This document shows, one piece after another, positions 1-64,000 of a stretch of 64,000 nucleotides of DNA. Position numbers and translations under genes: made by a program. The stretch's first letter is position 1; the number at the start of each line of letters is the position of its first letter. Source of the DNA: Scytolyngbya sp. HA4215-MV1 (GTDB lineage Bacteria > Cyanobacteriota > Cyanobacteriia > Leptolyngbyales > Leptolyngbyaceae); NCBI GenBank assembly GCA_019359045.1, contig JAHHIA010000006.1, positions 124,001 through 188,000 on the forward strand. The letters are read 5' to 3'. The notes beneath the pieces were generated by a model, which saw only the letters and a program-made list of their open reading frames with translations, was not told where the DNA came from and made no database searches.

Positions 1-1
1 A

Positions 2-2188
2 TTGGAGTTTCGGGTGCAATCTCGCACCACAGAACTGATGCAGAGCAATGCTGCATTGGCGACCGAAATTCAGGAGCGGATTGCGGTACAAGTGAAGTTG
101 CAACGTCTGGCAGAACAAGAACGGGCAACGAGTCTGGTAATCCAACAATTGCGCCAAAGTTTGGATCTGGTAGATATTTTTAATACCACTACCGCAGAAT
201 TGCGCCGAGTCATGCAGTGCGATCGCGTTTTGATTTATCGCTTCAACCCTGACTGGAGTGGCAAAGTCGTTGCCGAGTCAGTAGCAGAAGGCTGGAACCA
301 ACTGGTGCCCGTGCAGGTAAGCGATGCGAACCTGACTCAGGGGTTGGTCGAACCCGACACTTGCGTGATCAAGCAAATGGATAACCCCGACATTGTCATT
401 CGAGATACTTATTTGCAAGAAACTTCAGGCGGAAATTATCAATACCGAGGTTACTACCGCGCCGTTTCAGATATTTATACGCGAGGCTTTGACTCTTGCT
501 ATCTCGATTTTTTGAACGGAATACAAGCCCGTGCTTATGTCACGGTGCCCATTTTTCGGGGGCAACAGCTTTGGGGGTTGTTGGCTGTCTATCAAAATGC
601 GCAACCTCGCCAGTGGCAAGAGGATGAAATTCACATGGTCTCTCAAATTGGTGGACAGGTTGGGGTCGCCGTACAACAAGCCGAACTTTTAGTGCAAACT
701 CAGCAACAAACCGTAGCGTTGAAACAAGCTAAAGAAACGGCTGATGCTGCCAATCGGGCAAAGAGTGAGTTTTTAGCTAATATGAGCCATGAACTCCGAA
801 CGCCACTGAATGTTGTTTTGGGCTTTGCTCAACTGATGGTGCGGGATGCAACATTGACCCCAGTTCAACAACGATATTTGGACATCATTAGCCGGGGAGG
901 AGAGCACCTACTGCGGCTGATTAATGATGTCCTAGCGATGTCAAAAATTGAAGCAGGACGGATTGTTTTAGAAGAAACCTCCTTTGACTTATCGCTACTG
1001 TTGGGTAATTTGGACGATATGTTGCGACTGCGCATTGAAAGTAAAGGATTACAGTTTGAGGTCATTTGCGCAGCAGCCGTTCCTCAATCGATCAAAACCG
1101 ATGAGAGTAAACTGCGTCAGGTTTTGGTGAATTTGCTCAGCAATGCGATTAAGTTTACAGAGACGGGCAGTGTGGTGTTGCGCGTCTCTCTAGGACAACC
1201 CAAAACAGCTGATCCAACTGAGATCACCCTTCATTTTGAAGTGGAGGATACGGGCATGGGTATTGCGCCTCACGAATTACCCAAGTTGTTTCAACCCTTT
1301 GAACAAACGATGTCAGGTCGGGCTTCCTCGGAAGGAACGGGTTTGGGACTTGCCATTAGCCAAAAATTTGTCCAGCTCATGGGGGGCAACATCACGGTCG
1401 AGAGTCAACTGGGGCATGGCAGTTGTTTTTGTTTTGACATTACGGTCGGGCAAGCCACCAAGATCGCACCTTCACCTAAACCTGCCATTACTCAAACGAT
1501 TGTGGGTCTTGCACCCAACCAACCGACCTACCGAATTCTTATTGCAGAAGATCATCCGACCAATCGCTTACTACTGTCCAAAATGTTGTCTCTAGATGGG
1601 TTTGAGCTAAAAGAAGCCGTCAATGGAGAAGAAGCGATCGCTTTGTGGCAGCAATGGCAACCCGATCTGATTTTTATGGATATGCAAATGCCCATCATTA
1701 ACGGTTTAGAAGCCACTCAACACATTAAATCAGCCACCGAAGCACAAGAAGCGCCGATCGTGATTGCTCTCACAGCAAGTGCTTTTGATGAGCAACAGCA
1801 AGCATGTTTTGCAGCAGGTTGTGATGACTTCATCCGTAAACCCTTTCAATATCACGAGCTGTTTACCAAAATGAGTCAGCACTTGGGGGTGCAGTATCTT
1901 TACCAGGATGAGCCTTCTGGAGTCGTCCTCAATCAGAGCAGCCCGGAAGCGTCCTCAACCCCCGCTTCTAAACAGGACTTGCTTTTGGCGATCGCAGCGA
2001 TGCCCAACGATTTTCTCAAACCACTTTATCGCGCTGCCATGGAAGGTAATGACTCACAAATTGGTCAATTAATCCAAAAAATTCCGTCTGAGCAACAGGG
2101 GTTGAGAGACACAATCGCCCAACTTGCAGAAAACTTCCAATTTGATCAGTTAATTAAACTGATTCAATCGGCAAAGCAGCTATCTTAG
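2..2188 (+). CDS. Hybrid sensor histidine kinase with cyanobacteriochrome-type GAF, HisKA, HATPase and receiver domains (5' partial)
   Basis: The frame is open to the window edge, so the true start and any N-terminal sensor domains lie upstream. A coiled coil (about residues 5-45) leads into a GAF domain (about 45-235) of bilin-binding type. It has a DTC motif (Cys121) in the place of the DXCF motif, and a second Cys166 followed by Tyr in SCYLDF, where CBCRs attach the chromophore. HisKA follows with phospho-acceptor His263 in SHELRTPLN, then HATPase_c with an N box (NLLSNAIKF) and the G boxes DTGMGI and GTGLGL. The receiver domain has the acidic pair in AEDHP and phospho-acceptor Asp560. A 100-residue tail has no recognisable HPt histidine motif. 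The architecture predicts an intramolecular His-Asp relay driven by light or redox. Bilin binding is inferred from the two cysteines only. Confidence 0.9.
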   Translation: MEFRVQSRTTELMQSNAALATEIQERIAVQVKLQRLAEQERATSLVIQQLRQSLDLVDIFNTTTAELRRVMQCDRVLIYRFNPDWSGKVVAESVAEGWNQLVPVQVSDANLTQGLVEPDTCVIKQMDNPDIVIRDTYLQETSGGNYQYRGYYRAVSDIYTRGFDSCYLDFLNGIQARAYVTVPIFRGQQLWGLLAVYQNAQPRQWQEDEIHMVSQIGGQVGVAVQQAELLVQTQQQTVALKQAKETADAANRAKSEFLANMSHELRTPLNVVLGFAQLMVRDATLTPVQQRYLDIISRGGEHLLRLINDVLAMSKIEAGRIVLEETSFDLSLLLGNLDDMLRLRIESKGLQFEVICAAAVPQSIKTDESKLRQVLVNLLSNAIKFTETGSVVLRVSLGQPKTADPTEITLHFEVEDTGMGIAPHELPKLFQPFEQTMSGRASSEGTGLGLAISQKFVQLMGGNITVESQLGHGSCFCFDITVGQATKIAPSPKPAITQTIVGLAPNQPTYRILIAEDHPTNRLLLSKMLSLDGFELKEAVNGEEAIALWQQWQPDLIFMDMQMPIINGLEATQHIKSATEAQEAPIVIALTASAFDEQQQACFAAGCDDFIRKPFQYHELFTKMSQHLGVQYLYQDEPSGVVLNQSSPEASSTPASKQDLLLAIAAMPNDFLKPLYRAAMEGNDSQIGQLIQKIPSEQQGLRDTIAQLAENFQFDQLIKLIQSAKQLS

Positions 2189-2326
2189 GATCACGGATTA
2201 AAGAAAACCGACGATTAGGCAGTAGGAGCATGGCATTTGGCAGATCAATTCTGCAACTCTTGCTAGGATTTTTGCTCAGATACCGCATCCTTAGAAATTT
2301 CATCTTAATTTATTAATTTCCTTTTC

Positions 2327-2950
2327 TTACCCTAGAATCTCATCATCCAGAGAGGTGCGTAGAAATAAAATACAGCCAGTACGGGTTTCGGGTTGATGAA
2401 CAGTGCCAGGTAGCGAATAGACGCGATCGCCCTGAGTATAGGCACGATCGCCAATTATCAAGTCGCCTGCCAACACCACGATTTCTTCACGATCGGCGTG
2501 ACGATGTTGAGGGAATTTGGTTTGCCCCAAACTGCGAACAAAACAATCAACCTGACGGTTCGTGACATCGATCCGGAGCGTGGCAATTTGCACTCCTGGA
2601 GTGGGTGAATAAGGTTGCCAATCCACAGTTTTAGTTTGATTCAGTAAGATCGAGAGTTCTGCCGGATCAGAGGCACTGTTTTCAGCCGTACGTTCCAACT
2701 GCACCTTACCGCCTTGCCCAAAGATATCCTCTGCGGCAATCTGCTGAAATAGCCGCTCCTTGAGATTGGCAGCTAAAGGGATTGGAGCCACTCCATAGGC
2801 AAGCATGGCAACCGTAGACTCCAACTCAGCCGTTTGTGCTTGAAAATCGGGTGAATGGGTATGCAGCTCATCAGCCCAGAACTTTTCTTCCTCATCTAAA
2901 GCTGTGAGGGCATGAAGTGCAGCTAATTCCGATACATATTCCGATGCCAT
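2327..2950 (-). CDS. ChrR-like cupin anti-sigma factor
   Basis: This is a protein of about 207 residues. The N-terminal helical part (AALHALTALDEEE...) looks like the sigma-binding domain of ECF anti-sigma factors. The C-terminal half is a cupin with a metal-site signature: PQHRHADREE, then a later His in GTVHQPET. In the ChrR family such a protein sequesters an ECF sigma factor and releases it under oxidative or singlet-oxygen stress; that role is inferred here. The ECF gene lies upstream on the same strand (3929-3354), separated by a gap that holds a mobile repeat. I chose the ATG at 2950 because the family start MASEYVSEL fits; an alternative ATG at 2974 adds eight residues. I see no transmembrane segment. 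Confidence 0.8.
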   Translation of the reverse strand: MASEYVSELAALHALTALDEEEKFWADELHTHSPDFQAQTAELESTVAMLAYGVAPIPLAANLKERLFQQIAAEDIFGQGGKVQLERTAENSASDPAELSILLNQTKTVDWQPYSPTPGVQIATLRIDVTNRQVDCFVRSLGQTKFPQHRHADREEIVVLAGDLIIGDRAYTQGDRVYSLPGTVHQPETRTGCILFLRTSLDDEILG

Positions 2951-3050
2951 AAGATTTTCCCACCTGCCCATCATTTTAGCGTTGTTGCCTCAGTTTTCAA
3001 GAGAAGCTGGGATGAAGAGTGTAGGGTCCAAGCTGGGGGGTACGATTAAA

Positions 3051-3131
3051 GGCGTTGCTGAAGAGCAGCATAGTTTGGAACGAAGTTTCAAATCATTCAG
3101 CATCATTTTCATCCCGTTGTTGAGCAACGCC
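3051..3131 (-). mobile_element. MITE-like repeat family A, copy 1
   Basis: An 81-bp element has near-perfect ends, GGCGTTGCT at one side and AGCAACGCC at the other, and its interior matches copies at 12816-12896 and 38165-38245 in the opposite orientation. It is flanked by a perfect 8-bp direct repeat CGATTAAA (3043-3050 and 3132-3139), as left by transposition. It sits between the sigma and anti-sigma genes and has no coding capacity. Confidence 0.85.
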
Positions 3132-3353
3132 CGATTAAACATAGAATAGGCAAAGAGCATTGCCCATGCCCATTCCTAGTCTGGTCGATGAAACGCGATT
3201 ATGCAGATTTAATATTGAATGACGCCTTCCTACGGACTGTTTCAAGAGTCTTAGGGTTTCTAGATCCAGTGGTTAGTGGGTGAGATACCGATTAGCCCTG
3301 CAACATCGGTTCGTATGTTCAAAATTGCATCAGGATTGCGTAGATTCGGTGCG

Positions 3354-3929
3354 TTACAAAGCCTCTTTTGAGCCGAGCGCAGATTTCAACTTGCTTAACC
3401 CGAGTCGAATTCGAGTTTTCACAGTTCCCAATGACAAACCTGTCTCAACCACGATTTGGCTTTGAGTTAGCCCTTTGTAGTATGCCAGTTCAATGACGAG
3501 TCGTTGTTCATTCGGCAAGGTCTGCATTGCAGCCATCACCTGACTCCGGCGTTGTTTGATATACACTGCTTCAAATAAGTCTGTGGTGTCTGCCTTGGGT
3601 TGAAGCTCTAATGCATCCATCGAGACTGTAGTGGCAGGTTGAGCACGTTGAATTTTGCGGAGCCGATCGAGAATGCGACTCCGTGCCAGGGTAAATAGCC
3701 AGGTGTCGGCTCGTCCTCGGGTAGCATCATAGCGATCGGCAATGCGCCAAACTTGAGCAAAAACATCCAAAACGGCTTCTTCGCTTTCCTCGATCGATCG
3801 CAAACTTCTGAACGCCAAAGCATGAATAATGGGAGCATAGCGATCGTATAGGGTTGATAAGGCAGACTGATCCCGTTGAGCAATTTTAGCCAACAGTGAA
3901 GCATCATCAACCGTAACAGGGCTTTCCAT
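3354..3929 (-). CDS. ECF-type RNA polymerase sigma factor
   Basis: At 191 residues this has the normal length of an ECF sigma factor, with only regions 2 and 4. Region 2 (about 20-95) includes ALSTLYDRYAP and the VFAQVWRIADRYD stretch that contacts the -10 element. Region 4 (about 130-185) has the helix-turn-helix GLTQSQIVVETGLSLGTVKTR for -35 recognition. The downstream cupin anti-sigma gene suggests a RpoE/ChrR-like stress-responsive pair. The start is the ATG at 3929; no strong ribosome binding site is visible. The regulon is not predictable from this window. Confidence 0.9.
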   Translation of the reverse strand: MESPVTVDDASLLAKIAQRDQSALSTLYDRYAPIIHALAFRSLRSIEESEEAVLDVFAQVWRIADRYDATRGRADTWLFTLARSRILDRLRKIQRAQPATTVSMDALELQPKADTTDLFEAVYIKQRRSQVMAAMQTLPNEQRLVIELAYYKGLTQSQIVVETGLSLGTVKTRIRLGLSKLKSALGSKEAL

Positions 3930-3979
3930 CCGGGGATGAATGTTTAATTAGGGGCATAGGGAAGTATAGCGAATCCCTT

Positions 3980-4333
3980 TCATCGTTTAGATAAATCTTT
4001 TGAAGACTCAAGGTTCGGGAAACCCAGTGGGTGATTGGGAGTAAATAATTCCCATAATCCGACCGTGCCTACAAAAAAGGTGTAAATGGCAAATGGCAAG
4101 GGCTTTTCCCCTCTGGAAGATGCAAAGATGGCGGCGATCGTTGCTTCTAGCAAATGGGCACTCACTGCAAAGCGCTCAATGACAAATATCCAATTGATAC
4201 CACTGGGGAGATGCCCACGCGCGAGGACGGTCTCAAGATTCCACAACTCCAGCCCCAGGGCGCTGAGCATCAGTAGGCTAGAAACCACCTTAATTGCAGC
4301 CAATCCTTGAAACTTCATTGTGGTCAAATTCAT
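3980..4333 (-). CDS. Small conserved membrane protein
   Basis: A protein of about 117 residues has three or four predicted membrane helices: around LAAIKVVSSLLMLSALGL, INWIFVIERFAVSAHLL, LEATIAAIFA and FAIYTFFVGTVGLWELF. There is no catalytic motif. I do not recognise the family. It lies 50 bp upstream of the sigma gene on the same strand, so it could be cotranscribed with it. ATG 4333 is preferred to the TTG at 4342; ATG 4318 is also possible. Confidence 0.6.
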   Translation of the reverse strand: MNLTTMKFQGLAAIKVVSSLLMLSALGLELWNLETVLARGHLPSGINWIFVIERFAVSAHLLEATIAAIFASSRGEKPLPFAIYTFFVGTVGLWELFTPNHPLGFPNLESSKDLSKR

Positions 4334-4744
4334 CTTGGTCAATGGTGTGTTCCCTGTTCAGCGAGCAGTCAACTGGTGATTTTAGATGGCAATCAGCAAA
4401 GACTCTGTGATTTGTCCTGGTTGCTCCAACGCTTCCGCGAACCCGATTCCCAAGCTTACGCAGCGGGGGCTATGGACAGATGGCTAAAGCTGAAACTGAT
4501 GCGGGAAAAGGGAGGCACGGCAATATAGCATACCACGAGCCTATCTACCCGGGGTGGACACACATTTCGTTTCGAAAGTCAATCGTTTCAGGGTGAATCT
4601 TCCTGATAGTGCACTTTGCGATCGCTGTGTTTCCGAGTCGCCAAAAAATTTGAGCCCCGTTTATCCGATCTCTGTGTTGCGGCAGAGCTGTGATAGCGCA
4701 GTCGTCTGCGATCGGACAAGCCTCTTTAATCCTGGAAACGTCAA
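4334..4744. other. Intergenic region without a supported gene
   Basis: About 410 bp lie between two divergent genes. Short open frames exist on the plus strand, but their composition (Cys/Arg/Ser-rich, no ribosome binding site) does not look coding. A HIP1-like GCGATCGC occurs at about 4619. It presumably carries the promoters of both neighbours. Confidence 0.5.
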
Positions 4745-5275
4745 ATGATCCTAAACAACATCGATATCTACCAATATCCGGCTTTGCAAGACAAGGAGCC
4801 GGATTTTCAGGTCTCAGTTTGCCAATTTGCTAGTCGTCTGGCAACGCTTTCTGAAGTCCAAAAGAAGAAGTTGGCAATTCTCAAAGCGATCAAGTTAACC
4901 AATGCGATCGTGCAAATTTATGAAAAAGAGCAATCTCCCCTTCGAATCGGCAAAGAAAAGGCGAAGGTCTCTTTTCGGATTGTGCGGGCGGCACTGCGCG
5001 AGCAGCGAATTTCCCTGCCGGGGCAAGCAGAGATTTCTCTGAGAGAGCCTGAATTGCGCTCCATTATTGATGAAGCCTGTTGCCTGTTTCACTCTGGCAA
5101 AAAAGACCCCAACCAGTGGGAACAAAGGTTGGCTTTATCAACCGCACAGTGTATTGTCTTAAACCACGATTTGATGAAAGGATTGCGCTATTTCCATCAG
5201 CGCTTGCAAGATTTGTCTCCTCCCGAAATTCTGTCGGAAGTGGCTGAGCGGTTCATTGTACCTTACGCGGCATAA
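4745..5275 (+). CDS. Hypothetical protein, all-helical
   Basis: This is a 176-residue soluble protein of mostly amphipathic helices with no signal peptide and no motif I recognise. The ATG at 4745 has GGAAACG about 8 bases upstream. It is rich in Lys/Arg/Glu in the middle (KEKAKVSFRIVRAALREQRISL). The 3' end overlaps the end of the convergent thiE by 23 bp, which supports both stop positions. Function unknown. Confidence 0.65.
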   Translation: MILNNIDIYQYPALQDKEPDFQVSVCQFASRLATLSEVQKKKLAILKAIKLTNAIVQIYEKEQSPLRIGKEKAKVSFRIVRAALREQRISLPGQAEISLREPELRSIIDEACCLFHSGKKDPNQWEQRLALSTAQCIVLNHDLMKGLRYFHQRLQDLSPPEILSEVAERFIVPYAA

Positions 5276-6335
5276 GCGACTGACGCGCAGTACTGAGTTG
5301 GGAGACAAAATACTGGGTCACGAGAGTAGGTTGCTCGGCTTGCATAATGGAGCGAACCACAGCAACCCGTTCTCCGCCAGCATTGAGGACTTCGTGCAAG
5401 TTGTCAGTATCGATGCCACCGATCGCAAACCAGGGCACGGTGGCATGTTCCACCGCATAGCGGACATATTCCAGTCCGGCTGCCGCTTTGCCTGCTTTGG
5501 TTGGCGTTTCATACACCGGACCCACGCCGATGTAATCCGCCCCCTCCTGTAGTGCCCGGTGCATTTCATCGGGGTTCGTGGTCGATCGTCCAATTAGGCG
5601 TTGGTGCCCCAGCAGTTGACGCGCTAACGAGATTGGGATATCTTGCTGTCCTAAATGCACACCATCGGCATCAGCTGCCAACGCCAGATCGATGCGATCG
5701 TTGACAATAAACAATGCGCCATATCGATGACACAGTTGACTGAGCTTCACTGCATTGTGAAGACGGATGTGGTCATCTGCGGTTTTGTCGCGATATTGCA
5801 CCAGGGGCAATCCACCCTGCAGAGCTGCCTCAACCACTTCAAATAGCTGCTCTGAGGGAGAAGTCACCAGGTAGAGTTGAGCCTGTCGGAGTTGGTTGTG
5901 GCGATCGTGTGCCAGCAGACGACTCTCCAGCGTATAGACTCGATACCGCATTTGTTTCAACGTGGCTCCCATCTGGGGCGCATATACTTTGCCGTATTCT
6001 TCCAACACGCGCAGAGCTTCTTCGACTCGACAGAGATTTGTCTGGAGTACTTGTTGCAAGCTTGTTCGTTGGGCTTCTTGAGGATGCGTTAAGGCAGTCC
6101 CTGGGTCAGCAGGCGTATCGCGGGCTGCCCGGAGTTCGGCAGTATGCCACTGTGCCAGTTCTTGCCGCAAGGTTTTGCATTCTGCGGTGAGTCGAGCATC
6201 ATTTAGCCCAAACCGGCACCATTCTTCAATGACTCGCAATCCTTCACGGGCGCGATCGAGATTTGCGTCGAGAATTCGCCAGAGAGCAGACTGTACAAAC
6301 TTGCTCTGACTATTCTGACTATATGTTTCAGCCAT
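5253..6335 (-). CDS. thiE: Thiamine phosphate synthase with N-terminal ThiD2-like domain
   Basis: The C-terminal half (about 150-350) is ThiE, which joins HMP-pyrophosphate and the thiazole phosphate to make thiamine phosphate. Visible motifs are YRDKTADD (pyrophosphate/Lys site), IVNDRIDLALAADADGVHLGQ, IGVGPVYETPTK and WFAIGGID. The first 140 residues match the ThiD2-type extension found on many cyanobacterial ThiE proteins, which makes the protein longer (360 aa) than E. coli ThiE (about 210 aa). I see no thi-box riboswitch in the 480 bp upstream. The gene is convergent with the preceding hypothetical gene. Confidence 0.95.
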   Translation of the reverse strand: MAETYSQNSQSKFVQSALWRILDANLDRAREGLRVIEEWCRFGLNDARLTAECKTLRQELAQWHTAELRAARDTPADPGTALTHPQEAQRTSLQQVLQTNLCRVEEALRVLEEYGKVYAPQMGATLKQMRYRVYTLESRLLAHDRHNQLRQAQLYLVTSPSEQLFEVVEAALQGGLPLVQYRDKTADDHIRLHNAVKLSQLCHRYGALFIVNDRIDLALAADADGVHLGQQDIPISLARQLLGHQRLIGRSTTNPDEMHRALQEGADYIGVGPVYETPTKAGKAAAGLEYVRYAVEHATVPWFAIGGIDTDNLHEVLNAGGERVAVVRSIMQAEQPTLVTQYFVSQLSTARQSLMPRKVQ

Positions 6336-6858
6336 GAGATTCGGGGCAAATGAACTCTCTCATTTTACCGATTGTGTCTCACTGTGAAGCTTGATCGTAT
6401 TGGTATGTGAAGGATGCTAGGAAATTGACCTTCGGCGTCGAACACTGGATGGATTAATAAATGTCTATGAGAAATATTCTGACCATTGACTGACCTGCTC
6501 GAAGTGGAAAAAAGTGTAAGGCGATAATCAATTTGCTTTTAGAAACTCTACTTTCAGAAAGTTTTCTGCTTTGCTCTGAACTGGGTCAGAATTAACGATG
6601 GGATTAAGGACGATCGTTTCTCTAAAAACGTACTCAAGCAATCTCAAAACACTGATGAATAGAAACTTTTCGTCAATTTTCAAAATTGCTATTCATAATA
6701 GTGCGCCAATTGAGAGGTCTTGAGTTACTATCTTTCCAAATCTGTTTGCCAACCAGAGGATTTAGGCAAGATCTGTCAGCACTGATTTTGCCGTCATCGT
6801 TTGAGCGTTTTTATGGTTTGTGCTGTCTAAAAATTTCAATTCTGTGGTCTTTAAGCTT
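6336..6858. other. Divergent intergenic region upstream of thiE and a beta-helix gene
   Basis: This is about 520 bp of AT-rich sequence with no convincing gene. I looked for TPP riboswitch signatures on the minus strand upstream of thiE and did not find them. It presumably holds two divergent promoters. Confidence 0.5.
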
Positions 6859-9087
6859 ATGGATGGTCTGCCATCAAATTTAACCCAGTATCCTGGTGCA
6901 ACGAACTGCACCACTCGTGTGCTCTCTCATCTGGCAGGGTTCGGTTTGTTGAGTCTGATGTCTTGGAGCGGGATGCAGACGATCGCGCTGGCAGCCGATT
7001 TCCCAAACTCCATCCAATTGGCTCAGGCAACGGGGACGCAGCCGTCCAATCAAATCAATCTGATTTTTGTCCATCCCAACATCGGCAATGATCAGACGGG
7101 CAATGGGACGCAGCTAACCCCTTTTAAGACGATTAGTCACGCTTTGCAAGTCGCTCCCTCTAACACCGTTATCCTGCTGGCACCGGGAACCTATAGTGCT
7201 CAAACTGGGGAAACGTTTCCGTTGCGACTGAAACCGGGGGTTACTCTCCAGGGCAATCCCCACATTCGCGGACAAAACACCCTGATTCTCGGCGGCGGTG
7301 GTTTCCTGAGTCCTTCTTTTGCTAACCAAAATGTAACGATCGTCGGTGCTAACCAGGCAGGGCTGACGGGTGTCACGGTTACCAACCCCAATCCCCAGGG
7401 CTATGGTTTGTGGCTAGAGTCTGCCAGTCCCTTGGTGATTGACAATATTTTTACGGCAAACGCGGCAGATGGGATTGCCATTACGGGCAATAGTGCACCG
7501 GTTATTCGCAACAATTATTTTTATCAGAACAGTATCAGTGGCATTGCGGTTTATGGCACCTCCAAAGCCGAAATTCGCCAGAACCTATTTGAAAGTACGG
7601 GCTTTGGCATCAATATTGCTCAAAATGCGACGCCCTTACTGATTGGCAACCGGATTAGGCGCAATACTGACGGGGTGGTGGTGCAGGCAAATGCCCGTCC
7701 CATTTTGCGAGGCAATGTCATTGAGGAGAATGGTCGAGATGGGTTGGTGGCAACTGCCAATGCTCAGCCAGATTTGGGGATTGTGACCGAACCGGGGGGC
7801 AATCTTTTCCGTAACAACGGCAGATTGGATGTTAATGCTACCGCGATCAGTCGACAAATTTCTGCTTTTGGCAATCAGCTCAACACCACCCGCATTGGTG
7901 GGCAAGTCGATCTGTTGGGTGCAACTGCCGTAAAAACACCAGCACTGGCAAGCCAACCTGACGGTATCGGGTTATCGAGTGCTCTGGTTGCAATGCAGGC
8001 AAATGCAGAGGTAGACCAAACGAAGCGAGTTTCCGCTTATCCCAGTCGTCCGGTGACACAGCCTGTGCGGGGAGTAACTCAGTCCAATGCGGCGCAACCA
8101 ACGGCTCCTTCTGGCGAACTGACGGCTGCCACCTTTCCGGTGCCTGCCAGCTTGAATGCCACGCCACTCAGCGCCACTCAACCCGGTAGAAACCAGTTTG
8201 TGGTCACCCAAACGCAGCGATCGCCCAATTTGAGCAACCCGAACCACTCGCCTAGGCAAGTGTCTGCGACTGCCAACCCTCAGCTAGCCGCCATTCCGAT
8301 CGCGGTTCCCCCTCCAGAAAACAATCGGCAGTCTGCCCCGTTGGCGCGTCCGGTTGTCCCTGCCTCCGTGGCAGTGGCTTCCACTGTCCAACCAATCGTA
8401 GTTCCTCCCACAGCGATGGAAGCGACCCTGACGGATTTGCAAACGGTGGTGGTAAGGGCTCCAGCCAAACGGTTTCAGCCACCCGTCCCCATTGCAACAG
8501 GAGCAGGGCGGCGGACGGTTACCGGACGGCGATCGCTGCCCGCGCCTGCTCAGTTGATCACGGCAAACTCCTCCACTCCCACCACTACGATTTCGATCGC
8601 GGTGCCACCCCCCGAATCGGATCAGGTCGTGCCCGTTTTACCCTCTGCTACTCTGGATACGGCGACTCCCCCCCCCATCTCAACTCGCCCCGATGTAGAC
8701 AATGTCGGCACCAATCTAACTACCAGCCGCCTACCTGGGGGCGGCACTCCAGGGCTTTTGCCTGTACCGGGTCCCGATATTCCCCTGGGTAATGGGGAAA
8801 GCGTCTCCAATTTTGTCGCCAGTCGCTCCAGTGGTGAGAATAGCGAACCGCCCACCCTACCGGGGCGGGTTGAGGCTTTGGGTCTGCGTTATCGGGTAGT
8901 AGTGGAAGCCAGTAGCGAAGAGGAGCAGCTCCAGGTCAAAGCACTGGTGCCCAATGCGTTTCAAGCATTTTCGGGGGGACGATCAGTGATGCAAGTCGGG
9001 GCGTTTGGCGATCGTGCCAATGCCGAACAGTTGCAGCAGATGTTGTCTAGCCAGGGGTTGCGAGCAACGGTGGAGTCGTTGGAGTAA
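6859..9087 (+). CDS. Secreted right-handed beta-helix (DUF1565-type) protein with SPOR-like C-terminus
   Basis: The protein is about 742 residues from ATG 6859; a GTG at 6820 would add 13. A hydrophobic signal-like segment (LAGFGLLSLMSWSGMQTIALA) precedes the mature part. Residues about 60-340 are repeated beta-strand rungs with many Asn and Gly, of the DUF1565/pectate-lyase-like parallel beta-helix type (FVHPNIGNDQTGNGT..., NNYFYQNSISGIAVYG). A long Pro/Thr/Ala-rich linker follows. The last 65 residues (YRVVVEAS ... MQVGAFGDRANAEQLQQML) resemble a SPOR-like peptidoglycan-binding module and match the end of the protein at 53101-54213. An envelope role is inferred. Confidence 0.8.
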   Translation: MDGLPSNLTQYPGATNCTTRVLSHLAGFGLLSLMSWSGMQTIALAADFPNSIQLAQATGTQPSNQINLIFVHPNIGNDQTGNGTQLTPFKTISHALQVAPSNTVILLAPGTYSAQTGETFPLRLKPGVTLQGNPHIRGQNTLILGGGGFLSPSFANQNVTIVGANQAGLTGVTVTNPNPQGYGLWLESASPLVIDNIFTANAADGIAITGNSAPVIRNNYFYQNSISGIAVYGTSKAEIRQNLFESTGFGINIAQNATPLLIGNRIRRNTDGVVVQANARPILRGNVIEENGRDGLVATANAQPDLGIVTEPGGNLFRNNGRLDVNATAISRQISAFGNQLNTTRIGGQVDLLGATAVKTPALASQPDGIGLSSALVAMQANAEVDQTKRVSAYPSRPVTQPVRGVTQSNAAQPTAPSGELTAATFPVPASLNATPLSATQPGRNQFVVTQTQRSPNLSNPNHSPRQVSATANPQLAAIPIAVPPPENNRQSAPLARPVVPASVAVASTVQPIVVPPTAMEATLTDLQTVVVRAPAKRFQPPVPIATGAGRRTVTGRRSLPAPAQLITANSSTPTTTISIAVPPPESDQVVPVLPSATLDTATPPPISTRPDVDNVGTNLTTSRLPGGGTPGLLPVPGPDIPLGNGESVSNFVASRSSGENSEPPTLPGRVEALGLRYRVVVEASSEEEQLQVKALVPNAFQAFSGGRSVMQVGAFGDRANAEQLQQMLSSQGLRATVESLE

Positions 9088-9168
9088 AGGTCATCTGCGT
9101 TGTCTGATGTGGGTCAAGACGACTGTAGGATGCCGCAGACTTGTCGTTTATCAAATTGAAGACGCTTC

Positions 9169-10503
9169 CTAATTCGATGAAAGATCGAGGTGATCGCGGG
9201 ATAGGTCTTCCGTCTTTTGTGCCAAAGCACGCCCACTTCTCAATCGATGTAGGCACACTAAGACCATCAAACCACCGATTAAACGATAGGACTGCAAGAT
9301 ATTGAGAATCGGGATAGGGGCGAAAAAATCTGTAAATTCAAAGTGATTACTGGTCAAAATGTAGCTAAGGCAGAGATAGGGAAGCGTAAATTTTCCAAAC
9401 ACGGGTCTCTGGATTAAGCAAGGAAGCAAAAAAGCGTAAATCGGCAATAAAATACCGTAATGATGTTCCCAAACAACGGGTGAAGCGATCGTGGCTGAAA
9501 GCGCCAGAGTCGATAAATCGATCGTGCCACCGTACGCTTCTCGCGACTTAGGAGGTATCAAACTAGTAATCACAAAAAACAACGAACTAATCAGTGTTCC
9601 AAAATACACCACAGGATGATAGGGGGCAAACGTTTTGCTGTTCCAGGTCAAGTTATCGCCATTGAATAAGAGGCGATTTAATACCCCATTGACTGAGTGG
9701 TTGGCAAACAAGGATTCTCCATGTTTAGAAATGAAAGATAGAACTTTGAGATAATCCAGATGGTTGGCAAAGCCAAACAGCGAAATCGAGCATAAGAAAA
9801 CCACGGATAAGGTGGCGATCGCGGCAATCGTAAATTGCCATTGTTGACGCAAAACACCCCAGAGCACTAGCAGAAAAGATTGGGGTTTTAGACAACAGGT
9901 TAGCCCGGTCAGAAAACCTGCCAACACCTTTTTCTGAGTCATCCAAGCCCAAACTGTAATAGCGAATGCTGCATTAATCCAGGTTTGCACTTGCCCCAAG
10001 CTAAAGGCTTTCATGATGGGGTAAAACGTGAATCCAAGACAGCAAAGAATAAAAATTTGCAGTGTAGTTTCTGCCTTAGAAGGCGGGGAGCGATCGAGGG
10101 TTTGAACCGTATGCCACGCTAAACTCATTTGAAAAATCTTGACACAAAAAACCACGTTGACGATCGTCAAGATCCACGAAATTACGCTGAGCAGCCAAGA
10201 TTGGGGGATGAATTTGATAATCAATAAAGACGTGGGTGGATATTGAAATTTAAGTCCTTGATCAAAAAAGACCGAGTAGATCTTGGGTGCTTTTAATGCC
10301 GCCCGCATGGTTCGCCAAGAATCGGAATTTTGATGAAAGGTGACAAATTCGACCAGCGTATGATACAGACCTGTATCTTTCCAGCGTGTGGCAAAAACCA
10401 GCATCAGTAAAATGCTTGAAATAAAAATATTGAAAACTGTAAATAGTAGAAGATTACGGGTCAGGGGAGTGAGTTTTTGCCAATACCGACTAAGTTTTTC
10501 CAT
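9169..10503 (-). CDS. Polytopic membrane protein, GT87/DUF2029-like glycosyltransferase
   Basis: This is about 444 residues with at least ten hydrophobic segments. After TM1 (LLLFTVFNIFISSILLMLVFA) comes an extracytoplasmic loop with FQYPPTSLLIIKFIP. That Tyr-Pro-Pro motif and overall layout are typical of GT-C family mannosyltransferase-like proteins (GT87/DUF2029), which use polyprenyl-phosphate sugars. The substrate is unknown. I chose ATG 10503 over the TTG at 10563; neither has a clear ribosome binding site. It is convergent with the beta-helix gene. Confidence 0.7.
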   Translation of the reverse strand: MEKLSRYWQKLTPLTRNLLLFTVFNIFISSILLMLVFATRWKDTGLYHTLVEFVTFHQNSDSWRTMRAALKAPKIYSVFFDQGLKFQYPPTSLLIIKFIPQSWLLSVISWILTIVNVVFCVKIFQMSLAWHTVQTLDRSPPSKAETTLQIFILCCLGFTFYPIMKAFSLGQVQTWINAAFAITVWAWMTQKKVLAGFLTGLTCCLKPQSFLLVLWGVLRQQWQFTIAAIATLSVVFLCSISLFGFANHLDYLKVLSFISKHGESLFANHSVNGVLNRLLFNGDNLTWNSKTFAPYHPVVYFGTLISSLFFVITSLIPPKSREAYGGTIDLSTLALSATIASPVVWEHHYGILLPIYAFLLPCLIQRPVFGKFTLPYLCLSYILTSNHFEFTDFFAPIPILNILQSYRLIGGLMVLVCLHRLRSGRALAQKTEDLSRDHLDLSSN

Positions 10504-10807
10504 GCTGAATGATTTGAAACGAGAGAAGTAAAGAGAAGAGGAAACAACCGGACTGACTGTCAAAAACGAATGAGATAAACGCTTGATCAGAGAGAGTACC
10601 CAGTCTATCCATTCCAGATCTTCACTAGCCTATCCCTAAAAACTGGCATCCTGGCAAAAAATAACAATTGCAGCATCCCTCGATCGCTCAGAACACTACG
10701 CCAGAGAAGCCCGCTTCCCGACTTCTTCTCGATCGCCCCCTACGCTACAAATTATCGAGCCTGATACCTCAACCTCAGGTAATTCATCCTGTTGAAGCAA
10801 TTTGTCT
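10504..10807. other. Divergent intergenic region
   Basis: This is about 300 bp between the glycosyltransferase-like gene and the peptidoglycan-binding gene. I see no gene, repeat or clear regulatory structure in it. Confidence 0.4.
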
Positions 10808-11215
10808 ATGAGCACTCTCCACGAACAAACTATCCCAGCATCCACCACTACCGATGCCGTCGCTCCGATTCTTTACGAAGGCGATTCGGGTACAGTGGTC
10901 GCAGAACTGCAAAAGCTCCTCAATGTCAAAGGGTCACAACTAGCGGTGGACGGTTTTTTTGGACCTTCTACCAAAGTAGCCGTGCAAAAGTTTCAACAGC
11001 AGCGGGGACTGGCTCCCGATGGCATGGTTGGTTCACTCACCTGGGCTGAATTGCGGAAAAACGTGGCTCCGCCCATTCGCCTGGTGGATGTGTGCCGCTA
11101 CTATAACCCGATCGATTTCCCGCACCAAACCGAAGCGCTGGAGTGGTTGCAAGGTCAGATCTCGAACACAATCTTGAAAGAATTTGCCCGTCGTTGGCGC
11201 AAACAAAATTCTTAG
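10808..11215 (+). CDS. Small peptidoglycan-binding-domain protein
   Basis: This 135-residue protein has one PG_binding_1 domain (about 22-85): YEGDSGTVVAELQKLL, VDGFFGPSTKVAVQKFQQQ and LAPDGMVGSLTWAEL. There is no signal peptide, so either it is exported by another route or the domain serves inside the cell. The C-terminal 50 residues (DVCRYYNP ... EFARRWRKQ) are unassigned. ATG 10808 is preferred to the TTG two codons earlier. Confidence 0.75.
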   Translation: MSTLHEQTIPASTTTDAVAPILYEGDSGTVVAELQKLLNVKGSQLAVDGFFGPSTKVAVQKFQQQRGLAPDGMVGSLTWAELRKNVAPPIRLVDVCRYYNPIDFPHQTEALEWLQGQISNTILKEFARRWRKQNS

Positions 11216-11222
11216 CCTAATA

Positions 11223-11263
11223 GGTCGTATAAAAGTCCTGCCAACTGGGCTTTTATACGATCC
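11223..11263. terminator. Bidirectional hairpin terminator
   Basis: A long inverted repeat has arms CGTATAAAAGTCC and GGGCTTTTATACG, eight bases apart, between two convergent genes. The U/A-rich stem can serve transcripts arriving from either side. Confidence 0.65.
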
Positions 11264-11287
11264 ACACTCTATGGCAGCAAGATTTCC

Positions 11288-12352
11288 TTAAGTCAACTGC
11301 AACCGACTGGCTGACACGGCTGAAGCCAGATTTCTCAACATACCGGTGGTGGTGGTGAAGTCTACGCAAGCATCGGTAATGCTTTGCCCGTACACCAGTT
11401 GGCTGAGATCTTCTGGCAGCGACTGGTTGCCTGGCACCAAATGGCTTTCAATCATCACACCCATGATGTAAGGAGAATTTGCTCGCATCTGGTTGGCGAC
11501 GTCTTCCAATACCACGGTTTGTCGGGTATAGTCCTTCGCCGAATTCCCATGGCTGCAATCCACCATGACGCGATGGTTTAACCCATGCTCTCGGAGTTCT
11601 TTGACGGCTTTTTCGACATGGGTAGAGTCATAGTTGGGTCCATGCTTGCCCCCGCGCAGGACAAGATGAGTATCGGGGTTGCCAGTAGTGGCAACGATAC
11701 TGGCGAGTCCGTGGGTGTTGATCCCCAGGAAATGGTGGGGATGTTTGGCTGCCAGCATGGCATTGATGGCAATCCGACAGCCGCCATCGGTGCCGTTTTT
11801 GAACCCTACGGGCATGGAGAGACCTGATGTCATTTCTCGGTGGATTTGGCTCTCGGTGGTGCGTGCCCCGATCGCGGTCCAAGCGATGACATCGGCGATA
11901 TATTGCGGGATGATCGGGTCTAGTAGTTCAGTGGCAGCAGGTAACCCCAGATGGGTGAGATCGAGCAACAATTTGCGTGCCAGGCGCAGCCCGGTATTAA
12001 TGTCATAGCTGCCATCCAGATGCGGATCATTGATTAACCCTTTCCATCCAGTCGTGGTACGCGGTTTCTCGAAATAGACCCGCATTACAATTTCCAGTTG
12101 GTCTGCCAGTTCTGTGCGCAGCTTGACCAGTTTTTCGCCATATTCATAAGCGGCGTCAACATCGTGAATGGAGCAGGGTCCGACAATGACCAGCAATCGT
12201 TGATCTACGCCTTGCAAAATATTGCGGATACGATCGCGGGTCTCTGTTACCAGGGTGGCAGCCGTTTCGGTGATGGGAAAGTCGCTATGGATAAAAGCCG
12301 GACTGAGCAAGGGACGAGTCTCAACAATATGGAGGTCACTAGTTTTTCGCAT
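11288..12352 (-). CDS. aroF: 3-deoxy-7-phosphoheptulonate synthase (class I DAHP synthase)
   Basis: It condenses phosphoenolpyruvate and erythrose 4-phosphate in the first step of the shikimate pathway. At 354 residues it has the usual class I (AroF/G/H) length. Signatures are LLVIVGPCSIHD (metal-ligand Cys), MRVYFEKPRTTTGWKGLINDP, PVGFKNGTDG, LRGGKHGPNY and MVDCSHGNSAKD. The N-terminal 45-residue extension found in feedback-regulated enterobacterial enzymes is present in form (ETRPLLSPAFIHSDFP). Which aromatic amino acid inhibits it cannot be read from the sequence. The symbol follows common usage for a single class I copy. Confidence 0.93.
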   Translation of the reverse strand: MRKTSDLHIVETRPLLSPAFIHSDFPITETAATLVTETRDRIRNILQGVDQRLLVIVGPCSIHDVDAAYEYGEKLVKLRTELADQLEIVMRVYFEKPRTTTGWKGLINDPHLDGSYDINTGLRLARKLLLDLTHLGLPAATELLDPIIPQYIADVIAWTAIGARTTESQIHREMTSGLSMPVGFKNGTDGGCRIAINAMLAAKHPHHFLGINTHGLASIVATTGNPDTHLVLRGGKHGPNYDSTHVEKAVKELREHGLNHRVMVDCSHGNSAKDYTRQTVVLEDVANQMRANSPYIMGVMIESHLVPGNQSLPEDLSQLVYGQSITDACVDFTTTTGMLRNLASAVSASRLQLT

Positions 12353-12973
12353 GTCTATGATTCAGCTCTCAACGATGATTCCAGCTACTTGACTCAGAAT
12401 TTTTTGGACTCAGCCAGCGTTTTGAGAACTGTAATATGCACCCCAAACCCCTGTGATCCCTGCTCTTTCGCTAGAAAATTAGTATAAATTGACTTCTGAG
12501 AAAGGCAATACTTCTCTCCCAGCCATTATTATGACGCGAACAGGCAGATCCCTGGCGGTGAAATTTATTCTAATCTTTACAATTTAGTCAAAGAGCAGAT
12601 AAATAGAGAGTGAAGGAGCGTTTGAGTGAATGGGACTGCGCAAGGGTGTCGGTTTTCCGCAAACGTTGGGTGTCACATGTGTGTCTAAGATGGCAGTCAT
12701 CTCGAAGCACTGTCCTTGCCCAGATGCGAAGTCACCAAACGGTGCCCATCGCCCGCCGCAGAGATCCTCTTAATTCCAACTAATCACTTCTTGGCGATCG
12801 GCAGGCACGGCATATGGTGTTGCTCAACAACGGGATGAAAATGATACTGAATGATTTGAAATTTCGTTCCAAATCATCCTGCTTTTCAGCAACGCCCGCA
12901 ATTTTCACCTCGGGCAGCGTTGAGTTGACGATAATTAGGTCTACCTACTTAACGACGTCGGCGTTTATATATT
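12353..12973. other. Intergenic region containing a family A repeat
   Basis: This is 620 bp between aroF and the kdpD-like gene. Apart from the 81-bp repeat at 12816-12896 I see no gene. CTACCTACTTA at about 12941 is the reverse complement of the TAAGTAGGTAG end sequence of repeat family B. Confidence 0.5.
12816..12896 (+). mobile_element. MITE-like repeat family A, copy 2
   Basis: The 81-bp element has ends GGTGTTGCT and AGCAACGCC and an interior GGGATGAAAATGAT...GAATGATTTGAAA shared with copies 1 and 3. No clear target duplication remains, so it may be older. Confidence 0.75.
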
Positions 12974-14098
12974 TTATGTATTTTTTTCGGTCGTAATAAT
13001 ATGGATATCTATATGTTTAAGCGATTTTAGCAGTTGTTGAGTTAGAGATCCTTGCAATAGAATTTTCCAACGAGATCGCTGGCTTTCCCCAATAACAATT
13101 TGAGTGATGTGGTATTTTTCAGCAACTTCTGCGATCGCTCTCGCTTTATTCTGGTCTGAAACCCGGATAAACTGACCATTAAAATCCTTCAGTAATTGTT
13201 CACACGTTTCAATGTGGAGACTTTCTTCCTTAGTTAAAAAACGATCAGGGTCGTCTACAAATAATCCGTGGAGAGGAGCACGCATATATCCGGCAATACG
13301 AGCACCCCGTCGAATGAGTTGAAGTGAGTTGGGGTAAGTTGATACACACACTAATACGCGCTCGTGAATATTACAGTAGGGGGCAGAAGAATTTGAATGG
13401 TTAGAGACTGCTTCTAACGCATCTTCTTCTACGTTATCTGCCACCTCACGAAGTGCTAATTCCCTTAATGCAATGAGATTTCGACGCTGAAAGAAGTTTT
13501 GCAGGGACTGATCTATTTTTTCAGCTGCGTAAATTTTGCCATCTTTTAAGCGTTCCTCTAATGTTTCTGGGGTGACATCTACCACGACTACTTGGTCGGC
13601 TTCATCAAGCAGGCGATCAGGAATTCGCTCTCGTACTACGACCCCTGTAATTCTTGCTACCAGGTCATTCAAGCTCTCTAAGTGCTGAATATTCACGGTA
13701 GAGTAGACATCGATCCCAGTTGCTAAAATTTTTTCTACATCCTGATATCGCTTTTCCCGTTCGGAGCCAGGGACATTGGTATGTGCCAATTCATCAATTA
13801 AGGCAAGCTGAGGTTGACGAGCAATGACGGCGTCGGCATCCATTTCTGTCAACGTCACACCTGAGCAACTAATCTCTTTGCGCGGGACAACTTCCAATCC
13901 AACTGATTTTTGGGCTGTTTCTTGTCGATTGTGGGTTTCTAGCAATCCGATCACCACATCGATCCCTTCCTCTTTCAGTCGATGCCCTTCCTCCAACATC
14001 TTATAAGTTTTGCCCACACCAGGAGACATGCCAATGAATATTTTATGCTTCCCACGTCGGGCAGCCCGAATATAAGAGGTATCAGGGGATGGGTACAT
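12974..14098 (-). CDS. Truncated KdpD: KdpD sensor domain plus universal-stress (Usp) domain, no kinase
   Basis: This 374-residue protein equals only the N-terminal cytoplasmic part of KdpD. The KdpD domain (about 12-225) has Walker A GMSPGVGKT (23-31), LLETHNRQET, LALIDELAHTN and STVNIQHLESLND. A Usp-like domain (about 245-370) ends in the nucleotide-site motif IVIGESQRSRWK ... GSLTQQLL. The DUF4118 membrane segments and the HisKA/HATPase domains are absent. Such short KdpD proteins are known from Anabaena. No kdpABC or kdpE lies within the window. In full-length KdpD the Usp domain can bind c-di-AMP; whether this protein does is not known. Confidence 0.88.
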   Translation of the reverse strand: MYPSPDTSYIRAARRGKHKIFIGMSPGVGKTYKMLEEGHRLKEEGIDVVIGLLETHNRQETAQKSVGLEVVPRKEISCSGVTLTEMDADAVIARQPQLALIDELAHTNVPGSEREKRYQDVEKILATGIDVYSTVNIQHLESLNDLVARITGVVVRERIPDRLLDEADQVVVVDVTPETLEERLKDGKIYAAEKIDQSLQNFFQRRNLIALRELALREVADNVEEDALEAVSNHSNSSAPYCNIHERVLVCVSTYPNSLQLIRRGARIAGYMRAPLHGLFVDDPDRFLTKEESLHIETCEQLLKDFNGQFIRVSDQNKARAIAEVAEKYHITQIVIGESQRSRWKILLQGSLTQQLLKSLKHIDIHIITTEKNT

Positions 14099-14882
14099 AG
14101 GAGTTTCAGGAAATGCTCATAAACTGCCAAAATACACAAGATTCAGATCAAATGGCTTTTTGCTTGCCAGTAACAATCCTTTGCATTAAAGTACCAGATT
14201 TATTTTTATTTAGAAATAATTTCTGACTTTAGCAATCTTCCTGAATGAGGAAGTTTCTCATTAGAACTCATAGCGTTTTAATGCAGCGTCTAAAGACATG
14301 CAACTAGATATAAAACGCTCTCGTGTGTATTCACTGGCGTCACTACGAGTTGTCATCCCGTTCGTCAGAGCAATTGCTAAGTCATATTCTTTATAACCAT
14401 CTGTCCTGCAGTTTCATTATTTTTCAGCTAATGCCATGGGGTTTGATAGGGCTTCGCCCCGCCAAAGGCGTAGTACTGTATTCAATCATCTCTGCAATCG
14501 CTGACACGTTCTATCCCCGTGCGTTCAGAGGCAACATGTGGGGGCGGTCACAGGTTTCTTGGGGAAGGATTTGAAACTTCGTTCTAACAGTTAGCCGCTC
14601 CCCTATTGGAGCGACAATTCTCATAGGCTTTCAAGCTACTTTTGGATGAGGCTGAAAAAAATGCGGCGCGGGCAAGGTTTGAGTGTCATTTGGGGCGTTA
14701 GAACTAGACGATTCTACAGATTTAGACAACGAAAGCATTGATGCCGATCTGCTGAGAGAATAAACTTAGTGCGATCGTCCATCGCATAGAATCATTAGCA
14801 AAAGGCTTAAGCATCAACCCAAACAATCAAAAACTTACATTTCAGTACTTGAGTCATTACTAATTTTCTTCCAGTCAGATCA
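14099..14882. other. Long intergenic region, no supported gene
   Basis: This is about 780 bp upstream of the kdpD-like gene and beyond the 3' end of the amidohydrolase gene. The one open frame (83 codons from 14323) has no ribosome binding site or recognisable protein. A small inverted repeat AGCGTTTTA/TAAAACGCT lies at 14271-14319. It may include the kdpD-like promoter and perhaps an unannotated RNA, but I cannot show one. Confidence 0.45.
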
Positions 14883-16127
14883 TCATTCGACAATCTCTGG
14901 CGCACAAAACTTTTCAACGCAACGGACAAAAATCTCTACACCCATTCCCAACGCCGTTTCATCAAAATCGAACCGGGGATGATGATGGGGATACGCCAGA
15001 TCTTTTTCTGCATTGGCTGAACCTAAAAAGAAATAACATCCGGGTATTGCTTCCAGGAAAAACGACATATCTTCCCCACCCATAGTTTGACACTCCGGCA
15101 CAAGTCCAGTCGGAGTTTCCACCACTGCAATTGCCACCGAGCGCACCAAATCAGCGATTACCGGATCATTGATAACCGGGGGATACGATCGCCAATAGTC
15201 CAGTTCATAAGTTGCGCCATGACTCTGACAGATCCCCGCAATGATTTGTTCAATCCGTTTGCCAAAGTATCCCTCATACATCGGATTAAAATAGCGCACA
15301 GTGCCACTCAAGCGCGCCGTGTCGGCAATCACGTTGAGCGCGGTTCCGGCGTGGAATTCTCCCACTGTAACAACGGCTGATTCGATTGGGTTGACATTAC
15401 GCGCCACGATTGTCTGCAAGGCATTAATAACCTGCGCCCCTACGACGATCGAATCCACTGTCTGATGAGGCAATGCCCCATGTCCACCTTTGCCCAAAAG
15501 CTTGCAACGGAACCCTTCCACTGCTGCCATTAGAGCGCCCGATCGCACGCCGATCGTGCCCAGCGGCAAGTTATTCCACAAATGCAAGCCGATGATGGCA
15601 TCCACATTGGGGTTCTGCAACACGCCAGCCGCAATCATCGGTTTGGCCCCCCCGGGACCTTCTTCTGCAGGCTGAAAGATAATTTTGACTGTTCCAGCGA
15701 AAGTATGGCGATGCTGTTGCAGATAGTAAGCTGTGCCCAGAGCGATCGTCACATGCCCATCATGCCCACAGGCGTGCATGATGCCCTCATGCCAAGACTT
15801 GTAGTCCACTTCATTCAACTCCTGAATCGGCAAAGCATCCATATCAGCACGAATTGCCAACCCTTTAGGAGTTTGATTGTCTGCCACTAACTGAGTACCC
15901 GCAATCACCGCCACAATTCCGGTTTCGGCAATCTGAGTCTGGTGCTCAATGCCCCATTCCGTCAACTTTTGGGCGATGAATGTGGCAGTCAGCTTCTCTT
16001 GGAACCCTAGCTCTGGCTGCTGATGAAGTTGTCTGCGCCAGGTCACCAATTGCGGTTGCAGCGATCGAATTTCTAGCCGCAGTTGATTCAGGTTAATCGG
16101 CAGCGGCTGCAAAGAAGAGAGAACCAT
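14883..16127 (-). CDS. M20D-family amidohydrolase (N-acyl amino acid / IAA-amide hydrolase type)
   Basis: This 414-residue cytosolic enzyme hydrolyses an amide bond of an N-acylated amino acid or related compound. Di-metal site motifs are present: MHACGHDGHVTIALG, FQPAEEGPGGAKPMI and a final PHHHPRFDFDE. The lid/dimerisation domain is about 195-305. Family members include hippurate hydrolase, auxin-conjugate hydrolases and N-acetyl-L-amino acid deacylases, so the substrate is open. It stands alone, with a family B repeat in the gap upstream. Confidence 0.9.
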   Translation of the reverse strand: MVLSSLQPLPINLNQLRLEIRSLQPQLVTWRRQLHQQPELGFQEKLTATFIAQKLTEWGIEHQTQIAETGIVAVIAGTQLVADNQTPKGLAIRADMDALPIQELNEVDYKSWHEGIMHACGHDGHVTIALGTAYYLQQHRHTFAGTVKIIFQPAEEGPGGAKPMIAAGVLQNPNVDAIIGLHLWNNLPLGTIGVRSGALMAAVEGFRCKLLGKGGHGALPHQTVDSIVVGAQVINALQTIVARNVNPIESAVVTVGEFHAGTALNVIADTARLSGTVRYFNPMYEGYFGKRIEQIIAGICQSHGATYELDYWRSYPPVINDPVIADLVRSVAIAVVETPTGLVPECQTMGGEDMSFFLEAIPGCYFFLGSANAEKDLAYPHHHPRFDFDETALGMGVEIFVRCVEKFCAPEIVE

Positions 16128-16477
16128 AAGGCAAGTTATAGATAGTAGGAACTGGCGGTGGCGAAATCAACTGACCGGATAGGTGCCAAGATCGGGCACT
16201 CATCCGCTCTTTCATTCTGCTTATCTAAGTAGGTAGCCCTAATGAATTGTAAGAAAAGGGTTTGGGGGCGCAGCCCCCAGGCAGGGGGGATACCCCCTCC
16301 ATCCCCAAAAACATCTTCAATTGAATTTAGCCCAGCCACTTACTTATCGGTTGAGCCGCCTTGTTTGATGCTGTGTATTCTATCAATTGCCAAGGTGAAG
16401 GTGAGAGATGCCAAGTCAGGACCACCAGCTCATCCGATTCCGGCAATCTAACAAGGAAATCCAAAATCCAAAATTGT
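16128..16477. other. Intergenic region occupied by a family B repeat
   Basis: This is 350 bp between bioD and the amidohydrolase gene. About 117 bp is the repeat described at 16226-16342; the rest shows no gene. Confidence 0.5.
16226..16342 (+). mobile_element. MITE-like repeat family B, copy 1
   Basis: A 117-bp element has imperfect terminal inverted repeats (TAAGTAGGTAGC at the left; the right end reads GCCCAGCCACTTA). It is flanked by the 6-bp direct repeat CTTATC (16220-16225 and 16343-16348). The core has GGGTTTGGGGGCGCAGCCCC and CCCCAAAAACATCTTCAATT. A second copy in the same orientation is at 17302-17416, on the other side of bioD. Confidence 0.8.
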
Positions 16478-17152
16478 CTAGAGCGGCAACAATCGCTCCA
16501 GATCCAACCCCGATGCAACTTTGGCAAGCTTATCCAAATCGGTCAGGTCTTTCAGATGGGGCAAAATTCCTAAAACTGGCACCTGGGTCAAAGATTGGAT
16601 TAAACGCGGTGGTGTCCAATCAGCAATGTCCTGCTCACTGCGAGGCACGACACAGTTCAAAACAATCCCTTTAATGTAAACCCGGTGCGATCTTGCCAGG
16701 GCAACATTTGCCACTGCCTGACCGATCGCCCCTAGTTGCACGGGTACCACCAACACCGCAGGCATTTGCCAATCCCAGGCTAAATCTGCCACTGTCGTTT
16801 CATCAGTAATGGGCGATCCCAACCCCCCCAGACCTTCCACCAACACAAAATCGCGGGTCGATCGCAGTGCTTCAAATGCCTGCCAAATTTTTTCCAGATC
16901 CACCCGTCGTCCTTCCCGGTCAGCGGCGATCGGCGGGGCTAAAGGAGCCTCAAACCGCAAGGGTGTGACTTGTTCAGGAGCAAGAGCAAAAAGCTGACTA
17001 TACCGCTCACAATCGCCCACTCCCGACTGAATGGGTTTCAAAATTCCCAAACTGTGGTTAGCACAGTATTTCTGGAAATAAGCGGCTAGCGCACTTGTCA
17101 GAACCGTTTTTCCAGCATGGGTATCCGTAGCAGTGATCAACAGAGTATTCAA
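16478..17152 (-). CDS. bioD: ATP-dependent dethiobiotin synthetase
   Basis: BioD closes the ureido ring of biotin from diaminopelargonate, CO2 and ATP. The P-loop-like start NTLLITATDTHAGKT is diagnostic; KPIQSGVGD, VEGLGGLGSP and GIVLNCV follow. From the TTG at 17152 the protein is 224 residues, the usual length. The open frame continues to an ATG at 17200, but those 16 residues (MFNGGDLTCCFYFIDL) are outside the conserved fold. No other bio gene lies beside it. The gene is bracketed by two copies of repeat family B. Confidence 0.9.
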   Translation of the reverse strand: MNTLLITATDTHAGKTVLTSALAAYFQKYCANHSLGILKPIQSGVGDCERYSQLFALAPEQVTPLRFEAPLAPPIAADREGRRVDLEKIWQAFEALRSTRDFVLVEGLGGLGSPITDETTVADLAWDWQMPAVLVVPVQLGAIGQAVANVALARSHRVYIKGIVLNCVVPRSEQDIADWTPPRLIQSLTQVPVLGILPHLKDLTDLDKLAKVASGLDLERLLPL

Positions 17153-17301
17153 GAGATCGATAAAGTAAAAACAACAGGTCAAGTCACCGCCATTAAACAA
17201 ATCCTAGATTAGCGTCAGCAACTTGATTGAAAGAGTATTTTTTATGGGGAAATATGCTTTCAAAAAATAGTTGCCTTTGCTATCCCGCTATCCCTCTACA
17301 C

Positions 17302-17416
17302 TAAGTAGGTAGCTAATCGATTGTAAGAAAGGGGTTTGGGGTCAGCGCCCCCAGGCAGGAGTAAAACCCTCTCCACCCCCAAAAACATCTTCAATTTAAT
17401 TTAGCCCAGCTACTTA
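17302..17416 (+). mobile_element. MITE-like repeat family B, copy 2
   Basis: A 115-bp copy of the 16226-16342 element with the same orientation and better-matched ends (TAAGTAGGTAGC / GCCCAGCTACTTA). Its last three bases (TTA, 17414-17416) read as the TAA stop codon of the adjoining minus-strand kinase gene. Confidence 0.8.
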
Positions 17417-19333
17417 GTTGGCTGGTGTCGGAGAAGGAGAGGGAGGAACCTCTTCGGGGGGTTTAGACGTAATTTCTAACGTAAAGCCCGTTTCTTGAGG
17501 TGCGGTAATTTCAATCTGGTAGCGACCGTTATAGGCAGCAACAATGCTGCCTTGCGAACCCGATACATCTGGGATGGGTTGTCCTCCCGCACTTTCAGGG
17601 AAACGGAACGTCAGTGTTGCACCCGACTCCGGGAAAAGCTTGGCTTGCAGAGATTGCCCTTCTTGCAGATTGACCAGATAGCGCCAAATTATGGTGGGTC
17701 CCACATTGCCCTGACGAGTCACCGTCCCTTGTTGAAATTCTTCGGGGGCAATGGTTTCTCTTTGGATACTGATGGGTTTGGGAGAAGGGGCGGGATTGGT
17801 CAAAGCAATGTCCAACTTGTAGCTCTGGTTGGCAGCCCCTTTCACCGGACTCAGTTGAATTGTATAGCTGCCATCGAGAGGAAGTTTGCCTTGCCATTGC
17901 TGTCTTCGTTTGGCATTGGCATCTACAGGGACACTGTCGGGAGCCAAAATGGTAAGCAACACGCCTTCGCCTGATAGAGAGGCGCTGAGTTGTTGTCCCT
18001 GACGGGCAGAGAGAATATAGTTGACCGTTTCATTCGTGCGCAGGTTACCGGGAATGGTGATATTGGTGTTGGGCCCGACATCCAAACGGCGCGTAGTCAC
18101 GATCGGCTCCACTGCGCTGGCAGTGGGCGAGGGGGAAGGTGTTTCAGAAACTGTGGGGCTAGGAGAAACGGTTTCAGTGGGGGTGGGTTGTACCTGCTGA
18201 TTGTTGCGAATGAGCGTAAATGCAGCCCAGGAGCACACACCCGTTAGCAACATTAGCCCGATCGCGACCATGCCCACCGCCCAGGGATCATCCCAAAGCG
18301 AACTCCGAGTTGAACTGGGAGGCACTACCGGATCGGGTCGCCTGGAATTGCCAGGGGTGTATTGCGTGGACTCCGGTGCCCGACTCACTGCCATGGTCTG
18401 CATTCTCGAAACATCTGGCTGTGGCTGCGAAAGACGGGTGGGGTTAGGCTGCTGCGGTGAAACTGGCGTTGGCGGCGTTCCAGGAGGCACGACTTGGCTG
18501 CCCACCCCCTGAAGTGCTTGCATAACCTCACTTACCGATTGATATCGATCGCCCGGTCGATGCTTTAACATTTGATTCAAAACCTGAGTCAGATTAGGGC
18601 TAACCGTGACCCATCGTTGCCAGTACCAGGTCATTGTATTGTCATCAAACAAGGCAGCAGGTTCCTGCCCGGTCAGGAGTACCGCGATCGTGACTGCCAA
18701 CGAGTAAAGATCGCTACTGGGATATGCTTTTCCCGCCTGAATCTGTTCACTAGGGGCATAGCCCTGTTTGCCGACCGTTGTCGGTTGGATTCTCGATTCT
18801 GACTGAAACCGAGTCGCCAATTCTTTCACAACCCCAAAATCAATCAAGACCGGAAGGCGATCACGCTCTCGTAAAATAATGTTGTCTGGAGCAATGTCCC
18901 GATGCACAATCCCCTTGGCATGGATATGTGCCAGCACTGGCAACAATTGCCGCATCAGTTGCAACACTTCTGGCTCAGAAAAGGCATAGCCCTGCATCCG
19001 CCGTTCGTCGAGCAATTCTTGATAAGTTCGTCCTTCAACGTAATCCTGCACCAGGAACAACCGCTGATCTTGCTCAAACGTGGCTCGAAATTGAGGAATT
19101 TGAGGATGCTGAATCTGGTAGAGAATAGTTGCCTCGCGTTGAAAGAGTTCCTTCGACTTTTCCAGGGCATAGCTTCCTTCCTGTAGAGGAATTAATTCTT
19201 TTAGGGCACACAATTCATTAAATCGTCCTTGATCTTCTGCCAGATAAGTGCGCCCAAACCCTCCCTGTCCCAAGACATTGAGCACACGGTAGCGGTTTTG
19301 CAAAACAGTCCCTACAGGAATTGGCGGTTGCAT
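17414..19333 (-). CDS. Eukaryotic-type Ser/Thr protein kinase with membrane anchor and two PPC-like domains
   Basis: The protein is about 639 residues from ATG 19333 (MQPPIPVGT, the usual family start; an upstream ATG at 19384 adds 17 residues). The kinase domain has the glycine loop GQGGFGRTYLAE, ALKEL lysine, catalytic loop HRDIAPDN and DFG motif (LIDFGVV). A Pro/Ser/Thr-rich juxtamembrane linker leads to one membrane helix (VGMVAIGLMLLTGVCSWAAFTL). Outside are two related beta-rich domains of bacterial pre-peptidase C-terminal (PPC) type, probably ligand-sensing. The stop codon overlaps the end of repeat B copy 2. Confidence 0.9.
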   Translation of the reverse strand: MQPPIPVGTVLQNRYRVLNVLGQGGFGRTYLAEDQGRFNELCALKELIPLQEGSYALEKSKELFQREATILYQIQHPQIPQFRATFEQDQRLFLVQDYVEGRTYQELLDERRMQGYAFSEPEVLQLMRQLLPVLAHIHAKGIVHRDIAPDNIILRERDRLPVLIDFGVVKELATRFQSESRIQPTTVGKQGYAPSEQIQAGKAYPSSDLYSLAVTIAVLLTGQEPAALFDDNTMTWYWQRWVTVSPNLTQVLNQMLKHRPGDRYQSVSEVMQALQGVGSQVVPPGTPPTPVSPQQPNPTRLSQPQPDVSRMQTMAVSRAPESTQYTPGNSRRPDPVVPPSSTRSSLWDDPWAVGMVAIGLMLLTGVCSWAAFTLIRNNQQVQPTPTETVSPSPTVSETPSPSPTASAVEPIVTTRRLDVGPNTNITIPGNLRTNETVNYILSARQGQQLSASLSGEGVLLTILAPDSVPVDANAKRRQQWQGKLPLDGSYTIQLSPVKGAANQSYKLDIALTNPAPSPKPISIQRETIAPEEFQQGTVTRQGNVGPTIIWRYLVNLQEGQSLQAKLFPESGATLTFRFPESAGGQPIPDVSGSQGSIVAAYNGRYQIEITAPQETGFTLEITSKPPEEVPPSPSPTPAN

Positions 19334-19588
19334 GGCAAATGAATGACTCTCACGATAAGTAGGTAGACAGGGCTGAGAAAGCATTTTACGATTTCTCAGA
19401 AAATGTTGGACTTCGGCTCAGTGGGATCACTTAAAGGAAATCACATTGAACCATGGCTCTACCGGAAAATCCACCGCGATCGGGGTTTGATTTTAAATCG
19501 GTGTAAATCCGCTAGCTCTATTCTGACAGAGACCGGATCTTTCGCTTGAGCGATCGACGGATGCAATCTGTCACTCATCATCCAACTT

Positions 19589-20047
19589 CTAACCACCCAA
19601 CTTTGCCTTCACCGTTTCCTGCACCTTTTTGCCATCAGCTTTGCCTTTGAGTTGTTGCATCGCAGGACCCATCACCTTACCCATATCTTTTGGCGTTGTG
19701 GCACCGACTTGGGCAATGATCTGATCGATCACCGCCTCAATTTCTGCGTCTGAAAGTTGCTGAGGCAAATACTCTGTCAAAATCGTTAGCTCATGGCTTT
19801 CTTGCTCAGCCAGATCTAGCCGCTTCGCTTGCTGATACTGCTCGATCGCATCTCGTCGTTGCTTCGCCAGTTGTGTAACCACTTCAATTTCCTGGGCTTC
19901 TGTCAAAGCATCTTGCCCTTGTGGACGGACACTGGCTTCCTTCTCTAAGATGGCTTTTTTGATACTACGAACTGTTTCCAGCCGCACTTTATCTTTTGCC
20001 TTAGTTGCAATTTTAATTTCTTCAGTAATTCGCTCTTTTAAGCCCAT
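19589..20047 (-). CDS. GatB/YqeY-domain protein
   Basis: A 152-residue protein of the YqeY family, related to the C-terminal tail domain of the GatB amidotransferase subunit. Typical features are LKERITEEIKIATKAKDK at the start, ILTEYLPQQLSDAEIE and the end TPKDMGKVMGPAMQQLKGKADGK. ATG 20047 is preferred because the family begins MGLKER and CGAGG lies about 8 bases upstream; the open frame runs 23 codons further. The biological role is poorly defined. Confidence 0.88.
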   Translation of the reverse strand: MGLKERITEEIKIATKAKDKVRLETVRSIKKAILEKEASVRPQGQDALTEAQEIEVVTQLAKQRRDAIEQYQQAKRLDLAEQESHELTILTEYLPQQLSDAEIEAVIDQIIAQVGATTPKDMGKVMGPAMQQLKGKADGKKVQETVKAKLGG

Positions 20048-20735
20048 GGTTAAAACCTCGCGGAGTTTCAATGAATGGCTGGAGTCTTTTACCCTCAAGC
20101 ATGATCGATGTTGCAATTTGAGGCATCAATATCCTTAAACGATCGCTCCAGTGTCGATAGCCTAAAGCTCAAAATCTTTTACTCGGTTTAGCTGAATTTA
20201 TCTACTTGCTTTGGCAAAACTTGTAATTTTGAGGAACTCTGTAAAGAAAAGTCGAATTTGTAATGATTGGAAACATTGTAAAGAGAATTCCAGGTTAGCG
20301 TAAGAGCAGCCTTTTCGGCTGAAAAAAACTAGACTGAAATTGATCGTCTAATAGCTCAATGTCTGGATGTTGCGGTTCCATGGCAATTCTATTTTGGATG
20401 GTAAGAGAGATTTTTACAGGAAAGTTTTTTCCATTCTCTCAGCGGAATCGCGATCGTCAGTTGTATTGGGTTGATCCAAAGGGGCTAATTCCTGATTGGG
20501 AGAGGTCGCCAGCGGTTCAGTCAAGTTTGATCTGAGCAATGTTTGATGGGTGACACTCCCCGTTTCATTCAATGACCGAAAAGATGAGTTTAGTTTTCTA
20601 CATTGCAACGCTAATTTTCTCAATCTTCGGACACAATCATCTACATGCGATCGTCCAATTTCCGGGAGATCCAGGGGAGTCGTTTTTGGATCGGAATGAT
20701 AAGATGTGCCATGAATATGCTTCAAGGAGCCTGCT
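20048..20735. other. Divergent intergenic region between yqeY-like gene and prs
   Basis: About 690 bp. An inverted repeat CAGCC-TTTTC-GGCTG followed by seven A lies at about 20306. A 103-codon minus-strand frame (20725-20414) has no recognisable similarity and starts inside the prs leader, so I do not call it. The prs ribosome binding site AAGGAG is at 20724-20729. Confidence 0.5.
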
Positions 20736-21728
20736 GTGATTCGTTCTGCAACTCTAACGCTTCAGCCCGCTCTTTCCTCTCTGAATGACAACAATCGCCT
20801 TCGGTTATTTTCAGGCTCTGCCAACGTTGCTTTGGCTCAGGAAGTTGCTCGTTATTTGGGCATGGATCTGGGACCGATGGTGCGTAAGCGGTTTGCTGAT
20901 GGAGAGCTTTACATTCAGATCCAGGAATCGATTCGGGGTTGTGACGTCTACCTGATTCAGCCGACTTGCCGTCCGGTGAATGATCATCTGATGGAATTGC
21001 TGATCATGATTGATGCTTGCCGTCGGGCTTCTGCGAGACAAATCACGGCGGTCATTCCTTACTATGGGTATGCTCGGGCAGATCGGAAGACAGCCGGACG
21101 AGAATCCATTACTGCCAAATTGGTTGCCAATTTAATCACGGAAGCCGGAGCAAGTCGGATTATTGCGATGGATCTGCATTCCGGACAAATTCAGGGCTAT
21201 TTTGATATTCCCCTGGATCATGTTTACGGATCGCCAGTTTTGCTGGACTACATTGCCAGCAAACAGTTGCCCGACATGGTAGTCGTTTCGCCGGATGTGG
21301 GTGGGGTTGCCAGAGCCAGAGCTTTTGCCAAAAAGCTGAATGATGCACCTCTGGCAATTATTGACAAACGACGACAGGCACACAATGTGGCAGAAGTGAT
21401 GAATGTGATTGGAGATGTGGCTGGGAAGACAGCCGTCTTGGTGGACGACATGATTGACACTGCCGGTACGATCTCAGAAGGTGCACGATTGCTACGGCAA
21501 CAGGGAGCACGTCAAGTGTATGCGTGCGCGACTCATGCGGTCTTTTCGCCTCCAGCGATCGAGCGACTATCGAGCGGTTTGTTTGAAGAAGTCATTGTTA
21601 CGAATACCATGCCGATGCCTGAAGAGTATCGCTTCCCTCAATTGACTGTGCTATCGGTTGCAAATATGCTGGGTGAAACGATCTGGCGTGTGCACGAAGA
21701 CAGTTCAGTCAGCAGTTTGTTTCGATAG
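20736..21728 (+). CDS. prs: Ribose-phosphate pyrophosphokinase
   Basis: It makes PRPP from ribose 5-phosphate and ATP for purine, pyrimidine, His, Trp and NAD synthesis. The 330 residues include LFSGSANVALAQEVARYLG, the flexible loop YGYARADRKTAGRESITAK, DLHSGQIQGYFDIPLDH, and the PRPP-site signature AVLVDDMIDTAGTI. The start is a GTG with AAGGAG six bases upstream. A strong terminator follows at 21749-21796, so the gene is probably monocistronic. Confidence 0.97.
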   Translation: MIRSATLTLQPALSSLNDNNRLRLFSGSANVALAQEVARYLGMDLGPMVRKRFADGELYIQIQESIRGCDVYLIQPTCRPVNDHLMELLIMIDACRRASARQITAVIPYYGYARADRKTAGRESITAKLVANLITEAGASRIIAMDLHSGQIQGYFDIPLDHVYGSPVLLDYIASKQLPDMVVVSPDVGGVARARAFAKKLNDAPLAIIDKRRQAHNVAEVMNVIGDVAGKTAVLVDDMIDTAGTISEGARLLRQQGARQVYACATHAVFSPPAIERLSSGLFEEVIVTNTMPMPEEYRFPQLTVLSVANMLGETIWRVHEDSSVSSLFR

Positions 21729-21748
21729 ACATCCTCAGCAAGAATTAG

Positions 21749-21796
21749 GCGGCTAAGTGAGCGGTTTCGAGTGAAGTTGCTCACTTAGTCGCTTTT
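21749..21796 (+). terminator. Rho-independent terminator of prs
   Basis: A 14-bp stem with a single mismatch (GCGGCTAAGTGAGC / GCTCACTTAGTCGC) and a 16-base loop is followed by TTTT. It lies 20 bp after the prs stop codon. Confidence 0.85.
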
Positions 21797-21945
21797 GTGA
21801 TCGCCACCTTTACTTGCATGGAACAAAAAGACACTGATACCGTCCGTGAAAGGATGGAGAAAATCATAAGTTTATTGAAATAAATTGATTTATTTTTATT
21901 AGAAATTACTCCAATTGAGTGCTTAAGAATAGGAAAGTGAGAGAA

Positions 21946-22242
21946 ATGAAACCTAGCGTTTTAGCGGCGTTTGCTTTTTTGGCAACTCTGTATATCATCA
22001 ACCCCGTTGAAGCGGCAAACCCAGACCATATTCGACGGCTGCTGGAAACGAACGGTTGCCCCGGATGCAATTTGAGTTATGCCAATCTGCGGGGAACCAA
22101 TCTCAGCTATGCCGATTTGCGGCGATCGAACCTGAGCTATGCCGATTTAAGTTATGCCAATTTAAGCTATGCCGATCTGCGAGGAGCTGATTTACGCAAG
22201 GCGAATCTTTTTGGAGCAAACTTGCGAGGTACTCGTCGTTAG
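21946..22242 (+). CDS. Small exported pentapeptide-repeat protein
   Basis: A 98-residue protein. The signal peptide [24 protein letters not shown] should be cut near VEA. After a Cys-containing stretch ([12 protein letters not shown]) come about ten A(D/N)LXX-type pentapeptides ([16 protein letters not shown]...) that form a right-handed quadrilateral beta-helix. ATG 21946 follows AGGAAAGTGAGAG. Similar lumenal or periplasmic pentapeptide proteins are common in cyanobacteria; the function is unknown. Confidence 0.82.
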
Positions 22243-22434
22243 GTGGATTCTGCGCCGCAGTTAGAAACCGTAATCTGAATCCTTTTCTCTGGCGGTGATA
22301 CCTGTCATTCTTCTGCTGGCAATTGATTACATACGACGCTACTTTCGGTCACACGATCGAGCGCTAACCATCACCCCTACGGGTGCAAAAATTCGCCATA
22401 GTTGAATATAAGGACACCAACGACTCTCTCGAAC

Positions 22435-23307
22435 ATGTTTAATGCCACCGAAATCCTCATCAGTGCTTTCGTACAACAGTTGCAAGTGGGTTATCATCGC
22501 ACGTATGGCAATTTCAAGGCAGACTACGCCGATATCATTGCCTGGGTGGGAAACATGGCGCTGGAAAATATTGCCAACAGCGATGCTCTCTATCATGATG
22601 TCGAGCACACGATTTTAGTCACTTTGGTGGGGCAAGAAATTCTTCGAGGTAAACATATCCGGGAAGGGGGCGTTTCTGCCGAAGATTGGTTGCACTTTAT
22701 GATTTCGTTGGTTTGTCACGATATTGGTTATGTGAAAGGGGTTTGTCGCAATGATCGTAACGGTCTCTATGCAACCGGTATTGGTGAAGCGGTCACCAGT
22801 CTGCCACCCGGTTCTACTGACGCCAGCTTGACTCCCTATCATGTTGATCGGGGCAAGCTCTTTATTGAAGAGCGGTTTGGTCATAACCAACTTATTGATG
22901 CAGAAACGGTCAAGCGCAATATCGAGCTAACGCGCTTTCCTGTTCCGGTTGCCGAAGACCACCAGGACACCCAAAATTATCCCGGTTTGTTACGAGCCGC
23001 CGATCTGATTGGGCAACTCAGTGATCCGCGCTATTTGAGAAAAATTAATGCGCTGTTTCGTGAGTTTGAAGAAACTGGGATCAACCAATTGCTAGGCTAC
23101 CAACATCCGGGTGACTTGCGAAAAAACTATCCTAAATTCTATTGGCAGGGAGTATATCCCTATGTACACTATGCCTTACAACATCTTTCTTTGACTCAAG
23201 AAGGACAACAGATTATTGCGAATCTATATGCCAATGTGTTTGTGGTGGAGCATGAAAATCTGAGCGAAATCCAAATTCCCAAAATGAATCCGGCAATCGC
23301 AGTTTAG
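22435..23307 (+). CDS. HD-domain metal-dependent phosphohydrolase-like protein
   Basis: About 290 residues. Metal-site motifs of the HD superfamily are visible: the first His in DALYHDVEHT, the HD pair in SLVCHDIGYVKG, a His in LTPYHVDRGK and a late Asp in LLRAADLIGQLSD. Family members hydrolyse phosphate monoesters or cyclic nucleotides; the substrate here is unknown. ATG 22435 is preferred to the in-frame TTG at 22402 because it begins the conserved helix. Confidence 0.82.
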   Translation: MFNATEILISAFVQQLQVGYHRTYGNFKADYADIIAWVGNMALENIANSDALYHDVEHTILVTLVGQEILRGKHIREGGVSAEDWLHFMISLVCHDIGYVKGVCRNDRNGLYATGIGEAVTSLPPGSTDASLTPYHVDRGKLFIEERFGHNQLIDAETVKRNIELTRFPVPVAEDHQDTQNYPGLLRAADLIGQLSDPRYLRKINALFREFEETGINQLLGYQHPGDLRKNYPKFYWQGVYPYVHYALQHLSLTQEGQQIIANLYANVFVVEHENLSEIQIPKMNPAIAV

Positions 23308-23370
23308 CAGGTACCCATTTTTTGATGAACGACAAGTTTGGCAATTGCAACATAGGCAGGGTGCTTACAG

Positions 23371-25527
23371 CTACGTCTCCAGGAGGGAACTGAGCGGGCG
23401 GATGGGAATTTCAATCCAAAACTCTGCGCCCTGTCCGGGTTCAGAAAAACATTGAATTATGCCATGGTGTTTCTCCACGACAATCTGGTAGCTGATAGAT
23501 AGCCCCAAACCTGTCCCTTTGCCGATCGGTTTGGTCGTAAAGAAGGGATCAAACAACTTTGCCTGATATTGGGCTGAGATGCCGGAACCATTATCGCGAA
23601 TCCGAATAATCACTGTTTGGGGATTGGCTTGTCCAGTCAGAGTTGTAGAAGCATCTGCCACCTGCGTAGTAATTGAGATAGTGCTAGGGTTGCCAGCAAT
23701 TTGTTCGGGCGATCGCTCCTGGTTGAGTTTGTCGAGGGCATCGATCGCGTTGCTGAGAATGTTCATGAACACCTGATTGAGTTGCCCAGCATAACATTCG
23801 ACCAAGGGTAAATTGCCATAGGCTTTAACCACCTCAATCCCCGGATGATTGGAGGAATGCTTTAGGCGATTTTGCAAAATCAGAAGGGTGCTATCGAGAC
23901 CATCATGAATGCTGACTCGCTTCATTTCTGCCTCATCCAGGCGAGAAAAATTACGCAAGGACAACACAATTTCTCGAATTCTTTCTGCTCCAATACTCAT
24001 TGAAGAGAGAATCTTTTGCAAATCTTCAACGAGGAAGTCGAGATCGATTTCTTCTTCCCGTTCTTGGATATCGGCGTCGGGTCTGGGGTATTTCTTTTTG
24101 TAGAGTTGCAACAAACTGAGTAAGTCCTGGGTGTAACCGCTGGCATGAGGCAAATTGCCATAGATGAAGTTGATGGGGTTATTGATTTCGTGTGCGACCC
24201 CGGCAACCAGTTGCCCCAGACTCGACATTTTCTCTGTTTGGATGAGTTGGGCTTGAGCCTGCTGAAGCGCCTGCAGGGCGCGCTCTGATTTATTCATTTC
24301 TTGGCGCAAGCGTTTTTCATTGACCGTTACCTGTCCCAACAGGTTAAAAAACGAGAGGGTCAGTCGTCCCAATTCGTCTTCGCGGCTCATTAATTCTTCG
24401 CTCTTGGAACTGGTTTCTGCCAAGCGGCTACATTCATCTAAAATGGGTTGCAAACGCTGATTCAACCGTTTAACAAACGCCATAACGACCCATGCTAATG
24501 CGATCGAAGCGCAGATGGTCGCGACCAAGGTGCCACCAATCGTGAATTGCAGCAAAGGACCCAACACCACCGATTGAGGCACCGAAGCCAGCAAAACCCA
24601 ATTGGTGCTAGGCACTCGACGATATGCCCAATAATGGTAAATTCCGGCTTTGTTTTTCCAGGAAATCAGCCCTGCTTTATCCGGTGCAGTCTGCAAATTT
24701 GCCTTGATCTGGAGCCAGAGTTGATCGTAGTTGCTGATTTTGGGAAACGGCGTCAGGTTCAGTGCTTCTTGGGGATGGGGGGGATAGGCGATCAGGTTAC
24801 CCCGATCGCTCACCAGGATAAAGTCGCCACTGTCGCGGATAACGTGTTCCGAGAGTTTCTCACTCAAAAAGCCTAATTCCAAATCTTGGCTAAAAACGCC
24901 CAGGAGTTGCCCTTTGTCGTTGTAGAAGGGCAGGGAATAGCTAGTGCTGACAAAGGTGCGAGGGGGATCAACCGTTGTTTCTCGGTAACGGACGGGTTCC
25001 AACCAAATGGGTTTACCAGCGGCGATCGGCTCTGTGAAGTAGCTTTCCTTAAAATCGTCTGGATCCGTCTCTCCGCCTTTGGCGACGACTTTGCCGTTCT
25101 GATCTTTGATAGCAAAAGGGTAGGCATAATGCCGACCTGGAATAATCAGCCGCTTTTGTGGTGGTTGTCCAAACCCCAAACCCGTTGCCAATGGCAATGT
25201 CTTCAAAGAACGCTCAATGAGATTGACATAGACTGATTCGCGCTTTTCACCAGCTTGCTGGAGGGCGATCGCGGCATCTGCAACCAGTTTGGTCGAGTCT
25301 TCGATCGTATTAAAACTACCATCCAGGTCCTTTGTCTTGACCTGAACTCGCGAAATCAGTTCGGCTTGGGATTGTTTGATCAGTGCCTGATAAAAGACAA
25401 AGGAGGTAAAAATCAACCCAATTAAGGACCCTCCCAAGGCCGAAAGAAACAAACGCCAGCCAACAGATCTCACGAGGGAAATTTTCCGTCCTTTTGGTGA
25501 GGCAGCGTCCAGGGGGGTGGACTGCAT
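23371..25527 (-). CDS. Membrane sensor histidine kinase with dCache domain
   Basis: 718 residues. TM1 is about 28-50, followed by an extracytoplasmic dCache_1 sensor (about 50-315; RHYAYPFAIKDQNGKVV..., FVSTSYSLPFYNDKGQLLGVFSQDLEL). TM2 (about 325-350), a HAMP-like segment and a coiled coil lead to HisKA with GVAHEINNPINFI and HATPase_c with NILSNAID, DNGSGI and GKGTGLGLS. The ATG has AGGAGA at the right spacing. No response regulator is adjacent. The HisKA subtype, with an acidic loop between the helices, is shared with the kinase at 39298-41646. Confidence 0.9.
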   Translation of the reverse strand: MQSTPLDAASPKGRKISLVRSVGWRLFLSALGGSLIGLIFTSFVFYQALIKQSQAELISRVQVKTKDLDGSFNTIEDSTKLVADAAIALQQAGEKRESVYVNLIERSLKTLPLATGLGFGQPPQKRLIIPGRHYAYPFAIKDQNGKVVAKGGETDPDDFKESYFTEPIAAGKPIWLEPVRYRETTVDPPRTFVSTSYSLPFYNDKGQLLGVFSQDLELGFLSEKLSEHVIRDSGDFILVSDRGNLIAYPPHPQEALNLTPFPKISNYDQLWLQIKANLQTAPDKAGLISWKNKAGIYHYWAYRRVPSTNWVLLASVPQSVVLGPLLQFTIGGTLVATICASIALAWVVMAFVKRLNQRLQPILDECSRLAETSSKSEELMSREDELGRLTLSFFNLLGQVTVNEKRLRQEMNKSERALQALQQAQAQLIQTEKMSSLGQLVAGVAHEINNPINFIYGNLPHASGYTQDLLSLLQLYKKKYPRPDADIQEREEEIDLDFLVEDLQKILSSMSIGAERIREIVLSLRNFSRLDEAEMKRVSIHDGLDSTLLILQNRLKHSSNHPGIEVVKAYGNLPLVECYAGQLNQVFMNILSNAIDALDKLNQERSPEQIAGNPSTISITTQVADASTTLTGQANPQTVIIRIRDNGSGISAQYQAKLFDPFFTTKPIGKGTGLGLSISYQIVVEKHHGIIQCFSEPGQGAEFWIEIPIRPLSSLLET

Positions 25528-25915
25528 AGTGTGTCTCCTATTTGGGCACAGAAAAGATTGAGATGGCAGGGTGATAAATACATTTTCTCAACCTTATATT
25601 GCTAGAGTTTAACCAATTGATTTTAGAGTGCTCCTATTAGACCGATGCCTCTGGGCAAATGCCTTGAGAGCAGCATCACAAAAGAGTTTCACTGGATAAT
25701 GATTGCCTTTTTACTCCTGGTGCCAGTTATCTACTGTACCAATGCCCCTGTGCAAGTGTGCCAAACATCTGTTGAATCTGTCCTGATCTTTACTGCAGAA
25801 GAATAGATTGCCAGGGTCTGAAAATACCCAAACAGCCTTAAATCTCCGCTCTACAGCCAATCGTCTAACGAGTTAGGCGATTAACAGATCTATCTCTGTC
25901 AACTATAAAATCGGT
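25528..25915. other. Intergenic region with a hairpin
   Basis: This is 390 bp between the SET-domain gene and the dCache kinase (both minus strand). It contains an inverted repeat AATCGTCTAAC-GA-GTTAGGCGATT at 25859-25882, possibly a terminator or processing structure for the SET gene. I see no gene in it. Confidence 0.5.
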
Positions 25916-26533
25916 TTAAACCGATGTTTTGGCAGCTTTACATCGGTTGTGACGATCGCAATAGCAGGTCAGAATCGAATCCATAGGTTCTAACCCATTG
26001 GCGATCGCATTCACTTTTTCCAGATATTGCGGTTGTAGTAATGTCTTCAGCGGTTGCTCAACCTGATTAAAATACTGCATAGCTTCTGCGGCTTTGCGAT
26101 CCCATTCTGGATAGAAATGCAAAATATCATCGGGCATTGCCCCGACTCTAGAACACCCTGGTTCTGGCACCCCATAAAACGGTTTATCTAGGTTGAGATA
26201 GCCATAGTCATCCGTTAGTTCCTCTCCAGGATAAATATCCCTCGCAGCCAATTCAAATTTGAATGGGGTGGCAATTAGGCTGGAGTTGAAGCTGTGATTC
26301 ACAAATTTGGCAATATCCCAACATAGAATGTACTGCCCATCGCTATCCCGATAGCAGTACTTCAGTAAGCTCTCCCGCAAAAGGGAAGGGCAAGAATCAA
26401 CAAAAGCCTTGTCAAATTTCTGATCCAGATCGTCTAGAATCCAAGCGATCGTCCCTTTAGGAATAAACTGAGTGGCGACCACACCATAGCCAATGACTTC
26501 ATTGATGAAGGCGAGTTGGGTGTGTGGATGGAT
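25916..26533 (-). CDS. SET-domain protein (putative protein-lysine methyltransferase)
   Basis: About 205 residues from ATG 26533 (MIHPHTQLAF). SET signatures are in order: GYGVVATQFIPKGTIAW (SAM-binding GxG), AKFVNHSFNSS (NHS) and the pseudoknot ELTDDYGYLN with catalytic-type Tyr. A C-terminal Cys cluster (CYCDRHNRC) resembles a post-SET zinc motif. These enzymes use S-adenosylmethionine to methylate lysine; bacterial targets are mostly unknown. The open frame extends 28 codons upstream without a good start. Confidence 0.82.
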   Translation of the reverse strand: MHPHTQLAFINEVIGYGVVATQFIPKGTIAWILDDLDQKFDKAFVDSCPSLLRESLLKYCYRDSDGQYILCWDIAKFVNHSFNSSLIATPFKFELAARDIYPGEELTDDYGYLNLDKPFYGVPEPGCSRVGAMPDDILHFYPEWDRKAAEAMQYFNQVEQPLKTLLQPQYLEKVNAIANGLEPMDSILTCYCDRHNRCKAAKTSV

Positions 26534-26703
26534 CATTGATGGTCTGGTACACACAAACAAATAGCAGGGAACCCAGTAGTGCTTGTGTCGCCTGCTACTA
26601 AAAGGGGCGATCGGCAAGCAAAACTACTGAGCCTCTACTTTAACAGGATTCGCGCTGATCGCACCAAAAAGGCAGGTTAACCAGGCAAAGTTGTTGCCTT
26701 GGG

Positions 26704-27714
26704 TTAGTAGCCTTCTTCCTCATATTCAGGAGCTTTAGTCTTTTCGGGAATATTCACTTTGGGAGGCGTATAAGGTGTGTCTTCTTCGTCCGCCCAGGCA
26801 TCTTCTTCAATGTCACTGTATTTATCTTGATACTCTGCCCGCAGAGGCTCTACTTCTCGATACTCTGCTTTAGGGACATCTTCGTAGTCATCGTCGTAAT
26901 CTTCGTAGTCATCATAGCGATCGCGCTTTTCGTAACGAGCAGGGGGGCTGGCTTCGCTCCAGTTATCTTCTTCTTCTTCATAGTAGGTTGGCTCTGGCTG
27001 GCGCTGGCGCAGTTGCCGGGGTTGAGGTCTGGCTTCTTCCCAATTGTCGTCATCCCAGGTTTCTTCAATCACGGGGGTTCGAATCGGAGGCGCAACTGGG
27101 GTTCTTAATCCAGTCCCCAACTGATTTTCGGTGCGGGTGGGGATCACGTAGTCTTCTTCTTCATCCCGCTCCCAGGGGGGTCTACCGATACCGAGCCGTT
27201 CTAAAACGCCGACAGTGATCTGGTTCAGTCGTTCTTCGGCGCCTTCAAACACAATCAGGCGATCGGGACCACTGCTGACTACCTCGTCGATCGGGAGTTC
27301 GTAGGTGCTCACCACCTGATCGGGGATGAGAGGTAGTCCGATCGAGGCAATAATCAGGGCATCTACTTTGCCGCTGTCTACATCAAACTTAAATCCGCGA
27401 ACTTTACCCAGAAGCTCACCAGTTTCGGTGATCACTTCACAATTAATCAGGCTGTTATACGCTTCAACGTCAATATCTTCGATCACATTTTCGTCATCCA
27501 CCAGGATGACATCGCCGATTTGACGAATACTGTTGAGAAACATCGGCTGGGGGGTGCCGTACAGCAAATTAGGGCGCAGGCTCAAAGCGACGACTTCCCG
27601 CCGATCGATATCTACCCATAGTTGACTGACCACACCCAACCGCTTACCTGTTGTACGGGTGATGACCTGGGTGCCCAGAAGATCGGAGCGCTGGCGGATT
27701 TGTTCAGATGTCAT
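26704..27714 (-). CDS. PRC-barrel-domain protein downstream of smc
   Basis: 336 residues. Two PRC-barrel domains (about 8-80: LLGTQVITRTTGKRLGVVSQ; about 90-165: INCEVITETGELLGKVRGF) are followed by a very acidic, low-complexity tail rich in Asp, Glu and Tyr (EEEEDNWSE, DDYEDYDDDYEDV). PRC barrels mediate RNA or protein contacts in RimM, reaction centres and archaeal cell-division proteins. It starts 41 bp after the smc stop on the same strand, so an smc-linked role is likely but unproven. Confidence 0.85.
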   Translation of the reverse strand: MTSEQIRQRSDLLGTQVITRTTGKRLGVVSQLWVDIDRREVVALSLRPNLLYGTPQPMFLNSIRQIGDVILVDDENVIEDIDVEAYNSLINCEVITETGELLGKVRGFKFDVDSGKVDALIIASIGLPLIPDQVVSTYELPIDEVVSSGPDRLIVFEGAEERLNQITVGVLERLGIGRPPWERDEEEDYVIPTRTENQLGTGLRTPVAPPIRTPVIEETWDDDNWEEARPQPRQLRQRQPEPTYYEEEEDNWSEASPPARYEKRDRYDDYEDYDDDYEDVPKAEYREVEPLRAEYQDKYSDIEEDAWADEEDTPYTPPKVNIPEKTKAPEYEEEGY

Positions 27715-27755
27715 TATGTCGCGAATCCTGATGGCGAATCTTGATCAATATCAAA

Positions 27756-30700
27756 TCATACCGAGGCACTTTGGGGCAGTAGGTCAATTCCCAAAACTTG
27801 AGTAAAGGCACCTCTGGCTTGGGTAACCCCGATTGTACGTTCGGAAGACTCAATCATGGGTCGGCGGAGACTGACTACAATAAATTGTGCCTGTTTTGCC
27901 TGTTGTTTGATCATTCTAGCTAATCGCTCTACATTTGCCCCATCCAGGAACATATCGACTTCGTCAAATGCATAAAACGGGGAGGGGCGGTACCGTTGCA
28001 GGGCAAAGATGAAACTCAGGGCGGTGAGGGATTTTTCTCCCCCAGACATGGAAGCCAGACGTTGGACAGGTTTGCCTTTGGGATGGGCCACCAGGTTTAA
28101 GCCGCCGTTAAACGGATCATTGGCATCATCCAGTTGTAGGTGCCCATCGCCATCAGAAAGTTCGGCAAAGATAGCTTGAAAGTTGATGTTGACCGCATCG
28201 AAAGCCTCCTTGAAGGCTTGTTGCCTGAGCGTGGTAAAGTTTTCGATTCGCAGCAGCAGTTCGGTGCGTTCTTCTTCCAGGGTGTGGAGTTTGTCGCTGA
28301 GTTCCTGGAGGCGCGCCTGGGTGCGATCGTACTCTTCCAGTGCCAGCATATTAACGGGTTCCATCGCTTGAAGCCGTTTTTGTAGGGATCGGAGTTCGTG
28401 TTGCAGTGCCACCAGATCCCGTGTCTCGATATCGGGAATTTCCGGCAAGGGATCGGGCAACTCTGCCTGCTGGGTCTGCAATTGCTCCTGAAGCGTCGCC
28501 AGTTCACCCCGTCGAGTTTGTTGAGATTCTTGTAACTTTTGCTGTTGCCACTCCCACTGCTGCTGGCGGGTTTGCCGTTCTCGTAGTTGCCGTTCGGCGC
28601 GATCGCGGGCTTGTTTTTCTGTGCCCAACCGTTGCTCCAGGTCAGCCAGCGCCATTTTGGTTTCGTCAATTTGTGCCTGCAAAGCCGAGAGTTGGCTACT
28701 CAGTGCTGACTGCTGCTGCAACTGTGTCGTTTGCTGGGCACGAAACTCCTGTAAGCGTTGCTGTCCTTGTTCAGCCTTTTCTTGAATGCGCTGTTGCTGG
28801 TTTACCAGGTCTTGCAAGCGTTGCTCTACCGTCCGTACTGCCACTTCTCGTTGACTCAAATCTGCTTCCTGACTCCGCAGGGTTGCCTGGAGCTGCTGCC
28901 ACTCGCTGTGCGTGTGAGATTGCTCTAGTTCTGCCAGCGCCTGCCGCCAGGTTTGCAGTTGGGCTTCTTGACCGGGGATTGCTGTATCAAGTTCAGCCAG
29001 CCTCGTGTGAACGGTTGCAAGCTCTTGAGTGTTTTGTTGCCATTGGGTATTGAGTTGAGCTTGTCCGGTTTGTAGCGTACTCAATTCAGATCGACGTTGC
29101 TCAGATTGAAGTTGAGCTTCGCGGTGCTGTTGTCGCGCTTCGACCATTTCCTGGGATCGCGCTTTCATGGTTTGGCTTGCCTGGACGATCGCGGCACCAC
29201 ACCGCTCCAGAATTTGCTCAATCTCCTGCAATCGTTGCTTGAGTGCCACGACCTCAGTCGATTCGGCTGCTTCCACCGTCCCAAAATGCAAGGTTTGGCG
29301 AGTGTTTTGACTCCCCCCAGTCATCGCGCCGCTGGACTCCAGCAAATCACCATCCAGCGTCACCATGCGGTATTGCCCGATATAACGACGGGCATGATCT
29401 AACCGTTCAAAGACGATCGTATTGCCAAAGACATAAGCGAAGACATCGCGGAAACGCGGCTCAAACTCCACGAGATTGATGGCGTAGTCGATACAGCCCG
29501 TCTGAGATCGCAACGCTCCTGGTAGAGAGAGCAGGGTCTCACCACGTCGAATTTTGTTCAACGGTAAAAAAGTTGCTCGTCCAGCCCGTTTTTGCTTGAG
29601 GAGTTCGATCGCCGCTGCCGCTACCGCATCATCTTCGACGACAAGGTTCCCTAACCTGGCTCCAGCAGAAGTTTCCAGTGCCAACTGATAGCGGGGATCA
29701 ACACGCCCCAATTGTGCCACCAGTCCACATACCCCTGCCAGCCCTAATTCCAGAATAATTTGCGTAGCATGGGTACCCTGAGCTTCTTGAATTGCTTGTG
29801 CCTGAGCTTCCAATTTGTCTAAACGCCGCTGTTTGTCTCGCTGTTCATTCAAGAGTCGAGTCTGGGTTTCTTGCTGGAGTTGCAGTTCACGTTCAGCAGC
29901 AGAAACCGCTTCTGCCAGGGCTTGCACCTGTTGCTGAGAGGTTGTGAACTGGGCTTCGGTGTTGGCTTGTAGAGCTTGCTTCTCGGTGATTTGTTGTTCT
30001 AGCGATTGCAGAGATCGCCCTTGTTCCTGGATTTGCCGTTCCAACTGGCTAGCACGTTCTCGCAAGCGTACCTGCTCAGAGCGCTGGGGATCGAGGATTT
30101 GCAGCAAGGATTCAACCTGATGGCGTAAGGTCGTTTGTTCCTGAACCCAAGCTTCAGCATGGGCAGCAGAAGCACTGGCGGCTTCTCGGCTCTGTTCCAG
30201 GATCTGTTGTGCCTGATCCCGTTGTTGCCGGAGTAATGCCAAATCGCGCGTTTCTAAGGTTTGTTGTTCCTGTGCCAGAGTGGCTAGGGTTTGTCGGTGT
30301 TCCTGGATTTCTTGTTGAGTGCGCGCCAGGTTCGCTGCGACTTCCTGACTGGTGGTTTGCAGTTCTTGTTGCTGGCGCTGAAGCTGGCGCAACTCTGCCT
30401 CACGGCTTGCCAGGGTTGCCTGGAGCGCCAGTTGTTCTTCTTCACCCAGGGCTTTGACATGGGCGTTGAGCAATTCTAGTTCAGCAGTGAGTTGCTGAAT
30501 TTCGCCGGTCAAGTCAGCCATCTGAGTCGCTAGGCTGCTACTCTCCTGCTCACTGGTTGCAATCTGTTGCTGTAACTGACGCACATGGGCAGCGGTTTGC
30601 TGATAGCGAATCACCCCTTCCCATTGCTCTTTGGTTTGCAGTTCTTGTCGCAGTTTTTTGTATTTCTCAGCTTTGAGGCGATCCTGAGCCAACCGATCTC

Positions 30701-31460
30701 GTTGAGCAATCAATTCTTTTTCAACAATGTGATAACGATCTTCCTGATCTTTGACCGTGTCTAGCTTGTCCTTCGCCTGTACAATCTTGCGATCGAAGGA
30801 GGCCACTCCTGCTAGTTCATCAATGATTTCGCGTCGTTCTCGCGAGTTCATCGAGATAATTCGGGTCACATCCCCCTGGAGTACGACGTTATAGCCTTCG
30901 GGATAGACCCGCAAGCGGTTCAGTTCTTCATGTAATTCGGTCAGAGTACAGGGTTGACCGTTGATGTAGTAGTTGGAGGTGTAAGTTCCCTGCTGAGTGA
31001 CTCGGAGCTTACGGGTGACACTCCACTCTAAGGAAGCATGAAGGGAGAAGGGTGAGGAAGCGGTATCACCCTCAGGCAGAGGATCGGGCACAACCGTCAA
31101 TGTGGTATCGACAGCACTAACCGCATTTTTGCCATTCCCATTCCCGTTGCCATTGACCGTTTCTAGCTGTTGTCCACCCCCCATACCGCCCATGCCCACC
31201 AGATCAAATGTGACGGTCACGCTGGCTTCCACAGTAGAACGACTGCGGCTAGTCTGGGTGTGGTTAACCAGATCGGGCAATCGTTCTGCCCGCATCCCTT
31301 TTGACCCCGCCAGCCCCAAACAAAACAGCAGCGCATCAATCAGATTTGATTTACCCGACCCATTGGGTCCAGAAATCACAGTGAACCCCGGCAGCAACGG
31401 AACAGGTGTTGTGCCACCGAAGGACTTGAAATTGGAGAGTTCCAGTCGCTTGATATACAC
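27756..31460 (-). CDS. smc: Chromosome partition protein SMC
   Basis: 1234 residues, the expected size. The N-terminal Walker A is GPNGSGKS (31-38). Two long coiled coils rich in Gln/Glu/Leu flank a hinge (about 555-690; VEDDAVAAAAIELLKQ, FGNTIVFERLD, DGDLLESSGAMTGGS). The C-terminal head has the ABC signature SMSGGEKSLTALSF and Walker B FYAFDEVDMFLDG. It organises and segregates the chromosome with ScpA/ScpB, which are not in the window. A Gly/Asn-repeat insert (NGNGNGNG) lies in the N-terminal head near residue 108. A LexA-like palindrome is about 175 bp upstream. Confidence 0.97.
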   Translation of the reverse strand: MYIKRLELSNFKSFGGTTPVPLLPGFTVISGPNGSGKSNLIDALLFCLGLAGSKGMRAERLPDLVNHTQTSRSRSTVEASVTVTFDLVGMGGMGGGQQLETVNGNGNGNGKNAVSAVDTTLTVVPDPLPEGDTASSPFSLHASLEWSVTRKLRVTQQGTYTSNYYINGQPCTLTELHEELNRLRVYPEGYNVVLQGDVTRIISMNSRERREIIDELAGVASFDRKIVQAKDKLDTVKDQEDRYHIVEKELIAQRDRLAQDRLKAEKYKKLRQELQTKEQWEGVIRYQQTAAHVRQLQQQIATSEQESSSLATQMADLTGEIQQLTAELELLNAHVKALGEEEQLALQATLASREAELRQLQRQQQELQTTSQEVAANLARTQQEIQEHRQTLATLAQEQQTLETRDLALLRQQRDQAQQILEQSREAASASAAHAEAWVQEQTTLRHQVESLLQILDPQRSEQVRLRERASQLERQIQEQGRSLQSLEQQITEKQALQANTEAQFTTSQQQVQALAEAVSAAERELQLQQETQTRLLNEQRDKQRRLDKLEAQAQAIQEAQGTHATQIILELGLAGVCGLVAQLGRVDPRYQLALETSAGARLGNLVVEDDAVAAAAIELLKQKRAGRATFLPLNKIRRGETLLSLPGALRSQTGCIDYAINLVEFEPRFRDVFAYVFGNTIVFERLDHARRYIGQYRMVTLDGDLLESSGAMTGGSQNTRQTLHFGTVEAAESTEVVALKQRLQEIEQILERCGAAIVQASQTMKARSQEMVEARQQHREAQLQSEQRRSELSTLQTGQAQLNTQWQQNTQELATVHTRLAELDTAIPGQEAQLQTWRQALAELEQSHTHSEWQQLQATLRSQEADLSQREVAVRTVEQRLQDLVNQQQRIQEKAEQGQQRLQEFRAQQTTQLQQQSALSSQLSALQAQIDETKMALADLEQRLGTEKQARDRAERQLRERQTRQQQWEWQQQKLQESQQTRRGELATLQEQLQTQQAELPDPLPEIPDIETRDLVALQHELRSLQKRLQAMEPVNMLALEEYDRTQARLQELSDKLHTLEEERTELLLRIENFTTLRQQAFKEAFDAVNINFQAIFAELSDGDGHLQLDDANDPFNGGLNLVAHPKGKPVQRLASMSGGEKSLTALSFIFALQRYRPSPFYAFDEVDMFLDGANVERLARMIKQQAKQAQFIVVSLRRPMIESSERTIGVTQARGAFTQVLGIDLLPQSASV

Positions 31461-31940
31461 AGGCTGTCCAAGCCTTTGTCAGGGAGAAACGTCAAAGAGG
31501 GGTTGGGAGCACACAAAGGATCGCCGTCGATCGACAAGCCTTGAGCAAAAATTGCACAAAGTAGAAGTTTAGTTTAGCCGCTAATTCACTTTATGCACTG
31601 AATTAACCGTATCTTCTATTGATAACACGTTTAGAACAAATGTTCTATACAAGAGAATGCTTTTCTTCTTTTCAGCTCTCTTCTCGCTACCTATTGCCCC
31701 ATGCGCTGGGCTTTGGGTGCGTCTGGGGTGGATAAGCTAATGCCGGAACGAGATTTTATTACGCCAACCCACGCTCCGCACCTCCATGAAATATCGGTAA
31801 ATTGATCGATGTTTAGTAGTTTTCGGCTTCCAAGTGCTTGCTTTCACCGCTTATTTATGACATTCTCGTATCTAGCAATTAATACGGAATCCCTACCGAT
31901 TTACCGTAAATTAGATGATAGACAAGGATATCCAGTACTT
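31461..31940. other. Divergent intergenic region upstream of smc and sbpA
   Basis: About 480 bp, with no supported gene. It contains the palindrome at 31632-31647 described separately and presumably both promoters. In-frame codons upstream of sbpA from 31809 lack a signal-peptide pattern, so the ATG at 31941 is used. Confidence 0.5.
31632..31647. promoter_or_regulatory. LexA-box-like palindrome
   Basis: TAGAACAAATGTTCTA is a perfect 7-2-7 inverted repeat. Its core GAACNNNNGTTC matches the Gram-positive LexA/DinR consensus form; the usual cyanobacterial form is closer to AGTACNNNNGTWC. It lies between the divergent smc and sbpA genes. Binding is not shown. Confidence 0.4.
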
Positions 31941-33104
31941 ATGAGACAAGCTCCATCAGAAGAACCCCCTTCGTTGCTGCGATCGGCAAAACAAGGAATT
32001 CTGGCAGTTTTGCTTCAAGTGAGCAGTCCGCTACAAAAAGCTTCGACTCGGACTTCGGCGGTGTTGCTAGCGGTTGGCATCGGCTTCAGTTCGACAATGC
32101 CCATCTCTGCTGCTGGGGTTCCACGGTACGCCGAGTCAGGCCAAACCAAAGCTCAATTGCTCAGCCAGAATTCCAAGAAAGTTGAGATTCTGTTGGTTTC
32201 CTACGCAGTTACGAAGGCAGCCTACGACAAAATCATTCCGTTGTTTGTTGCCAAGTGGAAGGCAGAAACTGGGCAGGATGTGGTGATTAATGCCAGCTAT
32301 GGCGGATCGGGTTCGCAGACACGAGCTATTTTGGATGGTTTGGAAGCTGATGTCTCGACCCTGGCATTGGCATTGGATACCAAAAAGTTGCAAAAAGCAG
32401 GATTGATTGATCCCGGTTGGGAAAAAGAAGTGCCCAATGAGGGGATCGTGACAAAATCGGTCGTGGCGTTGGTCACCCGTCCAGGCAATCCCAAGAAAAT
32501 TCGGACCTGGACTGATCTGGCAAAACCTGGGGTGCAGGTGATTACTGCCAATCCCAAAACTTCGGGGGGGGCCCGTTGGAACTTTCTGGGCTTATGGGGA
32601 TCTGTTATTTACACCGGTGGCACTGAAGCCCAAGCCAAGGACTATGTGACGCAAATCTACAAGAACGTCCCTGTTTTGGGGAAAGATGCGCGGGAATCTA
32701 GCGATATCTTTTTCAAGAAGGGGCAGGGAGACGTGCTCCTGAACTACGAGAACGAAGTGATTTTGGAAGGTCTGCAAGGTGGAGGGAAGTCCTTCTATGT
32801 AGTTCCCCAAACCAATATTTCGATCGACAATCCTGTTGCAGTGGTTGACAAAAACGTAGACAAGCATGGCACCCGCAAAGTGGCAGAAGCCTTTGCCCAA
32901 TTTTTGTTCACTCCAGAAGCCCAGCGTGAATATGCCAAAGTTGGCTTCCGTCCAGTCACACCTGCGGTTGTGAAAGAGGTGGATAAGAAATTTCCCAAGG
33001 TGAGCAAGCTCTATACCGTCAAGGATTTTGGTGGTTGGGATACTATCCAGAAGAAATTTTTTGATGATGGCTCGATTTTCGACCAAATTTATACGGCTCG
33101 CTAG
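31941..33104 (+). CDS. sbpA: Periplasmic sulfate-binding protein of an ABC transporter
   Basis: 387 residues from ATG 31941 (AAGGATA upstream). A long basic N-region and hydrophobic stretch (TSAVLLAVGIGFSSTMPISAAG) form the signal peptide. The mature part follows the Sbp/CysP pattern: VEILLVSYAVTKAAYDKIIPLF, INASYGGSGSQTRAILDGLEADV, KTSGGARWNFLGLWG and LLNYENEVIL. It delivers sulfate (or thiosulfate) to CysTWA. No permease or ATPase gene is adjacent, so it is an orphan binding protein here. A hairpin follows the stop codon. Confidence 0.92.
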   Translation: MRQAPSEEPPSLLRSAKQGILAVLLQVSSPLQKASTRTSAVLLAVGIGFSSTMPISAAGVPRYAESGQTKAQLLSQNSKKVEILLVSYAVTKAAYDKIIPLFVAKWKAETGQDVVINASYGGSGSQTRAILDGLEADVSTLALALDTKKLQKAGLIDPGWEKEVPNEGIVTKSVVALVTRPGNPKKIRTWTDLAKPGVQVITANPKTSGGARWNFLGLWGSVIYTGGTEAQAKDYVTQIYKNVPVLGKDARESSDIFFKKGQGDVLLNYENEVILEGLQGGGKSFYVVPQTNISIDNPVAVVDKNVDKHGTRKVAEAFAQFLFTPEAQREYAKVGFRPVTPAVVKEVDKKFPKVSKLYTVKDFGGWDTIQKKFFDDGSIFDQIYTAR

Positions 33105-33110
33105 AGTCTG

Positions 33111-33153
33111 GTGAGCATGTTTTGCAGGCTGAAAATCCTCAAAATATGCTCAC
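33111..33153 (+). terminator. Hairpin after sbpA
   Basis: A 14-bp stem (GTGAGCATGTTTTG / CAAAATATGCTCAC, one G-T pair) with a 15-base loop begins six bases after the sbpA stop. There is no T-run, so termination is likely but not certain. Confidence 0.5.
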
Positions 33154-33183
33154 AATTCGGTTGGGTTACCTGCCTGTTCTCAG

Positions 33184-33354
33184 AAGATGCTTCAAAAGTC
33201 CTTTCGTAAGCTGCAACAGACAAGTTCCCCCTTAAAAAGGGGACTTTGAGGCTGCTTCCTCCCTTTTTTCTAGCGCAGCGGCGCATTAGTGCGGAGGCGA
33301 GAGGGGGTTCTGCGTGCTCAATATCATTGCTAAGACCTTTGCAAACAACCTCTT
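33184..33354 (-). mobile_element. Repeat family D, copy 1
   Basis: About 170 bp, inverted relative to copies at 42901-43075 and 52503-52709. Shared blocks are GCTGCGCTAGAAAAAAG, GTCCCCTTTTTAAGGGGG-like palindromes and the CGAAAGGACTTTT end. Boundaries are approximate. It lies directly upstream of the TonB-like gene, ending about 10 bp before its ATG. Confidence 0.65.
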
Positions 33355-33363
33355 ACAGGCTGA

Positions 33364-34491
33364 ATGCCCATCGATCCGTTGAACTGCTCCATCGCTCAAT
33401 TGTCCTCCCCTGATCCTGTGTCTAAGCCAGTAGAAGCTGAAGAAACTGAAAGTCTGCCAACCACAATTTTGGCAAACCCTGACTCTGTGCCTGAGCCAGC
33501 AGAGGTGGATTGGCTGCATTCTCCCAAACCCAAGCGGCGATTCACTCAACAATTAATCTGGCTGATGCTGGTAGTTTCGATCGGGCTACATGGGGTGTTG
33601 TTACTGGCACCCCTGCCATCGGAGAAAAAGCCTGCCACTCAAAAACCTGAAGAGAAAAGTGTTCGCATCACCCAGTTGCCAACATTAGTGAAGCCGATCG
33701 CGGTCAAAAAAATCCCAAAACCGACACTGCCTAAGCCAGTCGTGAAACTGACTCAGCCTAAGTCGGTCATTCCGCCTGTGAAGCAACCCAAATCTGAGGA
33801 TGCTGCTCAGGATCAGGGAAAAGCAGCAGCGAATGCCAATCCCTGGAAAGATTTTCCTCAGTATCCTGGTGCCCAATCAGGGTGCTATCACTTGCAGTCT
33901 TGCTCTCAAACCAGTGATGCTCTGGCTCCAGTGGCAACCTTTTTTGAAAAGGAGCTGGCAACAAAAAAATATGAGGCAAAGTTAACCCTGACGGAGCCAA
34001 ATCGCAAAGTCTATCAGGTATCCCGAAACAATCTCGTCCAGTTTCTCAGCATTTTGACTGATCCTGAAAAAGGGACTGTGTATGTGTTGGCACCCAATGC
34101 GTTGACTTTGGCAGATTTGGCAAAAGCCAAGGAAGTGCCACCGGAAATCGCTCAGGTATTTGAGGGTCTAGATGCCGAGGAAACCAGCCGCGAGAATTTT
34201 GCCCAGCCGGAAGCATTTTATACCGCCGATCAGTTGCGTTCCGACATCATCGATATCCGGTTGATTCCAAACCCTTCACCTGATATCAATTTTGCAACGT
34301 TTTTTGACGCTTATCTGAGTACCAATTTGCGGAACAGCGAATTTGATGACTATTCAGAGACAGGGCAAAGTTATGGGGGCGGACCTATCTATCTTGCGAA
34401 GAAAGATAAGCTGTCCCTTTATATCAACCCAGTGCCGACTCAAGATGGTGCTGGAACGATCGTCGTGATTTGGAAGAATGAACCCAAGTAA
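33364..34491 (+). CDS. TonB-like membrane protein of an ExbB/ExbD operon (no canonical TonB C-terminus)
   Basis: 375 residues. After about 60 cytoplasmic residues there is one membrane helix (QLIWLMLVVSIGLHGVLLLAPL) and then a Pro/Lys-rich periplasm-spanning segment (KIPKPTLPKPVVKLTQPKSVIPPVKQPK), as in TonB. The C-terminal 220 residues do not show the usual TonB signature (YP..A...G..G.V); they contain WKDFPQYPGAQSGCYHLQSCSQTSD and a folded region instead. Neighbouring exbB and exbD support a role as the energy-coupling partner. The receptor or cargo is unknown. Confidence 0.75.
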   Translation: MPIDPLNCSIAQLSSPDPVSKPVEAEETESLPTTILANPDSVPEPAEVDWLHSPKPKRRFTQQLIWLMLVVSIGLHGVLLLAPLPSEKKPATQKPEEKSVRITQLPTLVKPIAVKKIPKPTLPKPVVKLTQPKSVIPPVKQPKSEDAAQDQGKAAANANPWKDFPQYPGAQSGCYHLQSCSQTSDALAPVATFFEKELATKKYEAKLTLTEPNRKVYQVSRNNLVQFLSILTDPEKGTVYVLAPNALTLADLAKAKEVPPEIAQVFEGLDAEETSRENFAQPEAFYTADQLRSDIIDIRLIPNPSPDINFATFFDAYLSTNLRNSEFDDYSETGQSYGGGPIYLAKKDKLSLYINPVPTQDGAGTIVVIWKNEPK

Positions 34492-34507
34492 GCGTTGTTA
34501 GATTTTG

Positions 34508-34648
34508 CTGCTTCTGATGGATTTTGTGTTGGAGCTGTCAAACCCTTAAGGGGCGTGGCATTTGGATAACGATTTTCAGGCTAAGCAAGGATTTCGCACC
34601 AAATGCCGCCCCCCTACGCCGGATCAACACAAATTGAGTTAGAACCGG
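34508..34648 (+). mobile_element. Palindromic MITE family C, copy 1
   Basis: 141 bp, ends CTGCTTCT and AGAACCGG. The two halves are inverted repeats (TTTTGTGTTG...GGGGCGTGGCATTTGG / CCAAATGCCGCCCCCC...CAACACAAA), so the RNA would fold into one long hairpin. Flanks GATTTTG and GATTTCG are a possible imperfect duplication. It lies between the TonB-like gene and exbB. Confidence 0.8.
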
Positions 34649-34717
34649 GATTTCGCCAAATCTAAACTATTGCTGCTCCTTGTCCAACAGTTTCATCTAT
34701 CGCCCTGGAAAGTGCCC

Positions 34718-35422
34718 ATGTCAAATCTCTATACCATCATCGCGAAAGGTGGCCCGACGATGATCCCGATCGTAGGTCTGTCGATTATGACCCTTGCACG
34801 AGCCTTGGAGCGGGGATGGTTCTGGTATCAATTGCTCAGTCAAGAAGACAAGATTGTGCAGGATGTGCTGGAAGCGGCTCACTTCAGTTTGGAAGATGCC
34901 GCTGCGATCGCCAAACAAAACAGCCATCTGCCGATCGGTCGGTTCTTATTGGCTCCCCTAAGGCTGCGAAATCCCACCCCTGAAACATTTCGTCTGGCAC
35001 TGGAAACAGCTGCCGACAAAGAATTCATTGAAATGCAAAAGGGCGACAAACTCTTTGAAAGTGTGGTTGGCATTGCTCCGCTTCTGGGGTTGTTGGGCAC
35101 CGTCACTGGTTTGATTTTGACCTTCAGTAACCTGAATATTGGTGGCGGTGGGGCTTCATCGGGTACTGAAAAAGCTGCAGCCGGGATTGGTGAAGCCCTC
35201 ACCACCACAGCGGGCGGTATGGTGGCTGCCATCATTGCATTATCCATTTTCCGAATTTTGGTTTCGTTTCAATCCAAGCAAATGGATTACTTCTCGGTGG
35301 TTGGCGGTGAACTGGAACTTATCTATCGCCAAATCTGGTACGAACCCATTTTTCACCGTGCTCCGCAATATTTTCCCAATCCTGACCATGCCTCCCCACT
35401 GACTCGGACTGAGTATCAGTAG
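34718..35422 (+). CDS. exbB: ExbB/TolQ/MotA-family proton-channel protein
   Basis: 234 residues from ATG 34718 (MSNLYTIIAKGGPTM). Three membrane segments: IPIVGLSIMTLARALE near the start, FESVVGIAPLLGLLGTVTGLILTF in the middle and GEALTTTAGGMVAAIIALSIFRI later. LLGLLGTVTG and GEALTTTAGG are the family signatures of the proton path. With ExbD it energises the TonB-like protein using the proton gradient. The gene is separated from both neighbours by family C repeats. Confidence 0.92.
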   Translation: MSNLYTIIAKGGPTMIPIVGLSIMTLARALERGWFWYQLLSQEDKIVQDVLEAAHFSLEDAAAIAKQNSHLPIGRFLLAPLRLRNPTPETFRLALETAADKEFIEMQKGDKLFESVVGIAPLLGLLGTVTGLILTFSNLNIGGGGASSGTEKAAAGIGEALTTTAGGMVAAIIALSIFRILVSFQSKQMDYFSVVGGELELIYRQIWYEPIFHRAPQYFPNPDHASPLTRTEYQ

Positions 35423-35473
35423 GGACTGCAGCGCCACAGAAAGTTGGCTGAAATCTGATCACACTTCATTCAT

Positions 35474-35612
35474 CTGCTTCTGATGGATTCTGTGTTAGAG
35501 CTGCCAAACCCTGAAGGGGTGTGGCTTGGTCAACGATTTTCTGGCTAAGCAGGGGGGGCGCACCAAATGCTGCTCCCCTACGCCGGATCAACACAAATTG
35601 AGTGAGAACCAG
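35474..35612 (+). mobile_element. Palindromic MITE family C, copy 2
   Basis: 139 bp, ends CTGCTTCT and AGAACCAG, flanked by a perfect 8-bp duplication TCATTCAT (35466-35473 and 35613-35620). The same internal palindrome as copy 1, about 1 kb away; it lies between exbB and exbD. Confidence 0.88.
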
Positions 35613-35683
35613 TCATTCATCATTCAAACCTGACTTTCTGATCTCCCGGTTTCTCATTGCTCCCTTAATCCTGTATCGCCTCC

Positions 35684-36103
35684 ATGAGTATTCGGTCTCG
35701 ACAAAAAGCGCGTCACTCCGGTATGCCAGATGTCAATCTGGTGCCCATGATGGATGTGATTATGACCATCCTGACGTTCTTCATCATTGTTTCGATGACC
35801 CTTTCCAATCAGAAGGCGTTGAATGTGCCTTTACCCCGGACGGATCAGGGGGGTACGGAGATTAAGCAGCCTGACCCACTGATTGTGGGACTCAATGTGC
35901 AAGGACAGATTTTGCTGGATGGGAAGCCTGCAACGGATTCGGACTTGGCGCAGAAAATGCAGGCTTACCTCACCCGCAATGTGAATGGGGCAGTGATTCT
36001 CAAGGCCGATCGCAAGGTGCCTTACGAACAGGTCGCAAAACTGTTAAGCACAATGCAAGCCTTGGGAGGCGAACGGGTTTCTTTAGCAATTACTGCCAAT
36101 TGA
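35684..36103 (+). CDS. exbD: ExbD/TolR-family biopolymer transport protein
   Basis: 139 residues. The family pattern is complete: a short cytoplasmic start, then PDVNLVPMMDVIMTILTFFIIVS, the single membrane helix with the conserved Asp that carries protons, and a periplasmic domain ending in LKADRKVPYEQVAKLLSTMQALG. It partners ExbB. The stop lies 14 bp before the start of the next lipoprotein gene, indicating one transcript. Confidence 0.93.
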   Translation: MSIRSRQKARHSGMPDVNLVPMMDVIMTILTFFIIVSMTLSNQKALNVPLPRTDQGGTEIKQPDPLIVGLNVQGQILLDGKPATDSDLAQKMQAYLTRNVNGAVILKADRKVPYEQVAKLLSTMQALGGERVSLAITAN

Positions 36104-36117
36104 GACCTGAGGTTGAG

Positions 36118-36804
36118 ATGTTGAGACGTACGCAAAGATATTTGAGCATTTTGGCTGCGATCGGGACGATCTCGCTTTCCGCTTGCACGAAAACACTGGA
36201 TGTGAGCCAGATTGAAACAGCCATTCAGGCAGATTTGAGCAAACGAGGGCGATTGTCGATCCAGTCGATTACCTGTCCTACAGATATCAAGTCGGAGCCA
36301 GGAAAGTCGTTTGAGTGCGCTGGGTTGCTGGAACCGGATGGCGGCTTTTTTGTGGTTGTGACCCAAGAAAACGACCAGGGTAAGGTGAATTGGCAAGTTC
36401 CCAATTCCTGGCGGTTATTGAACCTCTCTCAGCTAGAAGCAGAGATTGCACAAAAGCTAAAGCCTGACGCAAAAAGCACCCTAAAAATTGATTGTGGTGG
36501 GATATATCGCCCGACGCAACCGGGAGACAGTTTTGAGTGCAAACTTTTGCGTTCTTCACTCACCCCGCCAATCCAGAAATTTCGCAAAGCTCAGCCCAAC
36601 CCAACCCCTTCACCCTCTGCCACGATCGTTGTTCGTGTGGAGCCGGAAGGGAAAATCACCTGGCAAGAAGTGCGAATGGTTGCAGCAGCCCCCAGTAAAG
36701 TAATAGCCTCTCCTGCGGCTGCAAACAATGCTCAGTCTACGACAGAACTGTCTCCAGACGTGGGCGTTAAAGACGATACAGGGTGGACTCGGCTTGCAGA
36801 TTAG
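36118..36804 (+). CDS. Lipoprotein with two DUF4333-like repeats
   Basis: 228 residues from ATG 36118 (GAGGTTGAG upstream). The signal ends in a lipobox, ISLSAC, so the mature N-terminus is a lipidated Cys. Two similar units follow: VSQIETAIQADL ... CPTDIKSEPGKSFECAG ... GKVNWQV and LSQLEAEIAQKL ... CGGIYRPTQPGDSFECK ... GKITWQEV, each with a Cys pair that may form a disulfide. The close spacing to exbD suggests it works with the ExbBD/TonB-like complex, but its function is unknown. Confidence 0.75.
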   Translation: MLRRTQRYLSILAAIGTISLSACTKTLDVSQIETAIQADLSKRGRLSIQSITCPTDIKSEPGKSFECAGLLEPDGGFFVVVTQENDQGKVNWQVPNSWRLLNLSQLEAEIAQKLKPDAKSTLKIDCGGIYRPTQPGDSFECKLLRSSLTPPIQKFRKAQPNPTPSPSATIVVRVEPEGKITWQEVRMVAAAPSKVIASPAAANNAQSTTELSPDVGVKDDTGWTRLAD

Positions 36805-37087
36805 GTAGGGACATGTTTGGCGAGTGCGGTTGCCGGGTGACACACTGCAACTCTAAAGCAACTTCAAACAAATTTGAGTCAGGTGGGTTTCCATCCAACC
36901 AGCCTCGGCAAACACTTTCTAAGCCAAGGTTTTTACCGATTCCAGGGTCGTCAAGAGTATTTTGTATTCTTGGCGACGAATCCTGAAGCGTGTTTAGATA
37001 ATGCTTCGTTTTAATCAAACTGCCCACCTGTGGAATGCAGGGAGTGAATGCCTGCTCACACTTTTCTTAAATATCATTTGATTTGTC

Positions 37088-38116
37088 ATGACTCAATCTA
37101 ATTTGCAACAAGATAATCTTGCGAAATCGCCCCTGTTTTTAGTGGCTCCTTTTTTCTTTCTAGGCACCTCGATGGTGGTGATGAAAGCGGTCATTCCGAA
37201 CACGACGCCGTTGTTTCTTGCCGGATTTCGTTTAGTTCCGGCGGGTATCATTGTTTTGCTTTTAACGATCGCGTTGAAACTGCCCCAACCAAAAACCTGG
37301 AAAGCCTGGTTCTGGATTGCCCTTTTTTCTTTAATTGATGGTGCCATGTTCCAGGGCTTTTTGACGGAAGGGCTGGTGAGCACAGGTGCGGGGCTAGGAG
37401 CTGTGTTGATTGATGCCCAACCGTTGGTGGTAGCGGTGCTGTGTCGGTTACTGTTTGGCGATGTGATTGGCTTGTGGGGATGGTTGGGGTTGGCGATCGG
37501 CTTAATTGGCATTAGTCTGTGTGGCTTACCAGCAGAATGGATTTTGAGCAGTCTGCACGGCAATTTCAGCTTTTTGCACAGCAGTACGCCTTTAAGTTGG
37601 GACGGACTTTTGCACAGCGGCGAATTGCTGATGTTGCTGGCAGCTCTTTCCATGTCCTTTGGCACGATTATCATTCGCTATGTCAAACAACATGTGGATG
37701 CAATCGTGGCAACAGGTTGGCACATGTTGTTGGGCGGTATTCCTCTCTTTTTGCTGTCAGGATTGTGGGAATCGCAGCAATGGAGCCGACTGGATCTCTC
37801 TGGTTGGGGTGGGCTCGGGTATGCCACTCTATTTGGTACGGCATTGACTTATGGCATCTTTTTCTATCTGGCGTCGGTGGGCAACTTGACCAGTGTCAGT
37901 GCGCTGATTTTTCTAACCCCCGTATTTGCCATGCTGTTCAGCTATTTCTTTTTGGCAGAAGTCCTCACGCCTTTGCAATGGATCGGGGTGGTTTTGACCC
38001 TGATTAGTGTGGTACTGGTGATTCAGCGAGAAAAGATTGCCAGTGGCATCTCCGCACTCTCCACTCGGTTAAGTGCGGCGACTCGTGCAGCAGAGGTGAC
38101 GCCTAAGGTGGATTAG
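37088..38116 (+). CDS. DMT-superfamily permease with two EamA domains
   Basis: 342 residues with about ten membrane helices arranged as two EamA repeats (about 17-150 and 180-320). Motifs include PFFFLGTSMVVMKAVIP, GFRLVPAGIIVLL, GLVSTGAGLGAVLIDAQPLVVAVLCRLLFGD and ALIFLTPVFAMLFSYFFLAEVLTPLQWIG. The family exports metabolites, such as amino acids or related compounds; the substrate is unknown. The ATG at 37088 fits the first helix. Confidence 0.87.
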   Translation: MTQSNLQQDNLAKSPLFLVAPFFFLGTSMVVMKAVIPNTTPLFLAGFRLVPAGIIVLLLTIALKLPQPKTWKAWFWIALFSLIDGAMFQGFLTEGLVSTGAGLGAVLIDAQPLVVAVLCRLLFGDVIGLWGWLGLAIGLIGISLCGLPAEWILSSLHGNFSFLHSSTPLSWDGLLHSGELLMLLAALSMSFGTIIIRYVKQHVDAIVATGWHMLLGGIPLFLLSGLWESQQWSRLDLSGWGGLGYATLFGTALTYGIFFYLASVGNLTSVSALIFLTPVFAMLFSYFFLAEVLTPLQWIGVVLTLISVVLVIQREKIASGISALSTRLSAATRAAEVTPKVD

Positions 38117-38164
38117 TGACGGTTTATCCACCAGCAGTTAAGGATGTCATCAAATGGTCTGATC

Positions 38165-38245
38165 GGCGTTGCTTAACCACGGGATGAAAATGATGCTGAA
38201 TGATTTGAAACTTCGGTCCAAATTATCCTGCTTTTCAGCAACGCC
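38165..38245 (+). mobile_element. MITE-like repeat family A, copy 3
   Basis: 81 bp, ends GGCGTTGCT and AGCAACGCC. A 10-bp direct repeat TGGTCTGATC lies immediately left (38155-38164) and, after two extra bases, right (38248-38257), consistent with insertion. It is 3' of the DMT permease gene. Confidence 0.85.
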
Positions 38246-38418
38246 AGTGGTCTGATCCCCTTACCCCCCCCTGAAAAAAGGGGACTTTGAGTTCTAAAGC
38301 TCTTTTTTCGGAACTTGGGGGAATCTCAAAAAACTGAGCCTGAAGTCCGAATTTATTGATACACAGTAGAAAAAAAAGCAGCATGAGGCTTTTCGCTGCT
38401 CTATCTCCCCCCGTAGCG

Positions 38419-39078
38419 CTATTGTTTTCGTCGGAAAAGGACAGAGAGATTGTTGGCTGGCATCTCGATGGTTTCGACCAGGGCGAAGTGATGACGCTGG
38501 GCAACTGCAAGCACAGCTTCTAGATCGCGCACTCCCCATTCGGAGTTTTGTGCCTGCAGGCTGGCGTCGAAGGCGGCATTGCTGGGGGCGGTGTGTTGTC
38601 CCTCGACCCGAAAGGGTCCGTAGAGATACAAGATGCCATCCGCTGGAAGAAGCCGTTGGGCACCTGCTAGCAAGCCCAGACAAGCTGTCCAGGGGGCGAT
38701 GTGAATCATGTTGATGTTGACGATCGCCCGAATAGGATGATGTTGCAAGTCAGTTTGCAACGGTTCGGGTAAAGGAGTCTGTTCCACTGTCCATAGAGGA
38801 TCGCGAACATCCAGGGCGATCGGGGCGTACAGATTAGCCGCGGGCAGATGTGCTCGCCAGGCGGCGATGCTAGCACGGGCGATCGGGTTGGGGTCAGAGG
38901 GTAGCCAGTGTCGGGGGGCTAAGCGGGGTGCAAAAAAGACGGCATGTTCTCCGGTGCCGCTGGAGATTTCCAGGACGGTATCGGTGGCTGGCAACACGCG
39001 CTGGAGGACATCCAGAATCGGTTCGCGGTTGCGTTGGGTGGCGAGAGCATACTGGCGATCGTCGGAGAAGTTAAGCAT
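38419..39078 (-). CDS. DUF938 SAM-dependent methyltransferase-like protein
   Basis: 219 residues. Class I methyltransferase fold: SAM loop VLEISSGTGEHAVFFA, acidic strand end LPSDPNPIA, then ALDVRDPLW, and the DUF938 signatures INMIHIAPWTACLGLLAGAQRLLP and LYLYGPFRVEGQHTAPSNAAFDASL. The substrate is not known. It stands alone between repeat-containing sequence and a divergent region. Confidence 0.88.
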   Translation of the reverse strand: MLNFSDDRQYALATQRNREPILDVLQRVLPATDTVLEISSGTGEHAVFFAPRLAPRHWLPSDPNPIARASIAAWRAHLPAANLYAPIALDVRDPLWTVEQTPLPEPLQTDLQHHPIRAIVNINMIHIAPWTACLGLLAGAQRLLPADGILYLYGPFRVEGQHTAPSNAAFDASLQAQNSEWGVRDLEAVLAVAQRHHFALVETIEMPANNLSVLFRRKQ

Positions 39079-39297
39079 CAGTGATTAAGAGGGGGTGATA
39101 CTGAATCTCGTCCTAAGTCTCGTTGCTGAAGGCTTGGGTCTGTCATCTTAACCTTACGCTTTGTCCACTCTGGCAATGGCGATATCTCATCAGCTAAAAC
39201 TCACGCATTGCAGTTATTTTAGCAATCATCCTTTAGAAAACTAGCACCTTTGTCCGAGAGAAAAAGGTGAGCATGAGGACGATCGGCACTGCCACGC

Positions 39298-41646
39298 TTA
39301 GGAATAGGCAGAAAGGAACAACGAAGCATCTGGCAACTCAACAATCGATTGCACATCTGATCGCTGTTGCTTCAACCAACCTCTTGAGCGCTGGATAGAA
39401 TGCCCATCCCCATCCCGCTGCAAAATGGGTAACTCAATGACAAATTCACTACCTTCGCCCAACACCGAATGACACGACAACTGACCACCGTGTCGTTCCA
39501 CTACAATCTGATAACTAATGGATAAGCCCAACCCTGTCCCTTTGCCAATCATCTTAGTTGTAAAAAATAAATCAAACAGCTTTGCCTTAATTTGTTCATT
39601 GATTCCCACACCATTATCTGCGATACGAATGATGACTTGCTCACGTCCCTCAGTTTCAGTCTGAATGCGAATACACCCCGGATAAGCAAATCTTTCCTGA
39701 GGACTCAGTTGCTGGTTTCGCTCCTCTACTGCATCGATCGCATTCGTCAGAATATTCATGAATACCTGATTCAGTTGTCCAGGGTAGCAATCGATCGCCG
39801 GGAGTTCTCCGTACTCCTTTATAATCTGAATTTCAGGTTGATCGGGTTTTGCCTTCAGGCGGTTGTGCAAAATCATTAAGGTGCTGTCTAACCCCTCATG
39901 CAGATTTGCCGTCTTAAACTCCGCCTCATCCAATCGTGCAAAGATGCGGAGTGATTGGACAATTGCTTGAATGCGCTCTGCTCCAAATTTCATAGACAAG
40001 AACAACTTGGGCAAATCAAGGGTAAGAAAGTTTAAATCGATCGCATCAATTTCTGCTTGAATTTTGGCATTGGGATGGGGATAGACTTCCTGATAAAGCT
40101 GAATGAGCTTCAGCAAATCTGTGGCATATTCATTGGCATAATTGATATTGCCATAAATAAAACTAATGGGATTGTTAATTTCATGGGCAACCCCGGCAAC
40201 GGTTTGCCCCAAACTTGACATTTTTTCGCTTTGGATCAAGTGAAACTGTGCTCTTTGCAGTTCACTCAGCGCTTGTTGCAATTGCTGGGTCTGGGTTCTC
40301 AGTTGCATTTCTGATTGTTGCAATGCCAATTCTGCTTGCTTGCGATCGCGGGCTTCTACTGCTAATGCCACCAAATCTGCGATCGACCGGGCAAAACTTT
40401 CATCTTCAGGATTCCACTGTCGAGCTATGCCTACCTGTTCAATGCACAACACCCCCGCTGCTACCCCAGCCAACCGAATGGGAACATCCAACATTGAGCA
40501 AATATTCAGCGGCATTAGATAGGATTCTGAAAGCTCATAGGTTCTGGGATCAGTCAGTGCATCATTGGCAACAATGGGTTGATCCTCAGTGTCGATCGCG
40601 CCAAAATACGCTGGATAATCTGTGACCACCAGTGTGCTTCCTTCAGAATGCTGCATGGGTGTCGATTCAAACAAATTCAGGCATTGTAGAAGCGTTTTCT
40701 GGTCGTTATAAAACCAAACGCTCACCCGTTCAACCGAAAGCGCCCGTGCCGTTGCTGAAGTAATCACCTGCAAAGCGATCGAGAAATTTCCATCGCTGAT
40801 GGCTCGGTGTTTGGTCACTTGATTCAGCACCATCGTGTGACTGCGCAACTGATCCGCCCGATTTTGTAGCGTGGCTTCTGCGTGCTGGTGTTGCCGAAAA
40901 ACAGTTTCAAATGTTTCCGATAAAAAACGAATTTCATTATCTGGCAAAGCCATGGGTGACACAAAGCGGTTGACCGTTTGACTTGCTACCAATGCCTGAT
41001 TTAATCGGCGTAGGGGCACTAGCACTATTGCCCGCATCAAAAGCCACATCAACGTCAAAATGGCGATCGCCCCAATTGCCAGCGTTGAACTGGATGACAA
41101 TAAAATCTGTCGGGCATCTTCATGAATTTGTTCAATATCCAGCACCACCACCGCTAAGCCATACTGGTTCGATTGGCTGGAAAGCATATTGCGAAGTGGC
41201 ATAATACTCACCAACACCCGCTTGCCATGAAGCAACATTTTGGTTTGCACCTCCACCCCACCAGTCGCCGCTTGATAAAGTACAGAAGCTAATTCGGGAT
41301 GTGCAACTTCATAAGGTAAATGCCTTTTATCGGAGCTAGAGTGAGCCAGATTTTTGCCGTCTGTGCCGATAATCAAAACTTCCAAAATTGCAGGCAACGT
41401 GGCATAGTTTTGCACCATTTGATTCAGCACTTCACGATCGTCTAGCGCAATTACACCTTCCATGGCAAATTCGAGCGATCGCGTAATCGCACCTGCATGT
41501 TCTAATTCTTCCTTTTCTAAATCCGATTGAACTAAACGATAGTTAATTCCTAAAGTCAACAAACCTGCGAAAACTAACGATAGCCCAAATCCCGTTAAAA
41601 GCTGCTTTGATAAGCTGTGCTGAGGAAAAAGGCGCTTCTTATTCAT
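39298..41646 (-). CDS. Membrane sensor histidine kinase with GAF domain
   Basis: 782 residues from ATG 41646 (MNKKRLFPQ). TM1 (LLTGFGLSLVFAGLLTLGI), a periplasmic sensor of about 150 residues, TM2 (STLAIGAIAILTLMWLLMRAI) and a HAMP-like linker are followed by a GAF domain (about 295-450, without bilin-type Cys motif), a coiled coil, HisKA with GVAHEINNPISFIYGN and HATPase_c (NILTNAID, DNGVGI, GKGTGLGLS). The last 40 residues are outside the kinase fold. No partner regulator is adjacent. It is paralogous in its kinase half to 23371-25527. Confidence 0.9.
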   Translation of the reverse strand: MNKKRLFPQHSLSKQLLTGFGLSLVFAGLLTLGINYRLVQSDLEKEELEHAGAITRSLEFAMEGVIALDDREVLNQMVQNYATLPAILEVLIIGTDGKNLAHSSSDKRHLPYEVAHPELASVLYQAATGGVEVQTKMLLHGKRVLVSIMPLRNMLSSQSNQYGLAVVVLDIEQIHEDARQILLSSSSTLAIGAIAILTLMWLLMRAIVLVPLRRLNQALVASQTVNRFVSPMALPDNEIRFLSETFETVFRQHQHAEATLQNRADQLRSHTMVLNQVTKHRAISDGNFSIALQVITSATARALSVERVSVWFYNDQKTLLQCLNLFESTPMQHSEGSTLVVTDYPAYFGAIDTEDQPIVANDALTDPRTYELSESYLMPLNICSMLDVPIRLAGVAAGVLCIEQVGIARQWNPEDESFARSIADLVALAVEARDRKQAELALQQSEMQLRTQTQQLQQALSELQRAQFHLIQSEKMSSLGQTVAGVAHEINNPISFIYGNINYANEYATDLLKLIQLYQEVYPHPNAKIQAEIDAIDLNFLTLDLPKLFLSMKFGAERIQAIVQSLRIFARLDEAEFKTANLHEGLDSTLMILHNRLKAKPDQPEIQIIKEYGELPAIDCYPGQLNQVFMNILTNAIDAVEERNQQLSPQERFAYPGCIRIQTETEGREQVIIRIADNGVGINEQIKAKLFDLFFTTKMIGKGTGLGLSISYQIVVERHGGQLSCHSVLGEGSEFVIELPILQRDGDGHSIQRSRGWLKQQRSDVQSIVELPDASLFLSAYS

Positions 41647-42326
41647 GAATTTCACGACTGGATGAAGAGGGTGAGCAACATTTGTAGGGAACAATCCAAG
41701 AAAAGCACGATAGAAAAGACCATACTTGCAAACAATTGAGCTACACCCTTCCTAAATGTCAAATGCTTGACACAATTCATTCAGATTACAAAACAAATGT
41801 GACAACCTTGTGGCAATGCCGTCAAAGCCTTGATTACCGTGACCTGACAGACTTCTTTACAAGTCGTTAATTTGGATGTCAACCCCCTCAGAAATTATTA
41901 GAAGAAAAATATTTGAAAAGATTTATTTCAAGTAAATGATTAAAAAAGATGCGTTCCAAAATGTAACCCAACAGAAGTTTATAAATCCACACGAAACAGT
42001 ACCTTGTCTTGAAAACTTAAAGAAAAAAACGACTTTAACCCGTTGCCAGGTTTAACATTCAATGTCAAGCTCCACAATAGGAGTCTTGATCACCATTTCT
42101 AATAAAGGACAGCCGCAGTGTGACAACCGTTTAGCAAGCTTGAAAAACCCTGGCTTCGCACTTTCTTCAGGGTAATCGGACTGGTTGAGCTGTTGAAATA
42201 TCTAACTATTTAGCCGTTTCACAAGGATGTCACATTCCAAATGTAGGATTAATTCAGTTGAGCCTGAAGATGCCCCTGTACCTGTAAGGACTCTGACGTA
42301 ACCTTTTGTAAGTGGGATACGGAACC
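41647..42326. other. Long intergenic region with repeated TGTGACAACC words
   Basis: About 680 bp, AT-rich, without a supported gene. TGTGACAACC occurs at 41798-41807 and 42119-42128, and ATGTCA words recur near 41757, 41878, 42064 and 42227. A TTGACA at about 41767 could be a -35 element. The repeated words may be regulator sites for the gene at 42327 or for the kinase. Confidence 0.4.
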
Positions 42327-42695
42327 ATGTTGGCACAGCTTAATCCTCACAGACCTGCATCCTTGCCGAAGGCAAGCGTTTTGCATCAATCCTCGTCTCT
42401 CAGACAGAACTTCGTAGAAACCGTGCCTCCAATCGTCGTTGATGCAAATCTAACGCATCAATTTAAATACTGGAACAATGGGGTCCAGCAGGGAATGCGC
42501 TATAACCATGAGCTGTTTACGCACCATCATTCTTATGCCCCCGAAGAAAGGTTAAAAGCTTATGCTGCTGGGTTTGAACTGACTGATTTGGGTAGAAAGG
42601 TGTGTATTACTGTGTCTGCCAAAGGCTACTCGGTCTGGTGCGATTTGCATGCCGAACAAGGAGCAGATTCCGAGACAGAAAGAGCAATTGCTTGA
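42327..42695 (+). CDS. Hypothetical cyanobacterial protein
   Basis: 122 residues from ATG 42327. A low-complexity N-terminus (HRPASLPKASVLHQSSSLRQ) precedes a compact C-terminal domain (FKYWNNGVQQGMRYNHELFTHHHSY, LTDLGRKVCITVSAKGYSVWCDL). No signal peptide and no recognised family. The preceding gap of more than 600 bp with repeated motifs suggests it has its own regulated promoter. Confidence 0.55.
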   Translation: MLAQLNPHRPASLPKASVLHQSSSLRQNFVETVPPIVVDANLTHQFKYWNNGVQQGMRYNHELFTHHHSYAPEERLKAYAAGFELTDLGRKVCITVSAKGYSVWCDLHAEQGADSETERAIA

Positions 42696-43296
42696 TTAAG
42701 GCTGGGTAGTAGCCCCGCCTGAAGAGATGAAGCAATCTGTGTTTGAACGCTTGCATATCGAGGGGGCCAAGTAAATCGAGAATTCATCCAAGATTCAGAA
42801 CTGAATCAAGTGGATGGCGACTGATGAGACTTTTGAATTCAAGCGTCTTGGATTCAGGTTTCTAAATGTCCAAATTTCTATTCAATCTAGTGAACTCTGA
42901 GCGGTTGTTTGAAAAGGTGTTAGCTGTGATGTTGAGCACTCAGAGATCCCCCCTGGCCCTCGCGCAATGCGCCGCTGCGCTAGAAAAAAGAGGGGATCAG
43001 CCTCAAAGCCTTCCTTTTTTCTGGCGGAGCAGAGCATCAGTACGGGAATTTTAGAGGGATCGTGTCGGTTGCTACAAATCTGCCTACCATTCTGACTTCT
43101 AGCTCCTGACTTCTGACTCCCTCAGAATGGCTGCCTAACTTACTCCTAAAGCACTCGTGTTCTGTCAAGTTTTTGGAGGATGGGTTGAAAACCCGTCAAA
43201 ACTCACCGATCGCTGCTTCTCTATCTGTCGATTGAACGTTGACAGGTAACGAGTCTACAAAGCTAAAAGTTTCGGAATCGTCCTAAAGGAAAAGAT
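42696..43296. other. Intergenic region carrying repeat family D
   Basis: 600 bp. It holds repeat D copy 2 and otherwise no gene. The 62-codon frame starting at 42866 lies in the repeat and is not called. Confidence 0.5.
42901..43075 (+). mobile_element. Repeat family D, copy 2
   Basis: About 175 bp. It shares GTTTGAAAAGGTG, GCACTCAGAGATCCCCC and GCGCTAGAAAAAAG with copies 1 and 3; its right part has diverged and lacks the AAAGGACTTTT end. Boundaries are approximate. Confidence 0.6.
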
Positions 43297-44487
43297 ATGT
43301 TTCGACCTGGTGATATAAATCTGAATAGCCCTAAACAAATATCTTTAGATAAGGTCTTAAATCCTTCGTTGCGACGAGAGCCTGGTTTTGTAGAAGAAAC
43401 GGTTTCTCCCGATGATGTGGTATTTTTGCTAGACGCAGCAGAAGCAACCCCTCTAATTGATGAGGATCTGCCAGATCTAAAGGATGGCGTCTTGTTAGAA
43501 GATATTGCTTCGTTGATTAGCCATGAATTGCGTACTCCATTGACTTCGATTCGTGGAGTATTAGGGCTTTTGCACATGGGGCAGTTGGGATCGCTTTCAG
43601 ATGAGGGAAAGCGTTTATTAGGAATTGCGATTAGTAATGCAAATCGATTAACTCGCTTGGCAGATGTCATCGATCAGGAAGCAACTTTGCCAATCACAAT
43701 TCTTTCTCAGGAAGAAATTGAACAATTGCAATTGGAAAATGACTTACATCGAGCGATCGAACAACAACAGTTTCAGCTATATTATCAGCCGATCGTGTCG
43801 ATTGAAACGAATACCATTGTTGGCTTTGAAGCCCTTTCTCGCTGGCCACATCCACATCGAGGGTTCATCCCCCCTTCAATTTTTATTCCATTATTAGAAA
43901 AAATAGGTTTAATTCATCAGTTAGGTCTGTGGAGCATTGAGCAAGCTTGCCAGCAACTTCATCAGTGGCAGCAGCAGTTTCCGACGACTCCACTCCTGAC
44001 GATGAGCGTCAATTTGTCTACTTTGCAGTTTTTGCAGCCGGATTTGGTTCAAAAAATTCAGCAAATTTTGCAAGATTCGCAAATCGAACCCAGTTGCCTG
44101 AAGCTGGAGATTACCGAAAGCGCATTGATTGAAAACTATGAAGTTGCAACCTCGATTCTTTCGGAACTGCGAGGGTTAGGAGTGCAGCTATATATTGATG
44201 ACTTTGGGACAGGCTATTCTTCTTTGGGGCGATTACAAGATTTGCCAGTTAATGCGCTGAAAATAGATCGTTCTTTTGTCCATGGCAAGAAGTGGGATAT
44301 TAGCGAAACTATCATCATTCTTGCAGCGAAGTTAGGTCTAGATGTGATTGCAGAGGGGGTAGAAACCTCTGAAGAGTTAGATTCACTCCAATCGCTAGGA
44401 TGCAAGCAAATGCAGGGCTATTGGTTTTCTCGACCGATCGATGGCAAGGCTGCCAGTGCTTTAATTGAAAAATTTTTGGCTCAGTAA
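43297..44487 (+). CDS. HisKA-EAL protein: phospho-acceptor domain fused to c-di-GMP phosphodiesterase
   Basis: 396 residues. Residues about 66-128 are a HisKA dimerisation/phospho-acceptor domain with H box SLISHELRTPLTSIRG (His76), but no HATPase_c domain follows. Instead an EAL domain (about 145-392) begins at once. Its active-site motifs are intact: FEALSRW (EAL 178-180), MSVNLS, LEITES, IDDFGTGYSSL, LKIDRSFV and IAEGVET. It should hydrolyse c-di-GMP, perhaps under control of phosphorylation in trans at His76 or of dimerisation. There is no predicted membrane segment. The first 65 residues are unassigned. Confidence 0.88.
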   Translation: MFRPGDINLNSPKQISLDKVLNPSLRREPGFVEETVSPDDVVFLLDAAEATPLIDEDLPDLKDGVLLEDIASLISHELRTPLTSIRGVLGLLHMGQLGSLSDEGKRLLGIAISNANRLTRLADVIDQEATLPITILSQEEIEQLQLENDLHRAIEQQQFQLYYQPIVSIETNTIVGFEALSRWPHPHRGFIPPSIFIPLLEKIGLIHQLGLWSIEQACQQLHQWQQQFPTTPLLTMSVNLSTLQFLQPDLVQKIQQILQDSQIEPSCLKLEITESALIENYEVATSILSELRGLGVQLYIDDFGTGYSSLGRLQDLPVNALKIDRSFVHGKKWDISETIIILAAKLGLDVIAEGVETSEELDSLQSLGCKQMQGYWFSRPIDGKAASALIEKFLAQ

Positions 44488-44547
44488 GTTTGGCTCAGTC
44501 AAGCAGAACAGAGCAAAGGAATGAGGAATCATCCGCTTGCGATCGCT

Positions 44548-45342
44548 CTACCAGGGCAAGCGGTTGCCATCCCAGGAAAAGAACTCGCCACTGTCGCTTT
44601 CTTGCAGTTGACTGAGCACGCTGAGGAGTTGTTGAACCGTGCGATCGACAGTAAATAGTTTCTCTGGGGGAACATTGCGCTGAAAAGGACGAGAAAGTTG
44701 GGTGTCGGTGGTTCCAGGATGTAAGGTAATGACGATCGTCTGGGGGCAGGTACGTTTGTATTCCAGAGCTGTGGTACGTATCAGCATATTAAGTGCCGCT
44801 TTGGAGGCACGGTAGCCATACCAACCGCCCAAGTGGTTGTCGCCAATGCTACCGACTTTGGCTGAGATGGTGGCAAAGATGGCGCGATCGCGGTGCTTGA
44901 GTAAAGGTTGAATATGCTTTGCCAATAGTACAGCCCCAATGCTATTGACCCGAAAATAGTGCATCAACTGTTCTGACTGGATCTGTCGCAGGCTCTTTTC
45001 TGGTTGCAGGCTGTCTTGATGCAGGATACCCACGCAGTTGATCACCAGATGCAGTTTGCTTGTCTCTGTTTGAATTGCCTGCATGGTTGCAGCAATCTGG
45101 TCTTCTACAGTCAGGTCTAAGGGTAAACAGCGTAGACGCGCATCGGCGATTGTCAATAGTTCGGATTGGGGGTTGCGGTAGGTGGCATAGAGGCGATCGC
45201 AGCGATCGGTTTGCAACAACTGCCGCACAAACGCTAACCCAATACCCTGCCCTGCCCCAACAATCAAGGCAGAGATAGGAGTGGTTTCTTCTCGCTGCAA
45301 ATTGACCCTAACTCCATGATAAAAGCGCTCTGAGTATATCAT
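44548..45342 (-). CDS. Short-chain dehydrogenase/reductase
   Basis: About 264 residues from ATG 45342. Rossmann fold with the cofactor motif GAGQGIGLAF, LVINCVG in the NAG position, a catalytic Ser in FATISAKVGSIG and YRASKAAL (YxxxK). The C-terminus is of SniffER/CsgA-like SDR type. The substrate is unknown. It is divergent from the membrane-protein gene at 45396. TTG 45366 is an alternative start. Confidence 0.85.
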   Translation of the reverse strand: MIYSERFYHGVRVNLQREETTPISALIVGAGQGIGLAFVRQLLQTDRCDRLYATYRNPQSELLTIADARLRCLPLDLTVEDQIAATMQAIQTETSKLHLVINCVGILHQDSLQPEKSLRQIQSEQLMHYFRVNSIGAVLLAKHIQPLLKHRDRAIFATISAKVGSIGDNHLGGWYGYRASKAALNMLIRTTALEYKRTCPQTIVITLHPGTTDTQLSRPFQRNVPPEKLFTVDRTVQQLLSVLSQLQESDSGEFFSWDGNRLPW

Positions 45343-45395
45343 TGCAACTAGAATAGGTTCTGCCAATCGGTGTAGTGAAAGGGGCTATCATCACC

Positions 45396-45926
45396 ATGAG
45401 ATCGCGAGTCTGGATCATCTTTGGGCTGTTTTTTCCGGCTTGTTTGGGGCTAATGAGACAGCTGATTTGGGGCGATGAGTTGGCAGCTCAGGTGTTAGCG
45501 CTGGTGTTGTTGCTTTTGGGTATCGATCAAGCCCGCATGGCAGTGGTGGATCTGGATCGAGTCTTTGCTGTGCAGCAGCAAGGACAAGACGATCGTTTAC
45601 ACAATTTTTACACTATCACTGTCAGTACGATCGCGTTGGAACTCGTAGGCTTTTATGCGGCTGCCTACTGGTTGGGTTGGGGAGCGATTTGCATTTTGCT
45701 GAGCCAGGTTTGGTTTAATCTACTGACCAATGTTCGGCTCCAGCCTTTGGCAGAGCCTGCCATTGAGACTTGGGCACTGGCAGAACGATTGCCCGTTTTG
45801 CTCGCAGATGGCATTGGGTTAGCGCTGGTCGGTCTCTGGATGTTGCAGATTGCCCCGTTGGCGATCGCTTTGGGGCTATTAGGGTTGCTGGTGGCCTATG
45901 GCTGGGTGAAGTATGGGGCGAGCTAA
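45396..45926 (+). CDS. Conserved membrane protein, unknown function
   Basis: 176 residues from ATG 45396 with four or five hydrophobic segments: VWIIFGLFFPACLGLM, LAAQVLALVLLLLGI, TISTIALELVGFYAAAYWLGW-like stretch, LLADGIGLALVGLWML and LAIALGLLGLLVAYGW. A soluble loop in the first half contains DLDRVFAVQQQGQDDR. I do not recognise a family. Confidence 0.65.
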   Translation: MRSRVWIIFGLFFPACLGLMRQLIWGDELAAQVLALVLLLLGIDQARMAVVDLDRVFAVQQQGQDDRLHNFYTITVSTIALELVGFYAAAYWLGWGAICILLSQVWFNLLTNVRLQPLAEPAIETWALAERLPVLLADGIGLALVGLWMLQIAPLAIALGLLGLLVAYGWVKYGAS

Positions 45927-46075
45927 AATCTCACCTCGTGAATTCTTATTTTTTGTAGTAAATTCTGTTTTTTCTATCTTAGTCTCTCTATCTCAGGGTG
46001 AGCGCAACTGTTACACTTTGGCAATCTTTCATGGCGGGCTTTTGCCTCCAATCATCTGCTGTATCCCTACCCACC

Positions 46076-46627
46076 TCAAGGCAGCGATCGATACATCATC
46101 AGTGCGTCAGCAACGGTGCCATCTTTGAGATGGGCTGCCTGAGGAAGACGAGCGATCGTCTCGAACCCTAGAGATTTCCACAAATTAATAGAAGGCAAGT
46201 TTGTCGAGAAGACCAGGTTGAACATTACTGCCCGATAGCCCTGGTGATGAGCAATCTTCAGCATCGTTTCTCCCATCCAGCGCCCAATGCCCCAACCTCG
46301 AGCCGCAGGATGTACAATAAAACCAGCGTTGCTGATGTGACTACAGCGTCCGGGGAAGTTTGGTTTGATAAAAAAAGCCCCCAAAATTTTTTGGTGCGTT
46401 AGTAGGGGGATTTGCCCAACCGCTCGAACCACAAAGGCTGAGTGACTCATCCAGTAAGCGGCAAACTCTACCGCCGAGAGGGCATGATCTTGCGGGTAGG
46501 TTTGCCCAGCTTCAATGATCTCATTCAGCAGCGCTCTTACCATCTCCTGCTCGTGGGGTTGCATGACATCCAACTCAACCTGAACGTTGCCCTGAAGTGT
46601 TGCATACATGGGAAATTTGAGCTTCAT
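46076..46627 (-). CDS. GNAT-family N-acetyltransferase
   Basis: 183 residues. The acetyl-CoA pyrophosphate loop is seen in VHPAARGWGIGRWMGETML (Q/RxxGxG/A type), followed by the family pattern FNLVFSTNLPSINLWKSLGFETIARLP. It transfers an acetyl group from acetyl-CoA to an amine. The substrate is unknown. The start is the ATG at 46627. Confidence 0.85.
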   Translation of the reverse strand: MKLKFPMYATLQGNVQVELDVMQPHEQEMVRALLNEIIEAGQTYPQDHALSAVEFAAYWMSHSAFVVRAVGQIPLLTHQKILGAFFIKPNFPGRCSHISNAGFIVHPAARGWGIGRWMGETMLKIAHHQGYRAVMFNLVFSTNLPSINLWKSLGFETIARLPQAAHLKDGTVADALMMYRSLP

Positions 46628-46735
46628 CGTGCGGTTTCCTTGCCCTCAATAAAAGATGTCAGAAATTTTTCTAACTCGTGACCCCATAACAGATCTGGGC
46701 TGCATAGCGTATCAATCCGGAGATTTGTAACTCGA

Positions 46736-49700
46736 ATGGCAATCCTACATGGTAGTTGGTTGATGCAACCAACAGCGTCTTACCCCGATTCTTCCTCCCA
46801 TGGCGATCGGACAAAGGCAAGCGATCACACTGGTTGTTTGTTTATCTGGGGAGAAACCTGGCGCAGAGTGATGCCAACCACAGCGGTTGCAGAGGCAGAT
46901 TCTCAGACTTTCGACCCTTGCGATCGTCTGGCAGAACTTCGGCTCCATCCATTTGCCATGTCGCCGATTGAGTTAGCCGACTGGTTGCGATCGCTACACC
47001 AATCCAATCGACTCCAGTTGCCAGTTGCATCTTCCCTGCTTGGTGAACTGGCGATCGCTGCCACTCAGCCATCTGGCCTCAGCACTTCTGCCACGGCTCC
47101 ACGTACCCGTACCGCCCCAAAAACATCCCCAACCACAACGGTTTCCCCTTCATCGCCCCCTATTCAATTTCAGACTCAGCTTTTGGCCATTCCCACGACC
47201 ATTTCAGCCCTGGCAAAGGGAGATGCCATTCTGGCTCAGGCGGAAATCTTACCGCAACATTCTGCCACGGCTCTCGCAGACAGCGCTTCTTGCGAAACGA
47301 CACAGCATTGGCTCTACCCCTGGCAAGTGCAGGGAATTGGTTTGTCTCCTGTGGCAGCCATGTTGTTTTTGAATTCCTTGCCCCTGGGTTCGGTGGGAGT
47401 CGAGGAGTCCTTTTTGGGCGGAGACTTGCGCTTTTGGTCCCATATTGCCCGCTGGAGTCTCGATTTGCTGGCACGATCGAAGTTTTTGCCAGGGCTGGAA
47501 CGATCTCTGACCGCCTCAGTCGCGGCTCGCTGGCAAGTCTTGCTCGACAGCAGCATTGACCATGCTCGCCTAGATAGCTTTACCCAACAGATGCCTGCGG
47601 CTTGCCGCACTTATCAGCAAACGGGAGAGGTAGCCTTTGCGCTGAGTTCTCGACCCGATGCCAGTTCCGGTCCCGTCGCGATCGAGATTCCCATCGCTCC
47701 ACAAACCCTATTGCACCATTTTTTGAACAGTACCTTGGATGCCCAAATCCGCAACATTCACTCAGGCGGGGACGCGCTAGACAAACCGACTTTTGGATCG
47801 CCGATGCAGGAGTGGCTACAAGCACTGACCTCTGAATCTGCCACGATCTCCCCTGATGTGATGATCTCCCCTCTGGAAGCTGCCCTGACCCAGTGGACTG
47901 CCCCTCTGCAATACCAGCTCACCGAGCAAAACCTCTTCCGTACTTGCTTCTATCTCCACCCCCCCCTCACCGGCAGAACCGACTGGCGGTTGGAATATTT
48001 CTTGCAAGCGATCGATGATGCCCAACTTTTAGTCAGCGCCCCCACCCTCTGGAATAACCCCGTGGAAAAGCTGGTCTATCAAGGACGCACGATCAACCAT
48101 CCCCAGGAAACCTTACTGGCGGGGCTGGGGCTGGCATCAAGAGTTTATCCTGCGATCGAACCTAGCTTGCAAGAACAACGTCCCCAATTTTGCACGCTGC
48201 CTGCGGTGCAGGCTTATGACTTCATCAAATCTGTGGCATGGCGACTCCAAGATAGTGGACTGGGGGTGATCATGCCCGAAAGCCTCTCGAACCAGAGCGG
48301 TTGGGCAAGTCGCTTGGGTCTCAAAATTCAGGCACAAACCGCAAAGCGGAAACCCAACGATCGCCTGGGACTGCAAAGTCTGCTCAACTTTCGCTGGGAA
48401 TTGACCATTGGCGGGCAAAGCCTGACGAAACAAGAATTCGATCGCCTGGTAGCACTCAACACGCCCCTGGTCGAAATCAATGGTGAATGGGTCGAACTCC
48501 GCCCTCAGGACATCAAAGCCGCGCAGACATTCTTCAGTAGCCGTAAAGATCAGACCACCCTGTCACTAGAAGATGCCCTCCGCATTGGTACAGGCGACAC
48601 CCAAATGATCGAAAAATTGCCCGTTGTCAGTTTCGAGGCGTCCGGCGCATTACAGGATTTAATTACCACCCTGACTGGTAAACGTACGGTGGAAGCCATT
48701 TCACCCCCTGCCAGTTTCAAAGGCGAATTGCGTCCCTACCAGGCGCGCGGGGTCGGTTGGCTGGCGTTTCTAGAAGAATGGAATCTGGGAGCCTGTCTAG
48801 CAGATGATATGGGGTTGGGCAAGACGATCGAATTTATTGCCTTTCTGCTGCATCTGAAAGAACAGCAAAAGCTGGAAAATCCCACACTGCTGGTTTGCCC
48901 CACCTCCGTCTTGGGCAACTGGGAACGCGAAGTAAAAAAGTTTGGACCCAGCCTGAAACTGTTGGTGCATCATGGCGACAAACGTGCCAAGGGTAAAACT
49001 TTTGCGAAAGCTGTGCAGGGAATCGATCTGATTATTACCAGCTATGCGCTGATTCACCGCGATCTCAAGGATCTGCAAAGCGTTTCCTGGCAAGGCGTGG
49101 TGTTAGACGAAGCCCAAAATATCAAAAACTCTGATGCCAAACAATCTCAAGCTGTGCGGCAGTTAGAAACCCAGTTTCGCATTGCCCTTACGGGTACTCC
49201 TGTCGAAAACCGTCTCTCGGAACTCTGGTCGATTCTAGACTTCCTCAATCCGGGGTATTTGGGACCCAAAAACTTCTTTCAGCGGCGCTTTGCCATCCCG
49301 ATCGAACGCTATGGCGACACCACTTCTCTGCAAACCTTACGCTCCCTAGCGCAGCCCTTCATCCTGCGACGGCTCAAAACGGACAAAACCATCATCCAGG
49401 ATTTGCCCGACAAGCAGGAAATGACGGTCTTCTGTGGGCTATCGGCAGAACAAGCCTCCCTTTATCAACATACCGTTGAGAAATCTTTGGCAGAAATCGA
49501 AGCCAGTGATGGCATCCAGCGACGTGGTGAAATTCTGGCCCTACTGGTAAAGCTGAAACAAATTTGTAACCATCCCACCCTCTTTTTGAAAGATGACGGG
49601 GGCAAGACAAAGGATCAAAAGGCAAAGGTCGTCCCCAGTTCCCCATCCTCTGCCTTTGAAACCCGATCAGGTAAACTGCAACGGTTGGGTGAAATGCTAG

Positions 49701-50218
49701 AAGAAGTGATTGCTGAAGGCGATCGCGCTCTGATCTTTACCCAATTTGCCGAGTGGGGCAAACTCCTCAAAGCCCACTTAGAAAAACAACTGGGACGAGA
49801 AACCTTGTTGCTTTACGGGGGCACATCTAAGAAACAACGAGAAGAAATGGTCGATCGCTTCCAGCACGATCCCCAGGGACCTCGCATCTTTGTTCTCTCA
49901 CTGAAGGCGGGGGGGGTGGGCTTGAACCTGACCCGTGCCAATCACGTTTTTCACTTCGATCGCTGGTGGAACCCAGCAGTAGAAAATCAGGCAACCGATC
50001 GCGTTTTCCGTATCGGACAAACCCGTAATGTGCAAGTACACAAATTTGTTTGCTCTGGCACGCTGGAAGAAAAAATTCATGATCTGATCGAGAGCAAAAA
50101 AGCCTTGGCAGAACAGGTGATTGGTGCAGGCGAAAACTGGCTCACTGAGCTAGATACTGATAGTTTACGCAATCTGCTCTTGCTCGATCGCAGCGCCATT
50201 ATCGAAGCCGAAGAATAG
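46736..50218 (+). CDS. SNF2-family DNA-dependent ATPase/helicase with N-terminal SNF2-associated domain
   Basis: 1160 residues. The N-terminal half includes the bacterial SNF2_assoc-type domain. The C-terminal half carries all Swi2/Snf2 motifs: I DDMGLGKTIEF, Ia LLVCPTSVLGNWERE, II VLDEAQNIKN, III LTGTPVENRLSELW, IV ALIFTQFAEWGK, V LSLKAGGVGLNLT and VI NQATDRVFRIGQTRNV. It remodels or translocates on DNA or protein-DNA complexes. In cyanobacteria and other bacteria such genes often pair with a SWIM-domain gene; here that gene is 4.5 kb away (54725-55582), separated by an IS element and others. Confidence 0.93.
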   Translation: MAILHGSWLMQPTASYPDSSSHGDRTKASDHTGCLFIWGETWRRVMPTTAVAEADSQTFDPCDRLAELRLHPFAMSPIELADWLRSLHQSNRLQLPVASSLLGELAIAATQPSGLSTSATAPRTRTAPKTSPTTTVSPSSPPIQFQTQLLAIPTTISALAKGDAILAQAEILPQHSATALADSASCETTQHWLYPWQVQGIGLSPVAAMLFLNSLPLGSVGVEESFLGGDLRFWSHIARWSLDLLARSKFLPGLERSLTASVAARWQVLLDSSIDHARLDSFTQQMPAACRTYQQTGEVAFALSSRPDASSGPVAIEIPIAPQTLLHHFLNSTLDAQIRNIHSGGDALDKPTFGSPMQEWLQALTSESATISPDVMISPLEAALTQWTAPLQYQLTEQNLFRTCFYLHPPLTGRTDWRLEYFLQAIDDAQLLVSAPTLWNNPVEKLVYQGRTINHPQETLLAGLGLASRVYPAIEPSLQEQRPQFCTLPAVQAYDFIKSVAWRLQDSGLGVIMPESLSNQSGWASRLGLKIQAQTAKRKPNDRLGLQSLLNFRWELTIGGQSLTKQEFDRLVALNTPLVEINGEWVELRPQDIKAAQTFFSSRKDQTTLSLEDALRIGTGDTQMIEKLPVVSFEASGALQDLITTLTGKRTVEAISPPASFKGELRPYQARGVGWLAFLEEWNLGACLADDMGLGKTIEFIAFLLHLKEQQKLENPTLLVCPTSVLGNWEREVKKFGPSLKLLVHHGDKRAKGKTFAKAVQGIDLIITSYALIHRDLKDLQSVSWQGVVLDEAQNIKNSDAKQSQAVRQLETQFRIALTGTPVENRLSELWSILDFLNPGYLGPKNFFQRRFAIPIERYGDTTSLQTLRSLAQPFILRRLKTDKTIIQDLPDKQEMTVFCGLSAEQASLYQHTVEKSLAEIEASDGIQRRGEILALLVKLKQICNHPTLFLKDDGGKTKDQKAKVVPSSPSSAFETRSGKLQRLGEMLEEVIAEGDRALIFTQFAEWGKLLKAHLEKQLGRETLLLYGGTSKKQREEMVDRFQHDPQGPRIFVLSLKAGGVGLNLTRANHVFHFDRWWNPAVENQATDRVFRIGQTRNVQVHKFVCSGTLEEKIHDLIESKKALAEQVIGAGENWLTELDTDSLRNLLLLDRSAIIEAEE

Positions 50219-50223
50219 CATCA

Positions 50224-50628
50224 CTACAAGGCAACATTGGGTAAACCTTGCTGCTGTAACACAGCTTGTGCCCAAAGACGATCGACTTCAACCAAAGGTG
50301 GCACAGAATCAGGGGTAAACGCACCGCATGGATCTCTGCTGTTGGCTTTGCCGTCGTCGGGTTCAGCGGTTGCTGTGCCCACCACAGCGAATCGAGAAAA
50401 TCGCATCCTCAATGCCATGATGCGCAATGGTAAACCCTGGCAAGGTTCCACTGAAGAAATGGCAGTGAGAAATTGAGCAAACAGGGGTAGCGTTTGCGCT
50501 GATCGCCGTGGTGAGGCAATGGGCACTTTTTGATAGTGACGATCGTTCACAGAAGTCAAGATGCCAAATGGTTCACTTGGATTCTTTTGATTGAGTACGA
50601 GTGAATTGTCGTTAGAATTGAATCTCAT
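50224..50628 (-). CDS. Hypothetical protein
   Basis: 134 residues, convergent with the helicase gene and ending 5 bp after its stop. Basic and Pro-rich, with no signal, membrane helix or recognised motif; the ending (PPLVEVDRLWAQAVLQQQGLPNVAL) looks like a genuine helix. Coding status is uncertain because there is no clear ribosome binding site. Confidence 0.45.
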   Translation of the reverse strand: MRFNSNDNSLVLNQKNPSEPFGILTSVNDRHYQKVPIASPRRSAQTLPLFAQFLTAISSVEPCQGLPLRIMALRMRFSRFAVVGTATAEPDDGKANSRDPCGAFTPDSVPPLVEVDRLWAQAVLQQQGLPNVAL

Positions 50629-50893
50629 CGCTTTTTATGTGAGCGATGGTATGGCTTAGATAGATGATAAGCTGTACCATTGATTGTGCTTTGAATGATT
50701 CCCCAACATTGTTGAATTGAATTTCTCAAATATTCATTGGATGTTTGACATTCAACATAATCGCTTGGAATCTCCAGTGATCAGTGCGATCTTGTTTTCC
50801 AGGACGCGCTGAGTGAGCTTGTTTGTGGATGGCTGGCCGATCGCGTCTGGTGAAGACAATGTTTGGATGAGTGAAGTCATTATTCCTCTTTTT

Positions 50894-51770
50894 GAGTCAG
50901 TAGGGGTAAGTCGTGAACTTTGACGAGTTTGGCGCAGACGCGAGTAGTCGCAAAACGGCGATTGGTAGCGATTAATCAGGCAATCGTTCATAGTCACGGA
51001 GGATGCGAGCATTGTCTAACCAAGTCCAAGTCCGTTCGACAATCCATCGTTTGGGTTCGAGGTGAAATCCTGTAGCCGCCTCTGAACGCCGACTAATCTC
51101 AACCTCAACTTGCCGTTGGGACTGAGCAAAGTAGTGCTCAATCAAGCCAGCCAAAGCACCTCGATAGCCTTGGTCTGCTAGCACTTTAACAATGCGCTTG
51201 AACATCTCAAGCACCCACACTAAAACTGCAGGAGCCGCTTTGACATCAGCCGTATTGGCAGAAGTAACGTAACAACCTAACACCAGTCCCAACACATCCA
51301 CCACAATGTGCTGCTTGCGTCCTTTCACCTTTTCGTTGCCATCAAAGCCGTGTTGCTCCCCCCTTTTTGTCCGAGTTTAACCGACTGACTATCGATGATC
51401 GTTAAACTGGGTTCTGGCTCTCGCCCTTCACTGATACGGACTTGCTGCACCAAGACCCCGTTAATTTGCTCCCAGATGCCTAAGTTGACCCACAGCCGAA
51501 AGTAGCCATAGACCGTTTGCCACGCCGGAAAATCACAGGGTAGATTGCGCCATTTGATCCCATTGTCAGCACGGTAGAAAATCGCGTTCAATACCTCACG
51601 CAGGCTAACCTCACGTAGTTTGCCGACCGGCTTCTCAGGGGGGAGTAAAGGCTCGATCTGCAACCATTCTTCATCCGTCAGGTCACTGTCACAGTAGGGT
51701 TGGTTCATGCTTCCAAGCTAGAGGTAGGTGGATTTCTTAGGTATCGCTGGTATCGCTGATCCTATGTCTC
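50894..51770 (-). mobile_element. IS5-family (IS427-like) insertion sequence
   Basis: About 877 bp around a two-frame DDE transposase. Possible imperfect inverted ends are GAGTCAGTAGGGG at the left and, reading inward from the right, GAGACATAGGATC. The size fits the family. Boundaries are tentative and I cannot identify a convincing target duplication. The sequence left of it (50700-50890) shows no intact gene. Confidence 0.7.
50972..51708 (-). CDS. IS5-family transposase, two frames joined by a -1 frameshift
   Basis: The first frame (51708-51325, 127 aa) has the helix-turn-helix start DLTDEEWLQIEPLLPP and the first catalytic Asp in IIDSQSVK. The second (51328-50972, 118 aa) has the second Asp in VLADQGYRG and the Glu in WIVERTW. 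On the coding strand the run AAAAAGGGGGG (about 51359-51369) lies just upstream of the frame-one stop. A -1 slip on it restores the family sequence: after KGG the -1 frame reads EQHGFDGNEKVKGRKQHIVVD-like residues. Programmed frameshifting is normal in this IS group, so the element may be active. Confidence 0.85.
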
Positions 51771-51989
51771 CTTGAACTCCTTCTTGATATTTATTTACAA
51801 ACAGATTCTCAGGCTCACACTTGGATACAGTTTGGCTCAGAAATCTGCGCCAATTACTCGATTAGGAGGCATGATTTAGACGGAACTGAAAAATTTGGCA
51901 TAAGGGCAACATTCTGGACAGAGCTTGGACGTTTTTAACCGAAATGCCAGAGCACGATCGAATTTCTTCGACAGGTTAGCAAAACAGCA

Positions 51990-52472
51990 ATGAAATGGTC
52001 TGGTGTAGTTAAGGTTTTAGTTGGGTTGGCGATCGCGATCGCAATCTTTGCAGTCGCAGGGGTCTTGGCATTTCGCTACATTTCCCAAATGACCTCTCTG
52101 CCCCCACGACCCACCTTCCCCAATGATCAGCCCTCTGCCAAAGTGAAGCCATCGACAGCGGTTGCCCAGCCCAAGACCCAGGCGAAGCCGAAGCCCACAC
52201 CCACGCCCAGCAAATCGCCAAGTCCCACTGCAACGGATGCAGCAACTTATCCCGCTCGAATCAATTTGTCTCAAGGACTGAATGTGCGGGATGCCCCCAG
52301 TGTGGATGCCAACCGGATTGGTGGGGTGGACTATAACGAACAAGTTAGCGTGTTAGAAGAGAGTGCTGATGGCGAATGGCAACGAATTCGCGTTGAAAGT
52401 AGTGGGTTAGAAGGGTGGATTAAGTCAGGCTATAGCGAACGAATTGACGAACATCCGAAAGAAAATCAGTAA
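51990..52472 (+). CDS. Membrane-anchored SH3b-domain protein
   Basis: 160 residues. An N-terminal membrane anchor (VLVGLAIAIAIFAVAGVLAF) is followed by a Pro/Lys/Thr-rich linker (PKTQAKPKPTPTPSKSPSP) and an SH3_3 domain (about 92-150: LNVRDAPSVDANRIGGVDYNE..VSVLEES..GEWQRI). Bacterial SH3b domains usually contact cell-wall peptides. Only one domain is present and there is no hydrolase, so it may be a binding or scaffold protein. Confidence 0.75.
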   Translation: MKWSGVVKVLVGLAIAIAIFAVAGVLAFRYISQMTSLPPRPTFPNDQPSAKVKPSTAVAQPKTQAKPKPTPTPSKSPSPTATDAATYPARINLSQGLNVRDAPSVDANRIGGVDYNEQVSVLEESADGEWQRIRVESSGLEGWIKSGYSERIDEHPKENQ

Positions 52473-53100
52473 TACCTCTATTCAGATCTCAGTCGCCCGC
52501 AGAGGGTGTTTGAAAAGGTGCTCGCTGTGATGTTGAACACTCAGAGATCCCCCCAGTCCCCGTGCTTTAGCGAAGCCATGCCGACAGGCTATACGTACCG
52601 CTGCGCTAGAAAAAAGGGGGAGATCAGCTTCAAAGTCCCCCTTAAAAAGGGGGATTTAGGGGGATCGTGTCTGTTGTTACTTGCGAAAGGACTTTTAAAA
52701 GATCCTCTCACCATTGCACAGCAAATGGTCCACGATCGGGGCACCGAACCACCTCTAACAAAAGCTAGAAAACTGGAGTAATCGCTAGCAGGATGCCTCG
52801 CTTTAAGCTGCGATCGGTGAACATTGAGCGCTGTTCAAAAAATACGAAATTGATCAGAAGCAGCCTATTGGATGAGTCAAGATAATTTCATGATTCGAGA
52901 TCAAGAATTGCAGCTTTGCTCTAGCTTTGCATCACCGATAAGGCTAAAATAAAATCTATCAGGTTGAAATCTAGCTTTCTAACCCCTTTGAGGGAGATTT
53001 GAAGCAATTTGCTTGGTTTCAGATTTTCAAGTTACTTCTTGTTAGCTGAAAAGCCACTTTTTGAAAGAGTGGAATTGGAAGTTTTGTTTGTTACTCTGCC
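52473..53100. other. Intergenic region carrying repeat family D
   Basis: About 630 bp. Repeat D copy 3 occupies the first third. The rest is AT-rich with no supported gene and presumably contains the promoter of the peptidoglycan-binding gene at 53101. Confidence 0.5.
52503..52709 (+). mobile_element. Repeat family D, copy 3
   Basis: About 205 bp, the longest copy. Its ends GAGGGTGTTTGAAAAGG and AAAGGACTTTTAAAAGATCCTCTC are roughly inverted. Internally it contains GTCCCCCTTAAAAAGGGGGA and the shared GCGCTAGAAAAAAG. An extra insertion (about 52565-52598) is absent from the other copies. Confidence 0.65.
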
Positions 53101-54213
53101 ATGGAAACTCTTGCTTATTTGCATGCTGCCTGTGCTTATGAATCGGCTCCCGATACTGCATCTGAGCTGAAGTCTGATAAGGCTGAGCCGATCGTTCAGG
53201 GAAGCTGGGGGCGGCTTTCTAGCCCTGCGGTCTTGCGGTTGCTGTCACTGATGGTTGGCTTATTGGTCGTTAGCTTGTCTAATGCTGCGATCGCGGCAAG
53301 TTTGCAGCAAGGAGACACAGGGTCTGAGGTCAGTGCACTGCAAGAAAAACTCACTCGCTTGGGTTATTTTGAGGGACCCCAAACGGGTTATTTTGGCTCT
53401 CTCACCCAGGAAGCCGTGATTCGGTTTCAGCGAGAGAGTGGGTTATCCGCAGATGGGGTTTACGGTGCTCAAACGCAACAATTGCTTGAACAAAAAGCAT
53501 CATCCAGGGCTGTGGGGATGCAGAGTGCCGCGATGGTTTCTGCAGTGCAACAAAAGCTCAGAGACCGGGGGTATTACGACGGTGCGGTTGATGGGATTTA
53601 TGGCTCCTTAACCCGAACCGCAGTCACCAATTTTCAGCGAGATTTTGGTTTGAAAGCCGATGGCATTGTGGGACCGCGAACGCTGGCAGTATTGAATGGC
53701 AATACAGCGATCGGCAGCGATATTGATCCGCCTAGTGCAGCTCCGGTTAGCGCACTTCCTCCTAGCTCGGTTGCAGCGGGAGTGAGCGTGTCAGAAATCC
53801 AAAGGCTGTTGCGGTTCAAGGGTTACTACAACGGGGCGATCGACAGCGTGTATAGCCCAGCCACCCGCTCAGCTGTGATCAAGTTTCAGCAAGATCAAGG
53901 GTTGAAACCCGATGGTATTGTAGGTTCCCAAACGATTCGGGTTTTGCGTGGAGCCATGAGTCGATCGGCATCGCCTTCTACCCCTTTTATTCGTAGTGAG
54001 CAGACTAGCGATGCCAGTCGTGCCTACTTCGTGCTGGTTCCTTATCGAGATAACAGCACTTTGGAGAAAGTTCGTCGGCTAGCACCTGATGCCTTTTTGA
54101 CGACTTCTCAACAGGGGGCGTTTATTCAAGCGGGTTCGTTTAACGATCGTGCAGGCGCTGAAAAGTGGTCTCAGGTTTTGCGATCGCAGGGCTTGAACGC
54201 GCAAATTAACTGA
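53101..54213 (+). CDS. Exported protein with three peptidoglycan-binding domains and a SPOR-like C-terminus
   Basis: 370 residues. After 50 cytoplasmic residues a hydrophobic segment (LRLLSLMVGLLVVSLSNAAIAAS) anchors or exports it. Three PG_binding_1 domains follow (about 66-130, 143-205, 235-290), each with a LRxxGYY-DGxxDGxxGxxTxxAVxxFQ-like pattern. The final 65 residues (YFVLVPYRDNSTLEKVRRLAPDAF ... IQAGSFNDRAGAEKWSQVL) match the end of the beta-helix protein at 6859-9087. A cell-wall-associated function is likely; no catalytic domain is visible. Confidence 0.85.
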   Translation: METLAYLHAACAYESAPDTASELKSDKAEPIVQGSWGRLSSPAVLRLLSLMVGLLVVSLSNAAIAASLQQGDTGSEVSALQEKLTRLGYFEGPQTGYFGSLTQEAVIRFQRESGLSADGVYGAQTQQLLEQKASSRAVGMQSAAMVSAVQQKLRDRGYYDGAVDGIYGSLTRTAVTNFQRDFGLKADGIVGPRTLAVLNGNTAIGSDIDPPSAAPVSALPPSSVAAGVSVSEIQRLLRFKGYYNGAIDSVYSPATRSAVIKFQQDQGLKPDGIVGSQTIRVLRGAMSRSASPSTPFIRSEQTSDASRAYFVLVPYRDNSTLEKVRRLAPDAFLTTSQQGAFIQAGSFNDRAGAEKWSQVLRSQGLNAQIN

Positions 54214-54342
54214 GTCCAAGCGTCAAGCTTTGCTTGTGTCCCGATAAAATGAAGGTTCAATTATATTGAACCTACGTTCCTAAATAACGAAGCGCAGCGG
54301 GAAACTCCATTGCGCTTTGCTGTTCTATTATCCTTTATTCAA

Positions 54343-54416
54343 CCCCCCAGGTAGGATTCGAACCTACGACCGCCGACTTAGAAGGTCGATGCTCTATCCA
54401 ACTGAGCTACTGGAGG
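54343..54416 (-). tRNA. tRNA-Arg (anticodon UCU)
   Basis: A complete cloverleaf can be read on the minus strand. The acceptor is CCTCCAG / CTGGGGG with discriminator G; the D arm is AGCTCAGTTGGATAGAGC; the anticodon stem TCGAC/GTCGG encloses loop CTTCTAA, giving anticodon TCT. The T arm is GTAGGTTCGAATCCTAC. CCA is not encoded. It reads AGA (and AGG by wobble) codons. No integrase is adjacent. Confidence 0.95.
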
Positions 54417-54576
54417 AGGGTTAGGAGTTGGAGAAGTTCAATTTTCACTTAACCAACCCTGAATCATGAACTGATCATTTTTTCCTTGTCAGCCTATCGT
54501 ATCAAAATCGTACAGAGATTGCTTAAAAGACTGGAAGATTCGGCCCTGGATTGGGCTATTGGCGTTAGAGAGATTT

Positions 54577-54717
54577 CTGCTTCTGATGGATTTTGTGTTG
54601 GAGCTGTCAAACCTTGTAGGGGCGTGGCATTTGGACAATGCTTTTCAAGCTAAGCAAGAATTTTGTACCAAATGCCGCACCCCTGCGCTGGATCAACACA
54701 AGTTGAGTTAGAACCAG
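54577..54717 (+). mobile_element. Palindromic MITE family C, copy 3
   Basis: 141 bp with the same ends and internal palindrome as the copies at 34.5 and 35.5 kb. Its flanks AGAGATTT (54569-54576) and GGAGATTT (54718-54725) differ at one of eight bases. It abuts the stop codon of the SWIM-domain gene. Confidence 0.85.
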
Positions 54718-54724
54718 GGAGATT

Positions 54725-55582
54725 TTAACCATTTGTGGTCATTGCCGTCTGCACTGCGTACAGGCTGACTTCTTGATAAATGGCTTTTAAGGACTCCATC
54801 GGCGAAGCTGGAGCCGGCGAGTTGGGCGGAGTTGGATTCGCGACACCTGAGTTAAGCGGAATAGGACCCAATACATCCAGCACCGTTTCACTGCGAGGGG
54901 AAGGGGCAATGACCACGAGCGAGGGTTCCAATTGTTCGTTGTAATGCCAAAACTGCTCAATTTGCAAGGGGTTGGCTCTGGGAGCCATTGCCTGGACTAC
55001 AATTTCATCTTCTGGGGTTGCGGTGCTTTCGTGACGGGTTGCCGAATTGAGGCTCCGCATTTGGCGCAGAGATTCGATGATTTGTTCTTTCGTGCGTCCT
55101 CGCAGTTGGAATAGTACGAAGGGATCTTCACTGAAGCGATCGCCTAACACATAGTAGACCGCACCAATGTGCTTACAAGGATTTGCCGGATCGGGACAAC
55201 TGCATCGACTGCGAATATCAAATTTAGTAAACGGAAACAGGCTCAATCCGTTTTCTGTGAATACCTTTTCGATGTTTTGGGGCATCTCTCCTGCTAACAG
55301 CTTGGCAGAGAAGATTGCCTGTTGTGACATCGATTCAATCACATAGCCCCACTGCTCATCGGTGAAGGGTTCTAAAGACAACGAGACTTTATAGGGTTCC
55401 GGGGCGGTTCCTTGAACACGGGCAGAGACTTTGTGTCCGTTGTAATCAATGTTGAGCACGTTGCCCTGGCGGGCATAGTTGCGGGCACGCTCCAGTCGCC
55501 TGCGCCAGCCAAAAGATTCTAGTACATCGATCCAGCGTTGTGCCCACCATTCGCGGTTGGGTTGGGTGTACGTATCGGTCAT
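54725..55582 (-). CDS. SWIM zinc-finger domain protein
   Basis: 285 residues. The SWIM motif CxC...CxH is at about 134-148 (CSCPDPANPCKHIGAVYY). The N-terminal part (WWAQRWIDVLESFGWRRRLERARNYARQGNVLNID) is the usual lead-in of bacterial SWIM proteins that accompany SNF2 helicases. It probably binds DNA or protein as an accessory to the helicase at 46736-50218. The stop codon directly adjoins repeat C copy 3. Confidence 0.88.
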   Translation of the reverse strand: MTDTYTQPNREWWAQRWIDVLESFGWRRRLERARNYARQGNVLNIDYNGHKVSARVQGTAPEPYKVSLSLEPFTDEQWGYVIESMSQQAIFSAKLLAGEMPQNIEKVFTENGLSLFPFTKFDIRSRCSCPDPANPCKHIGAVYYVLGDRFSEDPFVLFQLRGRTKEQIIESLRQMRSLNSATRHESTATPEDEIVVQAMAPRANPLQIEQFWHYNEQLEPSLVVIAPSPRSETVLDVLGPIPLNSGVANPTPPNSPAPASPMESLKAIYQEVSLYAVQTAMTTNG

Positions 55583-55875
55583 GAGAGGGGGGAGTGAGGT
55601 GAGGATGGATTCAGACTAGCAAATTTACGCAGGTTGGAGCAGTTGGCAGGAGAAAAATTTTAGGTATTGTCAATTTAGCTGGCAAGAAGGTATATCAGAA
55701 AACAGTCAAGGCTCGACGAGATTACGCACAAGACCGCGTCGAAGAGCCACAATCATACAGTTCAATTTTGGACGATCCTCCATAATCTTTCTCGTCTACT
55801 ACTTTGGTACCTAACGATTGCTCTTTCAGTGACTTGCTGGCGTTAACGCAAGACCTTCAACTACGCTCATCGATT

Positions 55876-56381
55876 ATGCTTTCTAGCGTTCAGAATCAGT
55901 GGCATTGGCGCGAATACGTCGCAGAATTTCTGGGAACCGCTTTCAATATTTTCATCGGCTTCAGTGCAATCGTCCTTAACTTTGGGCACAGTTTGCCAGT
56001 AGAACAGATTATGCCTGATGTGAGCATTCGACGGTTGATTACAGGACTGATGTTTGCTGGAAGTGGATCGATTGTAGCTGTATCTCCAATCGGGAAACTA
56101 AGCGGTGCTCATATCAATCCTTTCGTTTCACTCGCCTTTTGGCTACACGGCAAAATGCACCTGCAAGATGTGGTTGGTTTTGTGGTTAGACAGAACAAGT
56201 TTCAATTCTTACTCCTGCACTAGTGACTGGAAATTGGCATTATCAGTGGATTTATGGGGTTGCTCCACCAATGGGTGCTGCGATCGCAGTATTTGTATTT
56301 CGACTACTCATGCTAAGCAAACGAGATGTTTTGACTGGAAAGCTCTATCACGCTTTCAATACCAATTTAAATTGGTATTAG
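55876..56381 (+). pseudogene. Decayed MIP/aquaporin-family channel gene
   Basis: The first 115 codons from ATG 55876 (or from 55804) encode the N-terminal half of a MIP channel: WREYVAEFLGTAFNIFIGFSAI and the first pore loop SGAHINPFVSLAFWL, with NPF instead of NPA. After VVGFVVRQ the frame breaks and ends at 56223. A second frame (about 56196-56381) continues with the C-terminal end (TPALVTGNWHYQWIYGVAPPMGAAIAVFVF). The central helices and the second NPA loop are missing, so an internal deletion plus frameshift has inactivated it. Confidence 0.8.
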
Positions 56382-56462
56382 TGGCTAGACAAAATGACGT
56401 TGAATTGTGAATGAGAAATCAATTTTTGTAATTTTTAATACAAGAATCGTCTTTGCTTTGCT

Positions 56463-56506
56463 TGGAGCGATTAAACTTTTTTAATGGAGCGATTAAACTT
56501 TTTCAA
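56463..56506 (+). repeat. Tandem 22-bp duplication
   Basis: Two adjacent copies beginning TGGAGCGATTAAACTTTTT, differing at one base. Probably a slippage product downstream of the decayed MIP gene. Confidence 0.7.
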
Positions 56507-56640
56507 TCAGGATGATGATTTCGCAGGAGCCAAAGTGCGGTGACTGCGAAAACAGTGATATCTGAAAGTAGAAATTGATAAGAAGTTTGAGTACGCTTTG
56601 CTGACATTAAAACCGATTTAGACGATCTGCCTCTATAGAG

Positions 56641-56683
56641 CAGCCATTCCTTTCTAGATGAGGGAATGGCTGTTTACTTTTTT
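56641..56683 (+). terminator. Rho-independent-type hairpin
   Basis: CAGCCATTCC and GGAATGGCTG form a perfect 10-bp stem with a 12-base loop, followed by TTTACTTTTTT. It would stop plus-strand transcripts coming from the former MIP gene. Confidence 0.65.
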
Positions 56684-56777
56684 CACTTGAGAGACTGATT
56701 ACACTTCGACAAGCTAGCGATCGCCTCCCCTTGTCCCATGTCACAATGGAACGGGATTCATCTACTGGGTGAAGCAG

Positions 56778-57293
56778 ATGCAAGCGGCGATCGTCAAAGC
56801 AGTCAAAACTCTTTTCTGGTTAGCGCTGGCGTTGGTTTTGGCGATAGGCTGGGTGGTTTTGAGTGCACGCCCTGCATCGGCACAGGATAAAACTGTTAAC
56901 TATAGCAATACCCATCTCGAAAATCGGGATTTTTCTCATCTGGATCTCGCGGGTGCTGTGTTTGTCGCGGCTGAAATGCGCGGTGCGGATTTTCGGGGAG
57001 CCAACCTGAAAAATGCCATTTTGACTAAAGGGGTTTTGCTGGGAGCCGATCTGGAAGGGGCTGATTTGGCAGGGGCGTTGGTCGATCAGGTTACGCTCTA
57101 CAAAGCTAACCTAACCAACGCCATCTTGCGAGAAGCGATGCTCTCTCGTTCTAGTTTTGAGGGAGTGACGGTGACGGGAGCCGATTTTACCGATGCGATT
57201 CTCGATCGCTATGACATCGCACAACTTTGCAAACGAGCCGATGGTGTGAATCCGGTAACGGGGGTTGCCACCAGAGACAGCCTCGGTTGCTAG
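56778..57293 (+). CDS. Exported pentapeptide-repeat protein (thylakoid-lumen-like)
   Basis: 171 residues from ATG 56778 (a GTG at 56769 adds three). The signal peptide has a hydrophobic core ([18 protein letters not shown]) and cut site PASAQ. Fifteen or so pentapeptides follow ([42 protein letters not shown]). The C-terminus ([28 protein letters not shown]) has two Cys and matches the ending of known cyanobacterial lumenal pentapeptide proteins. Function unknown. Confidence 0.85.
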
Positions 57294-57410
57294 TAGAGAT
57301 TTGGGATTGTACAACACTGCCAGATGATTCAGACGGGTGGCAGTATTACAGCAATTTATCGTTTCTCCAGGGTTGCGAGTTTGTGTAGCCGAACCATAGA
57401 TAGGCATGAT

Positions 57411-57630
57411 TTAAAGTTCGTCGTAAATTGCATCGACGGAACTATAGCCTGCCAGGAATTGAGTAGTGGTGAGGTCTGCCCAAGTCCGTCTGTTCTGAAG
57501 AATTTTCTGTCTCGCTGATTAGAACGATGACTCTGACGGCTTGATTGTTGAGCGATCGCGGTAGTTCAGCAGCAGGCAATTCTAGTTTGCCATCGGTGGT
57601 GATATGTGCCGGGAACTCGTAAGCTTTCAT
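57411..57630 (-). pseudogene. Frameshifted small antitoxin-like gene
   Basis: The first frame reads MKAYEFPAHITTDGKLELP ... VRVIVLISETENSSEQT, the common cyanobacterial antitoxin-like family that accompanies small toxins. It then continues out of frame and stops at 57442. One base shift at about 57487 gives WADLTTTQFLAGYSSVDAIYDEL and a stop at 57411, the normal end of this family. A single frameshift has therefore broken a protein of about 70 residues. No toxin gene adjoins it. Confidence 0.7.
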
Positions 57631-57695
57631 GACCGGTGCGATGGTAGGTTGTTCTGAGTGTACTGGTGAGATTTGGACGATCGCCCATCGTTGTT

Positions 57696-57920
57696 TTACT
57701 CACTGACCTGCCGCAAAGCGATCGCTTTCTCCAAAAATTCCACGACTTTGTCATCGCGCCCTTGCAATTTGGCTTGGGTTGCCATGTCGTCATCAAGCAG
57801 TGCGAGATTTACTCGAACTTGCTGGGTATTGGGATAGTTCAACCCCAGTTTAGTAGTCAAAATGTCTAGCGATCTCACAACCAGCGGTTCTGCTTCGCGT
57901 AGCGTTCCTATGATCGTCTT
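57696..57920 (-). pseudogene. Remnant of a TPR-protein C-terminus (copy 1)
   Basis: Reading on from the TAA stop of the DUF4926 gene in the same frame gives GTLREAEPLVVRSLDILTTKLGLNYPNTQQVRVNLALLDDDMATQAKLQGRDDKVVEFLEKAI and a stop. The first part is the consensus of the TPR units of the STAND gene at 59654-62011 (REAEPLYRQALEI...LG..HP). There is no start or upstream domain. A similar tail occurs at 58909-59064. Confidence 0.65.
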
Positions 57921-57923
57921 CAG

Positions 57924-58178
57924 TTATGAGGCGATCACTAAGGCATAGTGAAGGGCTAATACCTCATTGTCGAGTAAAGTTGCCATTGCATACTCACGCC
58001 CCTGTAAATCTGCAAATTCAATCAAATAACGCGGGTTTTCTGTTCCGTAAATTTCAACAATGGTGCCAACTTGTCCAGCCGGTAAGGTCTGAATGTCCTG
58101 ATACTCAGACTCCAGCAGAGTGAGCCGAGCAGCAGGGATGGGGTTGAGGTTGGCGATCGTGTCAAAAAGCTTGATCAT
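57924..58178 (-). CDS. DUF4926-domain protein
   Basis: 84 residues: MIKLFDTIANLNPIPAARL ... LPAGQVGTIVEIYG ... YLIEFADLQGREYAMATLLDNEVLAL, the DUF4926 pattern of a small beta-barrel-like protein. In other genomes it often sits beside DUF6883 and toxin-antitoxin-like genes; here the usual partner is not visible. It is embedded in the toxin-antitoxin remnants. Confidence 0.8.
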   Translation of the reverse strand: MIKLFDTIANLNPIPAARLTLLESEYQDIQTLPAGQVGTIVEIYGTENPRYLIEFADLQGREYAMATLLDNEVLALHYALVIAS

Positions 58179-58278
58179 TACCGTTTTTGACTTGATGAAT
58201 GCAGTAATTTTATGCTGCCAATGGTGATCGATTCTAGTAAACCCCCTGAGACTCGTACAACTTTTTATGTCAGGCTGT

Positions 58279-58566
58279 TTAAGGTGTCAGATTTTCCTGA
58301 ATCAGCAAGGTGATGCGGTGTTCGCCGGGGGAAATCTCTGGAGGAAGTTGCAGCGTCACTTTGCCATCGACAGCAACCGTCGCGAATACTTCAACCGTTT
58401 TGATTTGGATTTCTCGATCGCCCGCGATCGTGTTGATTTTAATTGGAGATTGGCTCAGGTATCGGTATGGATTGCCTCGAATGGCTTGGCTAAAGTCATA
58501 TTCATCCAACATTTCGTCGTCTGCGATCGCTTCAGCCCTGGATTGGTGTTTAGGTTCCTCGCTCAT
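58279..58566 (-). CDS. Chimeric antitoxin: BrnA-type N-terminus joined to an AbrB-like/other antitoxin C-terminus
   Basis: 95 residues from ATG 58566. Residues 1-34 (MSEEPKHQ ... DEMLDEYDFSQAIRGNPY) look like the beginning of antitoxins that follow brnT in cyanobacteria. Residues about 50-95 (IQIKTVEVFATVAVDGKVTLQLPPEISPGEHRITLLI) match a different antitoxin-like family. The order (after brnT, with overlapping ends) is that of brnTA. Recombination between two antitoxin genes would explain the fusion. The call rests on pattern recognition only. Confidence 0.6.
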   Translation of the reverse strand: MSEEPKHQSRAEAIADDEMLDEYDFSQAIRGNPYRYLSQSPIKINTIAGDREIQIKTVEVFATVAVDGKVTLQLPPEISPGEHRITLLIQENLTP

Positions 58567-58831
58567 AGTTTCGCCTCTCTGATGGGGTTGCCGGGCGGGC
58601 GCTAATAATTCGGATGGTGTTGTTGCGATCTCAATGCACGACGAGAAGCAGTCTTTGCACAAGGGAATATCCCAAGATCAGAAAGCGGGATTCACCGATC
58701 GAATGTTTAGGATCGTCCATGATGAGACAGTTTGGATCATCGAAAACAGTGGTGGCTTCGACAAAGGAGATTCCATGTTTGGTGAGATTAGCTTGGGCTT
58801 TTTCTTCGTCCCACTCAAACCCTGGAACCAT
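58550..58831 (-). pseudogene. brnT: brnT toxin gene with an in-frame nonsense codon
   Basis: The BrnT fold signature is clear: FEWDEEKAQANLTKHGISFVEA, VFDDPN and SRFLILGYS. After LLLVVH there is a TGA at codon 67 (58631-58633). The same frame continues DRNNTIRIISARPATPSERRNYERGT, the expected BrnT ending, to a TAA at 58550. Length with read-through is about 93 codons, as in the family. The toxin is therefore probably inactive. The 3' end overlaps the antitoxin start by 17 bp. Confidence 0.8.
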
Positions 58832-58908
58832 TATTCACTCCACTGCGATCGCTCCTCATTATAACAAGCCCGATTGCACCAGAACCCCGATCGCCACTAT
58901 CAACCGCC

Positions 58909-59064
58909 TCAACTTGATTGCCCATTGTCGGGTGACTCGATCGCCTGCCACAGAACAATCGCTTTCCTCAGAAATTCCACTCCTTTGTCATGGCGCTCTT
59001 GCAATTTGGCTTGGATTGCCATGTCATCATCAAGCAAGGCAAGATTTTCTCGAATATTGCACAT
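58909..59064 (-). pseudogene. Remnant of a TPR-protein C-terminus (copy 2)
   Basis: A 51-codon frame (MCNIRENLALLDDDMAIQAKLQ ... GVEFLRKAIVLWQAIES) that matches the 57696-57920 remnant (NLALLDDDMATQAKLQ ... VVEFLEKAIALRQ). It has no TPR domain or own promoter. The pair shows that related TPR proteins have been lost here more than once or duplicated as fragments. Confidence 0.6.
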
Positions 59065-59120
59065 CCAGCAGTTTGCCTCATCAGGCAGAAACCGCCGATT
59101 GAGTGTTCATGGCGAATTTC

Positions 59121-59396
59121 TTAGAAAGCTGTGCTGGCGTAGGTGGGAATCGGGCTTTGAGTAACCAGGGCATACAACACGTCAGGATCAAGGTCTGCGC
59201 CATTTTGCCACACGATCGTGCCCAGTTCGGGATGAATCTGGACTTGGGTAAAGTGGTCTAAATCTTGTAAGGGGGCAAAGATGCCAGAAAACGGAATGAG
59301 TTGGCTGATATCTACCACGCCTTCAATGCCGTCTTCAAAGCGCAAGAAGAGTTGATAATCTGCGAGCGGTTTGACCGCTACGATGTCTTTAAGCAT
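59121..59396 (-). CDS. DUF2442-domain protein
   Basis: 91 residues: MLKDIVAVKPLADYQLFLRFEDGIEGVVDIS ... FTQVQIHPELGTIVWQNGADLDPDVLY. This is the DUF2442 family, a small beta-rich protein commonly encoded beside DUF4160, as here (gap 4 bp). The pair is suspected to be toxin-antitoxin-like, but no activity is established. It is the last gene of the STAND cluster on the minus strand. Confidence 0.85.
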   Translation of the reverse strand: MLKDIVAVKPLADYQLFLRFEDGIEGVVDISQLIPFSGIFAPLQDLDHFTQVQIHPELGTIVWQNGADLDPDVLYALVTQSPIPTYASTAF

Positions 59397-59400
59397 GGCA

Positions 59401-59661
59401 TTACTCCAGGGGTTGAACGGACTCTAGCGGTTCTTGCTGTCTGGCTAATTCCCAGTTTTGCAGCAGTTCGGCTTGATGGGAAGCTGCCCACTCGATGACG
59501 AGACCCAGCACTCTGGGAGAAAGCTTACCTTCCAGAACTGAGAGGGATTGGATCTCAATAATGGCTTTTTGTTGACCGTAGCGCACATGAAAGTGAGGCG
59601 GTGGATGGTCGTTATAGTACATGGCAATGATGATGCCGAAGAAGCGACTAATTTCAGGCAT
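59401..59661 (-). CDS. DUF4160-domain protein
   Basis: 86 residues: MPEISRFFGIIIAMYYNDHPPPHFHVRYG, with the invariant PPHFH motif of DUF4160, then IEIQSLSVLEGKLSPRVLGLVIEWA. The ATG lies within the last codons of the STAND gene (ATGCCTGA overlap, 8 bp) with AGAGGA about 7 bases upstream, so translation is probably coupled. The DUF2442 gene follows 4 bp later. The His-rich motif could bind metal or be catalytic; the function is unknown. Confidence 0.87.
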   Translation of the reverse strand: MPEISRFFGIIIAMYYNDHPPPHFHVRYGQQKAIIEIQSLSVLEGKLSPRVLGLVIEWAASHQAELLQNWELARQQEPLESVQPLE

Positions 59662-62011
59662 TGCGATTCCTCTCGCTTATCTGCTGCAACAGGGATTGGG
59701 TCGTTGGATGGTCGGAGAGTTGCACGGTTTGCCCCAACTGGATCACTTGCTGCAAAAAGAGCCAGAAGCTTTGATACACTGATCGGGTGAGGGGATGATT
59801 GTTTCCCAGTTTTTCAAACAGGATTTCTAGTGCTTGGCAATAGAGCGGTTCTGCCTCGCGATAGCGTCCTTGCAATTGGTACAAGCCTGCCAAATTGTTG
59901 AGGTTGCCGGCGACATCAGGATGCTCTGCCCCCAACTGGCGTTGCCTGATTTCCAGTGCTTGACGATGGAGCGGTTCTGCCTCGCGATAGCGTCCTTGCG
60001 ATTCGTACAAGACTGCCAAATTGTTGAGGCTGTCGCTGACACGGGGATGGTCAGCCCCCAACTGGCGTTGCCTGATTTCCAGTGCTTGGCGATAGAGCGG
60101 TTCTGCCTCGCGATAGCGTCCTTGAGACGTATACAAACCTGCCAAATTTTTGATGTTGACGCTGAGGTCTGTTCCTAACTGGCGTTGCTTGATTTCCGAT
60201 GCTCGCAGATAGAGTGGTTCTGCCTCGCCATCGCATCCTTGAAACCGATACAATGTTGCCAGATTGTTGAGGCTGGTGGCGACATCGGGATGCTCTGCCC
60301 CCAACTGGCGTTGCCTGATTTCCAGTGCTTGGCGACAGAGCGATTCTGCCTCACGATAGCGTCCTTGCGATTGGTACAAAACTGCCAAATTGTTGAGGCT
60401 GGCGGCGACATTGGGATGCTCTGCTCCCAGCCGTTGAGTCGCGATTGCTCGACACTGCAAGTACCACTCCTCCGCTGCCCCAAACGCCGATTGTCCTTGA
60501 TAAAACCAGGCAATGCTGGTTGGAGTCGCAATCAAATCCTCATCGGAGAAACAGGGGGTAAGGGTGGTGGCGGCTTCTTTGAGATGGGGAATAGCGGGCG
60601 TGGCTTGTTCAATGATGCTCAGCGTCACGGTTTGTGAAATCTGCTTAGCGATCTCCACCATCACTCGACAAAACGATCGTTTCATCTCGGCATCGGTTGC
60701 CATTGTCGCTCGTTTTGCCGCAAAAAATTCGCGCAGGAGTTGGTGCAGTTGAAATAGTTCTTTGCCAACTCTGGATAGCAAACTGCGTCCCAGCAGTTGC
60801 TCAACTCGGCAATCCTCTAAGGCTTCCTTGTCCCAATCCGGCAGACATTTTTCCACCAAATTCCACGGAATGGGGGCTAAAGCAAACACACTCAACAACC
60901 CGCAAAGCATCTTAGCTTCATCGGGGAATTGCTTATCATCCCAAGTTAATAGGAAAGCCTCTGCTACGCCTAGTTGAGCCGTCATCTGCTCTGCCTGTAA
61001 CAATGCCTGAGCCGCTAACTTTTTTGCCTCCAACCGCTCCAACATTTCCACCAAGCTCAAGTCTTCCCGCCGAGCTAGGTAGCGCCCCACCAATTCCAAC
61101 CCTAAAGGCAAATAGCCCAACCACTCACACAACCGTTGAGCATCAATGAGTTGACTATCAATCCGCTCTGGATCATTCACTAATACCCGCAACAGTTCCA
61201 GGGATGCCACCTCCGTCAACACCTCCAATTCTAGTCGCTGAGCCGATGCCAACAACTTCAACCGAGTAGTTATCAATATCCGAAAGCGGGGATCAAGTAG
61301 ATTCAAATAGGGCTTCACTACCTCATCATCGGTGACATCATCCAGCACTACCAGAATCGGTTCCCTCTGCCAGCGGCGACATACCCACTGCACCTTCTCC
61401 AGCAACGTTTCCAAAATATCGGGCGGTTCCGGTAGCCCCAATTGAGTGCGGGCAAACTCTAACAACCCCAAGCCTACATCTTGCGATCGGACATTAATCC
61501 AGCACAGTCCACCGGGATAGGTATGCGACTGCAAGTGCTGGTAGGCATACTGCAACGCCAGTTCTGTCTTCCCCACACCCCCCATCCCCGACACCGAAGT
61601 CACAGCAACCGTCGGGGCAGCTTGTAACTTCGCATGTACCTGCGCCAGATTCTCTTCCCGTCCCACAAACTTCACCACCCCACTCAAGGGTAGATTGCTA
61701 GGGGTACCCACAGGTCGCTTTGCCAGTTCCTCCAGGAGTGTTGCCATCCCTTCCCGGAGCACCGCTGGATCATGAACCACATAGTTGGTACCAAAAAATC
61801 CTCTCGCACCACTCTCTAACCATGTTTGGAATCCAACCACGTTCCCTTGATTGAATTGCACCATACGGTCTTCAAAAAACGTTCTCAAACGAGCGTCCGC
61901 TTGAATGACTGACTGCAAAAATGCAATGCTTTCAGACTTGGAAACGTTACCATTCTCTTCCAAATGCCCAGCCAGCATTTGACAAAACTGTTCAATCAAT
62001 AAATCTGACAT
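59654..62011 (-). CDS. NB-ARC STAND NTPase with TPR sensor repeats and an N-terminal amyloid-like motif
   Basis: 785 residues. N-terminus: a helical stretch (1-49), then the motif MVQFNQGNVVGFQT...LESG (50-68) through FFGTNYVVH (72-80), which resembles the C-terminus of the neighbouring 148-residue protein. The NB-ARC domain (about 110-400) has Walker A GMGGVGKT (142-149), Walker B ILVVLDD (219-225), the RILITTR sensor and YLPLGLEL (GLPL-type). A winged-helix region precedes about six 42-residue TPRs (about 515-745). No effector domain is fused, so an effector in trans is expected; the upstream gene is the candidate. Such proteins act as NLR-like immune or regulated cell-death switches. That role is inferred. 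Confidence 0.9.
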   Translation of the reverse strand: MSDLLIEQFCQMLAGHLEENGNVSKSESIAFLQSVIQADARLRTFFEDRMVQFNQGNVVGFQTWLESGARGFFGTNYVVHDPAVLREGMATLLEELAKRPVGTPSNLPLSGVVKFVGREENLAQVHAKLQAAPTVAVTSVSGMGGVGKTELALQYAYQHLQSHTYPGGLCWINVRSQDVGLGLLEFARTQLGLPEPPDILETLLEKVQWVCRRWQREPILVVLDDVTDDEVVKPYLNLLDPRFRILITTRLKLLASAQRLELEVLTEVASLELLRVLVNDPERIDSQLIDAQRLCEWLGYLPLGLELVGRYLARREDLSLVEMLERLEAKKLAAQALLQAEQMTAQLGVAEAFLLTWDDKQFPDEAKMLCGLLSVFALAPIPWNLVEKCLPDWDKEALEDCRVEQLLGRSLLSRVGKELFQLHQLLREFFAAKRATMATDAEMKRSFCRVMVEIAKQISQTVTLSIIEQATPAIPHLKEAATTLTPCFSDEDLIATPTSIAWFYQGQSAFGAAEEWYLQCRAIATQRLGAEHPNVAASLNNLAVLYQSQGRYREAESLCRQALEIRQRQLGAEHPDVATSLNNLATLYRFQGCDGEAEPLYLRASEIKQRQLGTDLSVNIKNLAGLYTSQGRYREAEPLYRQALEIRQRQLGADHPRVSDSLNNLAVLYESQGRYREAEPLHRQALEIRQRQLGAEHPDVAGNLNNLAGLYQLQGRYREAEPLYCQALEILFEKLGNNHPLTRSVYQSFWLFLQQVIQLGQTVQLSDHPTTQSLLQQISERNRNA
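59840..60470 (-). repeat. 126-bp tandem repeats encoding TPR units
   Basis: Blocks such as TTCTGCCTCGCGATAGCGTC recur every 126 bp (about 59852, 59978, 60104 and, more diverged, 60222 and 60342). Each unit encodes one 42-residue TPR. The nucleotide match is much closer than needed for the fold, which points to recent duplication or gene conversion. One unit (near 60150-60230) is three codons short. Confidence 0.8.
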
Positions 62012-62051
62012 GGAGGGCAGTCTCTAAAAACAAGATGAAGAAGGAAATCAA

Positions 62052-62498
62052 TCAAGCTTCAGGCGACTTGCCATGAATGTGGTTCTCACCAATAAAGGCT
62101 GTTCCGCCCTCAACTTTCGTTTGCCACCCCTTCGCATTGCCGGAATTATTCTGCACCATTGAGCTATTGTCCTGAATCTTCCCGGCATTAATTTGCTGCG
62201 CCATCAACCGAATTTCATCAGCAAATTGCGGATCGTCATCCATTGCCACCTGCAAATAGGCAGCAATTTGGTTAATCTGTTCCGGTGTGATTTTGTGGGT
62301 TTGCTCAATAGAGGCTTTGACTTCTTCGATGCGGGGTTTGCCTCGCAGCTTCGTCCAGATGCGTTTGAGCAGGCTTTCCATTTTAGCGATCGCCTCCATC
62401 GTATATTTCTTACCTAGCTCACCCGCACCAGACTCGATGAACTTTTGGAAAGCAACGGTGGCGATCGCGCCAGCGGTCAAAGATACCGGATCAGCCAT
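62052..62498 (-). CDS. Small helical protein with C-terminal amyloid-like motif (candidate Bell-type effector)
   Basis: 148 residues. The N-terminal part (1-50) has hydrophobic/amphipathic helices (LTAGAIATVAFQKFIESGAGEL, AIAKMESLLKRIWTKLRG), then a helical middle (TPEQINQIAAYLQVAM, FADEIRLMAQQI). The C-terminal 35 residues are Asn/Gly/Gln-rich and contain MVQNNSGNAKGWQT (114-127), VEGG and FIGENHIHG (135-143). This motif aligns with residues 50-80 of the STAND NTPase encoded 40 bp downstream. In known bacterial systems a Bell-domain effector carries such a motif at its C-terminus and is triggered by an NLR with the matching motif. The effector role is inferred from this arrangement. Confidence 0.75.
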   Translation of the reverse strand: MADPVSLTAGAIATVAFQKFIESGAGELGKKYTMEAIAKMESLLKRIWTKLRGKPRIEEVKASIEQTHKITPEQINQIAAYLQVAMDDDPQFADEIRLMAQQINAGKIQDNSSMVQNNSGNAKGWQTKVEGGTAFIGENHIHGKSPEA

Positions 62499-62679
62499 GG
62501 GGCAACTCCAGAATTTAGGCTATGTCTTTTCTATCAAAATAATTTTGCCTTGACCCGGAAACTTCATACCGGCACTTGGGCAAAGAACGATCGCCTGTGA
62601 CTGTCATTGAAGCAATGGGGTGATGAAGCGGTTTAGGTTTGCTACTCTGAGGAATAATCCCTGATGAGTCCCTCTCCCG

Positions 62680-62892
62680 ATGCAGTCTGCCAGTTCCCGT
62701 CAGCAAATTTTGGAGGCGATCGCCCAATTGAGCGATCAACAACTTTCTGTTGTGCTCAAATTTATTCAAACTCTCCAACCCAATCCCGCTCCCACCCCTA
62801 CCCAATCCCCCATCGATCCGCTAGCCAACTTCATTGGAGCAAGCCACCACGGCAATCTTGCTCACGCGATCGATGAGACCCTTTATGATTAA
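62680..62892 (+). CDS. VapB-like small antitoxin
   Basis: 70 residues, with helix SSRQQILEAIAQLSDQQLSVVLKFIQTLQ and a Pro-rich linker, ending IGASHHGNLAHAIDETLYD, the toxin-wrapping type of tail seen in small cyanobacterial antitoxins. Its stop overlaps the start of the PIN-domain gene by 8 bp, the usual arrangement of a VapBC-type operon. The DNA-binding family is not clear. It is divergent from the candidate effector gene. Confidence 0.75.
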   Translation: MQSASSRQQILEAIAQLSDQQLSVVLKFIQTLQPNPAPTPTQSPIDPLANFIGASHHGNLAHAIDETLYD

Positions 62893-63313
62893 TGCCGTAT
62901 TCATTGATACTTGGGGTTGGCTGACCTTAAACGATGCTGGTGAACGCAGACATCAAGAAGTCGCTGATTTATATCGCACATTAATTGCCCAAAACACCCT
63001 TTGCTACACCACCTCCTTTGTTTTAGACGAAACATTTACGCTGTTTTTCAAACGCCTCAATTCCTATCAGGCACAGCAGGCAATGCTTCAACTATCTGCT
63101 GCATTCTCCACGAACTCATTTCAATTGATTTACATTGATGAAGTCCGGTTTGCTCAAGCTCAAACGTTGCGGTTAAAGTATCTCGATAAACCTCAAATTT
63201 CGTTTACTGATTTCACCTCAATGGTGGTCATGCAGGAATTCAATCTTCAGCGTGTTCTCACCGAAGATGCTCATTTTGTTCAAGTTGGCATGGGATTTGA
63301 GCGCATCCCTTGA
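62885..63313 (+). CDS. PIN-domain (VapC-like) ribonuclease toxin
   Basis: 142 residues from ATG 62885. Acidic residues of the PIN active site are visible in order: FIDTWGWL near the N-terminus, FVLDETFT, SFTDFTSMVVM and VLTEDAHF. The enzyme would cut RNA and is neutralised by the overlapping upstream antitoxin. The start at 62885 is preferred over 62834 because the family begins at MINAVFIDT and the operon overlap is then 8 bp. Confidence 0.85.
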   Translation: MINAVFIDTWGWLTLNDAGERRHQEVADLYRTLIAQNTLCYTTSFVLDETFTLFFKRLNSYQAQQAMLQLSAAFSTNSFQLIYIDEVRFAQAQTLRLKYLDKPQISFTDFTSMVVMQEFNLQRVLTEDAHFVQVGMGFERIP

Positions 63314-63644
63314 AACAATCCAGATGAAACTCAACCATTGCCACTGAACCCCAGAGGATTTTGATTTGAACCTGCAACGGTTTCATTTGCCACCGCCCCA
63401 TACTGGCTCAAAACCAGACTTGTGCGGTTTCAAGCAGCGATCGTCTCCTATCAAACGAGAAGAGTTCGATCGAAAACCAGAGCCTTCCCACTCAAAACCA
63501 AAACGTTCCCACTTAAAACAAAAACATTCCTGCTAAAAATAAGAACAGTCTCTCGACAAATCGGTAGCGTCTCTCTCCAAACTCGACAGCAGCAACAAAA
63601 TCCTGCTCTCACTACAAACTCACCTGGCATCCCCAACCCCAGAT
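63314..63644. other. Intergenic region with 21-bp degenerate repeats
   Basis: 330 bp between the PIN gene and the convergent gene at the window end. It contains the 21-bp repeats at 63464-63589. The long plus-strand frame from 63422 is basic and repetitive and lacks a start signal, so I do not call it. Confidence 0.5.
63464..63589 (+). repeat. Six degenerate 21-bp tandem repeats
   Basis: Successive 21-base units begin at 63464, 63485, 63506, 63527, 63548 and 63569. The second and third (TTCCCACTCAAAACCAAAACG and neighbour, 63485-63526) are the most alike; outer ones have diverged. On the plus strand they would encode a 7-residue repeat (FPLKTKT). They have no spacer variation of the CRISPR kind. 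Confidence 0.65.
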
Positions 63645-64000
63645 CTATTCGCCCGTCCAGGGCACCTGCACCAGATCAACAAAATCTACCCGACGTTGCC
63701 GATCGAGTTCCTCAATGCGCAGCTTTTCGTTATAGATCTTTTCCTGATAATATTGACCTTCCTCGATCGCCCCCGCCTCCGTTTTTTCCCACAAGCTGAG
63801 AAAGTGCCGACAGCGTTTTTCGCACATCACTCGCTCCATACAAGCAGTTGCCGCGCGAATCGTCAGCGGTGCTCGCATAATGTCCTGCTTCGTCTTTTCA
63901 TCCAGATTAAACAGCGCATAGACCAGTCTCATTTCATTGGGGAAATCCGTACAACGATCTTGCAAACGATCGAGCAAATCCACTTCGGAAACCGCCAATT
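63645..64000 (-). CDS. dnaG: Probable DNA primase C-terminus (partial)
   Basis: The frame is open to the window edge and ends at 63645, so only about the last 118 residues are seen. The helical sequence (DFPNEMRLVYALFNLDEKTKQDIMRAPLTIRAATACMERVMCEKRCRHFLSLWEKT ... YYQEKIYNEKLRIEELDRQRR) resembles the helicase-binding C-terminal region of cyanobacterial DnaG. The catalytic TOPRIM part is outside the window, so the name is tentative. Confidence 0.5.
   Translation of the reverse strand, partial: LAVSEVDLLDRLQDRCTDFPNEMRLVYALFNLDEKTKQDIMRAPLTIRAATACMERVMCEKRCRHFLSLWEKTEAGAIEEGQYYQEKIYNEKLRIEELDRQRRVDFVDLVQVPWTGE

Follow-up and report, generated by a model that had tools for sequence, protein, structure and literature searches.

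The palindromic elements that occupy both intergenic gaps of a TonB-like/exbB/exbD operon in Scytolyngbya sp. HA4215-MV1 raise the question of whether they are regulatory structures of the operon mRNA or mobile DNA that has settled between the genes. The DNA analysed here, referred to below as the window, is a whole stretch of 64 kb (C10:124001-188000) from a genome of 6.62 Mb; coordinates given without a contig are positions in the window.

The operon and a dispersed family of repeats

The TonB-like ORF, exbB and exbD are all located on the plus strand, with one copy of the element in each of the two gaps (Table 1). ExbB and ExbD are securely identified by Pfam. The TonB-like ORF had no Pfam match at E ≤ 0.001 in the profile search; by eye, it has a single hydrophobic segment near the N-terminus and a stretch rich in Pro and Lys. 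The gap from its stop (34491) to the ATG of exbB (34718) is 226 bp, and that from the stop of exbB (35422) to the ATG of exbD (35684) is 261 bp; minus the element and its duplication, they would be about 77 and 114 bp. The operon is presumably still co-transcribed through both copies.

Table 1. Genes of the operon, element copies and their flanking sequences (positions in the window)
Feature	Position	Strand	Basis
TonB-like ORF, 375 aa	33364..34491	+	ORF; homologues beside ExbB in some relatives
Sequence left of copy 1, AGATTTTG, possible remnant of a target duplication	34500..34507	.	2/8 in register
MITE copy 1, 141 bp, subfamily I, TonB-like ORF/exbB gap	34508..34648	+	ends, alignment
exbB, 234 aa counted from ATG	34718..35422	+	PF01618, 1.9e-28
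Target duplication TCATTCAT, left of copy 2	35466..35473	.	8/8
MITE copy 2, 139 bp, subfamily I, exbB/exbD gap	35474..35612	+	ends, alignment, fold
Target duplication TCATTCAT, right of copy 2	35613..35620	.	8/8
exbD, 139 aa	35684..36103	+	PF02472, 4.5e-28
Target duplication AGAGATTT, left of copy 3	54569..54576	.	7/8
MITE copy 3, 141 bp, subfamily I, convergent gap	54577..54717	+	ends, alignment
Target duplication GGAGATTT, right of copy 3	54718..54725	.	7/8

The initial annotation had described copies in both operon gaps and a third one at 54577-54717. All three are present, align in register and have the same (plus) orientation, and their ends could be placed exactly (6 end matches vs 0.00 expected from 100 shuffles). 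The 8-bp duplications reported for copy 2 (perfect) and copy 3 (near-perfect) are also there. The flanks of copy 1 agree at only 2/8 positions in register; by eye, AGATTTTG/GGATTTCG match at 6/7 positions if a 1-nt slip is allowed and look like a decayed target duplication. Copy 2 has diverged furthest among the 21 aligned copies of its subfamily and lies 10.8% from the consensus (15 substitutions, 2 gaps).

Genome-wide, the element gave at least 40 BLAST matches, a spread absent from the initial annotation. Its terminal inverted repeats are about 24 bp long and paired (CTGmTTCTnA...TTTGTGTTG), the whole unit beginning with CTG and ending with CAG. At up to three mismatches, 38 left and 29 right ends were revealed in the genome, and the reversed-pattern control gave 0. 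Thirty copies with both ends present were tested for target duplications; this set leaves out ends without a partner, truncated copies and the composite at C15:205132-205438. Duplications of 8 bp matching at 7/8 or better were found at 16/30 copies vs 2/870 control pairings, in which the left and right flanks were taken from different copies. The other 14 copies, copy 1 included, have no duplication at this level.

In 28 of the 30 copies the ends span 135-161 bp, which is too short for a transposase, and the elements therefore have no coding capacity. The remaining two measure 257 and 414 bp; their ends are intact and their 8-bp duplications perfect, which indicates that the mobile unit is defined by its ends. 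Alignment of the copies, from which three longer elements (161, 257 and 414 bp) were omitted, revealed two subfamilies: subfamily I with 21 copies (mean pairwise identity 89.4%) and subfamily II with 6 copies (89.5%). The subfamilies differ from each other by about 32%, and individual copies have diverged by 2-11% from their own consensus. It should be mentioned that three variants of 257-414 bp (C15:352276-352689, C14:207927-208183 and C15:205132-205438) are composite, with the left half duplicated and additional GC-rich palindromes inside; two of them carry perfect 8-bp duplications, and in the third both ends are of the left type.

Inverted ends, a duplication of fixed length, a non-coding interior and multiple dispersed copies all characterize the family as MITEs, and the same-ended autonomous partner of such elements was found in relatives only. 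The proposal that the palindromes of both gaps are insertions was thus correct: they are transposed elements, with inverted ends and 8-bp duplications.

All 30 tested copies lie outside predicted genes. With genes predicted by our own codon-usage script, 19 copies were assigned to co-directional, 6 to divergent and 5 to convergent gaps; the background junctions, whose loci include the copies, numbered 112, 25 and 24, respectively, and no enrichment in co-directional gaps was seen (19/30 copies vs 112/161 junctions). The copies are clustered: five neighbour distances are under 5 kb vs 0.65 expected (P 0.0003, with the threshold picked post hoc), which would not be expected from uniform random insertion. 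Four copies belonging to both subfamilies lie within 11 kb at C23:174705-185600, which suggests local hopping or a permissive region. Such processes fit the clustering better than a special tie to the operon.

Several other repeats were noticed in the window. A second palindromic repeat of 81 bp (GGyGTTGCT...AGCAACGCC) is located at 12816-12896, 38165-38245 and 3051-3131; its genomic copies number at least 40, with identities of 90-100% among the matches listed, and it is probably another MITE. A third dispersed repeat (42900-42959, 52501-52560 and 33274-33353) has at least 40 genome matches. One of its copies ends 10 bp before the start of the TonB-like ORF, so that repeats of several families lie around the operon. 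Further repeats of the window are D1 (four 239-nt units), D4 and D3 (59822-60555, 57679-59054, 23462-39637).

A same-ended insertion sequence in related cyanobacteria

When 84,980 species genomes were scanned with the end pattern, 32 stretches were returned, two of them cyanobacterial and both from MAGs. In Thermosynechococcus sp. WC_1 there is an overlap between the end and the stop of a transposase open frame of 240 aa, and in Acaryochloris sp. CRU_2_0 remnants of the same transposase, recognized by eye, adjoin the end. The other 30 stretches, single matches in other phyla, were taken as chance.

With the 240-aa frame as a query, homologues were found in 9/58 relatives, and the full 428-aa transposase from Kovacikia minuta CCNUW1 matched 43/291 genomes of the class. 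In total, 15 distinct IS copies with matching ends 1.34-1.50 kb apart were revealed, while reversed loci gave 0 end pairs; two loci with weak end pairs (L093 and L148, with 7 and 5 mismatches in total and duplications of 3/8 and 0/8) were excluded from this count. A perfect 8-bp duplication surrounds 7 of the 14 IS copies with both flanks readable, and none of 182 mismatched flank pairs reached 7/8 or better. The partner IS is about 1.35 kb long, encodes a transposase of about 428 aa and produces 8-bp duplications. In two plasmid records of Leptolyngbya boryana this transposase is annotated as 'hypothetical protein'. By inspection rather than alignment, no sequence shared by the MITE and the IS was noticed past the ends.

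The transposase was not found in the present genome either with the full-length query, even at E ≤ 10, or with the fragment query, both of which match relatives. Because the same-ended IS is present in relatives and was not found here, the family looks orphaned, and its copies in this genome are best read, from these searches, as an orphan family with no resident transposase. Since no autonomous element was found here, the link between MITE and IS rests on the ends and the duplication length in other species, from which we infer that the transposase of this IS moved these copies. Both elements occur together in K. minuta CCNUW1, which belongs to the same GTDB-style family, Leptolyngbyaceae, as the genome studied: it contains the IS (7 matches) and one full-length MITE, 80% identical, whose flanks agree at 6/8 positions by eye. 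In this way an orphan MITE family is linked with one particular cyanobacterial IS family that is unannotated.

Two other candidates were rejected. The ends and the duplication length of 8 bp had suggested ISL3 as the partner, but the genome has 0 matches to PF01610, while 4/14 control genomes match. A solo right end at C16:447716 was considered as the end of an autonomous copy; it has no left partner, and the neighbouring ORFs are not transposases, resembling by eye a histidine kinase and a diguanylate cyclase.

The reading frame of the partner transposase is often split in two, 12 of the 16 distinct junction sequences being out of frame. All 12 (L081, L082, L084, L086, L136, L138, L139, L140, L144, L145, L146 and L149) contain a C6-C7 run 18-20 nt before the DEKH codons; six would need a +1 shift and six a -1 shift. 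The four in-frame junctions have either 5 C at the same place (L090) or no such run (L132, L134 and L143). In K. minuta, one copy (L084, G005:C2) has 6 C and is split, and another (L090, G005:C1) has 5 C and a single 428-aa frame. One study (PMC4066793) lists C_CCC_CCC with the -1 motifs that work most efficiently in E. coli, and another (PMC1088944) deals with IS genes that use slippage on runs of A or T. Judged from these junctions, a programmed frameshift or slippage at the C-run is possible. The presence of +1 and -1 members at the same tract would fit homopolymer slippage by RNA polymerase, ribosome or replication; the split may also be due simply to decay of the homopolymer through indels. 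A broader proposal, to which we would give rather less than even odds, is that an uncatalogued DDD-type IS distantly related to IS256/Mutator drove the MITEs in trans through a two-frame transposase, with slippage at the C6-C7 run serving as an on/off control of both. The split at the C-run makes this part of the scheme testable.

Hairpin retention and the operon

According to the initial annotation, each copy folds into one long hairpin. This is true of copies 1 and 3, whose minimum free energy (MFE) folds are largely the family hairpin, holding 47/48 and 38/49, respectively, of the family pairs that are still possible. It does not apply to copy 2, where the MFE fold holds 15/43 such pairs and the family fold reaches -28.6 kcal/mol vs -52.2 kcal/mol for the MFE fold. 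The z-scores of the plus-strand folds were -3.4 (34513-34653), -2.3 and -6.1 for copies 1, 2 and 3, with 4/200 shuffles equally good for copy 2; those of the minus-strand folds were -2.1, -3.0 and -4.7.

Whether base pairs are retained more often than expected can be asked by placing the same substitutions at random. In the 21 copies of subfamily I, 988 base pairs are kept vs 984.9 ± 5.0 expected (P 0.31), and in the 6 copies of subfamily II, 286 vs 287.7 ± 2.6 (P 0.79). Neither subfamily, over these 21 and 6 aligned copies, shows excess retention of hairpin pairs. Between the subfamilies the stems covary, 3/25 predicted pairs being changed on both sides, which indicates that the hairpins of the founders were preserved during the mobile phase of the family, perhaps for transposition. 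Comparing pair retention with random substitution in this way shows, from sequences alone, whether a mobile hairpin is decaying or an RNA element is being retained.

We consider it highly probable (about 0.9) that the copies are non-autonomous MITEs moved by the transposase of the same-ended cyanobacterial IS, and that those in the operon are independent of each other and decaying with no detectable selection on the hairpin. A transposase supplied in trans would recognize the inverted ends of about 24 bp and insert the element, duplicating 8 bp of the target. The enzyme would most likely come from the unclassified IS with the same ends and 8-bp duplications that is present in related genomes. 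Copies 1 and 2 would represent separate insertions into intergenic spacers, which broke no gene, and would have decayed since then, the hairpin being under no detectable selection. What appeared to be a regulatory hairpin thereby becomes a dated insertion.

The insertions may nevertheless have affected the operon passively, by parting genes that were once coupled, so that ExbB and ExbD would be initiated independently and the hairpin would have no role. In the best-scoring relative (G011) the TonB-like/exbB and exbB/exbD gaps are 5 and 10 bp vs 226 and 261 bp here. The insertions add to the distance between genes that almost abut in G011, and any translational coupling between them would therefore be weakened in the present genome. 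However, the gaps would still measure about 77 and 114 bp with the element and duplication removed, and any coupling may have been lost before the insertions. Moreover, element-free relatives also have wide gaps (e.g., 143 and 73 bp, 152 and 86 bp; up to several hundred bp), and wide gaps are therefore not special to this genome. On balance, we regard a passive effect of this kind as unlikely.

Still less probable, in our view, is that the hairpins have been co-opted in the operon mRNA, where RNase III cleavage or the stalling of 3' exonucleases at them would fix the TonB:ExbB:ExbD ratio. The idea draws on the long stable stems of copies 1 and 3 (z -3.4 and -6.1), on the sense orientation of the copies in both operon gaps and on a precedent, the RNase III cleavage of a Correia MITE in the gonococcal mtrCDE transcript, as described in a review (PMC10969869). 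It is opposed by the lack of excess pair retention in both subfamilies and by the loss of the family fold in copy 2. Further points against it are that the copies in co-directional gaps show no orientation bias (12 sense vs 7 antisense) and that among 30 randomly placed copies some pair would fall within 1 kb with a probability of 0.12.

No terminator-like site (a GC-rich stem followed by a T-run) and no plus-strand promoter-like site was found in either operon gap, and the region 33000-38500 had no Rfam match at E ≤ 1. The element ends occur at none of 29 other ExbB loci examined, drawn from 56 other genomes with an ExbB match; a TonB-like homologue lies upstream of ExbB at three of these loci (L103, L104 and L108), with a partial match at a fourth (L127). 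The initial annotation had suggested that the structures set the ratio of the proteins through termination, RNA cleavage or stability. Beyond the hairpins themselves this suggestion found no support in the DNA, the pairs being lost at the random rate and a terminator being absent. The operon shows no sign of depending on the repeats as far as these comparisons reach; incidental effects, such as lost translational coupling or RNase III processing, are possible.

Comparison with known systems

It is scarcely credible that the mobile unit is the inner stem GTAGGGGC, as in GTAG-tagged REP/RAYT-type palindromes served by a tyrosine transposase: the consensus inner stem does start with GTAGGGGC, and PMC3733652 reports GTAG repeats from filamentous cyanobacteria, but the unit that moved is the whole of about 141 bp with outer CTG...CAG inverted ends and 8-bp duplications, and GTAG is internal to it rather than the terminal tag of a palindrome of 20-40 bp, the size given for REPs.

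The partner IS resembles the IS256 family and the Mutator superfamily in its weak profile matches (NCBIfam IS256, 3.8e-6; Pfam MULE, 0.054) and in its 8-bp duplications; IS256 produces duplications of 8-9 bp. It differs in scoring 26.1 bits, far under the IS256 cut-off of 150 bits, in having its reading frame split at the C-run and, in an alignment examined by eye, in the Asp of RTSNxxD at the position of the IS256 Glu. It can be described as an unclassified cyanobacterial IS distantly related to IS256/Mutator.

In the portions of the open-licence PMC literature consulted, neither the ends nor the partner IS described here is named. Bacterial MITEs such as Correia, RUP, Nezha and others share with the present family a short non-coding sequence, inverted ends, target duplications, an intergenic location and a strong stem-loop. 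The Chunjie MITE of Geobacter uraniireducens is similar in lying inside an operon, whose structure is undisturbed according to a title cited in PMC10969869; it is longer, 178-235 bp vs about 141 bp here. The repeats in the TonB-like/exbB/exbD operon are a known kind of element and belong to a new family.
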